Shown piece after piece: positions 1 through 64,000 of a stretch of DNA of 64,000 nt (position 1 is its first letter; each line of letters begins with the position of its first letter). The translations under genes and the position numbers were made by a program. Below the pieces are notes generated by a model. That model was not told the DNA's origin and made no database searches. It saw nothing but the letters and a program-made list of their open reading frames with translations. The stretch is from assembly GCA_944384205.1 (NCBI GenBank), contig CALWSL010000001.1, positions 124,001 to 188,000 of the forward strand, read 5' to 3'. Source of the stretch: an uncultured Acetatifactor sp. (lineage in GTDB: Bacteria; Bacillota; Clostridia; Lachnospirales; Lachnospiraceae).

Positions 1-2
1 TG

Positions 3-2648
3 GCGTATTCCGTTAAAATTGAGGATGTGTTTGAATCCAATAAATCCAAGAATCAAAATCTGAATGAAACCATTTATCGTTTGATTCAGTTGATTGAAAA
101 GAACGGCGATAATGTGATTACGGATTTTAAGATTGTAATTGATGAGGACGGAGAATTTGCCTATAGCGTGGAGGGGACAAGCCTTCTGCGTTTTCTGGCG
201 GATGTTTACGGATATACGACGATTGACAAACTGAAGGATGAGGAAAAGGCTTCAACCGCTCAGGAAATCATGGAATATTTAAGCCGTGTCAAGGGCTTCC
301 GTATCGGAGAATACGAGGAAGAGGGAAATTCCGACACAAAGTTTATCCCCGGAAAAGGATATACGAAAGAAGAATGGCTGAAAATGGTTACCATCCGGTA
401 TGCGATGAATCTGACCTCCTATCGAAAATATATCGGAACCACTGTCGCCACCAATGTCAGCGAGGAAACGGTTGCCGTTATTATGGAAAACTCCGGGGAC
501 TTACCAGGTGTAACCATTGAAGAGGATACGGCCCGCCGTTATGTGGACAGCGAGTACTTTGCCCATGTGCTGGGCTACACGGGAAAGATTTCCTCCGAAC
601 AGTTGACGGAGCTGAATGAAGAGGTTGCGGCAAACGGCGGCGCAGAAGATACCTATACGATTAATGATGTGGTAGGAAAGAGCGGTATCGAATCCTACAT
701 GGAGACAACCCTGCAGGGAACCAAGGGAAGTGAGAAGGTTATTGTTGACAATACCGGAAAGGTGATTACGATTCTGGAGCGTACGGAAGCTCAGTCCGGA
801 GATGATGTGTACCTGACGATTGATAAAGATTTGACAATAGCTGTGTACAACATTATCGAACAGAAGCTGGCAGGCTTAATATCCAGTAAAATTATAAACG
901 CGAAAGAATATATTGCAGCATCCAATGCCAGCAATTCGGATATCAAGATTCCCATATATGATGTGTATTTTGCGGTAATCAACAACAGTATTGTGGACAT
1001 CAGGCATTTTTCAAAAGAGGATGCCGGAGAGGTGGAAAAGGAGGTTTATGCCAGATATCTGGAATATAAACAGGATGTCTATGATGAGATGACCTATGAG
1101 CTGACGGAAGGATTAACTCCTTATAACAAGCTGTCTAAGGAGTATCAGGTCTATCAAAGCAATATCGTGAAGCTGTTAAATGACCAGAGCGTGATTATGA
1201 CGGATGCGGTGGATACCGCAGATGAAACCTATATTGCATGGACGACGGATGAGATCATCAGTCTGAACGAGTATTTACAGTATTGTATCGCGCAGAACTG
1301 GATAGATGTCAGCAAACTGGAGCTTACTGACAAATATTCGGATTCCACGGAAATTTACAATAAGCTTGTGACTTATATTATCAATATGATTGACAAAAAT
1401 ACGGAATTTCAGAAAAGATTTTATAAATATATGCTGTTGAATGACGTCATTACCGGAAGGCAGATTTGTATGCTTATTTGTGAGCAGGACGCCGCAGAGG
1501 TATCCATGGAGGATGAAGAGGCTCTTTATAACGGCACGATTACGGCATATCAGTTTATGAAGAACCGAATCGACAATCTGGATATAACGCCGGGACAGCT
1601 CGCGCTTGACCCGTGCAATGCGTCGGTGGTAATTACCGATGTGAATACCGGAGATGTGCTTGCCATGGTGTCCTATCCGGGATATGACAATAATAAAATG
1701 GCGAATTCCATTGATGCCGAGTATTACGCTAAGTTGAATGCGGACAAGGCGAATCCCCAGTACAATTTCGCAACCCAGTATAAGGCGGCGCCGGGTTCTA
1801 CCTTTAAGATTATTTCGGCAACAGCGGGACTTATGGAAAATGTAATAGACTTAAACAGCAGAATAAATTGTGTCGGTACCTATACTAACATTACACCGTC
1901 TCCGAGATGCTGGCGGCATTCCGGTCACGGGTACGAAAATGTGACCTCTGCTATTAAGGATTCCTGTAACTATTTCTTTTATGATGTGGGATACCGGCTG
2001 TCTACCAGAACAGGAACCTATGATGCGCAGACCGGTCTGGACACGCTGGCTCAGTATGCGGATCTTTTCGGTCTGACAGAAAAGTCGGGAGTTGAGATTT
2101 CAGAAGCGTCTCCCGATGTGTCGGATGAGGATCCTGTGCGTTCTGCAATCGGTCAGGGTACAAACAGTTATACCACGGTAAGTCTTGCCAGATATACGGC
2201 GACCATAGCAAACGGCGGTACCTGTTATAATCTGACTTTACTTGATAAGGTTACGGATTCTGACGGCAATGTCCTGCAGGAATTTGAGCCTCAGGTGCGC
2301 AACATCGTTGATATGCCTGACGCCTATTGGGAGGCCTTTCATTCCGGTATGAGGCAGGTGGTAGAGAATAAGAGTTATTTCAGTGATCTGGCGGTAAATG
2401 TGGCGGGTAAGACGGGTACGGCGGAGCAGACCTCCTCCCGTCCCAATCATGCGTTGTTTATCAGCTATGCACCCTATGAGGAGCCGGAAATTGCCATTGC
2501 CACGCGTATTCCGTTCGGATATTCCTCTGACTATGCGGCACAGCTTACCAGGGATATCATCAAATATTATTATGGTCTTGCCGAGGAGGAAGAGATTATT
2601 ACGGGTACGGCGGATACCCCGGACGGCGGTATTTCCAACGAGATGTGA
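3..2648 (+). CDS. mrdA: Penicillin-binding protein 2 (class B transpeptidase), 5'-truncated by window edge
   Basis: This is a class B PBP that cross-links peptidoglycan during elongation, working with the RodA glycosyltransferase encoded downstream. The reading frame is open to the first base of the window, so the GTG at 27 is internal and the true N-terminus with its membrane anchor is missing. All three active-site motifs are visible: GSTFK (nucleophile Ser codon 1797-1799), SCN (Ser codon 1962-1964) and KTGT (Lys codon 2409-2411). Between the N-terminal pedestal (ends near nt 870) and the start of the transpeptidase domain (near nt 1600) lies about 240 residues of acidic, charged sequence that is absent from textbook PBP2. 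MinCDE and RodA follow on the same strand, which supports PBP2 over SpoVD or FtsI. Confidence 0.9.
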   Translation, partial: AYSVKIEDVFESNKSKNQNLNETIYRLIQLIEKNGDNVITDFKIVIDEDGEFAYSVEGTSLLRFLADVYGYTTIDKLKDEEKASTAQEIMEYLSRVKGFRIGEYEEEGNSDTKFIPGKGYTKEEWLKMVTIRYAMNLTSYRKYIGTTVATNVSEETVAVIMENSGDLPGVTIEEDTARRYVDSEYFAHVLGYTGKISSEQLTELNEEVAANGGAEDTYTINDVVGKSGIESYMETTLQGTKGSEKVIVDNTGKVITILERTEAQSGDDVYLTIDKDLTIAVYNIIEQKLAGLISSKIINAKEYIAASNASNSDIKIPIYDVYFAVINNSIVDIRHFSKEDAGEVEKEVYARYLEYKQDVYDEMTYELTEGLTPYNKLSKEYQVYQSNIVKLLNDQSVIMTDAVDTADETYIAWTTDEIISLNEYLQYCIAQNWIDVSKLELTDKYSDSTEIYNKLVTYIINMIDKNTEFQKRFYKYMLLNDVITGRQICMLICEQDAAEVSMEDEEALYNGTITAYQFMKNRIDNLDITPGQLALDPCNASVVITDVNTGDVLAMVSYPGYDNNKMANSIDAEYYAKLNADKANPQYNFATQYKAAPGSTFKIISATAGLMENVIDLNSRINCVGTYTNITPSPRCWRHSGHGYENVTSAIKDSCNYFFYDVGYRLSTRTGTYDAQTGLDTLAQYADLFGLTEKSGVEISEASPDVSDEDPVRSAIGQGTNSYTTVSLARYTATIANGGTCYNLTLLDKVTDSDGNVLQEFEPQVRNIVDMPDAYWEAFHSGMRQVVENKSYFSDLAVNVAGKTGTAEQTSSRPNHALFISYAPYEEPEIAIATRIPFGYSSDYAAQLTRDIIKYYYGLAEEEEIITGTADTPDGGISNEM

Positions 2649-2793
2649 TGTTCAGAACCAGGCAGATTCGTTTAAAATGTGCGAAGAATGCTTGCATTCG
2701 TGAGAACATTTTAAAGCGAATCTATTTGGCGAGAGCCAAATCATGAGCAAAAGTAAAGCGTCGCAGACGCGATTTTGCGAATGGTTCTGAACA
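2649..2793. repeat. Folded intergenic element with 12-bp terminal inverted repeats (MITE-like or structured RNA)
   Basis: The element begins directly after the PBP2 stop. A perfect 12-bp closing stem joins TGTTCAGAACCA (2649-2660) and TGGTTCTGAACA (2782-2793). It encloses three arms. Arm 1 pairs 2664-2680 with 2706-2723 with a 1-nt bulge and is capped by GAATG/CATTC. Arm 2 is ATTTGGC-GAGA-GCCAAAT (2724-2741). Arm 3 pairs GCAAAA (2747-2752) with TTTTGC (2773-2778) around GCGTC/GACGC. The result is a cloverleaf-like fold. No second copy is visible in the window. It could be a MITE-type repeat or an RNA processing element. Confidence 0.7.
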
Positions 2794-2804
2794 AGGATTA
2801 TAAT
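2775..2804 (+). promoter_or_regulatory. Candidate promoter for minCDE
   Basis: A consensus -10 TATAAT (2799-2804) lies 18 bp after a weak -35 TTGCGA (2775-2780). The -35 falls inside the right arm of the folded element, so that element may supply part of the promoter. A supply of transcripts from the upstream PBP2 gene is an alternative. Confidence 0.4.
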
Positions 2805-2831
2805 ATATTTTTTAAAGGATGATGATTGGAT

Positions 2832-3503
2832 ATGAAGGATGCTGTGATTATTAAAAGCTTTCCAAACGGAATTACCTTATTGTTAAATGAAGAAGCATCT
2901 TTCGAGGAGGTTCTCTCGGAGATTGCCTGTAAATTTTCGGAGGCAAGAACCTTTTTCGGAAGCGCTGCCATGGCGCTTTCCATTGAGGGCAGGGAACTGA
3001 CGGATGCGGAGGAAATCCGCATTATCGATACCATACAAAAAAACAGCTTTTTAAATATTATCTGCATTGTAGGGCATGATGAAGATACCAACAAGAATTT
3101 CATCAAAGCGCTCCAGCATGTGGAAAAGAGGCTGAAAGGCACAGACGAGGGGCAGTTTTTTAAGGGAAGCCTGAAAAACAGGGATGTGCTGGAAACAGAA
3201 AACAGTATTATTATTCTGGGGGATGTGAATCCCGGCTGCGCTGTTATTTCCGCCGGAAATGTAATTATTCTCGGCGGTCTGTACGGGGAAGTCTATGCGG
3301 GCGGAAGCGGACAGGCAAACAGTTATATCGTTGCGCTTGAAATGGAGCCGGAAAGATTAAAAATCGGCGATTTCAAATATAAACCTACCAAACAGTCAAA
3401 ATGGGGCATACGCCCGAAGGTACAACCGAAAATAGCATATGTAAGGAACGAAAGGATCGTTATGGAACCGCTTACCAAAGATTTGCTGGATGCTCTTGCT
3501 TAA
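2832..3503 (+). CDS. minC: Septum site-determining protein MinC
   Basis: MinC inhibits FtsZ polymerisation away from midcell and is brought to the membrane by MinD. The N-terminal ~100 residues form the FtsZ-inhibiting domain. The C-terminal half has the glycine-rich beta-helix pattern of MinC_C, with GDVNPGCAVISAGNVIILGG and a later GEVYAGG. The predicted length of 223 residues is normal. The ATG at 2832 is preferred. An in-frame TTG at 2826 sits closer to the AAAGGA ribosome binding site (2814-2819) and is possible. minD and minE follow in the order expected for a min operon. Confidence 0.93.
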   Translation: MKDAVIIKSFPNGITLLLNEEASFEEVLSEIACKFSEARTFFGSAAMALSIEGRELTDAEEIRIIDTIQKNSFLNIICIVGHDEDTNKNFIKALQHVEKRLKGTDEGQFFKGSLKNRDVLETENSIIILGDVNPGCAVISAGNVIILGGLYGEVYAGGSGQANSYIVALEMEPERLKIGDFKYKPTKQSKWGIRPKVQPKIAYVRNERIVMEPLTKDLLDALA

Positions 3504-3548
3504 AGAAGAGATTCAGGGACGACAAAGTAAGAATTGGAGGTTTGAAGC

Positions 3549-4376
3549 ATGGAAAATAATTTTTCCACGGATACAAAGGCAAAAGTATCCGAAGTAATTG
3601 TCGTCACTTCAGGAAAAGGCGGTGTGGGTAAGACCACCACATCAGCAAATGTAGGAACAGGTCTGGCGAAACTGGGAAAAAAGGTTTGTCTCATTGACAC
3701 GGATATCGGTCTTCGGAATCTGGATGTGGTAATGGGACTGGAGAACAGGATTGTTTATAATCTGGTGGATGTGGTTGAAGGAAACTGCCGTATCAAACAG
3801 GCGCTTATCCGCGACAAGCGGCATCCCGGACTATATCTGATGCCTTCCGCGCAGACAAGGGATAAATCTGCGGTATCACCGGGACAGATGGTAAAGGTGA
3901 TTGACCATCTGAAGGAAGAGTTTGATTACATTATTCTGGACTGCCCGGCAGGAATTGAGCAGGGATTCCAGAATGCCATTGCAGGGGCAAACAGAGCGTT
4001 GGTGGTAACAACGCCTGAGGTGTCTGCAATCCGTGATGCGGACCGCATTATCGGTCTTTTGGAGGCAAACGGCTTTAAACAGATGGACTTGATTATCAAC
4101 CGTCTCCGTGCGGACATGGTAAAAAGAGGAGATATGATGTCTGCCTCTGATGTTGTTGATATTCTGGCAATTCCGTTAATTGGCATTATTCCGGATGATG
4201 AAAATGTGGTAATTGCCACGAATCAGGGCGATCCGCTTGTAGGAAATGATACTCCGGCAGGACAGGCCTATGCCAATGTGGTACATAGGATAGAGGGGAA
4301 AGAAGTGCCGTTCATGAATTTTGAACGCGGAGTTTCGTTTTGGACAAAGGTATCGGGTATTTTTCATAAGGCATAA
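3549..4376 (+). CDS. minD: Septum site-determining protein MinD, membrane ATPase
   Basis: MinD is a ParA-family ATPase that binds the membrane when ATP-loaded and recruits MinC. The deviant Walker A motif GKGGVGKTT occupies residues 22-30, and the protein ends in an amphipathic segment (FWTKVSGIFHKA) that fits a membrane-targeting helix. The N-terminus is about 13 residues longer than in most MinD proteins. The ATG at 3549 follows a good GGAGG at 3537-3541, so the extension is probably real. It is the middle gene of minCDE. Confidence 0.96.
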   Translation: MENNFSTDTKAKVSEVIVVTSGKGGVGKTTTSANVGTGLAKLGKKVCLIDTDIGLRNLDVVMGLENRIVYNLVDVVEGNCRIKQALIRDKRHPGLYLMPSAQTRDKSAVSPGQMVKVIDHLKEEFDYIILDCPAGIEQGFQNAIAGANRALVVTTPEVSAIRDADRIIGLLEANGFKQMDLIINRLRADMVKRGDMMSASDVVDILAIPLIGIIPDDENVVIATNQGDPLVGNDTPAGQAYANVVHRIEGKEVPFMNFERGVSFWTKVSGIFHKA

Positions 4377-4387
4377 GGAGGCTTAAC

Positions 4388-4654
4388 ATGAAACATTTTT
4401 TTCGTAAAAAAAGCTCCTGCCAGGTTGCGAAGGACAGACTGAAAATTCTGTTGATATCCGATCGTGTAAATTGTTCTCCTGAAACAATGGAGCTGATTAA
4501 GGCTGATATTACAAAAGTGATTTCAAAGTACATGAAAATAGATGCAGAAAATATGGACATTCAGATAAATGCGAAGGGGAATAAGAGCGGACGCGGAAAA
4601 ACACCGATTTTGTACGCCAATATCCCGATTTTAGACCTGCATAAACAGACGTAA
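4388..4654 (+). CDS. minE: Cell division topological specificity factor MinE
   Basis: MinE stimulates MinD ATPase and so drives Min oscillation. The 88-residue protein has a basic N-terminal membrane-targeting stretch, the anti-MinCD segment around residues 12-30, and a C-terminal topological-specificity domain. It starts 11 bp after minD behind AAGGAGG. The presence of MinE means this species uses oscillating MinCDE instead of the DivIVA/MinJ system of Bacillus. Confidence 0.93.
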   Translation: MKHFFRKKSSCQVAKDRLKILLISDRVNCSPETMELIKADITKVISKYMKIDAENMDIQINAKGNKSGRGKTPILYANIPILDLHKQT

Positions 4655-4683
4655 ATGCAGTAAGTACGAATGGAAAGGATAGT

Positions 4684-5790
4684 ATGTTCAGGAATTACAG
4701 ACTACGTGATTTTGATTTTAAACTGGTATTTATGGTGCTTGCCCTGGCGAGTATCGGAGTTGTCATGATTGGCAGTGCCGAGGAATCACTCCAGACCAGA
4801 CAGCTGGCTGGAGTGATTGCGGGTACGGTCATCATGATTGGACTTTCTTTTTTTAATTATTCCATTTATTTAAAATTAAACTGGCTGATGTATCTGGGCA
4901 ATCTGGTGCTACTGACGCTTGTTATCATAACCGGCGAAGAAGGCGGCGGTGCACAACGGTGGCTTAAAATAGGCGGATTGCAATTTCAACCGTCAGAAAC
5001 TGCGAAAATTTTATTGATTTTATTCTTTGCACAGTTTATTATGAAATATAAGGAGAAGTTAAATACGGTTCGTATGATTGCAGGCTGCGTTGCTTTGATG
5101 CTTGTGCCGTGGGCATTGGTATATAAGCAGCCTGATTTATCCACCAGCCTTGTATTGATTGTAATTTTTTGTATTGCTATGTTTACGGGCGGAATCAACT
5201 ATAAGCTTGTAATGGGAGTGCTTTTGGTGGTGATTCCGGCAGCTGCGATATTAATATCGCTTGCTTTGCAGCCGGATAACGGCATTTTGGAGGATTACCA
5301 GCGAAACCGTATTCTTGCCTTTATTTATCCGGAGGAGTACGCCAGCGAAGAGGCATACCAGCAGTTGAATTCCGTTATGGCAATCGGCTCCGGTCAGCTT
5401 GACGGAAAGGGTTATAAGAACAATGAAATTACCTCTGTGAAAAACGGTAATTTCATTTCGGAGGCTCAGACCGATTTTATTTTTGCCGTTATCGGAGAGG
5501 AATTTGGATTTAAGGGCTGCGTGGTTGTTATCGTGTTTCTTTTTGGCATTGCTTTGGAGTGCATATCCGTGGCAAGAAAGGCGAAGGATCTTGCGGGAAG
5601 GATTATTGCGGCATCCATAGGAGGGATGATAGCCTTTCAGGGATTTTTCAATATCGGTGTTGCAACGTTTCTTCTTCCCAATACAGGACTGCCGCTTCCC
5701 TTTGTCAGTTATGGTCTGACATCGCTTTTGAGTCTGTTTATTGGTATGGGGGTTGTATTGAATATCAGACTTCAGGCAAGACGTAATTAA
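4684..5790 (+). CDS. rodA: SEDS peptidoglycan polymerase RodA
   Basis: This is a SEDS-family glycosyltransferase that polymerises lipid II during elongation with a class B PBP partner. The 368 residues form about ten membrane segments. The extracellular signature EAQTDFIFAVIGEEFGFKG and the late TGLPLPFVSYG motif are diagnostic of the RodA/FtsW/SpoVE family. The neighbouring PBP2 and Min genes argue for RodA over FtsW or SpoVE. The ATG at 4684 has AAGGA just upstream. It is presumably cotranscribed with minCDE. Confidence 0.88.
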   Translation: MFRNYRLRDFDFKLVFMVLALASIGVVMIGSAEESLQTRQLAGVIAGTVIMIGLSFFNYSIYLKLNWLMYLGNLVLLTLVIITGEEGGGAQRWLKIGGLQFQPSETAKILLILFFAQFIMKYKEKLNTVRMIAGCVALMLVPWALVYKQPDLSTSLVLIVIFCIAMFTGGINYKLVMGVLLVVIPAAAILISLALQPDNGILEDYQRNRILAFIYPEEYASEEAYQQLNSVMAIGSGQLDGKGYKNNEITSVKNGNFISEAQTDFIFAVIGEEFGFKGCVVVIVFLFGIALECISVARKAKDLAGRIIAASIGGMIAFQGFFNIGVATFLLPNTGLPLPFVSYGLTSLLSLFIGMGVVLNIRLQARRN

Positions 5791-5823
5791 AATAATACTG
5801 GTTATGAGAGAGGATGTGTTCAT

Positions 5824-6219
5824 ATGAACATTGCACTGATTGCACATGATGCAAAGAAAAAGCTAATGCAGAATTTTTGTATTGCGTATCGGGGAATTTT
5901 AAGTAAAAACGAACTGTATGCAACCGGAACGACAGGAAGGCTGATAGAAGAAGTCACAAACTTAAATATTCACAAATATCTTGCGGGACATCTGGGGGGA
6001 GAGCAGCAGATAGGAGCGCAGATTGAACACAATCAGATAGACCTTGTTATCTTTCTGCGTGACCCGCTGACTCCGAAATCCCATGAGCCGGACGTCAACA
6101 ATGCGGTAAGGCTTTGCGATATGCACAATATCCCTTTGGCAACGAATCTGGCTACCGCAGAACTGTTAATTAAGTCACTGGACAGAGGAGATTTAGAGTG
6201 GCGTGAAATGTACAAGTAA
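5824..6219 (+). CDS. mgsA: Methylglyoxal synthase
   Basis: This cytosolic enzyme converts dihydroxyacetone phosphate to methylglyoxal and phosphate, bypassing lower glycolysis. Family signatures are AHDAKKK at the N-terminus, ATGTTG (phosphate binding) and [15 protein letters not shown]. At the position of the catalytic base (GGDQQ in E. coli and Bacillus) this protein reads GGEQQ, with Glu60 (codon 6001-6003) in place of Asp. The length of 131 residues is normal. The gene overlaps the next one by 17 bp. Either the Asp-to-Glu change is tolerated or the enzyme is slow. Confidence 0.93.
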
Positions 6220-7186
6220 ACGTTTAACGGCTCTGTGCATCGCATTTGTAATAGCTGTAAGCTTTGCCGGATGCGGAAGGCTGGAATATGATATGGCGTA
6301 TAACCCTGATTTGGAGGTGAGCGGCTTTAATGTCATGTCCGGTAGAAGTTCCGGTACGGCGGAGGCATTTTCAGCTAATTTGTGCGTTGTCACAGAAGAC
6401 ATTATGGATGATGAAGCCGTGGATATGTCACAGGCTACGGCGGCTGTTTTGTTTGATGTGAACGAAAAAGCGGTAATTTATTCCAAGAATGCACATGAGA
6501 GGCTTTATCCGGCAAGTCTGACAAAGGTTATGACAGCGCTGGTAGCTCTGAAAAACGGTTCTCCGGATCAGGTGCTTACCGCCACGGATGCCGTGAATAT
6601 TACGGAGTCCGGCGCCCAGCTGTGCGGCTTAAAGGAAGGGGATACCATGACTTTGGATCAGGCACTCAGGGTACTGTTGATAAACTCGGCGAATGATGCG
6701 GCAATGCTGATTGCGGAAAATATCGGCGGAACCGCAGAGCATTTTGTGGAGATGATGAATGAGGAGGCGCTCCGCCTGGGGGCAACCAACACGAATTTTG
6801 TGAATCCGCACGGTCTGACGGCGGAAGGACACTATACTACCGCATACGATTTGTATTTGATTTTTAATGAGGCGATTCAGTATGAGACCTTCAACGAAAT
6901 CATACATATGACAAGCTATCAGACCACCTATTATGACAAGGACGGAGAAGCGAAAAATTTATCCTTTGAGACAACGAATCTGTTTCTGCGCGGTGACTAT
7001 CAGGCGCCGGATAATATTACTGTCATCGGCGGGAAAACGGGAACAACCAACGCTGCGGGACATTGCCTTCTGCTGCTTTCCCGTGATGCGGCAGGGGCGC
7101 CCTATATCTCTGTGATTCTGCGCTCCGAGGCAAGGGATGTTTTGTACACGGAAATGACAGATTTGCTGGAGGAAATCAATAAATAG
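6203..7186 (+). CDS. D-alanyl-D-alanine carboxypeptidase, DacA/PBP5 type, probable lipoprotein
   Basis: This penicillin-binding carboxypeptidase trims the terminal D-Ala of peptidoglycan stem peptides. The S11 active-site motifs are all present: SLTK in [12 protein letters not shown] in INSANDAA, and KTG in GGKTGTT. The N-terminus is a basic plus hydrophobic signal ending FAGC, which fits a lipobox, so the mature protein is probably lipid-anchored in place of the usual C-terminal amphipathic helix. It starts at GTG 6203 inside the end of mgsA with GAGGAG upstream. At 327 residues it is shorter than PBP5 and probably lacks the C-terminal beta domain. Confidence 0.9.
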
Positions 7187-7189
7187 TGG

Positions 7190-7218
7190 TTGTTTTTTGA
7201 CATCGTATAAACTATAAT
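7190..7218 (+). promoter_or_regulatory. Candidate sigma-A promoter
   Basis: A consensus -10 TATAAT (7213-7218) lies 17 bp after TTGTTT (7190-7195). It sits just past the carboxypeptidase stop and about 50 bp before the next gene. A better-looking TTGACA (7197-7202) is only 10 bp from the -10 and cannot pair with it. Confidence 0.5.
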
Positions 7219-7269
7219 AGAAACAGATAGAAAATTTTTTCCATCAATATACAATAGGAGGGTTACCCA

Positions 7270-7689
7270 ATGGTTCAGTTAATTGTAGGCAGAAAAGGAA
7301 AAGGCAAGACAAAACAGTTATTGGATAAAGTGAATAGTGAAGTAAAAAACATTTCAGGTAATATTGTATATCTGGATAAGAGTACAAAGCATATGTATGA
7401 ACTGAACAATAAGGTACGTCTGATAGATGTTTCCCAATGTCAGATTGAGAACAGCAGCGAATTTGTCGGTTTTGTATGCGGGATTATTTCGCAGGATCAT
7501 GACTTGCAGCAGATGTATTTTGACAGCTTTTTAAAGATAGCCTGTCTGGAAAATGCAGATATTACCGCAACCATTAAAAAGCTTGAAAAAATAAGTGAAG
7601 CGGCTGAGGTTGATTTTATTTTAAGTGTATCTTTGGATGAAGCGGAATTACCGGAAGGAATGAAAGAAAAGGTTATTATTTCTCTTTGA
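7270..7689 (+). CDS. Small P-loop protein of unknown function
   Basis: A 139-residue soluble protein that opens with beta-strand LIVGRKGKGKT, a clear Walker A motif at residues 7-14, then DKVNSEV. A hydrophobic strand near residue 118 (VDFILSVS) could carry a Walker B equivalent. Similar short proteins in Clostridia have been labelled 'twitching motility protein PilT', but nothing here suggests pili. It has its own promoter upstream and a strong terminator downstream, so it appears monocistronic. The ribosome binding site is AGGAGG near 7256-7261. Function not recognised. Confidence 0.75.
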   Translation: MVQLIVGRKGKGKTKQLLDKVNSEVKNISGNIVYLDKSTKHMYELNNKVRLIDVSQCQIENSSEFVGFVCGIISQDHDLQQMYFDSFLKIACLENADITATIKKLEKISEAAEVDFILSVSLDEAELPEGMKEKVIISL

Positions 7690-7748
7690 TTTGGAAAAAG
7701 TACGGCATATAGTGATATTTAGAACATAATACAAAATATTGAACATAA

Positions 7749-7781
7749 GAAAAGCCTCGGATATGCGAACCGGGGCTTTTC
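7749..7781 (+). terminator. Rho-independent terminator
   Basis: AAAGCCTCGG pairs with CCGGGGCTTT around a 9-nt loop (one G-U pair), followed by TTTT. It closes the P-loop gene transcript. Confidence 0.75.
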
Positions 7782-7806
7782 ATTAGCAATATGGAGGCTT
7801 ATCAGA

Positions 7807-9210
7807 TTGGCAAAAAAAAGGAAAAAAATAAAAAAATACAGAAAACCTTTAAACCTGAATATCGGAATGTTGATTTTCGGCGCCATTTTTATCTATGTAA
7901 TCATCTGCATCATTATGTATTTTCAGACAAGCCATATTGTGCGTTATGAGGTGAAGGAAGGGTCTTTGGCAACTGAAAATATTTTTCGTGGTATTATCAT
8001 CAGGGACGAAACAGTGGTGAATGCTGATGTGGCAGGATATGTAAATTATTATGCGTGCGAAGGGGAACGGGTTGCCAAAAATGATTTGGTTTATGTCATA
8101 GATGAAACAGGTCGCCTGAATGAATATCTGCAGGATGTGAATTTGGGCGAGAATTCCTTAAGCGATAAGGAACTGGCGGAATTTCGGAGTGAGCTGGCGA
8201 ACTTTAAGCATGGATTTGATGAGAAAAATTTTGACGGGGTATATGAATTTAAGAATTTACTGGATAATACGGTTATGAAGCTTTCCAATGCAAATATGCT
8301 CAAAAATATTGAGGAAATGAGCGGAGGCTCCGGCGCGGCAAATGTAGTAAATTATTGTAATGCTCCGGAAACCGGTATTGTCGCCTACTGGGTGGACGGT
8401 TATGAAAGCATAACCCCTGATATGGTGACTGAGACGGTTCTGGATGAACAAAATTACGAGAAAACCCTGATGCAGAGCAATACTCTGGTGGCATCCGGTG
8501 ATGCGGTTTATAAGCTGTCCACCGATGAAAACTGGTCCATTGTGGTGCCGATTGATGAAGAATGGGGCACAGAAATGGAGGAGGAAGGTTATGTAAAGGT
8601 GCGTTTTCTGAAAAATCAGTATGAGTCGTGGGGCGCTGCCACGCTCTTACATAACAGCGACGGCAAAACCTATTTGCAGCTTGACTTTACAAATTCTATG
8701 ATTACCTTTATATCAGACAGATTTCTGGATATTGAATTAATCATTCATGATGAAACAGGATTGAAAATTCCAAATTCTTCTATTGTGCAGAAGGAATTTT
8801 ATCTGATACCGGAGGAATATATTACGGTAAGCGGGGAGGACGGCTCTCAGGGCGTCATCAGGCAGTGCTATCTGGAAAACGGAATGATATCCAGTGAGTT
8901 TGTATCCACAGGCGTTTACAGCTATGATGAGGAAACACGGGAATATTATGTGGATGCAGATATTCTGGGTGCAGGGGATGTCCTGTACAAAACGGACAGT
9001 CAGGAAACCTATACGGTGAGCAGACGCGCTACCCTGACCGGCGTATACAATATGAATAAGGGATACGCTGATTTTAAACAGATTAGTATTCTCTATCAGA
9101 ATGAGGAATATGCCATTGTGAAGGCGAATACCCAATACGGTCTGAATGTATACGACTATATTGTATTGAATGCGGAAGCGGTGGTAGATGACCAGTTTAT
9201 CAATGATTAA
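7807..9210 (+). CDS. HlyD-like single-pass membrane protein of the sepF locus
   Basis: The 467-residue protein has a very basic N-terminus, one transmembrane helix (about residues 18-38), and a long extracytoplasmic region. The region starts with the biotinyl-lipoyl-like pattern of membrane fusion proteins, including GIIIRDETVVNADVAGYVNY. Residues around IVPIDEEWG and LTGVYNMNKGYADFK fit the adaptor barrel domains. The TTG at 7807 is chosen because GGAGG lies 10 bp upstream. It directly precedes the YlmE-type gene and sepF, so a role in envelope or division is more likely than export, since no ABC partner is adjacent. The function is inferred only from fold. Confidence 0.7.
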   Translation: MAKKRKKIKKYRKPLNLNIGMLIFGAIFIYVIICIIMYFQTSHIVRYEVKEGSLATENIFRGIIIRDETVVNADVAGYVNYYACEGERVAKNDLVYVIDETGRLNEYLQDVNLGENSLSDKELAEFRSELANFKHGFDEKNFDGVYEFKNLLDNTVMKLSNANMLKNIEEMSGGSGAANVVNYCNAPETGIVAYWVDGYESITPDMVTETVLDEQNYEKTLMQSNTLVASGDAVYKLSTDENWSIVVPIDEEWGTEMEEEGYVKVRFLKNQYESWGAATLLHNSDGKTYLQLDFTNSMITFISDRFLDIELIIHDETGLKIPNSSIVQKEFYLIPEEYITVSGEDGSQGVIRQCYLENGMISSEFVSTGVYSYDEETREYYVDADILGAGDVLYKTDSQETYTVSRRATLTGVYNMNKGYADFKQISILYQNEEYAIVKANTQYGLNVYDYIVLNAEAVVDDQFIND

Positions 9211-9226
9211 GAAAAGAGGGCTGAAA

Positions 9227-9919
9227 ATGATTCGTGAAAATATTACAAATGTAAAGGCTGACATAGTGGCTGCCTGTGAAATGGCAGGAAGGGACGCTTC
9301 GGAAGTAACATTGATTACCGTCAGCAAAACAAAGCCTGTGGAAATGCTGCAGGAGGCGTATGACGCCGGAAGCAGGGATTTTGGAGAAAACAAGGTGCAG
9401 GAGCTTTTGGACAAGATTCCAAAGCTGCCACAGGATATCCGCTGGCATATGATTGGACATTTACAGCGAAATAAGGTAAAATATATTGTGGACAAGGTAT
9501 ACCTGATTCACAGTGTGGATTCTCTCAGACTTGCTGAAGAAATCAGCAAAGAAGCTGTCAAAAAGCAGGTTGAGGTCAATATTCTGATAGAGGTTAATGT
9601 AGCGTTGGAGGAAAGCAAATTCGGAACTACCACAGAGGAGGCAGTAGCCTTGGTGGAAGCAATTTCCAGACTGCCCGGCGTCCATATTAAGGGGCTTATG
9701 ACCATTGCTCCTTTCGTGGAGGATGCGGAAGAAAATCGGGTTATTTTTCAGAAATTAAGGCAATTATCTGTTGACATAGCGGAGAAAAACATTGATAATG
9801 TTTCTATGAATGTACTTTCGATGGGAATGACAGGTGATTACAGGGTTGCAGTGGAGGAAGGTGCTACCTATGTGAGGGTTGGCACAGGTATTTTCGGAGA
9901 ACGTGACTATAGTAAATAA
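9227..9919 (+). CDS. YggS/YlmE-family PLP-binding protein
   Basis: This fold-type III pyridoxal-phosphate protein helps maintain PLP homeostasis. The PLP lysine lies in TVSKTKP, followed by FGENKVQE and WHMIGHLQRNK, all characteristic. The C-terminal MGMTGDYRVAVEEGATYVRVGTGIFG binds the cofactor phosphate. The ATG at 9227 with GAGGG upstream is preferred to an in-frame start at 9188 inside the previous gene, giving 230 residues. It precedes sepF, as ylmE does in the Bacillus ylm cluster. Confidence 0.92.
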   Translation: MIRENITNVKADIVAACEMAGRDASEVTLITVSKTKPVEMLQEAYDAGSRDFGENKVQELLDKIPKLPQDIRWHMIGHLQRNKVKYIVDKVYLIHSVDSLRLAEEISKEAVKKQVEVNILIEVNVALEESKFGTTTEEAVALVEAISRLPGVHIKGLMTIAPFVEDAEENRVIFQKLRQLSVDIAEKNIDNVSMNVLSMGMTGDYRVAVEEGATYVRVGTGIFGERDYSK

Positions 9920-9933
9920 AGGAGAGCAATAGA

Positions 9934-10458
9934 ATGGGTGTAATGGATAAGTTTTTAAATTATATGAAACTTAACGATGAAGATGAAGATTTTTATGATG
10001 ATGAATACTTAGATGATGATGAAGAGGTTGAAGAGCCCGCACCCAGAAAAGCAAATGCAGTGAAAGCAAAGGAATCGGAAAGCTATGAGGACAGAGCTCC
10101 CAAGAAGACGATCCAGCCGAAGGTTACTCCGATTCGTCAGAACATGACAAAGAAGATGCCGGGTAATGGCATGGAGGTATGTGTGATTAAGCCGACTTCC
10201 GTGGAGGATGCGAGGGAGATTACCGAAACACTTCTGGCAAACAGAACCGTGGTTTTAAATCTGGAAGGACTGGATGTGGATGTGGCGCAGAGAATTATTG
10301 ATTTTACATCAGGCTCCTGTTTCGCTATTTCAGGTAATTTGCAGAAGATTTCACATTATATATTTATTATTACACCGTCAAGCGTAGATATATCGGGCGA
10401 TTTTCAGGATATTTTCAGTAATGGGTCCTTTGACATGCCCATCAATAACGGATTATAA
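9934..10458 (+). CDS. sepF: Cell division protein SepF
   Basis: SepF binds FtsZ and the membrane and organises the Z ring. It has a short N-terminal amphipathic helix (MGVMDKFLNYMKL), a highly acidic linker rich in Asp and Glu, then the compact SepF/DUF552 domain from about residue 75. Typical motifs are VCVIKPTSVEDAREI and TVVLNLEGLD. The length of 174 residues is normal. It lies 14 bp after the YlmE-type gene and is followed by a terminator. Confidence 0.93.
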   Translation: MGVMDKFLNYMKLNDEDEDFYDDEYLDDDEEVEEPAPRKANAVKAKESESYEDRAPKKTIQPKVTPIRQNMTKKMPGNGMEVCVIKPTSVEDAREITETLLANRTVVLNLEGLDVDVAQRIIDFTSGSCFAISGNLQKISHYIFIITPSSVDISGDFQDIFSNGSFDMPINNGL

Positions 10459-10465
10459 AAGGATA

Positions 10466-10503
10466 AGCTTCCCGTTTGGCATCAATGGGAAGCTCTTATT
10501 TTA
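10466..10503 (+). terminator. Rho-independent terminator after sepF
   Basis: AGCTTCCC (10466-10473) pairs with GGGAAGCT (10487-10494), followed by the T-rich tail CTTATTTTA. Confidence 0.7.
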
Positions 10504-10550
10504 TGATGAGATATTTACCATGGGATATAAAAGAAAGGGACAGAATAAAA

Positions 10551-11660
10551 ATGGCACAGAGATTACCGATTTTATTTAACAAAAAACCCTGCTATGATAT
10601 TGTGTTTAGCAAGGCGTTTGATGAACTTTTGGAGGAATTACGGGAATTGGGCGTTGATAAGAAGCGTTTATGTATCGTAACGGATTCCAATGTTGACAAG
10701 CTTTACGGCGAAGAGCTTTTGCGGCTGCTTTCCGGCAAATGCCTGAAGGCAGTAAAATACGTTTTTCCCGCAGGCGAGGAGAATAAAAATCTGGATACCG
10801 TGCGCAAAGTCTACAAATTCCTGATTGAAGAGGGCTTTGACAGAAAGGATATGCTGGTTGCGCTGGGAGGCGGCGTTGTAGGGGATTTGACAGGCTTTGC
10901 TGCGGCTACCTATCTGCGGGGAATCGATTTTATTCAGATTCCGACCACACTTCTGGCACAGGCTGACAGCTCCATCGGCGGCAAGACCGGGGTGGATTTT
11001 GACGGTTACAAGAATATGGTGGGCGCATTTAAAATGCCCCGTCTGGTATATATGAATATTTCCGTGCTGCAAACGCTGGAGGACAGACAGTTTTTTTCAG
11101 GCTTTGCAGAGATTATGAAGCATGGACTGATTAAGGACCATATTTATTATGAATGGCTGATTGAAAATATGTATGAAATCTGCGAGCGCAACTTGGATAC
11201 GCTGGAAGAGATGGTTATAAGGAGCTGCGGCATAAAGAAGCTGGTTGTGGAAAAAGACCCTACCGAGCAAGGGGAGAGGGCGCTTTTAAATCTCGGGCAT
11301 ACCATTGGACATGCCATTGAGAAGGCAAAAAATTTTGAGCTTTATCACGGGGAATGCGTGGCGCTTGGCGTGGTTGCGGCGGCTTATATTTCCTGGAAGA
11401 AGGAAATGCTCAGCATGGATGAATTTTATGAAATCCGCGATATGTTTGTACCGTTCTACCTGCCTATCAGCGTGGATCATATTGACCCCCAGACAATTCT
11501 TGGATTGACCAAATCCGATAAGAAGATGGAAGGCGGCAAAATTAAGTTTGTGTTGCTTAAGAAAATCGGCAAGGCGGTGATTGATACCACTGTAACCGAT
11601 GAAGAAATTCTGGCTGCAATCAATGAAATTAATTTTAGTGAAGAGGATTTATATGAATAA
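10551..11660 (+). CDS. aroB: 3-dehydroquinate synthase
   Basis: AroB converts DAHP to 3-dehydroquinate, the second step of the shikimate pathway, using NAD and a divalent metal. The conserved core begins GGGVVGDLTGFAAATYLRG, followed by QIPTTLLAQADSSIGGKTGV. The metal ligands lie in the GHTIGHAIE region and YHGECVALG. The ATG at 10551 is preferred because upstream in-frame sequence overlaps the sepF terminator; this gives 369 residues, close to normal. The stop codon overlaps the lspA start by 8 bp. No other shikimate genes are adjacent. Confidence 0.94.
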   Translation: MAQRLPILFNKKPCYDIVFSKAFDELLEELRELGVDKKRLCIVTDSNVDKLYGEELLRLLSGKCLKAVKYVFPAGEENKNLDTVRKVYKFLIEEGFDRKDMLVALGGGVVGDLTGFAAATYLRGIDFIQIPTTLLAQADSSIGGKTGVDFDGYKNMVGAFKMPRLVYMNISVLQTLEDRQFFSGFAEIMKHGLIKDHIYYEWLIENMYEICERNLDTLEEMVIRSCGIKKLVVEKDPTEQGERALLNLGHTIGHAIEKAKNFELYHGECVALGVVAAAYISWKKEMLSMDEFYEIRDMFVPFYLPISVDHIDPQTILGLTKSDKKMEGGKIKFVLLKKIGKAVIDTTVTDEEILAAINEINFSEEDLYE

Positions 11661-12189
11661 TACCTGTATCAAACGAACCAAAATGCTGTGTATTGATTTT
11701 GTGCTGGCGATCATACTTCTTGCGCTGGATCAGTTTACCAAATATCTTGCAATCGACAGACTGAAAGGGAATCAGGCTTTTGTTTTGATAGACGGGGTGC
11801 TGGAATTGCGGTATTTAGAGAACAGAGGCTCGGCATTCGGCATGCTGCAAAATCAAAAATACTTCATATTGTTTGTGGGAATTATATTTCTGGCAGTAAT
11901 TTTATTCTTTCTGTTTAAACTGCCTCTGCAGAAGAAGTTCTGTTCCGTTCACATTCTGCTTTCCTTTATTGTGGCAGGTGGTATCGGCAATATGATTGAC
12001 CGCATCCGGTTTGATTACGTGGTGGATTTTATCTATTTTAAACTCATTGATTTTCCGATTTTCAATGTGGCTGACTGCTACATTGTGTGTGGAACCATTG
12101 TTATGTTCCTTCTGTTTTTGTTTGTATTTAAGGAAAAGGATCTGGAATTTTTAAGCTTTAAGCAGAATCGCTACAGAGAGATGAAATAG
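11653..12189 (+). CDS. lspA: Lipoprotein signal peptidase
   Basis: LspA is the membrane aspartyl protease that cleaves prolipoproteins after diacylglyceryl transfer. It has four transmembrane segments and the family blocks DQFTKYLA, ENRGSAFGML, GGIGNMIDRI and FNVADCYIV. The catalytic aspartates lie in the last two. The ATG at 11653 overlaps the aroB stop and gives 178 residues, which is near the family length. lspA immediately before an rluD-type gene is common in Firmicutes. Confidence 0.95.
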   Translation: MNNTCIKRTKMLCIDFVLAIILLALDQFTKYLAIDRLKGNQAFVLIDGVLELRYLENRGSAFGMLQNQKYFILFVGIIFLAVILFFLFKLPLQKKFCSVHILLSFIVAGGIGNMIDRIRFDYVVDFIYFKLIDFPIFNVADCYIVCGTIVMFLLFLFVFKEKDLEFLSFKQNRYREMK

Positions 12190-12191
12190 CC

Positions 12192-13100
12192 ATGGATAAA
12201 TTTTTGTTTCAGATAACCGAAGAGATGGAAGATGAAAGAATCGATAAGTGTGTCAGTGCGCTTATCGATTCTTTGTCACGTTCCTTTATCCAGAAAATGA
12301 TAAAGGAAGAACGCGTACTGGTGAATGCCAGACCTGTGAAAGGCAGCTATCGCGTGAAGGATGGCGACGAGGTGGCGTTTGAGCTGCCGGCATCGGTGGA
12401 GCCGGATATTGAACCGGAAAATATTCCGCTGGATATTCTTTACGAGGACAAGGACGTCATTGTGGTTAACAAACCTAAGGGGATGGTGGTGCATCCGGCG
12501 GCGGGGCATTACAGCGGCACTCTTGTCAATGCGCTGATGTATCATTGCGGGGAGGAGCTGTCCGGCATTAACGGGGTGATGCGTCCCGGTATCGTGCACC
12601 GTATTGATAGGGATACCACAGGCTCCATCATTGTATGCAAGAATGACAAAGCGCATAACTGTATTGCGGAGCAGTTAAAAAAGCACAGCATCCATCGGAG
12701 GTATCATGCGATTTGTTATGGTGTGCTGAAAGAGGACGAGGGTGTAATTGACAAGCCAATCGGCAGACATCCAACGGAACGCAAAAAGATGGCGGTCAAT
12801 GAGAAAAACGGCAAACGTGCCGTCACCCATTACCGGGTACTGCAGCGGTTTGATGGGTATACCTATATTGAATGTATGCTGGAAACGGGGAGAACCCACC
12901 AGATTCGTGTGCATCTGGCATCTGTCGGGCATCCGCTTGTGGGAGATGAGGTTTATTCCAACAGAAAGTGTCCGTTTAAATTACAGGGACAGACGCTTCA
13001 TGCCAAAACCCTTGGTTTTATTCACCCCTCTACCAAAGAATATATGGAAATAGACGCACCTTTGCCGGAATATTTCACACATTTGCTTCAAATTTTATAG
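12192..13100 (+). CDS. RluA/RluD-family rRNA pseudouridine synthase
   Basis: This enzyme isomerises specific uridines, probably in 23S rRNA, to pseudouridine. An N-terminal S4 RNA-binding domain (about residues 14-75) precedes the synthase domain. The catalytic aspartate is in HRIDRDTTG, and GRTHQIRVHLA is the conserved C-terminal motif. The length is 302 residues. It starts 2 bp after lspA, as in the Bacillus lspA-ylyB pair. Confidence 0.92.
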   Translation: MDKFLFQITEEMEDERIDKCVSALIDSLSRSFIQKMIKEERVLVNARPVKGSYRVKDGDEVAFELPASVEPDIEPENIPLDILYEDKDVIVVNKPKGMVVHPAAGHYSGTLVNALMYHCGEELSGINGVMRPGIVHRIDRDTTGSIIVCKNDKAHNCIAEQLKKHSIHRRYHAICYGVLKEDEGVIDKPIGRHPTERKKMAVNEKNGKRAVTHYRVLQRFDGYTYIECMLETGRTHQIRVHLASVGHPLVGDEVYSNRKCPFKLQGQTLHAKTLGFIHPSTKEYMEIDAPLPEYFTHLLQIL

Positions 13101-13145
13101 ATATACTATTATGCACAAAAAGAATGAAAAAGAAGTGAAACTTTA

Positions 13146-13174
13146 TTGCAAAATAACCAAATATAACGTATAAT
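13146..13174 (+). promoter_or_regulatory. Sigma-A promoter for the cytidylate kinase-like gene
   Basis: TTGCAA (13146-13151), a 17-bp spacer, then consensus TATAAT (13169-13174), about 80 bp before the start codon. Confidence 0.7.
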
Positions 13175-13252
13175 ATAGACAGATGATTCATTTACAAAAG
13201 ATAAAAAATACATATCATCAGGAAAGCATATTTAGGAAAGGCAGGGGATTAT

Positions 13253-13885
13253 ATGAATACAGTTATTACAATCGGAAGACAGTTTGGATCGGCAGGTCGT
13301 GAGATCGGGGAAAAAGTTGCAGAGTATTTCGGAATCAAATGCTATGATAAGGAGCTGTTAACCAGAGCTGCGAAGGAAAGTGGTTTATGTGAGGAAATGA
13401 TTCAGAATCACGATGAAAGGCCCACAAATTCATTCCTCTATAATCTTGTAATGGACACTTATTCTTTTGGATATAACGCATCCTCATTTGTTGATATGCC
13501 GATTAGTCATAAGGTGTTTCTGGCACAGTTTGATACCATCAAAAAAATAGCGGACGAAGGTCCCTGCGTTATTGTAGGGCGATGCGCGGATTATGCTCTT
13601 GCGGATTACAAAAACTGCGTACACCTCTTTATCTACGGCGACGAAGATACCAAGGTGAAACGTATTATGCACAAATATGATTTACCGGAAGCTAAGGCGA
13701 GAGAAATGATTATCAAGAAAGATAAACAGAGACAGAGCTACTACAATTATTATTCTTCTAAGAAATGGGGACGCGCGGACAGCTATGACCTCTGCATCAA
13801 CAGCAGTGTTCTTGGAATAGAAGGAACGGTAAAACTGATTATCCAGTATGTGGAGGATTTTGAGAAACGAAATAATCCCGACTGA
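13253..13885 (+). CDS. Cytidylate kinase-like family protein
   Basis: A 210-residue P-loop kinase-like protein. GRQFGSAGREIG (residues 8-19) is the phosphate-binding loop typical of the cytidylate kinase-like family (AAA_26), followed by YDKELLTRAAKESG. A mid-protein block, PCVIVGRCADYAL, and the LID-like KVKRIMHKYDLPEAKAREMI also fit. It is distinct from canonical Cmk, and the true substrate is unknown. It has its own promoter and sits alone before the L21 operon. Confidence 0.82.
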   Translation: MNTVITIGRQFGSAGREIGEKVAEYFGIKCYDKELLTRAAKESGLCEEMIQNHDERPTNSFLYNLVMDTYSFGYNASSFVDMPISHKVFLAQFDTIKKIADEGPCVIVGRCADYALADYKNCVHLFIYGDEDTKVKRIMHKYDLPEAKAREMIIKKDKQRQSYYNYYSSKKWGRADSYDLCINSSVLGIEGTVKLIIQYVEDFEKRNNPD

Positions 13886-13916
13886 AAAGTTTTTCTGAAA
13901 AAAATAATATAAAGTC

Positions 13917-13946
13917 TTGACATGAAAAGGCACCTCATGCTATGAT
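13917..13946 (+). promoter_or_regulatory. Promoter of the rplU-prp-rpmA operon
   Basis: Consensus -35 TTGACA (13917-13922), an 18-bp spacer with extended TGC, then TATGAT (13941-13946). Confidence 0.7.
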
Positions 13947-13952
13947 ATTACG

Positions 13953-14064
13953 GTATGCCGCATAACTAGGTAAAAGTGTGCAATCCGGAAGGGTACACCA
14001 CCAAAGTTAGCGAGTAATAAGAACAGAGATTGCTGTCGCAATCCCCGTGGTTCTTGAATAGGAG
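13953..14064 (+). ncRNA. Ribosomal protein L21 leader
   Basis: About 110 nt between the promoter and rplU hold a structured leader. AACAGAGATTG pairs imperfectly with the following CAATCCCCGTGGTT, and other conserved-looking segments include CCGGAAGGGTACACCACCAA. Position, size and content match the L21 leader of Firmicutes, thought to mediate autogenous control by L21. I assign it by position and general features; a covariance-model match was not run. Confidence 0.65.
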
Positions 14065-14074
14065 GTGCCTTAAT

Positions 14075-14380
14075 ATGTACGCAATTATTGCAACAGGTGG
14101 AAAACAGTACAAGGTTGCTGAAGGAGATGTTATCAAGGTTGAAAAGCTTGATGCTGAAGCAGGCAACACTGTTACTTTTGACCAGGTAATCGCAGTAAGT
14201 GACGCTACCCTCAAGGTTGGCGCTGATGTTGCTAACGCAACCGTAACAGCAACCGTTATGGAGCAGGGTAGAGGTAAGAAGGTTATTGTATACAAATACA
14301 AGAGAAAAACCGGCTACCACAAAAAGAATGGTCATAGACAAGCATACACTCAGGTTAAAATTGACAAGATTAATGCGTAA
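14075..14380 (+). CDS. rplU: 50S ribosomal protein L21
   Basis: The start [20 protein letters not shown] and the C-terminal [15 protein letters not shown] are diagnostic of bL21. The ATG at 14075 follows AGGAGG, and this start gives 102 residues. It is first in the conserved L21-Prp-L27 operon. Confidence 0.97.
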
Positions 14381-14385
14381 TCGTT

Positions 14386-14730
14386 ATGACTACTGTTATT
14401 ATTCGTAAAGACGAAAAAAATACATACAGAGGTTTTATCTGTATGGGACATGCAGAATACGCAAAGAAAAAAATATTTGGCAACAGTCCCGACGTCCTTT
14501 GTGCAGCGATTTCGGTGTTGGTTATCGGTACCATCAATTCTCTTGAGGAATTGGCGGGGGAGAAGCTGAAGGTAGCTGTAAATGAGGAGACAGGCTTTAT
14601 CAAATGTGATTTTGAGGGCGTGCTGCAGGAAAAGTCGGTATTTTTGTTGGATTCCATGGTATTTTCCCTGAAGAATCTTAGCAAAGAATACGGTGAGAAA
14701 TATTTGCAAGTAAAATTTGAGGAGGTGTAA
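14386..14730 (+). CDS. prp: Ribosomal-processing cysteine protease Prp
   Basis: Prp removes the N-terminal extension of ribosomal protein L27 in Firmicutes. The catalytic pair is visible as His22 in GHAEYA and Cys39 in DVLCAAIS. At 114 residues the size is typical. It lies between rplU and rpmA, and the L27 encoded next has the extension this protease recognises. Confidence 0.95.
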   Translation: MTTVIIRKDEKNTYRGFICMGHAEYAKKKIFGNSPDVLCAAISVLVIGTINSLEELAGEKLKVAVNEETGFIKCDFEGVLQEKSVFLLDSMVFSLKNLSKEYGEKYLQVKFEEV

Positions 14731-14733
14731 ACC

Positions 14734-15018
14734 ATGTTAAATATGAACCTTCAATTTTTCGCTCATAAAAAGGGAGTTGGATCTACCAAGAACGGCAGAG
14801 ACTCCGAATCCAAGAGATTAGGCGCGAAGAGAGCTGACGGTCAGTTTGTTAAGGCTGGCAATATTCTGTACAGACAGCGTGGAACCAAGATTCATCCCGG
14901 TGTTAACGTAGGTATCGGCGGAGATGATACTCTGTTTGCTTTAGTTGACGGTGTTCTTCGTTTTGAAAGAAAAGGAAGAGACAAGAAACAGGCTTCCGTT
15001 TATCCTGTAGAGAAATAA
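14734..15018 (+). CDS. rpmA: 50S ribosomal protein L27 with cleavable N-terminal extension
   Basis: bL27 lies at the peptidyl transferase centre. The 94-residue precursor starts MLNMNLQFF followed by AHKKG. The mature N-terminus in Firmicutes begins at this Ala after Prp cleavage, so nine residues should be removed. The ribosome binding site GGAGGTG overlaps the end of prp. A terminator follows. Confidence 0.97.
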
Positions 15019-15026
15019 GATTTTTA

Positions 15027-15061
15027 AGGGCTTCAAACATAACGCTTGTTTGAAGCCTTTT
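15027..15061 (+). terminator. Rho-independent terminator after rpmA
   Basis: A perfect 10-bp stem GGCTTCAAAC (15029-15038) and GTTTGAAGCC (15048-15057), then TTTT. Read-through into obg is likely partial. Confidence 0.85.
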
Positions 15062-15063
15062 AA

Positions 15064-16392
<1,329 letters not shown>

Positions 16393-16415
16393 TTGCAAAA
16401 ACCGGAGGACAAAGC

Positions 16416-16706
16416 ATGACCAGTAAACAGAGAGCATATTTAATGAGTCTGGCAAGTAAATTAAATCCTGTATTTCAGATAGGCAAGTCCAGTTTGACGC
16501 CGGAAATCACCGAGGCCATTGGAGAATGTTTCCATAATAACGAACTGATTAAGGTTGCCGTGCTGAAGAATTGTATGGATGATCCCAGAGCAATCGCAGA
16601 GACGGTTGCAGAGCGTACCCATTCGCAGGTGGTGCAGGTAATCGGGAAGAAAATTGTTCTATACAAGCCAGATAAAGATAAGCCTAAGATAGAACTTCCC
16701 AAATAA
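16416..16706 (+). CDS. yhbY: YhbY/CRS1-domain RNA-binding protein
   Basis: A 96-residue CRM-domain protein associated with pre-50S ribosomal particles. It begins TSKQRAYLMSLASKLNPVFQIGK and has the conserved VIGKKIVLYK near the C-terminus. The GxxG-like segment is replaced by the YhbY-typical IGKSSLT. It is part of the obg-yhbY-nadD-yqeK-rsfS run. Confidence 0.93.
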   Translation: MTSKQRAYLMSLASKLNPVFQIGKSSLTPEITEAIGECFHNNELIKVAVLKNCMDDPRAIAETVAERTHSQVVQVIGKKIVLYKPDKDKPKIELPK

Positions 16707-16769
16707 TTTCCGTAAATCTGATTTGTGCTGACGCCTAAATTTACGGGTATTAGCAGTATGGAGGATGTT

Positions 16770-17402
16770 ATGAAAAAAATCGGAATTATGGGCGGCACCT
16801 TTAATCCCATTCACATCGGACATTTGACATTGGCAGAGAGGTCCATGGAGGAATATGGGCTTGATGAAATATGGCTGATTCCCACAGGCTACTCATATAT
16901 GAAAAATAATTCAAGTATTCTGTCCGGCGAAGAGAGGTATACCATGACGCAACTGGCTGTTGCAGACAATCAAAAAATGAAATGTCTGGATATAGAAATC
17001 AAACGTCCGGGATATACTTACAGTTATGAGACTTTGGAACAGTTGAAGGAACGGTATCCGGCTTATGAGTTTTATTTTATCTTTGGTTCGGACTGCCTGT
17101 TCACAGTTGAAAATTGGAAATATCCGGAGCGGATTTTTAAGAATTGCAAAGTGATTGCTGCGGTTCGGAACGGTGCGTGTATGGATGAAATGCAGCGCAA
17201 GAAACTGGATTTGGAACAGAAATTTCATGCAAAGATACATTTGCTTTCTTTTCCCAATCTGGAGATTTCCTCAACCGATTTGCGTCAGAGAATCCGCATG
17301 GGAAAAAGTGTGCGTTATCTGATACCGGACGCTGTTGCTTCTTATATTGAGGAAAAGCATTTTTATAAAGATGAGCAGGAAAAAATTTATGAAAACAAGT
17401 GA
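16770..17402 (+). CDS. nadD: Nicotinate-nucleotide adenylyltransferase
   Basis: NadD adenylates nicotinate mononucleotide in NAD synthesis. The nucleotidyltransferase motif GGTFNPIHIGH is at residues 8-18, and the C-terminal ISSTDLRQRI corresponds to the ISSTxIR motif. The ATG at 16770 has GGAGG 6 bp upstream and is preferred to an in-frame start at 16725. The length is 210 residues. The 3' end overlaps yqeK by 14 bp. Confidence 0.95.
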   Translation: MKKIGIMGGTFNPIHIGHLTLAERSMEEYGLDEIWLIPTGYSYMKNNSSILSGEERYTMTQLAVADNQKMKCLDIEIKRPGYTYSYETLEQLKERYPAYEFYFIFGSDCLFTVENWKYPERIFKNCKVIAAVRNGACMDEMQRKKLDLEQKFHAKIHLLSFPNLEISSTDLRQRIRMGKSVRYLIPDAVASYIEEKHFYKDEQEKIYENK

Positions 17403-17982
17403 ACTTATAAAAATCAGAAAAGCAATGGAAAAAAGCCTTGACCCAAAAAGATATGAGCATACCCTTGGCGTAGAATTCACAGCGGCGGCACTGGCAATGC
17501 GTTATGACGCGCCGGTTTTAAGTGCACAGATTGCAGGTCTTCTGCATGATTGTGCCAAATGTATGACGAATGAAAAAAGATTATCCATTTGCGAAAAAAA
17601 TCATATCAGTATCAGTGACGTCGAGAAGAAAAATCCTTTTTTGCTGCACGGAAAAGTAGGCGCTTTTCTCGCAAGGACGAAATATGGTGTAGAAGACCGG
17701 GATATTTTAAATGCTATTCGGAATCATACGACAGGTAGACCGGGAATGAGTTTGCTGGAAAAGATTGTTTTTATTGCGGATTACATTGAGCCCGGACGGA
17801 AACAGGCACCGAATTTACAGGAGATTCGCAGAATGGCGTTTGTCAGTCTTGACAGGACGTTAATAAAAATATTGGAAGATACGCTTGCCTATGTGAAGGA
17901 AACAGAGGCGGATGTAGACCCTATGACCAGCAAGACCTATGAATATTATTGTATGGAGTTGGATGCAGAAAATGCCGGATAG
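17389..17982 (+). CDS. yqeK: HD-domain bis(5'-nucleosyl)-tetraphosphatase YqeK
   Basis: YqeK hydrolyses diadenosine tetraphosphate symmetrically to ADP. The HD signature is seen as RYEHTLGVEF and LLHDCAK, with further metal ligands in ILNAIRNHTTG and FIADYIEPGR. The ATG at 17389 overlaps nadD and gives 197 residues. The nadD-yqeK-rsfS order is standard for Firmicutes. Confidence 0.93.
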   Translation: MKTSELIKIRKAMEKSLDPKRYEHTLGVEFTAAALAMRYDAPVLSAQIAGLLHDCAKCMTNEKRLSICEKNHISISDVEKKNPFLLHGKVGAFLARTKYGVEDRDILNAIRNHTTGRPGMSLLEKIVFIADYIEPGRKQAPNLQEIRRMAFVSLDRTLIKILEDTLAYVKETEADVDPMTSKTYEYYCMELDAENAG

Positions 17983-18011
17983 TTGATACAGGGAAGGAGA
18001 AAGATAAAGAT

Positions 18012-18365
18012 ATGGAAACGAAATCTCTTGAGATGGCAAAGCTGGCGATTGCCGCACTGGAGGACAAGAAAGCAGAAGATATTAAGGTAATTGATATCGG
18101 TGAAGTAACTGTGATTGCAGACTATTTTATTATTGCAGGGGGCAGTAACAGAAGTCAGATACAGGCTTTAAGTGATAATGTGGAGGAACAGTTAGGACGT
18201 GCCGGCTTCTATCTGAAACAGAAGGAAGGTTATGACACGGCGAACTGGGTTCTACTTGATTTTGGCGATGTGATCGTGCATATTTTTGATAAAGAGAACC
18301 GTCTGCTCTATGATTTGGAACGCATCTGGAGAGATGGAAAGCAGGTTGACATTGATACATTATAA
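18012..18365 (+). CDS. rsfS: Ribosome silencing factor RsfS
   Basis: RsfS binds L14 and blocks subunit joining when nutrients are low. The 117-residue protein has the Iojap/RsfS core ALEDKKAEDIKVIDI, DYFIIAGGSNRSQIQA and WVLLDFGDVIVHIF. The ATG at 18012 has AAGGAG upstream; an in-frame start at 17949 lies inside yqeK and is unlikely. It is the last gene of the operon and is followed by a strong terminator. Confidence 0.95.
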   Translation: METKSLEMAKLAIAALEDKKAEDIKVIDIGEVTVIADYFIIAGGSNRSQIQALSDNVEEQLGRAGFYLKQKEGYDTANWVLLDFGDVIVHIFDKENRLLYDLERIWRDGKQVDIDTL

Positions 18366-18380
18366 GATTTGTAAAAGGAA

Positions 18381-18420
18381 AAGACTCCTAAGAAAATGTT
18401 TTTCTTAGAAGTCTTTTTTT
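18381..18420. terminator. Terminator between convergent rsfS and the DUF378 gene
   Basis: AAGACTCCTAAGAAAA pairs with TTTTCTTAGAAGTCTT (one mismatch), followed by TTTTTTT on the + strand. The fold can also serve the converging minus-strand gene. Confidence 0.85.
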
Positions 18421-18421
18421 G

Positions 18422-18637
18422 TTAAGCATTGTCTCTGCCATCACCAAGACGCATATAAAAGGTCAGCAGATAAAGTCCGCAAATACCTACAAGTATATAG
18501 ATAATACGTGATAACCAGGACATGTCACCGAAGATAAAAGCAACCAGGTCAAAACGGAAAATACCGATAAGTCCCCAGTTAATCGCTCCGATGATTGCAA
18601 TCGTCAGTGCTGTACAATCCAGAAATTTATTTCCCAT
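18422..18637 (-). CDS. DUF378 family membrane protein (YuzA-like)
   Basis: A 71-residue protein with two transmembrane segments. LTIAIIGAINWGLIGIFRFDLVAFIFG is the hallmark of DUF378 (given here by description: the GAINWGL motif followed by a hydrophobic loop). ATG 18637 with GAGGA upstream is preferred to an upstream in-frame ATG at 18670. It lies downstream of lexA on the same strand. The function is unknown. Confidence 0.85.
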   Translation of the reverse strand: MGNKFLDCTALTIAIIGAINWGLIGIFRFDLVAFIFGDMSWLSRIIYILVGICGLYLLTFYMRLGDGRDNA

Positions 18638-18728
18638 ATCATCCTCATTTCCGCACATTTTTATGTGCATATTGTAATCTGTTACACAGGAAATAGGATA
18701 TCCCGGATAGTAAAAAATTATTCAGATT

Positions 18729-19346
18729 CTAGTGATAGAAACGAAAGACGCCGAATACTGTTCCCAGAATCTGGCAATCATCTACAATAATAGGCTCCAT
18801 GGAATCGTTCTCAGGCTGTAAACGTATATGACCGTTTTCCTTATAAAATGTTTTTACGGTGGCGGAATCATCAATCAGCGCAACAACCATTTCACCATTG
18901 CGCGCAGTGCTGCAGGAATGGACAAAAACACGGTCGCCGTCAAAAATACCGGCATTAATCATGGAATCACCGCGCACATTTAAGATAAATGCTTCTCCTT
19001 TTGGTACAACATCGGCAGGTACGGGAAAATATTCCTGAATATTTTCCTCTGCAAGAATCGGCTGTCCTGCGGCAACATTGCCTATAACGGGAATACTGAC
19101 CATCTCAGTGCGCACCATCTGAAAGCTGTCGTCACAGATTTCGATTGCACGTGGTTTTGTCGGATCTCTTCTAATATATCCGTTTTTTTCCAAAGTTTCC
19201 AAATGAGAATGAACAGAAGAGGTTGACTTTAAATTTACGGTTTCACAAATTTCTCTTACTGTGGGCGGATAGCCTTTTTTCAAAATCTCATTCTTAATAT
19301 AATCCAAAATCTCCTGTTGTTTGGCAGAAATTTTACCCAATGCCAT
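18729..19346 (-). CDS. lexA: LexA SOS repressor
   Basis: LexA represses DNA-damage genes and cleaves itself when RecA filaments form. The N-terminal winged helix (about residues 1-70) contains [20 protein letters not shown]. The self-cleavage site Ala-Gly is in IGNVAAGQP. The catalytic Ser is in [13 protein letters not shown] and the catalytic Lys follows DDSATV. The length of 205 residues is typical. It is transcribed away from a YneA-like gene across an SOS operator region, so autoregulation is expected. Confidence 0.97.
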
Positions 19347-19389
19347 ATAGTACCTCCATTCGTTTAGCGTGTTTTAAACCTCTGAATCA

Positions 19390-19418
19390 AGTATAACACA
19401 GAATTTTCGGAAAAGCAA
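19390..19418 (-). promoter_or_regulatory. lexA promoter
   Basis: On the minus strand, TTGCTT (19413-19418), a 17-bp spacer, then TATACT (19390-19395). A degenerate SOS-box-like site (19417-19428) abuts the -35. Confidence 0.6.
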
Positions 19419-19500
19419 ACATATATTCCAAAAATATGTTCGATTTTTCTATTGACAAAAGAAAATATGTTCGGTACAATACAATCAGAACGAACGTTCC
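19417..19500. promoter_or_regulatory. SOS operator cluster between lexA and the yneA-like gene
   Basis: GAACGAACGTTC (19488-19499) matches the Gram-positive LexA box core GAAC-N4-GTTC exactly. A one-mismatch copy, GAAAATATGTTC (19461-19472), lies inside the spacer of the rightward promoter. Two weaker copies lie at 19430-19441 and 19417-19428, nearer lexA. Confidence 0.75.
19452..19480 (+). promoter_or_regulatory. Promoter of the yneA-like gene, with an SOS box in the spacer
   Basis: Consensus TTGACA (19452-19457), a 17-bp spacer that contains a near-perfect LexA box, then TACAAT (19475-19480). A perfect LexA box begins 8 bp after the -10, so LexA binding should block this promoter. Confidence 0.8.
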
Positions 19501-19597
19501 GAACGCATATTCATTTTTCCGGAATTGCGGAAAATGAATATGGATAAAACTTATGTGGACATGTATAAGAGGTTTCTGAAAGATAGGAGATAGCAAT

Positions 19598-20011
19598 ATG
19601 AGAGTACAGAAGAATTTAACCGTACCCGGAAACATTTACAGAATGACTGACAGGGAGCTGCGAATTTATAAGAAGCGGTTGGCTCGCCGGATTGGCATAA
19701 GACGCAGATTTATAATGATTTTAATGACCGTCTGTCTGATTTTAATTTGCACTGTGTTTTATCATTCCATGAAATCAAGTGCAAACACAGGAGACGAGAA
19801 GGTTAATTTTAAATATTATACCAGCATTATGGTAGGGTATGGAGACACTCTGTGGAAAATTGCAGACGAATATATTGATTACAGCGAGTATAAGGACAAG
19901 GAAACCTATCTTGCAGAGGTCAGAAATATGAACCACCTTGATGATGATTCTGACATCAAGGCAGGTCAATATCTCATCGTACCTTATTATTCCTATGAAT
20001 TCGTAAAGTGA
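19598..20011 (+). CDS. YneA-like SOS-induced cell division inhibitor (TM plus LysM)
   Basis: A 137-residue protein with a basic cytoplasmic N-terminus, one transmembrane helix (about residues 38-56) and an extracellular LysM domain. The LysM motifs are GYGDTLWKIADEY and IKAGQYLIVPYY. In Bacillus, yneA is divergent from lexA, has this architecture and stops division after DNA damage. Here the gene is also divergent from lexA and carries LexA boxes in its promoter. The function is inferred from context and architecture. AGGAG precedes the ATG. Confidence 0.8.
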   Translation: MRVQKNLTVPGNIYRMTDRELRIYKKRLARRIGIRRRFIMILMTVCLILICTVFYHSMKSSANTGDEKVNFKYYTSIMVGYGDTLWKIADEYIDYSEYKDKETYLAEVRNMNHLDDDSDIKAGQYLIVPYYSYEFVK

Positions 20012-20041
20012 TATAAGGTAAACTTAATGTTTTTTCAGAAG

Positions 20042-21103
20042 TCAACGTTTTTCTCTTAGCTGCACCTTATTAGCGGCTGTCCTGCGGCGTGCATCCTCCT
20101 GGGCAGCATAATGTTTTCTGGTGGTGTTGACATCCTTGTGACCTAATACGTCAGCCACCAGATAGATATCATTCGTGGACTGATAGAGAGAGGTACCATA
20201 AGTACTGCGCAGCTTATGAGGTGTTATTTTTTTCAGACTGGTAACTCTGGAGGCGTATTTTTTAACTAGATTCTCCACAGAACGGACTGCCATACGGCGG
20301 TTCTGCAAGGAGAGAAAGAGTGCATTTTCATGCCCTTGGGCGGGGATGATATGCTCCCTTTGTTCCATATAGTCCAATAAGGCTTTTTCTACCTCTTCTC
20401 CGAAATAAACAACGGCTTCATATCCGCCTTTTCTGCGGATTTTGATTCCTCCCACATCAAAATTAACATCGGAGATATCTAATCCAACACATTCCGAGAC
20501 ACGGATACCTGTACCTAAAAGAAGCGTTAAAAGCGCCACATCACGTACCTTGGTTTTCTTGTGATATTCCAGTTCTTTTTTGGTGAGCTTCGTACCATCC
20601 TCCACCTGATCCAGCAAAATAGCCACTTCGTCCGGTTCCAAACGAATAATTTCTTTTTCGTGACGTTTGGGAAGCGGCACAAGTGCAGCCGGATTTTTTT
20701 CAATATATTCATTTTCATAGAAATAGTTATAGAAGCTTCTAAGGGAAGCCAGTTTTCTTGCCCTGCCCCGCTCGTCATTCGTAATATCCCTGCCATCCTT
20801 TTGGTAAAGAGTAATGTACTCCAGATATTCTTCAATATCCATACGGGTCAGGTTATCCAGAATGGATAAAGGGAAATCCTTGATTTCCATTTTTGCGCAT
20901 ATGCTGTTCTGTTCATGCAGAAATTCAAAAAACAGACGGATATCATAAGCATAGGCAAGTCTCGTTCTTGCAGAGGTATATTCTTCTATGCCACGGAAAA
21001 AGGTTTTGCAGAAGGAGGGAAGCGTATCCAGCACTGCACGAAGCTTGACAATATTTTGTTTGTTCTGTTCATCATGATAGTTTTCTTTTTTTATGACTGG
21101 CAT
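20042..21103 (-). CDS. Tyrosine recombinase of the XerC/XerD type
   Basis: A 353-residue tyrosine recombinase. It has an N-terminal SAM-like core-binding domain (to about residue 150) and a catalytic domain with Arg in GTGIRVSE, Lys in RRKGG, HKLRSTYG (His and Arg), GHKDVNTT (His), and nucleophile Tyr in RKHYA. It starts 1 bp after the TtcA-like gene. A chromosomal dimer-resolution role is possible, but it is not next to dif or other Xer landmarks. No mobile element is recognisable around it. Confidence 0.85.
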   Translation of the reverse strand: MPVIKKENYHDEQNKQNIVKLRAVLDTLPSFCKTFFRGIEEYTSARTRLAYAYDIRLFFEFLHEQNSICAKMEIKDFPLSILDNLTRMDIEEYLEYITLYQKDGRDITNDERGRARKLASLRSFYNYFYENEYIEKNPAALVPLPKRHEKEIIRLEPDEVAILLDQVEDGTKLTKKELEYHKKTKVRDVALLTLLLGTGIRVSECVGLDISDVNFDVGGIKIRRKGGYEAVVYFGEEVEKALLDYMEQREHIIPAQGHENALFLSLQNRRMAVRSVENLVKKYASRVTSLKKITPHKLRSTYGTSLYQSTNDIYLVADVLGHKDVNTTRKHYAAQEDARRRTAANKVQLREKR

Positions 21104-21104
21104 A

Positions 21105-21821
21105 TTAAAGTTCCCATTCTTCCATATTACTGTTTTGTATTGCGGTAAATATTCTTTTCTTCACGCCGGGATTCTCCAGATTTATCTGCCGCAGAAGTCC
21201 TTTGATATATTCCCGTTTCGTGTGTCCGTCTATGGGACAGGGACTTTTCAGGACAGGTATATGGTATTTGTTTACAAATCCCATAATATCAGCCTCACCT
21301 ATATATATCAGAGGACGAATGACGGTAATGCCGGTGCGATCCAAATGCGTAACCGGAGAAAAGGTGTGCCATCTGCCTTCATAAATCAGAGACAGAAGCA
21401 TGGTTTCAATCACATCATCCCTGTGATGCGCATAGGCGATTTTATTACAGCCCATTACGGTAAGCTGTTCATTCAGGGCGCCTTTCCGCATTTTTGCGCA
21501 AAGCGAGCAGGGATTGGACTCCTTCCTCACATCGAAAACAATTTGTGATATTTCGGTTTTGATAATGGTATATTCTACCTCCAGAGTGCCGCATACTTTT
21601 TTTATTTCATCAAAATCTACATTCTCAAATCCCATATCCGCCGTAACAGCGTATAATTCAAAGGCTTCAGGATAGAAACGGCGCAGATTGCCCAGCGCAT
21701 AGAGAAGCGTGAGACTGTCTTTTCCGCCGGAGATTCCGACAGCAATTTTATCGCCTTTTTCAATCATATGATAATCGTCTGCTGCTTTGCGCACGCCGCT
21801 GAGTAACTGTTGTAATTTCAT
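21105..21821 (-). CDS. TtcA-family tRNA sulfurtransferase-like protein
   Basis: A PP-loop ATP pyrophosphatase of the TtcA/TtuA type, which thiolates tRNA bases. The PP-loop motif SGGKDSLTLL lies at residues 30-39. The Fe-S ligands are suggested by NPCSLCAKMRKG and a later Cys in KSPCPIDG. YAHHRDDVIETMLL is also a TtcA-type block. It is 238 residues, short for E. coli TtcA but usual for the clostridial group. AAGGATA lies upstream of the ATG. The target base is not determined from the sequence. Confidence 0.85.
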   Translation of the reverse strand: MKLQQLLSGVRKAADDYHMIEKGDKIAVGISGGKDSLTLLYALGNLRRFYPEAFELYAVTADMGFENVDFDEIKKVCGTLEVEYTIIKTEISQIVFDVRKESNPCSLCAKMRKGALNEQLTVMGCNKIAYAHHRDDVIETMLLSLIYEGRWHTFSPVTHLDRTGITVIRPLIYIGEADIMGFVNKYHIPVLKSPCPIDGHTKREYIKGLLRQINLENPGVKKRIFTAIQNSNMEEWEL

Positions 21822-22002
21822 GTATAAGTATCCTTCTATATTTGATAATTTCTGGGACTGGTTACAATTTTAATCATATTTTATAATTTTTGAAGAAAAA
21901 AAACAATAGAAAGAGCAGATACCTATTATAATTTATAAAAATCGGGAAACAATGCTAAGGAATCAAATATTTCGTGCATATAACAATGGTTAGGAGGAAA
22001 AA

Positions 22003-22608
22003 ATGCCAATCGAATTTAAAGACAGCGTAACAAAGGATAATCTTATGAGAGCTTTTGCAGGAGAAAGTCAGGCGAGAAACCGCTATACCTTTGCGGCTTC
22101 TCAGGCAAAGAAAAATGGTCTGCATGTCATAAGCGCCATTTTTGCATTCACGGCATCTCAGGAGAAGGAACATGCTGAAATTTTTTACAACCATTTGAAA
22201 GAGATGGCAGGAGAAAATATATTTGTTGACGGCGGTTATCCTGTAGATATTTCAGACAGTATGGAAGATCTTCTGAAAATGGCGCAGCATAACGAATATG
22301 AAGAGCATGATCCGGTATATCAGCAATTCGGTGAAAAGGCGGCCGAAGAGGGCTTTCAAAAGGTTGCAGCCTCTTTTTTACAAATTGCAAAGATTGAAAA
22401 GACTCATGGAGACCGCTTCGGATATTATGCAAAACTGTTGGAGGAAGGAAAGCTGTTCGTATCAGATGTTGAGGTAGAATGGATGTGCTTAAACTGCGGA
22501 TTTGTATATAAGGCGAAAAAGGCACCTGAAATTTGTCCGGTATGCCAGCATAATCAGGGATATTTTATTCGGTTTGAATTTATGCCTAATTTTCCTTTCT
22601 TAACTTGA
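22003..22608 (+). CDS. rbr: Rubrerythrin
   Basis: Rubrerythrin reduces hydrogen peroxide in anaerobes using a diiron centre and a rubredoxin-like iron. The ferritin-like domain provides Glu and His ligands in AGESQARNRYTF, EKEHAEIF and EKTHGDRF. The C-terminal rubredoxin domain has CLNCG and CPVCQ. The length is 201 residues. An AT-rich near-palindrome TTATAATTTATAA lies about 70 bp upstream and could be a weak PerR-type site. AGGAGG precedes the start. Confidence 0.95.
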   Translation: MPIEFKDSVTKDNLMRAFAGESQARNRYTFAASQAKKNGLHVISAIFAFTASQEKEHAEIFYNHLKEMAGENIFVDGGYPVDISDSMEDLLKMAQHNEYEEHDPVYQQFGEKAAEEGFQKVAASFLQIAKIEKTHGDRFGYYAKLLEEGKLFVSDVEVEWMCLNCGFVYKAKKAPEICPVCQHNQGYFIRFEFMPNFPFLT

Positions 22609-22633
22609 GATATAAGGGAAATCAGTGTATTAT

Positions 22634-22674
22634 ATTATAAGGAGCGGTTTTTTACCGTTTCCTTATAATTTTTC
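22634..22674 (+). terminator. Rho-independent terminator after rubrerythrin
   Basis: ATTATAAGGAGCGGT pairs with ACCGTTTCCTTATAAT across a T-rich loop, followed by TTTTTC. Confidence 0.75.
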
Positions 22675-22712
22675 AATACATAATTTTAATACGGAAGAGG
22701 GACGATGATATA

Positions 22713-24152
22713 ATGAAGTTTAAGTTGAATAATAAATATTTTCGCTGGGGTCTGACAGCCTTTCTTGTGATTGCAGCGAGTATCTGTTTTTATTATCTGT
22801 TATTTCACGGTACAGATATAAAAAACGGTTTTAATTCCATTTTCAGACTGTTGACGCCTATCATATTTGGCTTTGTAATGGCATATTTAATGACACCGAT
22901 TTTGAATTATATTGAATATCGCATACTGATTCCATTATGTAATAAATGGAAGATAAAAGATACGACAAAGAGAAGCAAAATCATTCGGGGAATTAGTATT
23001 TTATTAACAGTGTTTTTGTTTTTCGCTATTATTTACGGCTTGATTGCCATGCTGCTGTCTCAGATTGTTCCCAGTATCGCAAATATTATTTCAAATTTCG
23101 ACGGATATGTCAGTAATTTTATTAAATGGTTAAACAAGCTGCTCTCAGATGATTATCCTGAGGTGGGCGCTCAGATAACAAAAATGATTGATACTTATTC
23201 CGAAGAATTGGAAGTATGGCTGAACGATACCGTATTAACAAAATCCAGTGAACTGATAAGAACAGTTTCCTTGAGTGTTATCAATGTATTAAAGCTGCTT
23301 TGGAATTTTTTAATTGGTCTGATGATTTCTCTCTATGTACTTGCCGGAAAGGAGAAATTTGCAGGTCAGGCAAAAAAACTGACATATGCAATATTTGACA
23401 ATGATGTGGCAAATATTATAATTAATAATTTCCGATTTACCCACAAAACTTTTATCGGATTCTTGAGCGGCAAAATTCTGGATTCTATTATTATAGGCAT
23501 TTTGTGTTTTATCGGTACCAGCATCCTTCATACGCCTTATGCGGCGTTAGTCAGTGTGATCGTAGGTGTAACCAATGTAATACCGGTTTTCGGACCTTAT
23601 TTGGGAGCAGTTCCCAGTACTGTTTTGATTTTTGTAGTCGATCCTACCCATCCCCTTAATTGCGTCTATTTCGTAATTTTTATATTAATTTTACAACAAT
23701 TTGACGGGAATTTTCTTGGACCCAAAATTTTGGGAGAATCAACCGGACTTACAGGTTTCTGGGTAATTTTTTCCATAACATTGTTTGGCGGTTTATTTGG
23801 CGTAATGGGAATGGTTATTGGTGTACCGACGTTTGCGGTATTTTATGCCGCTGTCAAATCGTTTGTAAATACGTTATTGAGTAAAAAAAATATTCCGCAG
23901 GAAACTAATGTATATATTAATGTTGCTGCCGTTGAAGAAAATACCTTATATGAATATGTTCCGGATTACAAATTAAAAAAGGGCGAACGGGGTAAGAATG
24001 CCTTTGGAAAAGAATTTCTGTTTCATATTGATAAAAGCAGGGTGCAGGCTTATGATGTCATGACAGAACCGGAAGAAGATAATAATGCCGAAAACGGGAC
24101 GGCAGATATAGCTTCTGGCAACACAGCAGCAACTGAGGAGGAAAAAAAGTAA
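22713..24152 (+). CDS. AI-2E family transporter (YdbO/PerM-type permease)
   Basis: A 479-residue membrane protein with about eight transmembrane segments. An early hydrophobic pair is followed by a long extracytoplasmic region (about residues 130-180) and a C-terminal bundle containing NVIPVFGPYLGAVPS and FDGNFLGPKILGE, both hallmarks of the AI-2E exporter family. The soluble C-terminal tail is acidic. The family name is historical and the substrate is not known. The stop is followed directly by dtd. Confidence 0.88.
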   Translation: MKFKLNNKYFRWGLTAFLVIAASICFYYLLFHGTDIKNGFNSIFRLLTPIIFGFVMAYLMTPILNYIEYRILIPLCNKWKIKDTTKRSKIIRGISILLTVFLFFAIIYGLIAMLLSQIVPSIANIISNFDGYVSNFIKWLNKLLSDDYPEVGAQITKMIDTYSEELEVWLNDTVLTKSSELIRTVSLSVINVLKLLWNFLIGLMISLYVLAGKEKFAGQAKKLTYAIFDNDVANIIINNFRFTHKTFIGFLSGKILDSIIIGILCFIGTSILHTPYAALVSVIVGVTNVIPVFGPYLGAVPSTVLIFVVDPTHPLNCVYFVIFILILQQFDGNFLGPKILGESTGLTGFWVIFSITLFGGLFGVMGMVIGVPTFAVFYAAVKSFVNTLLSKKNIPQETNVYINVAAVEENTLYEYVPDYKLKKGERGKNAFGKEFLFHIDKSRVQAYDVMTEPEEDNNAENGTADIASGNTAATEEEKK

Positions 24153-24602
24153 ATGCGTTTTGTGATACAGCGGGTAACGGAAGCCAACGTTAAGGTAGAG
24201 GGTACAACAATTGGGCAGATTGAAAAAGGATTTGTAGTGTTTATCGGTGTGAGCGATGATGATACAAAGGAAATTGCAGATAAAATGACTAAGAAAATGC
24301 TTGGACTGCGCATTTTTGAGGATGAGAACGGGAAAACCAATCTTGATTTGAAAACAGTAGACGGACAACTCCTTTTAATTTCACAATTTACTTTGTATGC
24401 AGATTGTAAAAAGGGAAATCGTCCTTCTTTTATTAAGGCAGGTGCGCCGCAACATGCCCAAATGCTTTATCAATATATCATAGAGTCCTGTAAGCAGGAG
24501 ATAGCGGCAGTGGAGCAGGGAAGCTTTGGCGCTGATATGAAGGTTTCACTGATAAATGACGGTCCGTTTACGATTGTTCTGGATTCTGCAGAGATAATGT
24601 AA
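24153..24602 (+). CDS. dtd: D-aminoacyl-tRNA deacylase
   Basis: DTD hydrolyses D-aminoacyl-tRNAs and glycyl-tRNA(Ala) to protect translation. It begins [17 protein letters not shown] and has the family blocks [17 protein letters not shown] and [11 protein letters not shown], including the cross-subunit Gly-cisPro-like region and the SQxxL motif. The length is 149 residues. It starts directly after the AI-2E permease stop with GGAGGAAAAAAAG upstream, so the two are cotranscribed. Confidence 0.96.
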
Positions 24603-24619
24603 ATATTGTTTGTCTCTAT

Positions 24620-24648
24620 TTACAAAAATTGCTTTATATGTTATAACA
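24620..24648 (+). promoter_or_regulatory. Candidate promoter of the THF riboswitch transcript
   Basis: TTTACA (24620-24625), a 17-bp spacer, then TATAAC (24643-24648), about 30 bp before the riboswitch. Confidence 0.55.
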
Positions 24649-24675
24649 AATATGATTAAAAAATAAAAATTTATT

Positions 24676-24775
24676 AGCAGAGTAGAAAACTGTGCGTTAA
24701 GTGCCATATGAACAGGGAGTTGTCATACGGACGAAAAGCGTAAAGCTTGCGGTACAGATTTCGCATCCCGCTGCT
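24676..24775 (+). promoter_or_regulatory. Tetrahydrofolate (THF) riboswitch
   Basis: The sequence carries the class I THF aptamer blocks in order: AGAGTAGA, GCGTTAAGTG, GGGA-GTTGTC, GACGAAAAGCG, TTGCGGT and GCATCC. The terminal AGCAG (24676-24680) and CTGCT (24771-24775) close P1, and CTGT/ACAG supports P2. The riboswitch normally controls folate transport or synthesis. Here the downstream folT is truncated almost immediately after the aptamer, so the expression platform and start codon are lost. An 85-codon open frame across this RNA is not a gene. Confidence 0.88.
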
Positions 24776-24776
24776 G

Positions 24777-25013
24777 CATATTGGTTGTTTTTTGTGCCTC
24801 TTTTATGTAGTTTAGGGAATCCTGGTTGCGGAATTTGTGGTAAAATTAATTGTAAACTGTATCTTGAATACACTTTGGATTTGCATGCTATATGGAAAAG
24901 GTTTTGTTGCCATATTGCCGCTCAGACTGCTAAAAAATGTTATTATGCTGCCTATTGACAGTGCAATTCTGTATGTTGCATTGGTTTATGTGAAGAAGCT
25001 GGTAAAGCGTTAG
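24777..25013 (+). pseudogene. folT: Truncated folate ECF transporter S component (folT remnant)
   Basis: The frame ending at TAG 25011-25013 reads as the C-terminal part of a FolT-type S component. The recognisable segments are LVAEFVVKLIVN, ILNTLW, MLYGKGF, LPLRLLKNVIMLPID and a final membrane helix ending KKLVKR. It is interrupted by an in-frame TAG at 24813-24815. The first ~100 codons, including the start, are missing: coding sequence resumes just after the riboswitch. The THF riboswitch upstream supports the folate assignment independently. The Tn7-like element starts 16 nt after the stop. Confidence 0.78.
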
Positions 25014-25028
25014 AATTTCCTTTCCAAA
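25004..25028 (+). repeat. 25-bp direct repeat, left copy (folT stop region)
   Basis: This copy is identical to 30507-30531. It contains the last folT codons and stop and ends one base before the transposon end. The core 22 bp could have been a tandem repeat in the target, with AAA contributed by a 5-bp target duplication (CAAAT here, CAAAG on the right). Confidence 0.9.
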
Positions 25029-25029
25029 T

Positions 25030-25204
25030 TGAAAAGTGAACTAAAGAAAGCACATAAATGATTCTATAATCCCCTAAAATTCAATACTACTATATTATAA
25101 GTGCCAACTATAATTCAAAATTTATTGAACTATAGTTGGCACTTATTTGTTTTTGAGAATGTTATATTTTGTTTAACTAAGTTTTGAACAAAACATAACA
25201 CTTA
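25030..25204. repeat. tnsA-proximal transposon end with four TnsB-type sites
   Basis: The related ~20-bp motifs have the form TTGAAC-N9-CACTTA. Sites lie at 25037-25056 (TGAACTA...AGCACATAA), 25101-25117 (inverted), 25125-25145 and 25184-25204. The second and third face each other and form a ~19-bp hairpin (25099-25145). The array is typical of Tn7-family ends. Confidence 0.75.
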
Positions 25205-25324
25205 TTTGCGTTATTATAATTTACACAATCAATAAAATATAGTAAAATATATTAAATATTATATTTTTACAGAAAATAAGCACTAACAACGCGCCGTGGA
25301 AAGTGAGATTGTTAATGCTCTTGT

Positions 25325-25395
25325 TAAAGTTACTCTTTTTGTCTATATATAATATAGCACATCTTTGTTTTCTATGCAACAAAAAAGTAACTTTA
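25325..25395. promoter_or_regulatory. Inverted repeat bracketing the probable tnsA promoter
   Basis: Arms 25325-25341 (TAAAGTTACTCTTTTTG) and 25380-25395 (CAAAAAAGTAACTTTA) are complementary except for one extra base. The loop carries TATAAT (25348-25353), a candidate -10 for the tns operon. It could be an operator pair or a 5' UTR hairpin. No regulator gene is encoded in the element. Confidence 0.5.
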
Positions 25396-25427
25396 CTCTG
25401 TAGGACAAGGAGAAGATAAAATACTTT

Positions 25428-26114
25428 ATGACTTATCTATATCAAACCCCTATTAAAATGCCTAGAGGATCTCACTATGGCAGTGATTATTGGATTTCTT
25501 ATAGCTACAAGTTAAAGCGCAAAGTATGTTTATACAGTATGTTAGAATATGCTAATTTCATTGTTTTAGAAATGAATCCGAATGTCGATTTCTTTTGTGA
25601 GCAACCCTGTAAAATAGAAGAAAATAAGACAGCAAGAATCTCCAGTTCTGTTTTAGATTTTTGGGTCCATTATCAGGATTCTTCTGCTGAATTTCAAGAG
25701 GTAAAATACTCTTATGAATTAGTAGGAACTGGAGATGCAGCTGAACGTTCACAACGACAAATAAAATTTCAACATGACTGGTGTGTTGAAAATGGATATA
25801 AATACAAAGTCATGACGGAGAAAGAACTTTACGATGGACCTTTCAAAATACAAAATTTACAATTATTACAAAGCCATATTTTACGACTGGAAGGTTTGAA
25901 TACATTTAACTTACGTAATTTCTTTGAGATGATAAAGACGCGTTCCATGTCTATAGGAGAAATAAAAGAACAAAGAATACTTCCTAATGATATGGAATTA
26001 AGTATTTTAGCTTATCAACACTACTTAGGAAACATAGAAATAGATGTAAAAAACAGACCTATAGATAATTGTACTGAGGTGAAAGTATGCGAAACAAAAA
26101 ATATAATCTTTTAG
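25428..26114 (+). CDS. tnsA: TnsA-like transposon endonuclease
   Basis: TnsA cuts the 5' strands at the transposon ends, allowing cut-and-paste movement with TnsB. The 228-residue protein has the restriction-fold catalytic set: Glu40 in SMLEYANF, Asp77 in SVLDFWV, and Gln90 with Lys93 in EFQEVK. The N-terminal nuclease domain is followed by a C-terminal region (from about residue 140) that would contact TnsC. AAGGAG lies 15 bp before the ATG, which is a little far. The gene overlaps tnsB by 28 bp. Having TnsA predicts simple insertions in place of cointegrates. Confidence 0.88.
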   Translation: MTYLYQTPIKMPRGSHYGSDYWISYSYKLKRKVCLYSMLEYANFIVLEMNPNVDFFCEQPCKIEENKTARISSSVLDFWVHYQDSSAEFQEVKYSYELVGTGDAAERSQRQIKFQHDWCVENGYKYKVMTEKELYDGPFKIQNLQLLQSHILRLEGLNTFNLRNFFEMIKTRSMSIGEIKEQRILPNDMELSILAYQHYLGNIEIDVKNRPIDNCTEVKVCETKNIIF

Positions 26115-28066
26115 AATTAAGGCAGGATAGAGAAGAATGGGCTTCTATAAAAACTGACTTATGGGTGCCTGAACAAAGAGAGCAATTTTTAAAGCGTAAA
26201 GAAGCTGTGGATATGTATATAGATGATTTTAACGCAAAAGATATATATGCAACTACAGGAATTAATCACGATAAAATTGCAAAATATGTTGCGCGTTGTC
26301 TTCAAATAGACCCTAATACAGGTAAACAGCAAGGGTACGTTGGTCTGATTCCATATCGGAAGGTAAATAAAAAAATCCAAACAAAAAGTTGTACTTCTGC
26401 ATCTAAAGGTGCATTTGTAAATCTGTTATTAAGTTATCCAAGTTTAGATGTCTTTATTAAAGATAATTATTTCGGAAAAAAGAATAGTTCATTGGAAAAG
26501 CGTATTTTACCCTCCAATTTACACAAAAAATTCCTTGAAGAATGTAGAAGATTAAAAATACAGGATTATGAATATCCTTTTAATACGACAGATAATGCAA
26601 AGCGTACTTTTTATAAATATTTGAGGAAAATAGAAAAAGAGAATATGAATGATGCAATAAATAGGGAAAATAAAAATGTAAAACAAAAGTTTTTTTCAAC
26701 GGGCATAGGGGAAAATCTGCGTCCAGTCCCTCTTACCCCCTTTTCTGTAGTACAACTGGATGGTCATAAAATAGATATGTTGTATACAGTGGAAGTCATA
26801 AATAAACATGGGGAAATTATTCGTATGCCTGCGATGCGCATGTGGCTTATAGCTGTTATAGATGTTGCTACTAGAGTTATTTTGGGATATAGCCTTACTT
26901 CCAATGAAAATTATAATCAAACGGATATCCTACGTGCCATCAGGAACTCTGTTATACCAAGGAATCCCATAGAATTTACATTATCTGGTTTAAAATATCC
27001 AGATAATTTAGGATATCATTATTGGGCTATTCCTGAAACAAGCTGGGCTATTCCTAATGCTATTATGCTTGACAATGCAAAATCTCATTTAGCCAATAAC
27101 GTTATTAATAAATTATGTTCACAGATGTATTGCGCCTTAAATTTTGGTTCTGTTGCAACGCCAGAAACAAGAGGAATTGTGGAACGAATGTTTAAGACTC
27201 TTGAAGAAAATGGTTACCATAGGACAGTATCAACAACAGGAAGCAATATAAATGATATTCGTCGTATTAATGCAGAAAAAGATGCCGTTAAGTTTCAAAT
27301 TACATACAATGATATAGCACAACTAACCGAGTACTTTATTGCTATGTATAATAATAGTCCGCACTCTGCGTTAGATAATCAAACTCCACTGGAATGTATG
27401 CGCCGGAGAATTGTAGAAGCAGGAATGCAACCTTGCATTGCAGGAAACAAAATGAAACGTGTGATTTATGAACTGACTAATTTTACAGAAATAAAAACAA
27501 TACGTGGAAGTTTTAAATATGGCAGACGTCCTTATATTACATATGCTGGAGTGGAATATCGAAATGATATTCTTGCGCAATCCATGGGATTAATTGGAAA
27601 AAAACTGATTATAGAGGTTAATCCTGACAATATTAAAACAATAAAAGGATATTTTGAGGATGGTACAGAGCTTGGTATATTAACTGCAGTAGGGGAATGG
27701 GGAAGAAAGAATCATTCATTAAAGACAAGGGAAGAAGCACTGAAACTTTCAAATTATAATAAGCAGAAAAACAACCCTTTTTATGCGCCGTTGACGGAGT
27801 TGGAAAATGAATTAAATGAACGTGCATTAAATGAAAGGCGTGCCAGAACAAAAGCAGCTAGATTACGCGTAGAGCAAGATAAAGAGATAACTCCTCAAGA
27901 AAATATTGTAAATATACCTACTGAATATTCCACATCCAATATTTATACAACAGTATCCGACGAAGAAGCAATTCAGAGAAAACGTGAAAGTTATACTCCG
28001 GAAGAATTAGCTGCCATTATGAATGCCGGTTCTTTGGAAGAGGCATATAATCAAGGGTTATTATAA
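26087..28066 (+). CDS. tnsB: TnsB-like DDE transposase
   Basis: TnsB binds the end repeats and performs 3'-strand cleavage and joining. The 659-residue protein has an N-terminal helical DNA-binding region, a retroviral integrase-like core and a C-terminal beta and charged tail. The catalytic triad can be read as Asp225 (VQLDGHK), Asp329 (MLDNAKSH) and Glu366 (GIVERMFKTLE). GAGGTG precedes the ATG. The stop and the tnsC start share one base (TAATG), which indicates translational coupling. Confidence 0.93.
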   Translation: MRNKKYNLLELRQDREEWASIKTDLWVPEQREQFLKRKEAVDMYIDDFNAKDIYATTGINHDKIAKYVARCLQIDPNTGKQQGYVGLIPYRKVNKKIQTKSCTSASKGAFVNLLLSYPSLDVFIKDNYFGKKNSSLEKRILPSNLHKKFLEECRRLKIQDYEYPFNTTDNAKRTFYKYLRKIEKENMNDAINRENKNVKQKFFSTGIGENLRPVPLTPFSVVQLDGHKIDMLYTVEVINKHGEIIRMPAMRMWLIAVIDVATRVILGYSLTSNENYNQTDILRAIRNSVIPRNPIEFTLSGLKYPDNLGYHYWAIPETSWAIPNAIMLDNAKSHLANNVINKLCSQMYCALNFGSVATPETRGIVERMFKTLEENGYHRTVSTTGSNINDIRRINAEKDAVKFQITYNDIAQLTEYFIAMYNNSPHSALDNQTPLECMRRRIVEAGMQPCIAGNKMKRVIYELTNFTEIKTIRGSFKYGRRPYITYAGVEYRNDILAQSMGLIGKKLIIEVNPDNIKTIKGYFEDGTELGILTAVGEWGRKNHSLKTREEALKLSNYNKQKNNPFYAPLTELENELNERALNERRARTKAARLRVEQDKEITPQENIVNIPTEYSTSNIYTTVSDEEAIQRKRESYTPEELAAIMNAGSLEEAYNQGLL

Positions 28067-29046
28067 TGGAGAACATTGATATGATTGTAAAAACAAAAGA
28101 TATACTAGATAATTATTTTGTATCCAATGAGTTCAATATTGCAACATCTGCAATTATAGAATTGCAAAATAAAATTTTGAAATGGGTGGCAGATGGAACT
28201 CCTGGAGCTATTGTGTATGGACGTCCGCGAATTGGAAAGACAAGAGCCATCCTCTATATTGCATCAGTTTTAAAGGCAAAATACGGACGTGACCTTCCCA
28301 TATATGTCTTAAATGCAACAGAACATATTCCCAAGAACAAATTTTTCTATTCTGAATTATTAAAAACAGTAGGACATCCGGAATTTGATAAAGGTACTGT
28401 CAGCATGTTGAAGGAGCGCCTGCTCAATTCACTTTTTACAAGTGCCTGCAACACAAAGTACAGAAAAATCATTCTTTTTATAGATGAAGCTTATAATTTT
28501 TCTGAAAAAGATTTTAAATGGCTTATGGATATTTATAACAATCTTAATTTAAAGGATATCCATTTATACGTATTTCTTATTGGTTCAGATGAATTGCTGG
28601 CTCGAAAACATGCACTTGTTATGGCGAAACAGCATCAGATTGTTGGCAGATTTATGGTAGAAGAGTGTCATTTTCATGGAATTCAGTCTGCAAAGGAATT
28701 GTCAATCTGTCTCTATAATTATGATAATCCGTTGGAAATAGCGGGCGAACAGGTTATACTTACAAAAAAATTTTTCCCAGAAGCATATGCTGATGGACGG
28801 CAATTTTCGGCAGACGCTGAAATAATCATGAACGAATATATAAAAATCATGAAGGAAATTGGTATTCCGCCGGCATCAGAGATTCCTATGATGTATTTTA
28901 TAAATATGGTTAAGTATTGCCTTAATAATTTCGGTATTTATGGTAAAAAACTGTATTTTCCAACAGAAGAAGCATGGCGGGAGTCTATTTTTAATTCAGG
29001 ATATGTTGCAGCAGAAAGGTTGTATTTTAATGTACCCATTGGATAA
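28066..29046 (+). CDS. tnsC: TnsC-like AAA+ ATPase
   Basis: TnsC links the target-selection protein to the TnsAB transposase and confers target immunity. The 326-residue AAA+ protein has Walker A GRPRIGKT at residues 52-59 and Walker B IILFIDEAYNF around residue 132. A sensor-type Ser/Asp follows in FLIGSDELL. It is smaller than E. coli TnsC (555 residues) and resembles the compact TnsC/TniB type. It overlaps tniQ by 17 bp. Confidence 0.92.
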   Translation: MENIDMIVKTKDILDNYFVSNEFNIATSAIIELQNKILKWVADGTPGAIVYGRPRIGKTRAILYIASVLKAKYGRDLPIYVLNATEHIPKNKFFYSELLKTVGHPEFDKGTVSMLKERLLNSLFTSACNTKYRKIILFIDEAYNFSEKDFKWLMDIYNNLNLKDIHLYVFLIGSDELLARKHALVMAKQHQIVGRFMVEECHFHGIQSAKELSICLYNYDNPLEIAGEQVILTKKFFPEAYADGRQFSADAEIIMNEYIKIMKEIGIPPASEIPMMYFINMVKYCLNNFGIYGKKLYFPTEEAWRESIFNSGYVAAERLYFNVPIG

Positions 29047-30295
29047 CGGAAAAGCTGAATATACATGGAAAGAAGAGTGGAATTTTTTATATGAGTCTTC
29101 GTGGGGGCGTATAGAAAAATTTAGAACGATAAACGTAATGGAACCGCCACAAATGGATAAAATTATTAGAATTGGTCCTAATTCTGGTATTGATGCACGT
29201 TTTTCATCCGAACTTTTAATTTTTCGTAATCAGGCTTTTAAAATTAACAACAACCTCTCATTTCTTAATATTGATAACAGCATTTTTTCAACTTTTACTG
29301 GAATGGATGGTTTGTTTGATAACAGAATCCGTTATTGTCCTGACTGTATGCAAAATGGCTACCATTCTTTTTTACATCAATTGACAGTTATGGATAATTG
29401 CTTTATTCACAATGCAACAAAATTAAAATATAGATGTTCCTGCACATATACCTATATATTAAGTCGAAAAAAAGCACAAACAAAAATCTACCAGTGTGAG
29501 TTTTGCAATGCAGAAATAGCCGATTTTGGTTCTATTTATGATTGTATTATTACAGATTTGTGGAATGATAAAAGATACAAAGCATTACGGTTATCTCAAT
29601 GCAGATTACAAGTGAATATATTGGATTTTTATTATATTGCACAAGGTTCCAAGAGGTTAAGAACATTAACTAACTTAAATATGCTTCAGAGGGATGCTTT
29701 ACGTGAACTAATTCTAAATGGTGAATCAAAATGTCAACCTCGATTTGTTATTAAAAAGAAGGTAGATGGTGCAGAATCTCCGTGCAAATTAATCATATCC
29801 AAAGCCCTGAATCAATATTTGACTGAGCATTATGAATATGATATTATTGTGGAGCATTATTTGCATGTATCTGCTCGATATCGTCGGTATGATATAGAAA
29901 ATTTTAATATAGAAATATTAACAATACTTTATCTACTTAAGGAATTACAATGCGTAGATGCAGTTGACCAATTACCTTATCAGTATACAGTACAGAATGA
30001 CAAAAGTATAAGTTCTCTATTTGAGACTGATAATAATTATTCACGCATAGTTGGATTTATTGAGTTATATTTATTCAGGTTTATGCACATAAAAGAAGAA
30101 GATTATATAGAAGCTTATAATGTAATATTGAAAGAATTAGTGCTGTCCAGGTATAATCATATATATAGCTGTTTCCAGGGGAATATTCCTGAAGAGTATC
30201 CGTGCACAAGTATGCGACAGGTTTCTTATAGAAATTGGGAATATCCATCTTTTGTTGTTATAAAAAATGAGAATGAAGATATCTTAATTTATTAA
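29030..30295 (+). CDS. tniQ: TniQ/TnsD-family target selector
   Basis: TniQ-family proteins direct Tn7-like elements to specific targets. The 421-residue protein has the family's N-terminal region and a Cys/His zinc finger: YCPDCM, then His in CFIHNATKL, CSC, and a second pair in YQCEFC. A C-terminal region of ~250 residues has no evident motif and probably reads DNA sequence. The ATG at 29030 is chosen because the longer frame (from 28940) lies inside tnsC. By position it is the only candidate for recognising the folT 3' end. Confidence 0.85.
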   Translation: MYPLDNGKAEYTWKEEWNFLYESSWGRIEKFRTINVMEPPQMDKIIRIGPNSGIDARFSSELLIFRNQAFKINNNLSFLNIDNSIFSTFTGMDGLFDNRIRYCPDCMQNGYHSFLHQLTVMDNCFIHNATKLKYRCSCTYTYILSRKKAQTKIYQCEFCNAEIADFGSIYDCIITDLWNDKRYKALRLSQCRLQVNILDFYYIAQGSKRLRTLTNLNMLQRDALRELILNGESKCQPRFVIKKKVDGAESPCKLIISKALNQYLTEHYEYDIIVEHYLHVSARYRRYDIENFNIEILTILYLLKELQCVDAVDQLPYQYTVQNDKSISSLFETDNNYSRIVGFIELYLFRFMHIKEEDYIEAYNVILKELVLSRYNHIYSCFQGNIPEEYPCTSMRQVSYRNWEYPSFVVIKNENEDILIY

Positions 30296-30331
30296 AGAAA
30301 AGTATAGAACAAAAGATATAGTGGTGAAAAA

Positions 30332-30505
30332 TTGAACTATAGTAGGCACATTAATGTTTTTATGTGCCTACTATAGTTCAAAAAGATGTAATAAGTAACA
30401 TATATGTGCCATGAATAATTCAAAAAAAATATACACACAGAAGTGATATGTGCTACAATACATACGAATTCTTCACTATATGTGCTAAGTATAGTTCATT
30501 TGACA
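30332..30505. repeat. tniQ-proximal transposon end with five TnsB-type sites
   Basis: Sites of the form TGTGCC-N7-AGTTCAA lie at 30332-30350 (inverted), 30363-30381, 30405-30423, about 30449-30470 (weak) and 30481-30498, the last running into the terminal TTTGACA. The first two are exact inverted copies over 19 bp and form a strong hairpin (30332-30381), mirroring the other end. Confidence 0.75.
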
Positions 30506-30506
30506 C

Positions 30507-30531
30507 AAAGCGTTAGAATTTCCTTTCCAAA
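30507..30531 (+). repeat. 25-bp direct repeat, right copy
   Basis: Identical to 25004-25028. It begins one base beyond the transposon end. The sequence following it (from 30532) is presumably the original DNA downstream of folT. Confidence 0.9.
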
Positions 30532-30637
30532 CCCATGGAAATATAAGTTATGAACTAACAATGTATGAGTGATTTTTTGGCTTAACTATTCGTTAAACTA
30601 TGGTTTTGCGCATAGTTGTATGTATGCTTATAACTGC

Positions 30638-30680
30638 TTTCATCACGGCTATTATGAAATATTTAATAGCCGCGATGAAA
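30638..30680. other. 17-bp hairpin without a T tract
   Basis: Arms 30638-30654 and 30664-30680 pair over 17 bp with one mismatch. The + strand is followed by an A run, so it is not a canonical terminator for either direction. It lies just past the stop of the minus-strand lipoprotein. The rest of 30532-30699 shows no gene. Confidence 0.6.
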
Positions 30681-30699
30681 AAAAATAAATTTGTATTAG

Positions 30700-31386
30700 T
30701 CACGGATTGAGGACAAATTGCGATGTGTCAGGATCCCAAATCAATATCGCTATAATTTCTGCTGGATTTGTCAATTCATCTTCATATGAAATAATCAGAC
30801 AATCATCTGTCGAAAAACAAAAGTATTCGGAGCCCAAAGAGTTTCTTGAATCTATTGGAATTGTTTTCAAGGCATCTATTGAGTACTCCACCCACTGATT
30901 ATCTTGAATTTCACAAAGCTGAATACATTGTATTGATATCCCTTGCGATGTTACTGTCCCTAAAACTAATATTCTACTTTTTCCATTACCGGATTCCATA
31001 CAGTTTATTACAACTTTATCAAATGCAAACTCTTTATATGCTATCGTTTCCAAAGTATTTGCCGTCAAAAGGAGTCCCACAGTTTTATCTAAACCTGCTA
31101 CATGAGGAGAATTTAGGATTTTGCATGTCACTAATATCTCAGCAACACCATCTTGTGAAAATGAGCCGTAATAAATCTGATCTATAGCAATTTCTGTTGC
31201 ACTGACAGTACCGTCTTCGTAATTTTCTATTACCTTTTCTACAATGCAATTATTAAGTTCAGAAAGTATATTCGTATGATAATTGTTTGTATTTTTCTTT
31301 GGCGTACACGCAAAAATGAATAACGTTGTAAATAAAACAAGAATCAGAACTACTGGAACTTTCATTCTTCTCATTCTTTTTCTCAC
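30700..31386 (-). CDS. Putative lipoprotein of unknown function
   Basis: A 228-residue protein with a basic N-terminus and hydrophobic stretch ending in LFIFAC (a lipobox), then a Thr/Asn-rich linker. The mature part has an alternating beta pattern and two regions that echo FG-GAP-like repeats (GSFSQDGVAEILV and a later DDCLIISYEDE). No named family is recognised. The start is GTG 31386 or one of two in-frame ATGs (31374, 31365). It lies between the Tn7-like element and the AlkD gene, in DNA that looks accessory. Confidence 0.65.
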   Translation of the reverse strand: MRKRMRRMKVPVVLILVLFTTLFIFACTPKKNTNNYHTNILSELNNCIVEKVIENYEDGTVSATEIAIDQIYYGSFSQDGVAEILVTCKILNSPHVAGLDKTVGLLLTANTLETIAYKEFAFDKVVINCMESGNGKSRILVLGTVTSQGISIQCIQLCEIQDNQWVEYSIDALKTIPIDSRNSLGSEYFCFSTDDCLIISYEDELTNPAEIIAILIWDPDTSQFVLNP

Positions 31387-31465
31387 ATTCTTTATTTATT
31401 AATGTTAATAAGCTAATTTAATGGGCAAGATGCAATACAACAATTTGTATAGTAATATAACAGAA

Positions 31466-31650
31466 TTATTCCAGAAAAGTATTTGCAGCGATTGCTTGTA
31501 CACGATATAACTCGCTTGTCTGTGCTGAAGTCAGTCCCTTTCCCGTATAATAGCTTGTCCCATACAATTCAGAAGACAAAACTGTATAGATATATGTTTG
31601 TCTATTAACATTTCTAGTTTTAACTGTAATTATTTCATCTTCAAACTCCT
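31466..31650 (-). pseudogene. Orphan reading frame, possibly a gene fragment
   Basis: On the minus strand a frame of ~60 codons ends at 31466. It is coding-like (IYTVLSSELYGTSYY, GKGLTSAQTSELYRV) and overlaps the 3' end of the AlkD gene in another frame. No start codon with a ribosome binding site is visible. It may be the C-terminal remnant of a lost gene, or chance. The remaining gap (31387-31465) holds nothing recognised. Confidence 0.3.
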
Positions 31651-32319
31651 CAGATATACCTTTTGCCCGGCTGTAATGCGGTAACTCTCGATTGCCTTCT
31701 GGATGGCTTTATTGTGGGTCCACCGGCTTAATCTGTGATTTTCCAAATATGGCAGTACTGCATCATACTGTTTGGTAAGCGCGGTGGCAAAATACCATGC
31801 AATCATCATGTTTACATAGTACTCCTCCGAGCGGACTGCCGCCACCATATCCGGATATTCGGAGGAAAACGCTTCGTCCAGATAATATTTCATCAGCATA
31901 CCAATCCCGAAACGAATCGTATAAGTATGGTCGGAAGTGATCCATTCCCTGATTTTTACAAGTAATTCGGGCAGATGCTTTTGAAAGAATTTGGGAGACA
32001 TCATATCGCAGGTTGCCCAGTTGTCAACATAGGGTAAAAAGGCGTCCAGCGCTGTAATCACGGCATCGTAATCCTTGATATCCTCTATCAGAAAACCATG
32101 CAGATTGTTTTCATCATAATATTTGTGAGGAAGCAGCTTCAAATATTCTTCTGCCTGTGGTGTTTTGGACAACTGTTTCGCATATTTGCGAAGGACGGGC
32201 GTCCGCACTCCGATGATATTCTCAGGATTCACAGAGGGAATCAGCTTGGAGTGAAAGTCACGATATGCTTTATCCTGTAATGCAAATAAATCGCTGCGAA
32301 TCTGTTCTTCTGTATTCAT
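31630..32319 (-). CDS. AlkD-like DNA alkylation repair protein
   Basis: A HEAT-repeat DNA glycosylase-like protein of the AlkC/AlkD superfamily. Typical blocks are GVRTPVLRKYAKQL near the N-terminus, EENNLHGF-like helix pairs, VDNWATCDMMSPK, and the C-terminal LSRWTHNKAIQKAIES. The Trp/Asp in DNWATCD align with residues that AlkD uses at the lesion. ATG 32319 has AAAGGA at a workable distance; the ATG at 32331 abuts that site and is less likely. The length is about 229 residues. It appears to be a single-gene unit. Confidence 0.85.
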   Translation of the reverse strand: MNTEEQIRSDLFALQDKAYRDFHSKLIPSVNPENIIGVRTPVLRKYAKQLSKTPQAEEYLKLLPHKYYDENNLHGFLIEDIKDYDAVITALDAFLPYVDNWATCDMMSPKFFQKHLPELLVKIREWITSDHTYTIRFGIGMLMKYYLDEAFSSEYPDMVAAVRSEEYYVNMMIAWYFATALTKQYDAVLPYLENHRLSRWTHNKAIQKAIESYRITAGQKVYLRSLKMK

Positions 32320-32357
32320 GTTTTGATTCATCCTTTTCTATATTTTTATGTACATAA

Positions 32358-33341
32358 CTATAAAATCACCAGTGGATTTTCAATACAATTCATCATATCA
32401 TGAACGTTCTGAATCGTCTTGTATGCCATATCCCTTACTACCTTTCTGGTGTAAAATGCGGTGTGGGGAGAAAGGATTACGTTGGGGAAGGAACGAAGGA
32501 TTGCCATAGTGCGGTTGTCAATCACATCGCCGATACGGTTGCTGTAATAGAGTCCGTCCTCGTTCTCCAGCACATCCAGCGCAGCATACCCTACTTTCCC
32601 GGTGATAAGCGCATCGATCAACGCATCCGTATGAATCAGGGCGCCTCTGGCAGTATTGATAATGATGACATCATCCTTCATCTGCGCAAATGCCTTCGTA
32701 TTCAGCATATGGTAGCTTTCCGCATTGGAAGGGGTATGCAGGGTGATGATATCACTTTGGGCATATAATTCTTCCAGACTGACATATTCCGCTGTTTTTG
32801 CACATTCCTCGTTCGGATACAAATCATAGGCAAGCAGACGGCAGCCGAAAGAAGAAAGATGCTTTATCACGGTTGCCCCGATCTGCCCGGTTCCGATAAT
32901 TCCCACGGTACAGTCGCATAAATCCTTTCCCATTTTGCCTTTTAACGTGTAATCCTGAAGCTTTGCGCGTTCCAGAATGGGATAGATTTTACGGCAGCAC
33001 ATGAGCATCAGCATGATTGCGTAATCTGCAACGGTTTCCGGCGCATAGGATACATGGGCAACACCCATGCCAAGCTCCTTTGCCCTGGTTAAATCAATAT
33101 GGTCAAAGCCGATAGAGCGGGTTGCAATATAACGCACACCTGCCTGATAAAACAAATTTAGCATATCGGCGCCCAGATCACAGGGCGTTGCGCTGATAGC
33201 ATCATAGCCTCTTGCCAGCTCTACATTTTCGGGACTGGGATACTCTGTGGTATATCCGTATTCACAATGAAATTCTTTGGAAAATTGGTCAAAAAATTCC
33301 TTTTCATCAAATTCTCTCAGTGCATAGGCAAAAATCTTCAT
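32358..33341 (-). CDS. D-isomer-specific 2-hydroxyacid dehydrogenase (D-lactate dehydrogenase-like)
   Basis: This NAD-dependent enzyme interconverts 2-keto and D-2-hydroxy acids. The Rossmann motif is VGIIGTGQIGATV. The catalytic Arg is in NTARGALIH, the Glu in LDVLENEDGLYY, and the His in LSPHTAFYT. The overall layout resembles LdhA/VanH proteins, so pyruvate to D-lactate is the likely reaction, though aryl-lactate relatives exist. ATG 33341 with GAGGA upstream is preferred to the longer TTG start at 33359. It has no close operon partner. Confidence 0.87.
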   Translation of the reverse strand: MKIFAYALREFDEKEFFDQFSKEFHCEYGYTTEYPSPENVELARGYDAISATPCDLGADMLNLFYQAGVRYIATRSIGFDHIDLTRAKELGMGVAHVSYAPETVADYAIMLMLMCCRKIYPILERAKLQDYTLKGKMGKDLCDCTVGIIGTGQIGATVIKHLSSFGCRLLAYDLYPNEECAKTAEYVSLEELYAQSDIITLHTPSNAESYHMLNTKAFAQMKDDVIIINTARGALIHTDALIDALITGKVGYAALDVLENEDGLYYSNRIGDVIDNRTMAILRSFPNVILSPHTAFYTRKVVRDMAYKTIQNVHDMMNCIENPLVIL

Positions 33342-33394
33342 GTGTAATCCTCGCTTCAAGTATTTATTCCCTTTTGGTCTATAACTGTCTAAAA

Positions 33395-33943
33395 TCAGTA
33401 ATAGGCAAAAAAGTACGCCGCCATCTGAGCCCTTGAGCTGAAGGGTTCGGTTTCCAGCAGTTTTTTTACCTCTTCACGGCTGTAAAAGCGCGCTTCGATT
33501 TCTTCGTTATCCGAGGTGTGGTCATCAAACTCTCCTTCTACCTCAACAAACGCAATATAGGTGGTGGTATCGGAGATTGCCACTGCTGCATAGGAAGGAG
33601 GCAGAATTTTTATCATTCTTTTGACGCGGAGTCCGGTCTCCTCATATAACTCTCTTTCAATGCAGTCCTCAATCTTCTCGCCCTGCTCCAGCATTCCGGC
33701 GCAGAGATTATAAATGGTGCGGTTTACGCCCATGCGGAACTCATGCAGTAAAAGCAGCTTCCCTTCATGGGTGGCAACGATGGAGACGCCGCTGGGTGCG
33801 CCGCCCACATCTTCAATGCTTTCCAGCTCTCTTCTGCTGACAATTTCATATTTCTTTTCCCTGCCTGATTTATTGCGGTAGGTAATCTCATAATTTTTCA
33901 GATATTTACCGTCTTTTACTTTTTCAAAATTTAAAAATTCCAA
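33395..33943 (-). CDS. NUDIX hydrolase, ADP-ribose pyrophosphatase-like
   Basis: The NUDIX box is clear (residues starting GMLEQGEKIEDCIERELYEE), preceded by a beta-rich N-terminal domain as in ADP-ribose pyrophosphatases. The TTG at 33943 is preferred: AAAGGA lies 7 bp upstream, while the ATG at 33976 has no ribosome binding site and lies deep in the preceding gene. This start makes it 182 residues (MEFLNFEKVK). It overlaps the end of the RNase E/G gene by 13 bp, implying coupling. Confidence 0.85.
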   Translation of the reverse strand: MEFLNFEKVKDGKYLKNYEITYRNKSGREKKYEIVSRRELESIEDVGGAPSGVSIVATHEGKLLLLHEFRMGVNRTIYNLCAGMLEQGEKIEDCIERELYEETGLRVKRMIKILPPSYAAVAISDTTTYIAFVEVEGEFDDHTSDNEEIEARFYSREEVKKLLETEPFSSRAQMAAYFFAYY

Positions 33944-35253
33944 TGCGATATCCTTTCTTTCGGGAATTGTTCCCATAAGGGTTTATTTTGTTTTTTGCGG
34001 GTGATTTCCACTAAACCAAGGGGCGTAATATCCACTACAAGAGTCTTCATTTTATCCTTACGCACCGCGTTCCGAAGAAATTCCAAAAGTTCTTTTTCCT
34101 TCTCTTTGGATGCCATATTGATAAAGTCAACCAGTATCATGCCCGACATATTGCGCAGACGAAGCTGCAGGGCAATCTCCTCCGCTGCTTCCCGGTTAAT
34201 CTTCTCATAGGTTTCCTGGGACATTTTGTCGGAACTGCCCTTTTTCCCTTCGTATTTGCCCGTATTTACGTCGATAACCGTCAAAGCTTCCGTTGGTTCG
34301 ATTACCAGATAACCGCCCGATTTCAGCCACACACGCTTATTCAGAGCCGTATCCAGCTTCTGTTCCAGAGAATAGAGCTTAGATAGACTTAAAATATCAT
34401 CTTCATAAAACCGGAGCTGCTTGTCAGGAAGCTTGTCTTTACAATATAGACTGAGTTTTTCGTATAACCCGGCGTCATCCGTCAAAATTTCTTCGTATTC
34501 ATAGGGGTAAACGAGTTCATCCAGCACCGCTTCATAGTCTTCGGGAGCCTGCATGATACAGCTAAAACACGTTTTGTGGCGGGCGGTTTCCACCATGGAT
34601 GAAAAAGCGTCGAGCAGATTTTGAATATGCCAAAGCAGTGTTTCTTCCGTGCAATCGCCTGCCCTTGTGCGCACGACAAGTCCCAGAGTGACAGGAACCC
34701 TGTCCTGTATCAGGTCATAACCGTTTTTTTGCTGTAAACCTGCATCGATCAGCCAGTTTTTTATCTCCTCTCTGCGCTGTTTGTCCAGCTTCCCGGAATA
34801 GCCGATTCGGGGGGAGCCGATGCTGAGTACAATATATTCGTCGGACAGGGAAAGGTTTGCCGTGACAGATGCCTGTTTTGTCTTATGAGCGTCTTTGGAA
34901 ATCTGTACTAAAAGCTCGTCTCCCTCCAAAAGTCTGCCGTCGTATTCCCGGTTTAATAAAATCGGAGAAGCAGCGTCCCTCAGGGGCAGAAAGCAAATTT
35001 CCCTATCTCCAATTTCCAGAAAGCAGGCGTCTATATTTTTTGCCATATTTTTTATTTTCCCAATATAGATTGCGCCGATTCTGTTCGGGGTATCCGACAT
35101 AACCCGGGCGGCGAGCAGACGGTTGGCGCTTAGGTACAGTGCGCACATTCTGTCCCTGTATCTTGTAAAAAGCACCTTGCCGTGTTGGGTATTCCGCAGT
35201 TGTTTATCTGATTCCTTCAGGGAGGAAACGGTAGTTTTAATGTTGCGACTCAA
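33931..35253 (-). CDS. rng: Ribonuclease E/G family endoribonuclease
   Basis: RNase E/G cleaves single-stranded A/U-rich RNA in mRNA decay and rRNA processing. It has an N-terminal S1 domain (GAIYIGKIKNM) and a catalytic core with metal-binding Asp in VIDVNTGKYEG and in LVDFINM. The length of 440 residues is RNase G-like, with no RNase E scaffold tail. A TTG start with AAGGAT upstream is used. It follows the TIGR03960/TIGR03936 pair, a conserved arrangement in Clostridia that often precedes rplU; here rplU is elsewhere. Confidence 0.92.
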   Translation of the reverse strand: MSRNIKTTVSSLKESDKQLRNTQHGKVLFTRYRDRMCALYLSANRLLAARVMSDTPNRIGAIYIGKIKNMAKNIDACFLEIGDREICFLPLRDAASPILLNREYDGRLLEGDELLVQISKDAHKTKQASVTANLSLSDEYIVLSIGSPRIGYSGKLDKQRREEIKNWLIDAGLQQKNGYDLIQDRVPVTLGLVVRTRAGDCTEETLLWHIQNLLDAFSSMVETARHKTCFSCIMQAPEDYEAVLDELVYPYEYEEILTDDAGLYEKLSLYCKDKLPDKQLRFYEDDILSLSKLYSLEQKLDTALNKRVWLKSGGYLVIEPTEALTVIDVNTGKYEGKKGSSDKMSQETYEKINREAAEEIALQLRLRNMSGMILVDFINMASKEKEKELLEFLRNAVRKDKMKTLVVDITPLGLVEITRKKQNKPLWEQFPKERISHWNF

Positions 35254-35285
35254 AGCTTACATCCTTCTTCTTTTTAATTTTTAAA

Positions 35286-35999
35286 TCAGATTTTTGCAGT
35301 ATCGTCCATGCCGATATCATCTAACGGAACCAGTTTTCTGCATCCTTCCGTACCAATGTCGGTAAAGGTATCCTCTCTCGTTATCAAAAGGGCGTTTTCC
35401 TGCAAAGCTTCGCCGTTATCGGAAAGCAGGGCTTCGATAATCTGTGAAGGCTTGATATTGCCCGAACTGGAAGCGTCCACAAGCATGAAAAAAGCATTGT
35501 CCTGCCAGGTTAATTCATAAATGCCCGGTTTTAAATCCACCTCACGGCTTCCCTTTTTGGTTTCCTTTGTAATCAGAATTTGTTCCTTTGCCAGAAATAC
35601 AGGCAATGCTTCGCTGATTCTGCAAACCGGCCCTCTGCCCTCCCGGAAACGCACGGTGTAGGAGGCTGCCGCCACGCTTGCCATGGCATTTCCCGCCTTT
35701 TGGGGCAGAATTTTAACGGAAGTCACTTCAATGCCGGGAACGCTTGCACCGTTCAACCTGTTTTTCACATCTTCGCAGGAACGGATGGAGTTTACCTCGA
35801 TATCCATATATTCGCCGTTGCTCTCAAGACCCACTCCCAAAGGGGCGGCAAAGGACATAATCTGGTGAGGACTGAACCCACCCGAATAGGCAATGTCAAT
35901 CTGCGCCCTTCTGATTGCCTTCTGAAAGAATCTCATTACATCCAGATGTCCGATAAAACGGATTGGTCCGTATTTTCTAAATTTCACTCTTAACTTCAT
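35286..35999 (-). CDS. TIGR03936 family protein (DUF2344)
   Basis: A 237-residue protein that begins KLRVKFRKYGPIRFIGHLDVM and continues with PHQIMSFAAPLGVG, both standard for the DUF2344 radical-SAM-associated family. It is always found with, or fused to, a TIGR03960 radical SAM protein, which is the adjacent upstream gene. The reaction is unknown; tRNA or rRNA modification has been suggested for the pair by context with RNase E/G. Confidence 0.88.
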   Translation of the reverse strand: MKLRVKFRKYGPIRFIGHLDVMRFFQKAIRRAQIDIAYSGGFSPHQIMSFAAPLGVGLESNGEYMDIEVNSIRSCEDVKNRLNGASVPGIEVTSVKILPQKAGNAMASVAAASYTVRFREGRGPVCRISEALPVFLAKEQILITKETKKGSREVDLKPGIYELTWQDNAFFMLVDASSSGNIKPSQIIEALLSDNGEALQENALLITREDTFTDIGTEGCRKLVPLDDIGMDDTAKI

Positions 36000-36025
36000 A
36001 AATTACTTTACCCTTTCCGTTTCGT

Positions 36026-37897
36026 TTATTTTTTTTCAAAACAGATTCCGCCGCCGAAACGATTGGCGCCGCAGCCCTGACATTTCAGCTTGCAGTTCTC
36101 GGAGATCTGCTCCTTCTGTGCCTTCAGCCATTCCCTCTTTAAGAATTCCTTGGTCACACCGCAGTCAATAAAATCCCAAGGAAAGATTTCGTCCAGGTCA
36201 CGCTGCCTGTGACTGTAAAAATCCACGGAAAGACCACATTCTTCTATCGTTTCCATCCAGATATCATTGTGGAAATATTCGCTCCACGCTTCATAGAAGC
36301 AGCCCTTTTTGTAAACCTTCAAAAGCACCTCGGACAACCTTCTGTCGCCCCGCGCCAGAACGCCCTCCAAAACGCTGGCATCCGCCTCGTGCCAGTTGTA
36401 CTTGATGCTCTTCTGGTTTAACTGCCCGGTAATCGCTTTTTTGGTCTGATATGCCTTGTCCAGAAACTCCTCCCTGGTGCACTGAGCCGCCCACTGGAAG
36501 GGCGTAAAAGGCTTTGGCACAAAGAAGGAAGTGCTGGTTACAATCTGAACCTTTCCGTTGGTGCGTTTTTCCTTGGGAACCACCTCAAAAAAGGTTGCCG
36601 CAATCTTATTGGAAAGTTCGGCAATGCCGCGGATATCCTCCTCTGTCTCTGTGGGAAGTCCCAGCATAAAATAAAGCTTTACTCTTGTCCAGCCGCCTTC
36701 AAAGGCAAGGGCGGAGCCGTGAAGAATGACTTCTTCGGTCAATCCCTTGTTGATAACGTTTCTAAGCCGCTGACTGCCCGCTTCGGGTGCAAAGGTAAGA
36801 CTGGATTTCTTTACATCCTGCACCTTGCTCATAACGTCTAAGGAAAAGGCGTCAATTCGCAGGGAGGGCAGGGAAATATTAATATGTTTTTTATTGCATT
36901 CTTCAATTAAAAAGTCAATCAGCTCAGGAAGCTTACTGTAATCACTGGAGCTTAAGGAGCTTAGGGAAATCTCCTCCTGTCCTGTATGTTTTAGCATTTC
37001 GATGGCATATTGCTTCAGTTTTTCCACATCCCGCTCGCGCACGGGACGGTATAGCTGTCCCGCCTGGCAGAAACGACAGCCGCGGATACAGCCGCGCTGG
37101 ATTTCCAGCACCACTCTGTCCTGTGTTACCTTAATATATGGCACAACAGGCTTTGTGGGATAATAGGTATTGGTCATATCCATCTCGATTTCTTTTAAAA
37201 CAGTGGCGGGAATGCCCTCTTCGGTAGGGGTAAATGCCGCAATGGTTCCGTCTTCCCTGTAGGTCACCTCATAGAACCGGGGAACATACATGCCGGGAAT
37301 TTTGGCGGCACGGCGCAGGAACTCTTCCCGTCCCACCTTTGCGGCGCGGCATTCCTCATAAAGCGTAATCAGATTCCGGTATTGCGTTTCTCCTTCCCCA
37401 ATATAAAACAGATCAAAGAAATCTGCAATCGGCTCAGGGTTGTAGGTGCAGGGACCGCCGCCGATGACAATGGGACAATCCTCTCCTCTCTCAGATGCAA
37501 GCAAAGGAATCTGTGCCAGATCAAGCACCTGTAAAATGTTGGTGTAACACATTTCATACTGGATGGTAATGCCAAGGAAATCAAAGTCCTTCACAGGGTC
37601 CTGGGATTCCAGTGCAAACAACGGAATCTTTTCTTCCCTCATAATGGCGTCCAAATCCAGCCAGGGGGAGTAAACGCGCTCGCACCACACGTCCTCCATG
37701 TCGTTCAGCATACCATAGAGAATCTGAATGCCCAGATGGGACATTCCGATTTCGTATACATCCGGAAAACACATGGCAAAACGTACCTCTACTTTTGTTT
37801 TGTCTTTCACCACTGCGTTTACCTCGTTGCCGATATAACGGGCAGGTTTCTCTATTTTCATTAAAATATCATCGGATAAAGCCAATTTGCTGCTCAT
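36026..37897 (-). CDS. TIGR03960 B12-binding-domain radical SAM protein
   Basis: A 623-residue radical SAM protein. The N-terminal ~230 residues resemble a B12-binding domain. The 4Fe-4S cluster motif is CIRGCRFC (a CxxxCxxC pattern) in the central radical SAM barrel. A Cys-rich tail (ENCKLKCQGCGANRFGGGIC) ends the protein. Its partner DUF2344 gene lies just downstream. The substrate is unknown. Confidence 0.9.
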   Translation of the reverse strand: MSSKLALSDDILMKIEKPARYIGNEVNAVVKDKTKVEVRFAMCFPDVYEIGMSHLGIQILYGMLNDMEDVWCERVYSPWLDLDAIMREEKIPLFALESQDPVKDFDFLGITIQYEMCYTNILQVLDLAQIPLLASERGEDCPIVIGGGPCTYNPEPIADFFDLFYIGEGETQYRNLITLYEECRAAKVGREEFLRRAAKIPGMYVPRFYEVTYREDGTIAAFTPTEEGIPATVLKEIEMDMTNTYYPTKPVVPYIKVTQDRVVLEIQRGCIRGCRFCQAGQLYRPVRERDVEKLKQYAIEMLKHTGQEEISLSSLSSSDYSKLPELIDFLIEECNKKHINISLPSLRIDAFSLDVMSKVQDVKKSSLTFAPEAGSQRLRNVINKGLTEEVILHGSALAFEGGWTRVKLYFMLGLPTETEEDIRGIAELSNKIAATFFEVVPKEKRTNGKVQIVTSTSFFVPKPFTPFQWAAQCTREEFLDKAYQTKKAITGQLNQKSIKYNWHEADASVLEGVLARGDRRLSEVLLKVYKKGCFYEAWSEYFHNDIWMETIEECGLSVDFYSHRQRDLDEIFPWDFIDCGVTKEFLKREWLKAQKEQISENCKLKCQGCGANRFGGGICFEKK

Positions 37898-37925
37898 AAT
37901 AGCTTCCTTTCTGCTTTTTTGTTTC

Positions 37926-39191
37926 TTATCTGCATGCTTCCCGCATACGCTTCACATCTTCGCTGTCACATTCTTTGTCGGAATATCTCGCCTTTTCATA
38001 AATTCCGGCAATTTTTTCCCGCTCCAGAATCCTGCCGCTCTCCCGCGCCGTATATCGGTTTAACTGCGTTTCGCTGCCTTGGGGAAACGCGTTGCGGGAA
38101 GAAAGAATTCGTTTCCTGTAATAAAAGCGGATTCTCTCAGCAGGGCTTAAGCGGATAAATGCGAAACTATGGCTTCGATTCCGGTTTTTTACGATATCGC
38201 ATTTTTCACGGATATCAAAAACCTCTTCCCCGGAAGAACCTTCTGCGCCCGGATGTAAATTTCCTAATTTTTCCTTGATAAAACGTATCAAAAACAAAAC
38301 TGCTTTTATCAACAGGAAAATAAACAGGGCGAGAAAAGCGAACTCTATCACATATTCCAAAACATTCCAGAGCCAGAACGTTTCTCCGACAAATTCCATT
38401 TCGGAAGCCTCCTCCATAACTACCGGCATCTCTTCCGTTGTCTCCGGCGTTATATTTCCTGAATCCTGCCGAAAGAAGGAAAGCAGCAGATTGAGGAAGG
38501 AAAGGAAGAGGGGGTGGATCATATTTAAAATTCCTTTCAGCCAGTCCTTATTCGAGAATAAAAGCAAAGCAACCGTTCCGATTCCGGCGTATCCCAGCAC
38601 AAGTCCCATCCCGGAGCGGAACATTTCCGCCGTCGGAATGTGCCCTGCACTGCTATTGTTTACTGTGAGGAAATTCTGATACTGCTCAATATAATAAATG
38701 ACAAAATAAATGCCTAAAACAACAATCAACAGGGTGGCAAATGCAGCGTCCCATTCCGCATGCCCCTGAGAATGCAGAATAAAAAGGCAAAAGAAGAAAA
38801 ACGCTACTGCCAGAAGGGGATAAAATTTGATATCCTGTCTGGTTGCCGTCGTTGCGTAGAGATAGCAGGAATAGATGACATAGGCAGCGCCAATCAATAT
38901 ATAAAAAACCCTGAATGCAATATGTTCAGCAGGAAGCAGAAACATAAGCAATATAACACAAAAATGCAAAGCAAACAGAGAACGGAATTTTTTGCATCTG
39001 CATCTGCCCAGATAGAGAAAAAAAGGCACAATGCCTATGACAAGCCAAAGGGAAATATGAGGCTTTCCGGTTCCGGCGATATCGCCTATTATGACTGCAA
39101 TCATGGAATAAAGCGGGAAAAAAGACCAATGATTCATTTGTGTAACCAAAAGCTCCCGAAGCAGTACGATTCGTTCTGTTTTTGCTTCCAT
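37926..39191 (-). CDS. Multi-spanning membrane protein with DUF4129-like C-terminus
   Basis: The 421-residue protein has about seven transmembrane segments, a periplasmic Glu/Ser-rich loop, a further helix pair, and a cytoplasmic C-terminal domain. The tail (SPAERIRFYYRKRI, then YTARESGRI and YEKARYSD) fits DUF4129. In MoxR-DUF58 clusters this position normally holds a transglutaminase or DUF4129 membrane protein, but no transglutaminase Cys-His-Asp triad is evident. AAGGAG precedes the ATG. The role is inferred as an envelope-associated complex. Confidence 0.7.
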   Translation of the reverse strand: MEAKTERIVLLRELLVTQMNHWSFFPLYSMIAVIIGDIAGTGKPHISLWLVIGIVPFFLYLGRCRCKKFRSLFALHFCVILLMFLLPAEHIAFRVFYILIGAAYVIYSCYLYATTATRQDIKFYPLLAVAFFFFCLFILHSQGHAEWDAAFATLLIVVLGIYFVIYYIEQYQNFLTVNNSSAGHIPTAEMFRSGMGLVLGYAGIGTVALLLFSNKDWLKGILNMIHPLFLSFLNLLLSFFRQDSGNITPETTEEMPVVMEEASEMEFVGETFWLWNVLEYVIEFAFLALFIFLLIKAVLFLIRFIKEKLGNLHPGAEGSSGEEVFDIREKCDIVKNRNRSHSFAFIRLSPAERIRFYYRKRILSSRNAFPQGSETQLNRYTARESGRILEREKIAGIYEKARYSDKECDSEDVKRMREACR

Positions 39192-39221
39192 GTCTGTGCG
39201 CTCTCCTTTCTTTCAGCAAAT

Positions 39222-40340
39222 TCAGATGTGCAGAATACGGATATGTTCCTTCAGACTCTGCGGAATCTTGGGGTCGCTGCGTTCCGCTGTTGGATAAAAC
39301 CACAGATAATCGCCTCCGCCATTCTGAAAAGCTTCTATCAGCTCCACAAAATCAGGATACTGATTCGGTGCGATAATGCAGGTGATGGTACTGTCCGACT
39401 GTTCCAATAGTTTTTTGCCAAAGCATCCGGTAAAATCAGCAGTTTCTTTTGCAGTGTCAACTCTTGCAAGAGTGCGGTAAATCTGCCAAAGCTGTCCTTT
39501 TCCGGTACTGGCTTCGATTGCCACAGGTTCTCCCGTAAAGATATCGACGCCATTGCCGTAGCAGGACACACGAACCCCTTGATTTAAGAAAAATTTGCTT
39601 AATCCCGCAGCAATCTGAAAACAGGCTTCCACACATTCTTCCTTTTTCAGCACGCCTCTATCCTCCACATTAAAAAAGATTCTGATAGAAGGAAGGGAAG
39701 TAAAATTTTTCTGTGTTACTTTCAGCTCGTCTGTTTTGGCAGTCGCCTTCCAGTTGATACTGCGGACGTCATCATAAGGTTGATATTCTCTGATGCCGCG
39801 ATACTCAAATGGATCCTCTAACAGATGTCTCTTTGTCAGAATATCACCGTTTAACTGTTGCAGAGACAGACGGAATTCCCTGCTGTCAAAGGGTCTGGGA
39901 TAAACGTAAAGAAACTTATTTACAGGCAGGGTTTCCACCATCTCCGTTGTGAGAAATAAATCCGATGCCACCAGTTCAAGCTTATCTACCTGATAATACC
40001 CTCTCCTGCCCCCGGTAAAGGTGACGGTGCGGGTAATTTTTTCCCCGCCGCCTACATGAAATACATCGTTGCGGTAATACCGGTCTGTAGTACGGGAACC
40101 TTTTGAGGCATCAAAAATCAGATTTCTGCTGGTCTGAAATTTTACCTTAAGCATGGACAGGGGGAGCCGTTTCCGGTTTTCTATGACTTCCTGCAGGCTT
40201 CCCTGCTCTCCTTCAAAGATGCTGGTAGAAAGAAAGGAAAAGCTTGCCGTCAGATTACGGTTCCACAGTCTTTTGTATATGGTTTGCTGTAAAAAAAAGA
40301 GTAACAGGGCGATGAGCCCGATTTCCAATACTTGTATCAT
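39222..40340 (-). CDS. DUF58 domain protein
   Basis: A 372-residue protein with an N-terminal membrane segment and a von Willebrand-like DUF58 domain. The family signature is YQPYDDVRSINWKATAKT, where DxRxIxW is diagnostic. DUF58 proteins work with MoxR AAA+ ATPases. The gene overlaps the moxR stop by 4 bp (ATGA), showing translational coupling. Confidence 0.9.
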   Translation of the reverse strand: MIQVLEIGLIALLLFFLQQTIYKRLWNRNLTASFSFLSTSIFEGEQGSLQEVIENRKRLPLSMLKVKFQTSRNLIFDASKGSRTTDRYYRNDVFHVGGGEKITRTVTFTGGRRGYYQVDKLELVASDLFLTTEMVETLPVNKFLYVYPRPFDSREFRLSLQQLNGDILTKRHLLEDPFEYRGIREYQPYDDVRSINWKATAKTDELKVTQKNFTSLPSIRIFFNVEDRGVLKKEECVEACFQIAAGLSKFFLNQGVRVSCYGNGVDIFTGEPVAIEASTGKGQLWQIYRTLARVDTAKETADFTGCFGKKLLEQSDSTITCIIAPNQYPDFVELIEAFQNGGGDYLWFYPTAERSDPKIPQSLKEHIRILHI

Positions 40341-41281
40341 TTTGCAAAGTCCTCTGTAGGAACAGTCGTATTTTGAAGAATTTTTTCCAGAAGCTTTTCT
40401 GCACCGCTGTTGTCACTGTACCCCATAACAATGCGGTGTGAAAGTACGGGAACCGCAATCTCCTTCACATCATCGGGAATCACATAATCCCTGCCGTTTA
40501 AATAAGCATAGGTTTTCACACAGCGGAGCAGGGCGAGACTTCCTCTGGGGCTGACACCCATCACGACCCCTTCGGCACTTCTGGTTCCCTCCACGATATC
40601 CACCATATATTGCAGAATGCAGGGATGTACAAAAATACGGTTTGCAGCTTCTTTTGCCTCCTTCAGCTCTTCCAGTGTCAAAACGGCATCCAGTGCCGCC
40701 AAAGGCTCTTCGTTCATATAACGGTTTAAAATAGCAAGCTCCTCATCCCGTCCGGGAAGTCCCATGGACAGCTTCAACATAAAACGATCCATCTGAGCTT
40801 CGGGCAGAGGAAAGGTTCCCGCTGTTTCCACGGGATTCTGGGTCGCGATTACAAAGAAAGGCTGTCCCGGTTCATAGGTGACACCGTCGATGGTCACCTG
40901 CCGCTCTTCCATACATTCAAGCAATCCCGCCTGCGTACGGGGAGTGGCGCGGTTGATTTCATCTGCAAGCAGAATATTGGTGAAAACGGGACCCTTTCGC
41001 AGTACAAATTCATTCTTCTGTCTGTCATAAATATTCAAACCCGTGATATCACTGGGTAATAGGTCGGGGGTAAACTGGATTCTTGCAAAATCCGCATTCA
41101 GGGATTTCGCCAGCGTTTTGGCAAGTTTGGTTTTACCTGTGCCCGGGACATCCTCCAGCAAGACATGTCCGTCTGCAATCAAAGCGGTCAGAAGCAATTT
41201 TACCGTATACTCCTTTCCTACAATCACCTTTGCAATATTTCCCATAACCTTATCTGCTAATTCTTTTCCTGAAAGTTCCAT
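40337..41281 (-). CDS. MoxR family AAA+ ATPase
   Basis: MoxR ATPases are chaperone-like and act on partner proteins encoded alongside. Walker A is EDVPGTGKTKLAK, Walker B is LLADEINRATPRTQ, and the typical MoxR stretch EGRQVTIDG-like follows as MEERQVTIDG. ATG 41281 with AAGGAG is preferred over the longer frame, giving 314 residues. It is first in the MoxR-DUF58-DUF4129-like operon. Confidence 0.93.
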   Translation of the reverse strand: MELSGKELADKVMGNIAKVIVGKEYTVKLLLTALIADGHVLLEDVPGTGKTKLAKTLAKSLNADFARIQFTPDLLPSDITGLNIYDRQKNEFVLRKGPVFTNILLADEINRATPRTQAGLLECMEERQVTIDGVTYEPGQPFFVIATQNPVETAGTFPLPEAQMDRFMLKLSMGLPGRDEELAILNRYMNEEPLAALDAVLTLEELKEAKEAANRIFVHPCILQYMVDIVEGTRSAEGVVMGVSPRGSLALLRCVKTYAYLNGRDYVIPDDVKEIAVPVLSHRIVMGYSDNSGAEKLLEKILQNTTVPTEDFAK

Positions 41282-41348
41282 GCTGTATCTCCTTAATACC
41301 ATAATTCTCTCGCAAACCCGCACCTCGTGCTTTTGTCTGCTTGTTATC

Positions 41349-41410
41349 GCGGCGAAAACCAAATGCCGCTTTCGGCGTCGCCTGGTTTTCTGCCCGCGTA
41401 TATTATATCA
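41349..41410 (-). promoter_or_regulatory. moxR promoter and leader hairpin
   Basis: On the minus strand an extended -10 TGATATAAT lies at 41402-41410 with no good -35. The transcript would start with a stem GAAAACCA/TGGTTTTC (41354-41361 with 41383-41390) enclosing GCCG/CGGC, 60-70 nt before the start codon. The stem lacks a T tract, so it is not a simple terminator. Confidence 0.4.
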
Positions 41411-41497
41411 TGAAAGGCGGCTTGTCTCCACTTAAAATTGTTCTAAAATATTTTTGGATTCATATTTATAGTATTAGCTTTCGGGGAGGTACATACC

Positions 41498-41908
41498 ATG
41501 GAGGACAATACAACGATTGAAAAAAAGTTACAGCTTGTGAAGCAGATAAGGTCACAATATAATCAGAATCAGTATGATTTGTCTAACAGGGAGCAGATTT
41601 TGTATGGAAGGACTTCTTACAAAACGCCTTCCCTCTCCCGAGGGGATACCTTTCACGATATTACCCATGGCGATGAGGCTTCCTCGATAAACGGAACCGA
41701 GGATACGACATTGGCATCGGAATCGCTGAAAGTAAGGAGTATTCTGGCTGTCATGCTGGTGGTGTTTGCCATTCTGTTCGATTTGCTTGGCGTTGCGCCC
41801 GGAGGAGTAAAGATGCAGCAGGTATTTAACGCGATTGCTGCGGATTATCAGGAAAATATGACTGCTTTCGTGGATGCTGTGACGGAAGAAAATATTCTGT
41901 CGAAATGA
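41498..41908 (+). CDS. Small single-pass membrane protein of unknown function
   Basis: A 136-residue protein with a charged cytoplasmic N-terminus (about 75 residues, rich in Asn, Gln and Ser), one transmembrane helix (SILAVMLVVFAILFDLLGV) and a 40-residue outer tail. It is the only plus-strand gene between two minus-strand operons. GGGGAGG lies about 10 bp upstream of the ATG, and a terminator follows. No family is recognised. Confidence 0.7.
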   Translation: MEDNTTIEKKLQLVKQIRSQYNQNQYDLSNREQILYGRTSYKTPSLSRGDTFHDITHGDEASSINGTEDTTLASESLKVRSILAVMLVVFAILFDLLGVAPGGVKMQQVFNAIAADYQENMTAFVDAVTEENILSK

Positions 41909-41928
41909 AAGGAATAAAAAGAGAGATA

Positions 41929-41972
41929 AAAACCTTCTGAACCAGATTTCTGCCATTCAGAAGGTTTTCATA
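41929..41972. terminator. Terminator between convergent genes
   Basis: AAAACCTTCTGA (41929-41940) pairs with TCAGAAGGTTTT (41957-41968). The fold serves the plus-strand membrane-protein gene and, in reverse with an upstream A/T-rich flank, the his operon. Confidence 0.75.
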
Positions 41973-42004
41973 CGTATGTAATGTGATTGAAAATAAAATT
42001 TCAT

Positions 42005-43291
42005 TTACCGGTTCGCCAGCTCTGTCGTAATCTCCTCCCAGGTCACGTCCTTCTCTGCCATCAGCACCATCATGTGATAGAGGAAATCGCTGATTTCATA
42101 TTTTACCTCATTTGCATTAGGGTTCTTGGCGGCGATGACAATCTCCGTCGCCTCCTCGCCCAGCTTCTTTAATATCTTATCGATTCCCTTGTCGAACAGA
42201 TAATTGGTGTAAGAACCCTCTTTTGGATGAACTTTCCGGTCCTTGATGACATTGAATACTTCTTCAAATACCTGTAAGGGATTTGCGCTCTCCTCGTATT
42301 CTTTCTTAGTAATCTCATTGAAGAAACAGCTTCTTGCGCCTGTGTGACAGGCAACGCCCACCTGGGATACCTTTGCAAGAATGGTATCCATATCGCAATC
42401 TGCGGTCAGACTCTTCACATACTGGAAATGTCCGCTGGTCTCGCCTTTCAGCCAAAGCTGTTGTCTGCTTCTGCTGAAATACGTCATTTTTCCGGTTTTC
42501 AGGGTCTGGTTATAGGCTTCCTCATTCATGTACGCCATCATCAGCACTTCCAGGGTGCGGTAATCCTGTACGATAACAGGCACCATACCATCGCTGTTTA
42601 ACTTCAAGTCAGACCATTTGTAAGCAGCCCGGAAGGAAATAACGGGAAGATTGTTTTCCCTGCAAAGCTCCTTTAACGAAAGAATCTCCTTGATATTGTC
42701 ATTGATGGTATTGCCTGTCACACCGCAGACATTTTTATAAGCCAGTATCTCCATCAGCTTGTTTAAGGCAATCTGATTAATCTGTACCAAAAAAGGCAGC
42801 TCCGTCACTTCCATTGTCTCACGGATGACATGGGGATTCATCAGCACCATACCGGATATGTATTTTTCCAGTAATTCTTTATTCTGTTTCAGGACGGCAG
42901 GATCATTGTAGGAAACCAAAATCTTATCCCTTCCGAATTTCAGGGAAACCTCCTCCGTGATAGCGATATTGCTCTCCTTTTCATAGTCGAGAACCGCCCT
43001 CTTACAGCCGGTATAGAGAATCTTTTTGATATCCTCCATCCGCTTCACATTGCCTGCGCCGATAACATCCATTTCAGCCACAGCGCAGATTTCTTTCATA
43101 ACATCCAGTGCCGCTTCATGGGATACGTCGTCCGAGGACATATCGAATACAATCAGTTCGTCCGCGTTGTTCTCGTTGTAGAGCTTTACAAGACGAAGCG
43201 GGTCGGTATCCACAACGGTGGTATCGTTTAAGCCTTTTACCGCATGCTCGTGATATAAATAGATACAAGGCACAAATTTCTTCGTTATCAT
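42005..43291 (-). CDS. hisIE: Trimodular HisF-like/HisI/HisE histidine biosynthesis protein
   Basis: HisI (phosphoribosyl-AMP cyclohydrolase, about residues 215-315) and HisE (phosphoribosyl-ATP pyrophosphatase, about residues 330-425) catalyse steps 2 and 3 of histidine synthesis. The HisI core is seen in [20 protein letters not shown] and HTGARSCFF, and HisE in [16 protein letters not shown]. The first ~210 residues are homologous to the HisF barrel ([22 protein letters not shown]) but have lost the Asp of PCLDV (now Tyr) and the GGGI phosphate loop (now GAGN). That barrel is probably non-catalytic. ATG 43291 has GGAG upstream. Confidence 0.9.
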
Positions 43292-43318
43292 AGGTTTCTC
43301 CAATTCTTATAGAATTTC

Positions 43319-43906
43319 TTATAGACTTCCTTTTGTACTCAGCACATCCGTGATCCGTTCATCCATTCCCACAGCCTGATCCAGCGCCTTGGAAAATGCC
43401 TTGAACATGGCTTCCATCATATGATGATTGTTGCTGCCGGATAACATCTTAATATGCAGATTCATTCCGGCGCTGTAGGATACCGCATAGAAAAACTCCC
43501 TCACCAGCTCCGTGTCCAGATACCCTACTTGGGAAACGGTAAATTCACATTCAAAATTCAGATATGGTCTGCCGCACAAATCCACGGCGCAGAGGGCAAG
43601 CGCATCATCCATGGGCAGGATAAAATATCCATAGCGCCGGATGCCTTTTTTATCCCCGACAGCCTGCTTAATTGCCTGACCTAAAACAATCCCGGCATCC
43701 TCCACCGTATGATGTCCATCCACATGCAAATCCCCCGTTATTTTGCAGTCTAAATCAAAAAAACCGTGCTTTGCAAAACCCTCCAGCATATGATCAAAAA
43801 AACCGATTCCGGTGTCAATACTGGAAGCGCCGGTGCCGTCAAGATTTAAGGTCATTACAATATCTGTTTCCTTTGTTTTCCGTTCCACTGTAGCGATACG
43901 TGCCAT
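43319..43906 (-). CDS. hisB: Imidazoleglycerol-phosphate dehydratase
   Basis: HisB dehydrates imidazole glycerol phosphate to imidazole acetol phosphate using two Mn ions. The paired metal motifs are DGHHTVEDAG and SNNHHMMEAMFKA. It is the monofunctional form of 195 residues. ATG 43906 with AAGGAG is preferred over a longer in-frame start. It lies between hisD and hisIE in the operon. Confidence 0.96.
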   Translation of the reverse strand: MARIATVERKTKETDIVMTLNLDGTGASSIDTGIGFFDHMLEGFAKHGFFDLDCKITGDLHVDGHHTVEDAGIVLGQAIKQAVGDKKGIRRYGYFILPMDDALALCAVDLCGRPYLNFECEFTVSQVGYLDTELVREFFYAVSYSAGMNLHIKMLSGSNNHHMMEAMFKAFSKALDQAVGMDERITDVLSTKGSL

Positions 43907-43937
43907 ACCAATTCTCCTTCTTGCTGCCTGGGACAGC

Positions 43938-45227
43938 TTATTCAAATCTTACTTTAATACTATTGGCGTGAGCGGTCAAGCCTTCGCTTTCCGCAAACAG
44001 TTCAATATTTTTGTGAACCTTTAAAAGCGCTTCCCTGGAATAAGAAATAATGCTGGTCTTTTTGATAAAGTCATCCACGTTTACCGGAGAGAAAAATTTT
44101 GCGGTTCCGTTGGTCGGTAAAATGTGGTTGGGACCTGCAAAATAATCGCCGAGAGGCTCGGAGGCATACTCCCCTAAGAAAATAGCGCCTGCATTGCGGA
44201 TGCGGGTCATGGTGTCAAAAGGATTCTTTGTGAGAATCTCCAAGTGCTCCGATGCGATGGCGTTTGCCGCATCGATGGCGTCGCTCATAGTTTCAGCAAG
44301 CAGAATATAGCCGTAATTATCCAGGGATTTTCTGATAATTTCTGCTCTGGAAAGCTCCTTTACAAAGCCGTCCACCTCGGCGGAAACCTGCTCGGCAAGA
44401 TCTTTGGAGGTGGTAATCAGAATGGCGCTTGCCAGCTCGTCATGCTCTGCCTGGGACAACAAATCAGCCGCCACATAACGGGGATTTGCAGTCTCGTCTG
44501 CCAGCACCAGAATTTCGCTGGGACCGGCAATGGAATCAATGCTGACATAGCCGTATACCGCTTTTTTTGCGAGGGCGACAAAGATATTTCCGGGTCCGGT
44601 AATTTTGTCAACCTTGGGGATGGACTGGGTACCGAAAGCCAATGCCGCAATCGCCTGTGCGCCGCCCACCTTGTAAATGGTATCCACGCCTGCGATATCG
44701 GCGGCAACCAGCGTTCCGGGATTTATGCTTCCGTCAGCGCCGGGAGGCGTTACCATCACGATTTCTCCCACTCCTGCCACCTTTGCAGGGATAACGTTCA
44801 TTAATACGCTGGAGGGATAAGCAGCCTTTCCGCCGGGAACATATACGCCAGCCTTGCCGATGGCGGTAATTTTCATGCCGAGAATCGTTCCGTCCTCTTT
44901 GGAATCAAACCAACTGTTGCGAAGCTGTTTTGCGTGGAAAGCACGGATATTTTCCGCAGACTGCTTAATAACCTCAATTAATTTCTCATCAAGCTTACTG
45001 TAAGCCGCTTCAATTTCTTCCCGCGTTACTTTAATGTTCTCAGGCGTCAGCTCATATTTATCAAATTTTAAGGTGTAATCAAAGACAGCGGCATCGCCCT
45101 CCGTTTTCACGCGCTCAATAATCTCGTTTACGGTTGCTTCATACTGTGTATAATTGTTGGGACTTCTTTTTAATAAATCGTCCAGAATACTCTGTTTGGT
45201 GTCATTTGACAAAGATACAATTCTCAT
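43938..45227 (-). CDS. hisD: Histidinol dehydrogenase
   Basis: HisD performs the last two oxidations from L-histidinol to L-histidine using zinc and NAD. Family blocks are GKAAYPSSVLMNVIPAKVAG, GPGNIFVALAKK, GPSEILVLAD, QAEHDELASA and GPNHILPT, which include the zinc ligands. About 430 residues from ATG 45227 (AAGGAAG upstream). It lies 50 bp after hisG. Confidence 0.97.
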   Translation of the reverse strand: MRIVSLSNDTKQSILDDLLKRSPNNYTQYEATVNEIIERVKTEGDAAVFDYTLKFDKYELTPENIKVTREEIEAAYSKLDEKLIEVIKQSAENIRAFHAKQLRNSWFDSKEDGTILGMKITAIGKAGVYVPGGKAAYPSSVLMNVIPAKVAGVGEIVMVTPPGADGSINPGTLVAADIAGVDTIYKVGGAQAIAALAFGTQSIPKVDKITGPGNIFVALAKKAVYGYVSIDSIAGPSEILVLADETANPRYVAADLLSQAEHDELASAILITTSKDLAEQVSAEVDGFVKELSRAEIIRKSLDNYGYILLAETMSDAIDAANAIASEHLEILTKNPFDTMTRIRNAGAIFLGEYASEPLGDYFAGPNHILPTNGTAKFFSPVNVDDFIKKTSIISYSREALLKVHKNIELFAESEGLTAHANSIKVRFE

Positions 45228-45277
45228 ATGTATACTCTTCCTTTCCGAAAGCATGGCTTTCTATTAAATATTTCCGG

Positions 45278-45940
45278 TCATTGTCCTGCTGTTTCGCTTA
45301 ATTTTCTGCGAATCTGATTGATTAAGGTCTTAATGCGCTCTGTCTGCATCTGCATACTCACGGGATTCACAATCATTCTTGCGGACAGAGGACAAATCTC
45401 CTCCAAAACCTCTAACCCGTTCTCGCGCAGGGTGGAACCGGTTTCCACAATATCTACAATCACATCGGATAATTCCACTAAAGGTCCCAACTCTACGGAG
45501 CCGTTTAATTTGATGATATCCACGGTCTGATGCTTTTTGTTGTAAAAATAATCCTTGGCAATACCGGGGTATTTGCTGGCAACGCGGATACGCTCATGAT
45601 GCTGTAGCAGCTCCTTCGCGGAAGCCGGACCGCAGACACACATACGGCATTTGCCGAAGCCTAAATCAAGCACCTCATAAACATTACGGTTTTCCTCCAG
45701 AATTGTGTCCCTGCCAACAACGCCGATATCGGCGGCGCCGTACTCCACATAGGTAGGCACATCGGGACCCTTGGCAAGAAAAAAGCGAAGCTTTAATTCT
45801 TCATTTACAAAAATCAGCTTTCGGGAATTTTTATCCTTCATCTCCTCACAGGTGATTCCGATTTCCTCAAACAATTCCAGCGTTTTATTTGCAAGCCGCC
45901 CCTTGCCCAGCGCAAAGGTTAAATATCTTTCATCACTCAT
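45278..45940 (-). CDS. hisG: ATP phosphoribosyltransferase, short catalytic subunit
   Basis: HisG starts histidine synthesis by joining ATP and PRPP. This is the short form (about 220 residues), which lacks the C-terminal histidine-binding domain and needs HisZ. The PRPP-binding block is DIVETGSTLRENGLEVLE. The start DERYLTFALGKGRL is typical. ATG 45940 with GAGGA is preferred, although an upstream ATG at 45952 overlaps the hisZ stop by 4 bp. The partner hisZ is directly upstream. Confidence 0.96.
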   Translation of the reverse strand: MSDERYLTFALGKGRLANKTLELFEEIGITCEEMKDKNSRKLIFVNEELKLRFFLAKGPDVPTYVEYGAADIGVVGRDTILEENRNVYEVLDLGFGKCRMCVCGPASAKELLQHHERIRVASKYPGIAKDYFYNKKHQTVDIIKLNGSVELGPLVELSDVIVDIVETGSTLRENGLEVLEEICPLSARMIVNPVSMQMQTERIKTLINQIRRKLSETAGQ

Positions 45941-45948
45941 ATTCATCC

Positions 45949-47085
45949 TCATTTCTGTGCGTTATTCGTATCGGGAACCAGCGCAACGGAAAGTCCGTCC
46001 CCGCGAAGCTTTTTCGCTTCGGTTAAGTTTTCTTTGTAGCTGGCTGCATCTCCTGCCTTATAGGTAATGGTTACTTTTCCGGCAGGCAGCTTTATCTCCA
46101 CCTTTTGTCTGGAAAGAGCCTCTAAAATATCATCAATCACCATAACAAAACCGACAGCGGGGGCTTCCTTGCCAAACTGCTTCAACAGATTGTTGTATCT
46201 TCCGCCCTTGACAATCGCGTCGCCAACTCCATAGGTATATGCCTTAAAAATGACACCTGTGTAATAATTGTATTTGCTTAATATTCCAAGGTCGAAGGAT
46301 ACATATTCCTCCACACCATAAAGTTTCAGAACTTCATAAAGCTTCTCAAGGCGTTCAATCGCATCAAGGGAACGCTGATTCTGTACAAGGGCTTTTGCAT
46401 CTGATAGAGATGTCATATTGCCGAACATATCCGCCACCTGCAGCAGAATACTGCGGTAAGGTTCTGCTACATTCCGCTCGTTCAACAATTCCTGTGCCGC
46501 AAAATAATTTTTGCCGGAAATACAGGCGCGCAAATCCAGCTCCGTCTCCTCGTCCAGCCCCGCTTCCTCGCAGATACCTTTGAAGTATTCTACCTCGCCG
46601 ATACTTACCTGAAAACGGTCTAAGCCCGTGTTTTTCAAAGCTTCAATTACCAGACTGATAATCTCCGCGTCTGCCTCCACAGAGGTGTCATTAATCAACT
46701 CCGCACCCATCTGTGTCACTTCCTTTAATTTTCCCTGCAAATTTGAGGTATTGGTAAAGGTATTTCCCATGTAGCTGAACCGGATGGGAACCTGCTCCTC
46801 CATGAAATACTTCGCTGCACAGCGGGCGATGGATGGGGTAAAGTCAGGACGAAGTACCAAGGTATTTCCTTCCTTGTCAAAAAATTTGTATAATTCCTTG
46901 CTGGGCGTTGTTCCGATTTCTTTGGAAAAGACGTCAAAAAACTCAAAGGTGGGCGTCTGGATATCTTCATAACCATAGCTTTTTATAACGGAATGAAGTT
47001 TGCCCTCCACATATAATTTTCTTTCATATTCCTGTCCATAGATATCTCTCACACCCTCCGGTGTATGTAAAAGTTTTTTACTCAT
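45949..47085 (-). CDS. hisZ: ATP phosphoribosyltransferase regulatory subunit HisZ
   Basis: HisZ is a catalytically inactive HisRS paralogue that forms the complex with short HisG and carries feedback control. Class II synthetase-like motifs are seen as VLRPDFTPSIARCAAKYF and RFSYMGNTFTN, with a late YYTGVIFKAYTYGVG. The 378 residues lack the anticodon-binding domain. It is first in the his operon, behind a strong promoter. Confidence 0.93.
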   Translation of the reverse strand: MSKKLLHTPEGVRDIYGQEYERKLYVEGKLHSVIKSYGYEDIQTPTFEFFDVFSKEIGTTPSKELYKFFDKEGNTLVLRPDFTPSIARCAAKYFMEEQVPIRFSYMGNTFTNTSNLQGKLKEVTQMGAELINDTSVEADAEIISLVIEALKNTGLDRFQVSIGEVEYFKGICEEAGLDEETELDLRACISGKNYFAAQELLNERNVAEPYRSILLQVADMFGNMTSLSDAKALVQNQRSLDAIERLEKLYEVLKLYGVEEYVSFDLGILSKYNYYTGVIFKAYTYGVGDAIVKGGRYNNLLKQFGKEAPAVGFVMVIDDILEALSRQKVEIKLPAGKVTITYKAGDAASYKENLTEAKKLRGDGLSVALVPDTNNAQK

Positions 47086-47097
47086 ATCGTTATCTCC

Positions 47098-47138
47098 TGA
47101 CGCTTTAGCGCGCTAATGTGCTACTTTGGTAGCAAAAT
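47098..47138 (-). promoter_or_regulatory. Palindromic his leader segment
   Basis: The 65-nt leader of the his transcript holds GCTAC/GTAGC (loop CAAA) followed by the palindrome TTAGCGCGCTAA. These could be weak RNA hairpins or an operator. No T-box AGGGTGG element is present. Confidence 0.35.
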
Positions 47139-47150
47139 AAATCAAATAGT

Positions 47151-47179
47151 AGTATATCGAAAGAAGGGGAATCTGTCAA
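47151..47179 (-). promoter_or_regulatory. Histidine operon promoter
   Basis: On the minus strand, consensus TTGACA (47174-47179), exactly 17 bp, then TATACT (47151-47156). It is the best sigma-A match in the window. Confidence 0.85.
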
Positions 47180-47189
47180 GCGCATATTT

Positions 47190-47726
47190 TTATTCGTCCC
47201 TGTCCTCCAGATCCCTTTGCAGAACATCCAGATAGGGAACCAGAATTCCATGCTTTTTGGGAAGGATATAGGCAGGGTTCAACTCCTCATAGCGAAAGCT
47301 TTTTCTCCCCCCCTCTCTGGCTCTGTCCCAAAAAAAACGGAGCATTTCATAGGGCAGATAATACAAAGTATCCTTATGAGTATAGTAAATCAGGAAAAAG
47401 GCAATTCCCCCCTGGGCTTCAAACATGCGCATAAATTCCACCTGATGTTCATGAATATTCTGAAGGGAAAAGGTATCCGTTGCGCATTCCTTTGCGTCAA
47501 AGCAGACCGGAATGCCCTGTACTGCCCCGATATAGTCAACAGTGCTCTTCTGTTCAAAATAAGCCAGCGTAATCTGCCGGTGTTCCTTGTCCATTTTTAT
47601 GGGCGTGATGGGAGTGGGAATTTTCTGAATCAAAGCAAGTCCGCTTGCCGCATACTTTTCATTTGTACGGTTAATCATATCCTCCAGGGTAGACCCCCGA
47701 AGCCCTCTGGAATTCCAGGTAGCCAT
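47190..47726 (-). CDS. recU: Holliday junction resolvase RecU
   Basis: RecU resolves four-way junctions in Gram-positive bacteria. The 178-residue protein has NSRGLRGSTLEDMINRTNEKY at the N-terminus, the active-site pattern TVDYIGAVQGIPVCFDAKE (Asp and Glu-Lys), and HEHQVEFM. The partner gene ponA usually beside recU is absent here. It lies downstream of a RluA-type gene on the same strand. Confidence 0.93.
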   Translation of the reverse strand: MATWNSRGLRGSTLEDMINRTNEKYAASGLALIQKIPTPITPIKMDKEHRQITLAYFEQKSTVDYIGAVQGIPVCFDAKECATDTFSLQNIHEHQVEFMRMFEAQGGIAFFLIYYTHKDTLYYLPYEMLRFFWDRAREGGRKSFRYEELNPAYILPKKHGILVPYLDVLQRDLEDRDE

Positions 47727-47756
47727 AATTATGAACCATGCCTTTCTTTATTCATT

Positions 47757-48797
47757 TTACTCTGTAATAGAAAATAATTTTTGCGCAATTCTTTGAAAAA
47801 GCCTGGGATAAGGCGCAATAAATTCCCGTCCGCTCAAGGCTTTCAGTACACCGTCCTCCGTGGGGAAAACCACACGATAGGCATGAAGAAGCTGATTCCG
47901 CAGCGAATCACTTTCCAGGAAACGTTTGTTTTCTTCTTTTTTCCCGTATTTTTTGTCACCGATAACGGGATGTCCGATGGAAGCAAGGTGAGAACGAATC
48001 TGATGGGTTTTTCCGGTAATCAGAGCCACTTCCAGCAGGGTATAACCCGCCTTCCAGGCTATCGGATGATAAGCAGTCTCAATAGGACTGTAATCCTTAT
48101 CCTGTAAGGTGCCGGACAGCTCCCTGCAGACCGTTACCTTGTTGCTCTTTGTATCCTTATATAAGTATCCATCCAGTCTGGCATCCTGCGTCAGTTCCCC
48201 CACGCATATGGTATGATAATATTTCTTAAGGGTCCGCTCTCTGATAATACGGCTCAGCGCCTGAGAGCCTGCAAGGGATTTCCCGCACAGGACGATGCCG
48301 CTGGTGTTGCGGTCCAGACGGTTGCAAACAGAAGGGCGGAAGCTATGAAACTCTTCCGCGGTTATGGCATTTGTTTCCAAAAGATACCCTGTCAGCCATT
48401 CGTTCAGGGAAATGTCTTTCGGTGAGGCTTTTTGGGTCAGAATGCCCGCCGGTTTATTCAGAAGGACAATATTATCATCCTCATACAAAATCTGAACCCC
48501 TTGAAGTACTTTATAAGCGCGCAGATATTCTTCGGTTTCGTCCGTTTTAGCGGTCTTGGTCATGCCGGAAACCGTCATACCTGAGAATTTTTCAAAGGTC
48601 TCATCGGAGAAGAAAAATCTGACTTCATCGCCCACGGAAAGCAGTTCCTGTCCCTCTGCCTTCCTGCCGTTTAAGGTAATATTCTTTTTCCGGAGCATTT
48701 TGAATAAAAAGCCCGTCCCTGCATGGGGCAGATACTTGTGCAGGAATTTATCCAGACGCTGCCCCGCCTGGTTGACGCCAATCGTTACAGACTGCAT
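47757..48797 (-). CDS. RluA/RluC-family pseudouridine synthase
   Basis: A 346-residue rRNA pseudouridine synthase with an N-terminal S4 domain (RLDKFLHKYLP, FFSDETFEKF) and a catalytic domain. The catalytic Asp is in NRLDRNTSG, and GKTHQIRSHLASIGHPV is conserved. The insertion between the S4 and catalytic domains (about residues 80-110) is polar. It is separate from the RluD-type gene at 12192, so the window encodes two RluA-family enzymes. Confidence 0.9.
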   Translation of the reverse strand: MQSVTIGVNQAGQRLDKFLHKYLPHAGTGFLFKMLRKKNITLNGRKAEGQELLSVGDEVRFFFSDETFEKFSGMTVSGMTKTAKTDETEEYLRAYKVLQGVQILYEDDNIVLLNKPAGILTQKASPKDISLNEWLTGYLLETNAITAEEFHSFRPSVCNRLDRNTSGIVLCGKSLAGSQALSRIIRERTLKKYYHTICVGELTQDARLDGYLYKDTKSNKVTVCRELSGTLQDKDYSPIETAYHPIAWKAGYTLLEVALITGKTHQIRSHLASIGHPVIGDKKYGKKEENKRFLESDSLRNQLLHAYRVVFPTEDGVLKALSGREFIAPYPRLFQRIAQKLFSITE

Positions 48798-48836
48798 AGC
48801 TTTAAACCTTTCGATTGCATTATTTGATGGAATACT

Positions 48837-49421
48837 TTACAAAGCCACGCTTTTTAAGGTATTGATAATTCCCTCTGTGTTGCCTTCCTCCGCATCCAGT
48901 TCCTTTAACTGTTCCAGACGTTCTGTATATTTTTTAAGGTCACGAAATACTTTAACAGAGGTATCCCGATAATTGTCAACCTTCAGAATATTTCCGATAT
49001 GCTTGTAAAAAGCCTTTTCATCAAACTTCACATCCTCTGTAAAACCACAGATGGTATTTCCCTTTACGGTGATATGGGAAAGCCGATAGTTTTTATCGTA
49101 AGAAGTAAAAACCATATCAAATAAGCCGCTCAGTCCTTCCATATGCTCTGCTATGCTATCTGCGCTTTCGGAGGAACAGCTCTGATAGCGCAGATACATA
49201 ATCATGCTTACAGTGCTTTTGCTGGCAGGAAGGCAGCCCAAAATCGCTACAACCGTAAGCAGATTCATTCTGCTCTTTGTTGCAGCATAGCCCGCAATAA
49301 ACAAGGACAGTGAAATACCGAAATAAATCACGGTGCGCAGGACTTCATATTTTTTCTGAGTGTGCAGATAGTTTCTGCATCCTTTGTATTTTTCCGTTGA
49401 AAACATTCGCATTAAGTGCAT
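48837..49421 (-). CDS. Membrane protein of unknown function
   Basis: A 194-residue protein with two closely spaced transmembrane helices (about residues 30-65) after a basic N-terminus, then a soluble C-terminal domain of ~110 residues with beta strands and a coiled helix (RLEQLKELDAEEGN). A ribosome binding site AAGGGAAG precedes the ATG. No motif or family is recognised. Confidence 0.65.
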   Translation of the reverse strand: MHLMRMFSTEKYKGCRNYLHTQKKYEVLRTVIYFGISLSLFIAGYAATKSRMNLLTVVAILGCLPASKSTVSMIMYLRYQSCSSESADSIAEHMEGLSGLFDMVFTSYDKNYRLSHITVKGNTICGFTEDVKFDEKAFYKHIGNILKVDNYRDTSVKVFRDLKKYTERLEQLKELDAEEGNTEGIINTLKSVAL

Positions 49422-49455
49422 GTATCTTCCCTTTTCTTACTCTTAAAGTTTATTT

Positions 49456-50229
49456 TTACAAGTGATAGCATTTCAATACTGTCATTCCCTTTAGCAGAAT
49501 GCCATGGGGAATCAGCTTTGCGGCAAGCTCCACACCCTGAATCGGCAGACTGCAGACGGAAAGACTTCGTTTGTAGTATGAGTCGCGGAGCGCCTTACGG
49601 ACAACTCTTTCAGGCTCCACCATGGTCAGCTTCTTGATGGCAAGGGTGCTTCCCGCTTTTTCCGCAATATCAAAAAACGGAGTATCCACGGGACCGGGGC
49701 AGACGCTTGTCACATAGATACCTTTCCGGCGAAGCTCCTCTCCCAGCGCTCTGGAAAAGCTTAATACATAGGATTTGGAAGCTGCATAAACCGCGAAATC
49801 AGGCTGGGGCAAAAATGCCGCGCAGGATGCCATCTGAATAATACGGCTTCCCTTTCTCATATAGGGAATCAGACGGTGGGTGATGTTGGTGAGCGCTTCA
49901 CAGTTTAAGCGAATCATTCCCAGCATTTCCTCCCGGTTCTGACCGGCAAATTCGCCCATCAGACCATAGCCGGCGCAGTTAATCAACATACGGACAACCG
50001 CTTTTTTCTCAGTCAGAGTATCCTCAAGCCGTTCTAACTGTGCATCGCTCGTGATATCCATGGAAAGGATGCGGGTCTTGTGCTCCATCACTCCGGCGAC
50101 CTCCTTTAATCTGTCGCGACTTCTTGCAAGTAACCAGAATTCATCAATGTTGGTAAAGTAATTGTCCATCTGAAGTGCAAATTCCATGCCGATGCCTGAG
50201 GAGGCACCTGTAATAACGACTACGTTCAT
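49456..50229 (-). CDS. SDR family NAD(P)-dependent oxidoreductase
   Basis: A classical short-chain dehydrogenase. The nucleotide-binding motif is TGASSGIG, NAG appears as NCAGYG, and the catalytic residues are Ser in MASCAAFL and Tyr-Lys in YAASK. The C-terminal ~40 residues are hydrophobic. ATG 50229 gives the best spacing to AAAGGA. The substrate cannot be told. Confidence 0.85.
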   Translation of the reverse strand: MNVVVITGASSGIGMEFALQMDNYFTNIDEFWLLARSRDRLKEVAGVMEHKTRILSMDITSDAQLERLEDTLTEKKAVVRMLINCAGYGLMGEFAGQNREEMLGMIRLNCEALTNITHRLIPYMRKGSRIIQMASCAAFLPQPDFAVYAASKSYVLSFSRALGEELRRKGIYVTSVCPGPVDTPFFDIAEKAGSTLAIKKLTMVEPERVVRKALRDSYYKRSLSVCSLPIQGVELAAKLIPHGILLKGMTVLKCYHL

Positions 50230-50258
50230 GTCCATCATTTCCTTTCTGTTTCATTTTT

Positions 50259-52181
50259 TTATTTCTTTTTATGAATATTCCGGATTGTCTTTTTTTTCTT
50301 CTGCTGTTTGGAACTGTTGCCGGCATTCTTCCTGCCGGTTCCCTGATAGCCCTTTTCGTTTTGACTGTTCTTCTCTCCCGCCAGCCGCCTCGGACGAATC
50401 AGACATTTTTTGTCAAAACCAATCAAATCCGTTCTGCCTGCGGTGGTAAGGGCTTCGTAAACCAAATCGTAGTTCTTGGGATTGCGGTACTGAATCAATG
50501 CTCGCTGCATTGCTTTCTCGTGGGGATTGCGGCACACATAGACCGGCTTCATATCCCTTGGGTCAAGTCCGGTATAGTACATAACCGTGGACAGGGTGGA
50601 GGGTGTGGGATAAAAATCCTGCACCTGCTCCGGCATATATCCCAAATCCCGCAGATATTCCGCAAGCTCTATCGCTTCTTTTAACGTGGAGCCGGGATGG
50701 GAGGACATCAGATAAGGCACTAAAAACTGATTTTTACCCATTTCTGCATTTAATTTTTTATACTTTGCCACAAAACGCTCATAGACTGCATTTTCCGGCT
50801 TTCCCATGCGCCGCAGCACCGCGTCCGAAATATGCTCCGGCGCGACCTTGAGCTGTCCGCTGACATGATGCGCTACCAGCTCCTTAAAAAAAGTATCGTC
50901 AGAATCTGCCAGCAGATAGTCAAAACGGATTCCCGAACGGATAAACACCTTCTTCACACCGGGAAGGGCGCGCAGCTTCCGCAACAGGGCAAGATAATCC
51001 GAATGATCCGCTTTCAGGTTCTTACAGGGACTTGGGAAAAGGCACTGTCTGTTTTTGCAGACGCCATGGGTCAGTTGCTTTTCACAGGAGGGATGCCTGA
51101 AATTGGCAGTGGGACCGCCCACATCATGAATATATCCCTTAAAATCAGGCTCCTTTGTCAGAGCTTTTGCTTCTTTCAGGATGGACTCATGGCTTCGCAC
51201 CTGTACGGTACGTCCCTGATGAAAGGTCAATGCACAAAAGCTGCACCCGCCGAAGCATCCTCTGTTGCTGATCAGAGAAAACTTAATCTCCGCAATGGCG
51301 GGAACCCCGCCGAGGGCTTCATAGGAGGGATGATAAGTCCGCATATAGGGCAAATCATACACGGCATCCATTTCCTCTGTGGTAAGGGGCGGCTGGGGCG
51401 GATTCTGCACCACATAGACATTATTGGGATAAGGCTCAATCAGAGGTCTTCCGGTGCAGGAGTCCGTATTTTCATATTGAAGACCAAAGCTTTTGGCATA
51501 AAGCTCCTTCTGTTCTTTCATTTCTTCATACGAAGGAAGGAGTACGGGATTGTAGATTCCGCTGATATCCTTGGTTTTGTAAACCGTTCCGGGAATAAAA
51601 CCGATGTCCTTCACGGCGATGCCGCTTGCCAGTGCATCCGCAATTTCTACAATGGATTTTTCGCCCATACCATAAGAGATCAAATCCGCCTGACTGTCCA
51701 GCAGAATGGAACGCTTAAAGCTGTCCGTCCAGTAATCGTAATGTGCCATCCGGCGCAGACTGGCTTCAATTCCGCCGATGATAATGGGAATATCCCTATA
51801 GTTCTTCCGAATCAGATTGCCGTAAACCACGGTAGCGTGGTCGGGACGTTTTCCCATCACACCGCCCGGCGTATAGGCATCCGTAGCGCGTCTCTTCTTG
51901 GAGACGGAATAATGGTTTACGCAACTGTCCATATTTCCGGCGGAAATAAGAAAGGCAAGTCTGGGGCGCCCTAAGACGGTTACACTTTTATCATCCTTCC
52001 AGTCAGGCTGGGAAATGATACCCACAGTGTATCCATGGGATTCCAGAATACGACTGATAATGGCGTGACCGAAGGACGGATGATCCACATAGGCATCACC
52101 GATAACATACACAAAATCAAGCTGTTCCATTCCTCTCTCCCGCATTTCCTCCAAGGAAATGGGTAAAAATCCATTGCTCAA
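50259..52181 (-). CDS. YgiQ family radical SAM protein
   Basis: A 640-residue radical SAM protein with an N-terminal YgiQ domain, the cluster motif [10 protein letters not shown] (CxxxCxxC) near residue 305, and [17 protein letters not shown] in the C-terminal part. The basic Lys-rich tail is typical. A TTG start at 52181 with GAGGAG 9 bp upstream is used. The reaction is unknown. Confidence 0.92.
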
Positions 52182-52194
52182 AATACATTCTCCT

Positions 52195-52851
52195 CTAAAA
52201 CAAACCGTAAAAATCTTCTACATAATAATCTGCCAGTTCTTTTTTGGCTTGTCTGTCCGAAATAGAATAGGCATCCTCCACGGCGCATACCTCCATGCCC
52301 GCATTTTTCCCAGCCATAATACCGGGAATGATATCTTCAAAAACAAGGCATTTTTCCGGCGCAACCTTAAGTCTTTCGGCAACTGCCAGATAAATATCGG
52401 GAGCAGGTTTGCCATGCGCTACCTCGCACGCCGTCATGATACAGGAAAAATAGTTATCTAATCCGTGAACCTCTGTGATGTTATCTACCAATTCTCTGGA
52501 ATTGCTGGTGGCAATGCCCAGTTTCATTCCTTTTTCCCTGCATTCCTTCAAAAATTCCCTGATTCCGGGTTTTAGCGGCACTTCGTGGGTGTATTTGTCC
52601 CAAGCCATCCGGTTCCAGTCGGCTTTCATCTGCTCGATGGAATCGGGAATGGCAAAACGCTCCTTAAAATATACCGCAGTCTCGCTGAAGCTCATTCCCT
52701 CTATCTCGGACTGTAAATTTTCAGGGAGCACAATTCCAAAACGTCCTAAATATTCGATATCAATTTCCCGCCACATCCACATGGAATCAACCAGCGAGCC
52801 GTCCAAGTCAAAAATAACGGCTGATTTATCCTGCAACATCTTACTTTTCAT
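52195..52851 (-). CDS. HAD-family phosphatase (beta-phosphoglucomutase-like)
   Basis: A 218-residue HAD phosphohydrolase. Motif I is [12 protein letters not shown] (nucleophile Asp), motif II is IATSNSREL, motif III Lys is in [10 protein letters not shown], and motif IV is [15 protein letters not shown]. The cap domain is of subclass I. It could be a phosphatase or mutase. It overlaps the RsuA-type gene by 11 bp. Confidence 0.88.
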
Positions 52852-53539
52852 GTAATAATTTAACCTCCGAATCCGTCAGTTCCCGGTATGCTCCGCTATT
52901 CAGCGTTTCATCCAGATGAAGTCCGCCAAAGCTTACGCGCTTCAAAGCGGTCACTTCATTGCCGACTGCCTTTAACATCCGTTTTACCTGATGAAATTTG
53001 CCTTCGTGAATGGTAAGCAAACAGTTCTTTTCGCCTAAAATTTCAACCTTTGCCGGTCTGGTAAGCGTATCCTCCCCGATATCAACGCCTGTTTCCAGCG
53101 CTCTGCAATCCGCCGATGAAAGGGGCGCGGCTATCTGCAACAGATAGGTTTTGTCCACATGCTTTGCGGGGGAAAGCAGTCTGTGAGCCAGATCGCCGTC
53201 ATCGGTTAAAAGCAAAAGCCCCTCCGTATCCTTATCCAGTCTGCCCACCGGAAATAAGTTTTTTCTAAGTTCTTTCGGCAAAAGCTCCAGAACCGTACGG
53301 GAGACATTATCCTGTGTAGCGCATACAACGCCCTGTGGTTTATTTAGCATATAATAATGATATCGCTGATATTTAAGCGGCTTTCCTTTATAGATTACCG
53401 TATCGTGAAATTCATCTATCTTTACATCCGCAGCTTTGGCAATCACATCGTTTACCGTCACAAGCCCCTGTTTTACATAGCTTTTCACCTGACTTCTGCT
53501 GCCGATATTCATTTCGCATAAAAATTTATCAAGTCTCAT
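52841..53539 (-). CDS. RsuA/RluB-family 16S/23S rRNA pseudouridine synthase
   Basis: A 232-residue S4-domain synthase. RLDKFLCEMNIGSRSQVKSY is the S4 start, the catalytic Asp lies in GRLDKDTEGLLLL, and EGKFHQVKRMLKAVG closes the domain. This is the third pseudouridine synthase in the window and the only RsuA type. Confidence 0.92.
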   Translation of the reverse strand: MRLDKFLCEMNIGSRSQVKSYVKQGLVTVNDVIAKAADVKIDEFHDTVIYKGKPLKYQRYHYYMLNKPQGVVCATQDNVSRTVLELLPKELRKNLFPVGRLDKDTEGLLLLTDDGDLAHRLLSPAKHVDKTYLLQIAAPLSSADCRALETGVDIGEDTLTRPAKVEILGEKNCLLTIHEGKFHQVKRMLKAVGNEVTALKRVSFGGLHLDETLNSGAYRELTDSEVKLLHEK

Positions 53540-53573
53540 GAAAACCTCTCAACAATTGTACTTGTCCGTATAC

Positions 53574-53602
53574 AAATATTTCCGGGTATTTTCACATATA
53601 TT
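53574..53602 (+). promoter_or_regulatory. Sigma-E-like sporulation promoter of the ylbJ-like gene
   Basis: AAATATT (53574-53580), a 14-bp spacer, then CATATATT (53595-53602) resembles the mother-cell sigma-E consensus (-35 ATATT, -10 CATACANT). It lies 18 bp upstream of the start codon. Confidence 0.5.
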
Positions 53603-53620
53603 GAACCGAGGTGGCTTCTT

Positions 53621-54532
53621 ATGAAAATACTTTATACTTTGCTTTTTCTGCTGTTTACCGTCTGCATTCTGACCCACTCCCAGCTCAGTCTGGCATATGC
53701 GCTGATGGGTCTGCAACTTTGGTTTGATAAAATGATTCCTGCGCTGCTTCCCTTTATGATTTTGTCTGGAATCATGATTCGTATGAATCTGACAAAAATA
53801 TTTTCCAAAGTAGTATATCCGCTTGTCCGTCCCTTATATCATGTGTCTGAAAATGTGTGCTATGCCATGATTATGGGGTTTTTGTGCGGTTTTCCGATGG
53901 GGGCGAAGACGGTTTCCGACCTCTTGAAGCGCGGAATGATTTCCTTGCGGGAGGCAGAATTTTTGCTGGCATTCTGTAACAATATCGGACCCGTCTATTT
54001 TTGCAGCTTTGTACTGCCGCTGCTTGGCAGAGAGCTTGTACTGCCCTATGTGTTTGGAATGTACGGACTTCCGCTGCTATATGGACTGGCACTGCGCTAT
54101 ACCCGGTACAGGGACATAAACGCTGAAGGAAATTTCCTTTCTGCACCGCCCCTTAAAACAAATTTGTTAAATGAAGTGGATGATGCCATCAATTCTTCCA
54201 TCCAAAGCATTTTAAGTCTGGGCGGCTATATGATACTGTTCAATTTGTTAAACCTGATTCCCCATATCCTGACGGGGAACCCCCCCCTCCTTCTGGCGCC
54301 GCTGTTTGAAATCACAGGCGGATTAAAGCTGTCGGAAGGGAGGTTCCCCCTTTATGCACTGCTTATGCTTCCCTTTGGAGGATTCTCCTGTATCGCCCAG
54401 ACCTTTAGCTGTATCAAAGGCACTGATTTGTCCCTGTCAGATTATGTGGTACATAAAATCTTGTTGACGCTCCTTACCATGCTCTATTATCTGGGATGGT
54501 TTCTGTTGTTTCCGGACTATTTTCTGCGCTGA
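53621..54532 (+). CDS. YlbJ-like sporulation membrane protein (nucleoside-recognition/gate domain)
   Basis: A 303-residue protein with about eight transmembrane segments. PALLPFMILSGIM and GFLCGFPMGAKTVSDLL, with a later FCNNIGPVYF, match the YlbJ family of Gate-domain proteins, which act in the mother cell in spore cortex formation. GAGGTGG precedes the ATG. A sigma-E-like promoter lies just upstream. It overlaps the amidase 3' end by 16 bp on the opposite strand. Confidence 0.85.
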   Translation: MKILYTLLFLLFTVCILTHSQLSLAYALMGLQLWFDKMIPALLPFMILSGIMIRMNLTKIFSKVVYPLVRPLYHVSENVCYAMIMGFLCGFPMGAKTVSDLLKRGMISLREAEFLLAFCNNIGPVYFCSFVLPLLGRELVLPYVFGMYGLPLLYGLALRYTRYRDINAEGNFLSAPPLKTNLLNEVDDAINSSIQSILSLGGYMILFNLLNLIPHILTGNPPLLLAPLFEITGGLKLSEGRFPLYALLMLPFGGFSCIAQTFSCIKGTDLSLSDYVVHKILLTLLTMLYYLGWFLLFPDYFLR

Positions 54533-55869
54533 CGCCGCCGTTTTTTGCGTCTGTAACAGGCAAACATACGGGAAACCAGAAGAAGGATAAACAAAACAAT
54601 TACAATCAGCAGACAAAGCTTGAGAAAGCTTAAAAAGCTGACTTCGCCATCCTCCGCCACCTCGTCGCTGACTGCCGGCATAAAGGTTGTGGTGCCGGGA
54701 AGCTTTTTTTCTTCTGTTTGCGCAAGCTCTTCTGTTGGCTGCGCCGACAAAGCTGTTTCATCGGAAACGGCATCCTCCTCTCCATACCGGAAAACATGCA
54801 GCAGTGTCAGCTTATTACTCTCCGTAAAGGCGTCAAACATATTATAGGCGCGAAAAATAATCTCCGGCTGCGTTCCCGACGGTATCTGTATCATGAGTTT
54901 AAAGTTATCCTTGTAGGTTCCGGTCAGGACATCGCTGTCCGGCCACATTTGCAGCGGACTGTAAGTGGTGCCTCCGTCATAGCTGTAATCATAATAAATT
55001 AACGGACTGTCGTAATCAGCAGCGGTGACTTCCAGTGTTACGGTTCCGGTATCTTCATCGGTTTCCGCAATATCAATGATACAGACGTCCGGCGGGGTTT
55101 CATCCTGCAGGCTCGCCTGTACCGTATGATTTGCCTCCGCTTCCGGAAGGCTGCTTTCCTCACTGTAATCTACTCCGAGAGCCGTGCTTTTTAACCCGAA
55201 ATATTTGGCAACGGAAAGGGCGTCCGCCTTTCCGAAGGCAATTAATTCTTCCTCGGTATCGCAAAAAGGATAATCACGCTCCTCATCCACATGACAATGT
55301 TCTATAATCACTGCCGGAATGGAAAGCGCTGCCGACTCCCTGATAATTCCGTAATAATCCGCATCCTTCTTGTCGTTCCATTTGGTTTTCACACCGCGCA
55401 GATACAGCCCCATATCGCGCATAGTCAGAAGCTGCTGGTAGCCGAACTGGTATCCATAGGCATTATAGGGCGGCATGGCAGAAATCCATACCTCTGAACC
55501 GAATAAATCATGCTTCACGGAGGCGTTATAATGGATGCTGAACAAAAAATCAGCGTTTACGCTTGCCGCATACGCTGCCCGTGCATCCAATTCCATATCT
55601 ACATCCTCTGTACGTGTCAGATACACCTCCACGTTATCATACAGGCATAATTCATCATACATTGCCTGTGCCGTAATCATTGTCATGGACTTTTCCAGAA
55701 AGCCGTTCTCAATCGTCCCCTTATTTTCTCCTCCGTGTCCCGGGTCAATCACGATAACCACCGTTTCATCGGTTTGCTGAACCCGGTTTGCCGCCTGTAA
55801 AGACAGGGAAGAACAGAGGAAAAGAACACTGAACAGAAAAAGTCCGAAAGAAGACCTTATTTTTATCAT
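54517..55869 (-). CDS. N-acetylmuramoyl-L-alanine amidase (Amidase_3) with C-terminal membrane anchor
   Basis: This zinc amidase cleaves the MurNAc-L-Ala bond of peptidoglycan. It has a signal peptide (to about residue 25 from ATG 55869), an Amidase_3 domain with zinc ligands in VIDPGHGG and FSIHYN and the catalytic Glu in IIEHCHVDEE, a region rich in Asp with a beta-sandwich look, and a C-terminal transmembrane helix followed by a very basic tail (KKRRRQRRK). The protein would be tethered at both ends, or retained through its C-terminus. The tail is unusual for the family. Confidence 0.9.
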   Translation of the reverse strand: MIKIRSSFGLFLFSVLFLCSSLSLQAANRVQQTDETVVIVIDPGHGGENKGTIENGFLEKSMTMITAQAMYDELCLYDNVEVYLTRTEDVDMELDARAAYAASVNADFLFSIHYNASVKHDLFGSEVWISAMPPYNAYGYQFGYQQLLTMRDMGLYLRGVKTKWNDKKDADYYGIIRESAALSIPAVIIEHCHVDEERDYPFCDTEEELIAFGKADALSVAKYFGLKSTALGVDYSEESSLPEAEANHTVQASLQDETPPDVCIIDIAETDEDTGTVTLEVTAADYDSPLIYYDYSYDGGTTYSPLQMWPDSDVLTGTYKDNFKLMIQIPSGTQPEIIFRAYNMFDAFTESNKLTLLHVFRYGEEDAVSDETALSAQPTEELAQTEEKKLPGTTTFMPAVSDEVAEDGEVSFLSFLKLCLLIVIVLFILLLVSRMFACYRRKKRRRQRRK

Positions 55870-55911
55870 ACTCACTTTCCTTAATATCTTTAAATTACAA
55901 ACTCCCAATGG

Positions 55912-55944
55912 TAAAAAAACCAGCTTTCACAGGAAAACTGGTTG
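55912..55944 (-). terminator. Terminator after the coiled-coil protein gene
   Basis: On the minus strand AACCAG pairs with CTGGTT around CTTTCACAGGAAAA with further A/T pairing, followed by seven Ts (plus-strand A run 55913-55919). Confidence 0.75.
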
Positions 55945-55958
55945 TCTGTCCGGAACTA

Positions 55959-56561
55959 TTACATAACATCAATGTCTCCGGTTTCCTCTGTATTTTCCAG
56001 AGCCGCATCTTCCATGTCCTCTTCGGAAGGATGCAGCTCACTGCGGTTTGCCTGAATGATATCTTTATATTGATTTAACGAGCCAATCAGGTTTTCATAA
56101 TGATTTGTTGCCGTCTGGGTGGAAGAAACAATGATATTTTCCAAATGGGCAAGCATATCATCCATATACTGCATTGCTGCGGTGCGGACATTGTTTGCCT
56201 CGATGGTCGCGTTGTCGAGAATATCCTGTGCCTGTCTGGTTGCCATCGTGACAACCTCGTTTGCCTGTGCATAAGCCTGCTGCATAATTTCATGTTCGTT
56301 AATCAGTTCATTGGTATGAACAGTTGCTTCGTTAATCAACGCCTCCGCCTTTGCGCGGGCATCGTTTAAGATTGCCTCCTTGTTGCTGATAATCTTCTGA
56401 TACCGTTTGATTTCATCAGGCGTTTTCATACGCAGTTCACGAATAAGCTCGTCAATTTCATCTTTATTCACAATGATTTCGGTGCTGGACATAAATTTAG
56501 GCTTACAACTCTCGATATATTCTTCTATTTCGTCAATTAACTGCTCTATTCTGCTGCTCAT
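55959..56561 (-). CDS. Coiled-coil protein, ATPase subunit-like
   Basis: A 200-residue, almost entirely helical protein. Heptad-like helices run from residue 1 to about 160 (EYIESCKPKFM, ELIRELRMKTPDEIKRY, AKAEALINEATVHTNELI), followed by an acidic tail (ESTEEDMEDAAL-like). Such proteins are often labelled ATPase or DivIVA-like because of weak similarity. A scaffold in division or envelope is plausible, but no function is shown. It is followed by its terminator. Confidence 0.75.
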   Translation of the reverse strand: MSSRIEQLIDEIEEYIESCKPKFMSSTEIIVNKDEIDELIRELRMKTPDEIKRYQKIISNKEAILNDARAKAEALINEATVHTNELINEHEIMQQAYAQANEVVTMATRQAQDILDNATIEANNVRTAAMQYMDDMLAHLENIIVSSTQTATNHYENLIGSLNQYKDIIQANRSELHPSEEDMEDAALENTEETGDIDVM

Positions 56562-56594
56562 AATACCTCATTTCCACGCCATGCTGCGCATTCG

Positions 56595-57083
56595 TTAAAG
56601 ATTTGAATTAAATTTTTCATTTATTTTTTTGGCAACAAAATCCGGTACGCACTGGCTGATATCACCGCCAAAGTATGCGATTTCTTTGACGCTGGAAGAG
56701 CTTAAGTAAGCGTATTCCAGACTTGTAGTCAAAAATATCGTATCCAGATTGCCGTTAGAAAGCTTTCTGTTGGTCTGGGCAATCTGAAGTTCATACTCAA
56801 AGTCTGTAATCGCACGTAAGCCTCTGACTGCGATATGCAAATCGTTTTCGGCGGCATAATCAATCAAAAGACCGCTAAAGCTGTCAACCTGTACATTAGG
56901 AAGCTCTTTTGTTGCCTCTTTTAGTATCTTAACACGTTCTTCAACAGAAAACAACGGTGTCTTTCCTTTATTATTTAAGACACTGACAATTAATACATCA
57001 AAAATTTCGGAAGCGCGTTTAATAATATCTAAATGACCGTAAGTAACCGGGTCAAAACTGCCGGGATATACCGCTCTTTTCAT
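56595..57083 (-). CDS. coaD: Phosphopantetheine adenylyltransferase
   Basis: CoaD adenylates 4'-phosphopantetheine in CoA synthesis. The nucleotidyltransferase motif is [14 protein letters not shown] and the C-terminal [13 protein letters not shown] is the ISSxxxK-type motif. [14 protein letters not shown] completes the family set. ATG 57083 with a close AAGG is preferred, giving 162 residues. It is directly downstream of rsmD, a conserved pair. Confidence 0.96.
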
Positions 57084-57106
57084 AACCTTACTCCATCTGC
57101 GCTGCA

Positions 57107-57661
57107 TTACTGCGCCTTTTTTCTGACGAACACATGCTTATTGGTTTTGTATTTTTTTTCTCTTTCCAGAGAAAAACCGAATTCTTCCAAATAGGAGAAA
57201 TCTGTCTGCAATGAAGCTTCTATAATAATCAGCGTATCCTCCGTCACATACTTCATGTTGGAAAGCTGTCCGAGAATCCGCTTTTCGTGCTCCTGCCCAT
57301 AGGGCGGATCCATAAAAATAATATCAACTTCGTTTTCATAAATACTATGCAGCGCCGAAGCGGCATCCTGTTTTAATACTATAGCACGCTCTGTAAATTT
57401 CGTAAACAACAGATTTTCCTCTATACAGGAAATCGCCTTCGGGGCGTTTTCAACAAAATAGGCTTTGGTGGCGCCACGGCTTATCGCCTCGATTCCAATA
57501 CTGCCGCTTCCGCTGAACAGATCAACAAAAATACTGCCGGGAATCTTTGTCTGCAGCATATTAAAAAGTGTCTCTTTGATACGATCCGTTGTGGGTCTGG
57601 TATCCGGACCGGCCGGTGTTTTCAGCGGCAGACTTCTCGCCGTTCCTGCAATCACTCTCAT
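57107..57661 (-). CDS. rsmD: 16S rRNA (guanine(966)-N2)-methyltransferase RsmD
   Basis: RsmD methylates G966 of 16S rRNA using S-adenosylmethionine. The start [46 protein letters not shown] (SAM binding) and DPPYGQ (catalytic) are all present. The length is 184 residues. It pairs with coaD, as in many bacteria. Confidence 0.95.
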
Positions 57662-57672
57662 TCTTAAACTCC

Positions 57673-59910
57673 TTACGTTCTGACTTTCGTGCCCTTGCTG
57701 TCTCTCTTACCGGGTTTTAAGTTATTTAATACAAGATTTTTGCCCCTGTATTCGATGGTGGTTTCTACGGCATTTTTTGTATAATATACATTTTCTACGA
57801 GATCTTTCTCGCCAAGCTTCATGCCGCGGACGCCGACAGCGCCTTTCTTTTTCTCGGGAATCTCCTCAATGGGGAAGCGTAAGAAGTAGCCTTCTTTTGA
57901 TTGCAATACAATGTTTTTCTGCTCATGAATGGCGGACACGCTTACAACCTTATCCACCTCACCCAGCTTGGTGGCAGCCACGGTGCGCTTGGATACGTCA
58001 AACTCTCCGCCGTCCACAATTTTCATCATGGACTGCGCCGTTACAAAAATAACCTGACAGAGATTCAGCTCCGTCTGACTGGTGACATAGACCATTTCCT
58101 CTTTCTCCGAGCTGTAATTACTGATATTATCTATCGGAATGCCCTTGTCTCTGAATTTTCCAAAGGGAATATCCGCAACCTTGATGGTGTGAAGCTGCCC
58201 TGTATCGGTAAAAATACATACTTTTCCGGTATTCTTACAGGTAAAGACAAATTTGTTCTCCCCATCCGCAGCCTCCCTGTTGCGCTCATAGGTTGGCATA
58301 TCAATCGTCTTGGCATAGCCGAAGCGGTCCATCAAAAATACCACATCCATCTCTTCCGGTTCTTTTTCCTTATAGACTGCCTCCTGACCGTTCTCAATTA
58401 CGGTTCTGCGCTTCCTGCCATATTCTTTCTTAAAACCGTCCAGCTCATTCATAATGACCTGCGCCATGGAGTCCCTTCGCTCCAGAATATCCTCATAACG
58501 GAAAATATTTGCCATAGTCTCTTCATGCTCGTTGATTAACGCCTCCAGTTCCAAGCCAATCAATTTGTAGAGGCGCATTTCCAGAATAGCATTTGCCTGC
58601 TTCTCAGTAAAGGCGAGCTGGGCTGCCATAATTTTGGACTCTCTGGACTTGAACTTAATGCCGTCGACTTTTCCCTCCACCAGACAGGCCTTTGCCATAG
58701 CGCGGTCTCTGGATCCCCGCAGGATTTCAATTATCAAATCAATCACATTGCAGGCTTTGATTAAGCCCTCCTGAATTTCCTTACGTTCCAGTTCCTTCGC
58801 CAGCAGATTGGTATATTTCCGTCTTGCCACCTCAAACTGAAAATCAACATTTGCCTTGATAATCTGCTTCAAGCTCATGGTCTCCGGTCTGCCGTCCGCG
58901 ATGGCAAGCATGTTGACTCCGAAGGTATCCTCAAGACGGGTTTTTTTGTAAAGCATGTTTACAAAATTTTCCGGGTCCGCGTCCTTCTTAAGCTCGATGA
59001 CAATGCGGATGCCCTCCTTGGAGGACTGGTTGGAAATATCCACGATATCCTGGGTTTTCTTTGTCTCGGACAACGCTGCAACATCCATGAGAAATTTGGA
59101 GATATTGGCGCCAATCATGGTGTAGGGAATCTCGGTAATAACCACATTGGTCTTTCCCCCCTTCGCCTTTTCAAACTCCACTTTGCCGCGGATTTTGATT
59201 TTCCCTGCGCCTGTCTCATAGATATTCAGCAGTTCATCCTTGTTAATAACGATTCCGCCGGTGGGAAAATCGGGACCCTTGATATAGCGCATTAATTCCT
59301 TGACGGAAATATCTTCATTCTGCATATAAGCTTTTGTGGCGTCGATTACTTCCCCTAAATTGTGAGGGGGGATACTGGTCGCCATACCAACCGCAATACC
59401 CTCGGAGCCGTTTACCAGAAGATTGGGAATCTTAACCGGCAGTACGGAAGGTTCTTTTTCCGTCTCGTCGAAGTTGGGAACAAAATCCACCACATCCTTA
59501 TCCAAATCCGCAAGAAAAGCTTCCTGCGTAATTTTATGGAGCCTCGCCTCCGTATAACGCATGGCAGCGGCGCCGTCACCCTCGATATTGCCGAAGTTGC
59601 CGTGTCCGTCCACCAGCGGAAGTCCCTTCTTGAAATCCTGTGTCATAACAACCAGCGCTTCATAAATGGAACTGTCTCCGTGGGGATGATATTTACCCAT
59701 GGTATCACCCACAATACGGGCGCTCTTACGGTAGGGTCTGTCATAGCGGATTCCCAGCTCGTGCATATCATAGAGTGTTCTGCGCTGAACAGGCTTTAAG
59801 CCGTCCCTGACATCAGGGAGGGCTCTCGCCACAATTACGCTCATGGCATAATCAATAAAGGATTTCTGCATTTCCTCAGAATACTCTGTTTTTATAATTC
59901 TGTCTTCCAT
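57673..59910 (-). CDS. parC: Type II topoisomerase subunit A (topoisomerase IV-like, no GyrA box)
   Basis: The cleavage-religation subunit of a type II topoisomerase. The active-site Tyr is in [11 protein letters not shown] and the quinolone pocket reads [11 protein letters not shown], with Ser and Glu at the usual 83/87 positions. The C-terminal beta-pinwheel lacks a QRRGGKG-type GyrA box, which points to decatenation over negative supercoiling. ATG 59910 with GAGGG upstream gives 745 residues. It is paired with the B subunit, 82 bp upstream. Confidence 0.85.
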
Positions 59911-59991
59911 TGTTTCCCTCGTTCTTATTTTCTCATTTCTTATCAGTGTCGGCTTTCCAGGCGCCGGCGGCAGAAACAAGGCATTGGTGCC

Positions 59992-61914
59992 TTAGATATC
60001 CAGCTCCGCGTCAGTGGCATGCTCATAAATAAATGCCTTGCGGGGCGGTACCTCCGTACCCATCAAAAGTTCCGTCATCTCGGAGGCCATACGGGCGTCC
60101 TCGATTTCTACCTGCTTAAGCAGACGTCTGTCCGGGTCAAGGGTAGTCTCCCAAAGCTGTCCGGCATCCATTTCGCCAAGACCTTTGTATCGCTGCAGGG
60201 TAAAGGGACCTTTATGACTTTTGCGGTATTTCTCCAGTGCTTTGTCGTCATAGAGATATTCCTCTTTTCCCTTGGCAGGCATAGCCTTGTACAAAGGAGG
60301 CATTGCAAGATAAACATGTCCCTCAAAAATCAGCTCCGGCATAAAGCGATAGAATAAGGTCAATAACAACGTGGAGATGTGGGAACCGTCCACATCCGCA
60401 TCTGTCATAATGATAATCTTGTCATAGCGCAGCTTGCTGATATCAAAATCATTGCCGTACCCTTCCGAGAATCCGCAGCCAAAGGCATTAATCATGGTCT
60501 TGATTTCTGCATTCGCCAAAACTTTATCAATGCTTGCCTTTTCTACATTGAGAATTTTACCGCGGATGGGAAGAATCGCCTGAAACATTCTGTTTCGGGC
60601 GGTTTTGGCGCTTCCTCCCGCAGAATCGCCCTCCACAATAAAGATTTCACATTTGGAAGGATCCTTGGATTCACAGTTTGCAAGCTTGCCGTTGGAATCA
60701 AAGGAAAACTTCTGCTTTGTCAACATGTTCGTTTTTGCTTTTTCTTCCGTTTTCCTGATTTTTGCAGCTTTTTCCGCACAGCCGATAATATTCTTTAAGG
60801 TTTCCAGATTACGGTCAAAGAAATGCACGATTTCCTCTCCGGTGACTTTACTGACCACTTTTGCAGCATCCTGATTATCTAATTTCGTCTTGGTCTGTCC
60901 TTCAAATCTGGGGTCGGGATGCTTGATGGAAACAACCGCCGTCATGCCGTTTCGCACGTCTGCTCCGGTGAAATTTGCATCCTTCTCCTTCAGAATGTTC
61001 AGCTCTCTGGCGTAAGTGTTAATCACATTGGTGAACATGGTCTTAAAGCCGGTCAGGTGAGTTCCGCCTTCGGAGTTGTAAATATTATTGCAGAATCCCA
61101 GCACATTCTCGTGGAATTCGTTCACATACTGGAAGGCGACCTCAACGGAGATGCCGTCGCTTTCTCCAGAGAAAAAAATTACATCGTGTATGGTTTCCTT
61201 AGATTTGTTCATATCCTTGATAAAGCCGATGATGCCCTCCGGCTCATGGAAGGTGATGCGTTCCGACTCCTCTTTGCGCTTGTCCTCAAAAACAATCGTA
61301 AGATTAGGGTTTAAGTAAGCGGTTTCATGCAGACGGCTTTTTACCTCATCCTCTTTAAATCTGGTCTTATCAAAAATCGTATCATCCGGCAGAAAATTAA
61401 TGGTAGTACCGGTTTCCTTCGTCTTTCCGACAACCGGAAGCAGTCCGTCAACCAGTTCAATTACCGGATTGCCGCGCTCATATCTGTCCTCATAAATATA
61501 CCCGCCGTTTTTGACCCGAACGGTCAATCTGGTGGAAAGGGCATTGACGACGGAGGAACCCACACCGTGCAGACCGCCGCTTGTCTTGTATGCGGAATTA
61601 TCAAATTTACCGCCGGCATGTAAGGTGGTAAATACCAATCGCTCGGCGCTGACTCCCTTCTCGTGCATTCCCACAGGAATGCCGCGTCCGTTATCCGCTA
61701 CCGTTGCAGAGCCGTCCGCCTCCAAAGTCACGGTAATCGTATCGCAGTATCCCGCCAGATGCTCGTCCACAGAGTTATCTACAATTTCGTATATTAAATG
61801 ATTCAGTCCCTTTGTGGATACACTGCCGATATACATTCCGGGACGTTTTCTGACTGCCTCCAGACCCTCTAAAACGGTGATGCTGGAAGCGTCATAATTA
61901 TTTGTTTTTGCCAT
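59992..61914 (-). CDS. parE: Type II topoisomerase subunit B (ParE/GyrB type)
   Basis: The ATPase subunit of the pair. GHKL motifs are DNSVDEH, DNGRGIPV and GGLHGVGSSVVNAL. QTKTKL and the TOPRIM motifs EGDSAGG and DADVDGSH follow. It is 640 residues, consistent with either ParE or a short GyrB. Its partner lacks the GyrA box, so ParE is preferred. A second, true gyrase is expected elsewhere in the chromosome, outside this window. Confidence 0.85.
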   Translation of the reverse strand: MAKTNNYDASSITVLEGLEAVRKRPGMYIGSVSTKGLNHLIYEIVDNSVDEHLAGYCDTITVTLEADGSATVADNGRGIPVGMHEKGVSAERLVFTTLHAGGKFDNSAYKTSGGLHGVGSSVVNALSTRLTVRVKNGGYIYEDRYERGNPVIELVDGLLPVVGKTKETGTTINFLPDDTIFDKTRFKEDEVKSRLHETAYLNPNLTIVFEDKRKEESERITFHEPEGIIGFIKDMNKSKETIHDVIFFSGESDGISVEVAFQYVNEFHENVLGFCNNIYNSEGGTHLTGFKTMFTNVINTYARELNILKEKDANFTGADVRNGMTAVVSIKHPDPRFEGQTKTKLDNQDAAKVVSKVTGEEIVHFFDRNLETLKNIIGCAEKAAKIRKTEEKAKTNMLTKQKFSFDSNGKLANCESKDPSKCEIFIVEGDSAGGSAKTARNRMFQAILPIRGKILNVEKASIDKVLANAEIKTMINAFGCGFSEGYGNDFDISKLRYDKIIIMTDADVDGSHISTLLLTLFYRFMPELIFEGHVYLAMPPLYKAMPAKGKEEYLYDDKALEKYRKSHKGPFTLQRYKGLGEMDAGQLWETTLDPDRRLLKQVEIEDARMASEMTELLMGTEVPPRKAFIYEHATDAELDI

Positions 61915-61973
61915 TCACGCCTAACTCCTCTATCATAAATATATAAGTTTGCAAAAAAAATTTATTCTGAATC

Positions 61974-62001
61974 AGTATACCATAAATTTTGTGGTTGTAA
62001 A
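61974..62001 (-). promoter_or_regulatory. Promoter of the topoisomerase operon
   Basis: On the minus strand TTTACA (61996-62001), a 16-bp spacer and TATACT (61974-61979), about 60 bp before the start codon. Confidence 0.55.
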
Positions 62002-62107
62002 AGGAAAAACTACCATATCTATGAAAAAGCTATGGGAATAACGGATGTCTTTAACGGGAAAATAGTTGATGAAGAAGGAACAAACAAAGGCGAGAGCAAC
62101 AAAGCTG

Positions 62108-62149
62108 CCGCTATTCATCGGTACCGTTATGGATATCGACGAATAGCGG
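62108..62149 (-). terminator. Hairpin after degV, probable terminator
   Basis: A 13-bp stem CCGCTATTC-TCG pairs arms 62108-62120 and 62137-62149 with one G-U pair. It lies 8 bp past the degV stop but has only a short T-rich tail, so termination may be incomplete. No gene is seen in the rest of 61915-62156. Confidence 0.5.
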
Positions 62150-62156
62150 AATATAA

Positions 62157-63026
62157 TCATACATTGATTTTTTTACAGCATGCAAATGCCAGCGACCCCG
62201 GTCCGATATGGCAGGCAACACTTAACGAAAGCGGGTCTATATGAATGTCAAATCCCGGGAATAATGCTGCTATCTCTTCCTGATAAGCAAGAGCGGCATC
62301 TCTGTTATAGGTGTATGCAATCTGCAGCCAGATATGCTTGTCCTCAGTGATTCCGCCAAAACGGGTCTCAATATCGTTCTTGATGGCATTAATCATAATG
62401 CTTTTTCCCTGCGCGGTGGTTCTCGCCTTTGCAAAGGCATCCAGCTTTTCGCCCTGAATCGTAAGCACCGGCTTTAATTTCAGCATGGTTCCGATTGCTG
62501 CCGCTGCAGGGGTAATTCTGCCGCCCTTTTTCAGATAATACAGGGTATCCAGCATGATGTAAATACTGCTGTTAAATTTATCCGCCTCCAGAAAATCCTT
62601 GATTTCTGCGGCGTTCATCCCCTTTTCAACAAGGAGCTTTGCATCCAGCACGGACTGGCGCTGGGTAACAGAGATACGCTGATTGTTGACAACCTGTACC
62701 TTTCCGTCATATTCCTCTGCAAGCATCATTGCACTTTGGCAGGAACCGGATAATCCGCTGCTCATGGGGATATGGACAATTTCATCATAGCTTTTCAGCA
62801 GGTCGTCCCACAGCTTCATAACGCTCTCGGGAGAGGGCTGACTGGTAGAAATGGCTGCTCCGTCCTTTAACAAATCATAAAACTGTTCCTGGGTCAGATT
62901 GATATCCTCGAAGTAGGTTGTATCATTAATCATAAACGGCATGGGAAGAACATGGATGCCCATTTCTTTTGCCTGTGCCTGTGTAATTCCGCTGTTACTG
63001 TCTGTTACAATTGCAATGTTTGACAT
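62157..63026 (-). CDS. DegV family fatty-acid-binding protein
   Basis: DegV proteins bind a fatty acid and can serve as the FakB subunit of fatty acid kinase. The 289-residue protein has the typical start IVTDSNSGIT, then PMSSGLSGSCQSA (the fatty-acid carboxylate loop) and LKKGGRITP. FakA is not in this window. A consensus promoter lies upstream, overlapping the 3' end of recG. Confidence 0.9.
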   Translation of the reverse strand: MSNIAIVTDSNSGITQAQAKEMGIHVLPMPFMINDTTYFEDINLTQEQFYDLLKDGAAISTSQPSPESVMKLWDDLLKSYDEIVHIPMSSGLSGSCQSAMMLAEEYDGKVQVVNNQRISVTQRQSVLDAKLLVEKGMNAAEIKDFLEADKFNSSIYIMLDTLYYLKKGGRITPAAAAIGTMLKLKPVLTIQGEKLDAFAKARTTAQGKSIMINAIKNDIETRFGGITEDKHIWLQIAYTYNRDAALAYQEEIAALFPGFDIHIDPLSLSVACHIGPGSLAFACCKKINV

Positions 63027-63077
63027 GATTTTTTATCCCTTTCATTTTTTCGATAATGATTGGCTCTAAACAGTTCC

Positions 63078-63106
63078 ATTGTACTGTCAAATAGAACGAA
63101 AGTCAA
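63078..63106 (-). promoter_or_regulatory. degV promoter
   Basis: On the minus strand TTGACT (63101-63106), 17 bp, TACAAT (63078-63083). It overlaps the last codons of recG. Confidence 0.7.
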
Positions 63107-64000
63107 CACTGTTACCTGAGACACTCAAAATATGTTGTTTCAGTCTGACATTTTCAGGTTTTTCAAGTGATTCATCCCGGTTCAGCAGACATTCTACCGC
63201 CTCGTCCGCCTGTTTCAAAATCCCCGCATCCGCATAAATGTCTGCGTTGCGGAAGGAAAATTCACCGCTTTGCCGCACGCCGAATAATTCGCCGGGACCG
63301 CGCAGCTTCAAATCCTCCGATGCAATATGGAATCCGTCGTTGGAATGATTTAATATCTCCAGTCGTTCCATGGTTTCCTTCTTCTCATTGGCACTTACAA
63401 AAATACAATAACTCTGGTATGCGCCCCGCCCCACGCGTCCGCGTAGCTGATGTAATGTTGCAAGCCCGAATCTCTCTGCATTTTCCACCATCATAACCGT
63501 GGCGTTCGGAACGTTAATGCCCACCTCAATTACTGTCGTGGAAACCAATACATCTATATTATGTGCCGCAAACTCCTCCATAATCCTGTTTTTATCGGCA
63601 GGACGCATTTTTCCGTGTAAGTATGAGACTTGAATGTGGTCGGGAAGCGCCGCTTTTAACCTGACAGTGTAATCCACGACATTTTTCACATCCTCCAACT
63701 CGCCCTCGCACACCTGGGGACAAATTACATACGCCTGTCTGCCCTGTGCCACCTCTCCGGCAATAAATTCATAGGCTTTTGGGCGGTAAGAAGTATTTAC
63801 CACACAGTTTTTTATTGGTAGCCGGTCTGCGGGAAGCTCATCAATAACCGAAATATTTAAGTCGCCATAGAGGATAATCGCAAGCGTTCTGGGAATGGGA
63901 GTTGCACTCATAACAAGAACATGGGGATTTTTGCCTTTTGCCGCCAGATGCTCACGCTGTCTCACGCCGAAACGGTGCTGCTCGTCCGTCACGACTAACG
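63087..64000 (-). CDS. recG: ATP-dependent DNA helicase RecG, C-terminal part (truncated by window edge)
   Basis: RecG remodels stalled replication forks and branched DNA. This is the 3' part of the gene; the frame is open to the window edge (LVVTDEQHRFGVRQR, which contains the DEQH-type Walker B motif). Helicase motifs seen are SATPIPRT, VICPQ, VSTTVIEVGINVPNAT and HQLRGRVGRG, with the RecG C-terminal ILNHSNDGFHIASEDLKLRGPGE region. The N-terminal wedge domain lies beyond the window. The GTG at 63992 is internal. Confidence 0.95.
   Translation of the reverse strand, partial: LVVTDEQHRFGVRQREHLAAKGKNPHVLVMSATPIPRTLAIILYGDLNISVIDELPADRLPIKNCVVNTSYRPKAYEFIAGEVAQGRQAYVICPQVCEGELEDVKNVVDYTVRLKAALPDHIQVSYLHGKMRPADKNRIMEEFAAHNIDVLVSTTVIEVGINVPNATVMMVENAERFGLATLHQLRGRVGRGAYQSYCIFVSANEKKETMERLEILNHSNDGFHIASEDLKLRGPGELFGVRQSGEFSFRNADIYADAGILKQADEAVECLLNRDESLEKPENVRLKQHILSVSGNSVDFRSI

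Follow-up and report, generated by a model that had tools for sequence, protein, structure and literature searches.

According to the available text of PMC2918618, Tn7, which uses TnsABC together with TnsD, inserts about 20 bp past the stop codon of glmS. The attachment sites of Tn7 relatives given in the accessible part of PMC11406308 are glmS, parE, tRNA genes, and comM, next to the CRISPR-guided sites guaC, yciA, ffs, and rsmJ; in the same text, a parE-targeting TniQ is described for the type I-F3 element Tn7017 and a tRNA-targeting TnsD for I-B2 and I-D elements. Where a locus has TniQ as well as TnsD, a protein of more than 400 amino acids suggests direct target selection (PMC10293859, as far as its available text goes). 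Transposases related to TnsB also occur in the IS1202 group, whose elements make duplications of 16 to 28 bp (PMC10132070, available part). The earlier note knew of no Tn7-like family that uses folT; among the best literature matches, no paper named it as a site of the Tn7 family, and the word "folT" was absent from the available text of PMC10293859 and PMC8649781.

Here, we analyzed a 64,000-nucleotide stretch (the window) of a 3.15-Mb genome of an uncultured Acetatifactor sp., corresponding to positions 124001 to 188000 of its contig C1. The window contains a cargo-free element of about 5.48 kb, with ends enclosing about 25029 to 30507 and the gene order tnsA, tnsB, tnsC, tniQ (Table 1). G+C content per 1-kb step was 29 to 35% over 25000 to 31000, versus 36 to 47% elsewhere in 20000 to 36000. 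Gene order, insertion shortly past the stop codon of a gene, and arrays of TnsB-like sites in both ends are shared with Tn7. Unlike Tn7, the element is free of cargo and lacks another reading frame between its ends that could encode TnsE, its candidate target is folT, its flanking repeat is 24 to 25 bp instead of 5 bp, and its proteins are highly diverged. Choice of the attachment site by a TniQ-family protein, as proposed here, would be shared with Tn7017 and the I-B2 and I-D elements, from which the element differs in target and in leaving no room for CRISPR-Cas genes. The single TniQ of this locus has 421 amino acids, compared with two selectors in the case described in the available text of PMC10293859. 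Genes in the right flank (30700 to 33976) were rejected as cargo, as they lie outside the right copy of the repeat.

Table 1. Features of the element and its surroundings (window coordinates)
Feature	Position	Strand	Basis
dtd (D-aminoacyl-tRNA deacylase), left host neighbor	24153-24602	+	PF02580, E 4.2e-59
THF riboswitch aptamer, complete	24676-24775	+	RF01831, 95.1 bits vs gathering score 36
folT remnant, last 65 codons and stop	24816-25013	+	TIGR04518 match; alignment with intact L064
24-bp direct repeat, left copy	25005-25028	+	Includes folT stop codon; 25 bp with 25004
Left terminus, 8 nt	25029-25036	+	Without TGT, unlike both ends of relative G484
TnsB-site-like repeat, outermost left	25037-25056	+	Site comparison
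Terminator-like hairpin from two opposed TnsB-like sites, then T-rich tail	25097-25146	+	-26.2 kcal/mol
TnsB-site-like repeat, inner left	25185-25204	+	Site comparison
tnsA	25428-26114	+	PF08722, E 2.1e-9, 38.2 bits (cut-off 26.5)
tnsB	26087-28066	+	PDB TnsB 7svw, E 2.1e-9; clade profile, 3.4e-15
tnsC (AAA+ ATPase)	28066-29046	+	AAA_22, E 8.2e-10
tniQ, 421 aa	29030-30295	+	Weak PF06527 match; clade-wide support
Opposed TnsB-like site pair, right end	30333-30380	+	Site comparison
TnsB-site-like repeat, right	30403-30422	-	Site comparison
TnsB-site-like repeat, outermost right	30479-30498	-	Site comparison
Right terminus	30499-30507	-	TGTG start reading inward, if 30507 is counted
24-bp direct repeat, right copy	30508-30531	+	Window search

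A TnsA endonuclease, a TnsB DDE transposase, and a TnsC/TniB AAA+ ATPase were all recognized. A profile of the clade's TnsA recovered Tn7 TnsA (1f1z, E = 4.2e-4). TnsC matched TniB at E = 5.7e-4 (19.8 bits, under the cut-off of 22.4), and no PDB match was found for it by profile at E ≤ 0.01. For TniQ, the start at ATG 29030 was chosen by hand (the mechanical reading frame begins at 28940). The window protein alone matched PF06527 at E = 0.074 (14.1 bits; cut-off, 27), six of eight clade members matched at E ≤ 0.5 (best, 8.1e-5), and the TniQ profile gave a weak match to PDB TniQ (E = 0.061); a fold search with TniQ was dropped, as the structure model (mean pLDDT, 39.9) was unusable. TnsA, TnsB, and TnsC place the element among the Tn7-like elements, the TniQ match is weak, and no 5-bp duplication was found for the window copy.

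The reading frame that ends at 25013 had been taken in the earlier note for the C terminus of a FolT-type protein behind a THF riboswitch, and both identifications were confirmed (Table 1). The frame (24816 to 25010) matched TIGR04518, the FolT family, at E = 2.1e-9 (37.4 bits; profile positions 104 to 158 of 163), a score below the whole-protein cut-off of 60, as expected of a fragment. It does not extend back to 24777, as had been supposed, since an in-frame stop lies at 24813 to 24815; the stop codon of folT itself is at 25011 to 25013. In alignment with the closest intact folT among 39 compared loci (L064; 70% identity across the window fragment), the window lacked one large internal block, which starts in the 5′ leader and reaches far into the coding sequence; the start codon, its ribosome-binding region, and the N-terminal two-thirds are gone. 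The window folT is thus a remnant and not a working gene: the FolT 3′ end described in the earlier note is real, and the gene is reduced to 65 codons. Across 64 codons, the remnant differed from L064 at 18, 5, and 33 of the first, second, and third codon positions, respectively, and the third position was the most variable in all eight relatives compared. This pattern suggests that folT was kept by protein-level selection until recently. The well-conserved riboswitch now precedes a start-less remnant (24676 to 25013) and may control nothing or may read towards the element. Searches of the genome gave a single folT match (E ≤ 0.001) and a single THF riboswitch, both being those of the window, and folT is sporadic in the genus (4 of 138 genomes, this one counted). 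Another locus (L070, on contig C5 of G204) has two tandem THF riboswitch-folT units with a spacing of about 1.9 kb.

The element starts at 25029, leaving 15 nt (25014 to 25028) behind the folT stop codon; placement past the stop was as previously proposed, and the distance was 1 nt shorter than the 16 nt given then. Three TGAACTATAGTTGGCACATA-like sites in inward orientation were found at the left end and three at the right, together with two additional TnsB-like sites in opposite orientation that are able to pair with their neighbors. Repeated TnsB-like sites are present at both ends of the window element; a terminal TGT is present at the right end, if 30507 is counted, and absent from the left. 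Both ends are abutted by an exact direct repeat, absent from the earlier note, that contains the folT stop codon and measures 25 bp at its longest (25004 to 25028 and 30507 to 30531). No direct match shared by the flanks was longer than these 25 nt (next longest, 13), and, with up to three mismatches allowed, the window held the 24-bp core at these two positions only (mean of 0 in 100 shuffles). The gap from the repeat to the outermost site was 8 nt at each end when 25 bp were counted, or 8 nt left and 9 nt right when 24 bp were counted. Comparison of the left stretch 24960 to 25420 with the right stretch 30293 to 30700 gave no pair of TGT...ACA ends flanked by a 5-bp duplication. The repeat is at odds with a simple Tn7-type insertion and is the most surprising part of the locus.

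We consider that there is an even chance that the locus represents a cargo-free, divergent Tn7-like transposon, with TnsA plus TnsB, TnsC, and one TniQ/TnsD-type selector, for which a TniQ-chosen folT 3′ end served as the attachment site and in which the repeat arose from the insertion. TniQ would bind the end of the folT coding sequence, TnsC would bridge TniQ to TnsAB, and the element would join just past the folT stop codon with its tnsA side facing folT. Insertion would have taken place into a folT that was still intact or had been lost only a short time before, folT itself having lost its start region and N-terminal two-thirds. The 24-bp repeat would be either an unusually long target duplication made by this insertion or the result of two joins close to each other. 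A folT attachment site, seen in a single insertion, is plausible.

Two accounts of the repeat have to be weighed. It could be composite: two ordinary insertions with 5-bp duplications, separated by about 20 bp and located on sister molecules, may have undergone recombination inside the element, or a later rearrangement may have copied the flank. This account would explain the irregular left terminus and the lack of a 5-bp duplication with TGT...ACA ends in the scanned stretches, and it agrees with the 5 bp duplicated by a relative in the same genus (G484); the near-equal spacing at which both ends are abutted resembles a single target duplication instead, and we rate a composite origin at slightly under an even chance. 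Alternatively, the repeat could be a true long target duplication made by a Tn7-like transposase, for which the near-symmetric spacing speaks, as does the precedent of 16 to 28 bp in the IS1202 group (PMC10132070, available text). The 5 bp of the G484 element argue against it, as does the residue seven positions past the presumed catalytic E366, which by eye is E and not the Q of the IS1202 family. A long duplication is a real possibility that likewise falls somewhat short of being probable. The IS1202 group shares with the window element a TnsB-related transposase and, if the repeat is a target duplication, long duplications, and, according to the available text of PMC10132070, it consists of insertion sequences without TnsA, TnsC, and TniQ, with Q at E+7; the window element has four tns genes and, assuming that E366 is catalytic, E at this position.

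Relatives of the element were sought with TniQ and TnsB. Among 397 genomes of the family, TniQ gave four matches, this genome included, of which G338 and G231 were real and G107 was rejected: the supposed TniQ relic near folT in that genome (E = 4e-5) had a translation that was not TniQ-like, and tblastn gave no match there. The TnsB profile matched 3 of 138 genomes in the genus (this one, G484, and weakly G542), 4 of 392 in the order (this one, G715, G825, and weakly G690), and 8 of 391 in the class (this one, G1074, G1124, and five weak matches); the weak matches (G690, G052, G863, G877, G1035, G1206, and G542) were dropped. A search of genome contigs recovered the G338 contig once more and added L017 (contig CAMWWJ010000276.1), with TnsB 73% and TniQ only 32% identical to the window proteins. 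The L017 contig ends inside or right at the element, leaving no flanks, and the guess that its left half was on contig C90 of G1214 failed. Identity to the window proteins was 17 to 32% for TniQ, 36 to 73% for TnsB, 35 to 82% for TnsC (five rows aligned), and 32 to 42% for TnsA (six rows aligned). The selector TniQ was the most diverged protein, as expected if targets change. Scans of viral contigs with TnsB and TnsC gave no relative, phages gave no match to the element, and 254 plasmid records matched, all at less than 60% identity; the one plasmid relative scanned for a 5-bp duplication had no convincing pair of ends (best, 13 of 30). A distant relative on Klebsiella grimontii plasmid pNY3A (L105; TnsB, 38%) adjoins genes annotated as SAVED-domain, ThiF-family, Mov34/MPN, and nucleotidyltransferase, presumably a set resembling CBASS-type defense genes.

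The left end could be placed in three elements, and in all three it lies behind the 3′ end of a reading frame, with the folT target not shared. The G484 element (L057) begins at 7363 of the reverse complement, 14 nt past the stop codon (7346 to 7348) of a 92-amino-acid reading frame that had no Pfam match and may not be a gene; its ends are TGT...ACA and alike at 24 of 30 positions, and it is flanked by the 5-bp duplication ATAAC. The left end in G715 (L040), placed by eye at 6620, is 31 nt past the stop codon of an acetyltransferase gene (PF12746). The Tn7 geometry claimed for the window element recurs in the G484 relative. In the elements with left ends that are not fixed, the gene before tnsA encodes a permease (ArsP_1) in G1074, a product with no Pfam match in G825, and an E1-E2 ATPase in G1124; neither end could be fixed in L014, L041, and L053, nor the right end in L040 and L052.

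Repeated insertion behind folT, which the earlier note had suggested looking for among TniQ relatives, was not seen. No folT match was found in the seven related element loci (L014, L015 [degraded], L040, L041, L052, L053, and L057), and no tns genes were found within the 2.3 to 3.2 kb examined at the 39 other folT/THF loci, 34 of which contained the FolT C terminus. These 39 loci, from which the window's own is excluded, came from seven of eight positive genomes in one search, three of the four folT-containing genomes of the genus, and the best-scoring 29 of 134 in a further search, most covering about 1.5 kb beyond the match. Because the relatives' TniQ proteins are only 17 to 32% identical to that of the window, these relatives neither confirm nor refute a folT site. 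Relatives at unrelated sites, named in the earlier note as evidence against the site, do exist, but they weigh little for the same reason, and even the closer L017, which lacks flanks, has a TniQ with 32% identity. No empty site was found: the lipoprotein-like gene of the right flank was present in 11 of 138 genomes of the genus (this one included), and the three such loci examined had none of the window's other neighbors.

Between the left end and tnsA, the element has a hairpin formed by two opposed TnsB-like sites (25098 to 25117 on the minus strand and 25126 to 25145 on the plus strand), with a stability that was equaled by none of 40 shuffles. A consensus terminator scan of 24560 to 25460 did not return it and gave 24959 to 24983 (plus strand) and 25295 to 25279 (minus strand). 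T-tailed hairpins were present upstream of tnsA in all seven stretches compared, each reaching from the preceding gene or element end to tnsA (the window, L057, L040, L014, L041, L052, and L053), each more stable than any of 40 shuffles. In three of these (the window, G484, and L040), in which left ends were placed, the hairpin is surely inside the element; in L014, L041, L052, and L053, with ends not fixed, it could belong to the upstream gene. A hairpin at this position would be expected of elements that land behind genes, and it would insulate the tns genes from the gene behind which the element landed. The opposed pair of sites in the right end has no T-tail, and the best right-end hairpin reached -2.1 kcal/mol.

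The site could also reflect the region and not the gene, with the dtd-nudix interval permissive, folT incidental, and TniQ recognizing another feature or being loosely specific. In its favor, the same interval is occupied in G484 by another member of the clade (TnsB, 47%), on its nudix side and behind another reading frame, so that one genus has two such elements there. The two genes are moreover adjacent in G517 and G018 (L090 and L099), and an int orthologue (55 to 100% identity) and the element are no more than about 4 kb apart in this genome (G000), G484, G231 (where the element is degraded), and G715; in G1124, the nearby homologue is weaker (34%). By contrast, int and the element are on different contigs in G338 and G825, and G1074 has no close int homologue. 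By a rough estimate, the proximity of int and element is above chance, with the caveat that some contigs are unlinked and that the window was the starting point. A search for dtd in 15 genomes of the genus yielded 14 loci, of which 10, including that of G484 itself, had neither nudix nor rng within 1.5 kb, so that the interval is not constant; nudix was adjacent in two and rng near in two others, and folT was found at none of the 14. Both elements mapped in the interval lie 14 to 15 nt past stop codons, which argues for recognition of a 3′ end, and we consider a regional hot spot rather unlikely. The int gene (20042 to 21103), which we take to be XerC-like, was rejected as the element's recombinase because its orthologues in G338 and G825 are nowhere near the element. 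As a separate observation, elements of the clade recur near lexA, XerC-like, ttcA, dtd, and nudix genes (window 18729 to 33976; L057, L015, L040, and L053), a neighborhood that is possibly an integration hot spot; the ttcA label is our assumption, the family match being to PP-loop only. A further reading, which we consider rather improbable, is that a Tn7-like element with full TnsABC-TniQ, using the folT 3′-end site, duplicated about 24 bp of target at once by an IS1202-like long stagger, copying the stop codon to the far side.

If TniQ does choose the folT 3′ end, this small, single, diverged protein would add to the known sites a compact, protein-guided module for targeting, found in Clostridia. 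Should the 24-bp duplication not be real, the locus illustrates how an element can come to stand at a rearranged site next to a gene in decay. A genuine 24-bp duplication would be an exception to the stated rule of 5 bp in all Tn7 relatives and would tie Tn7 to the IS1202 group.
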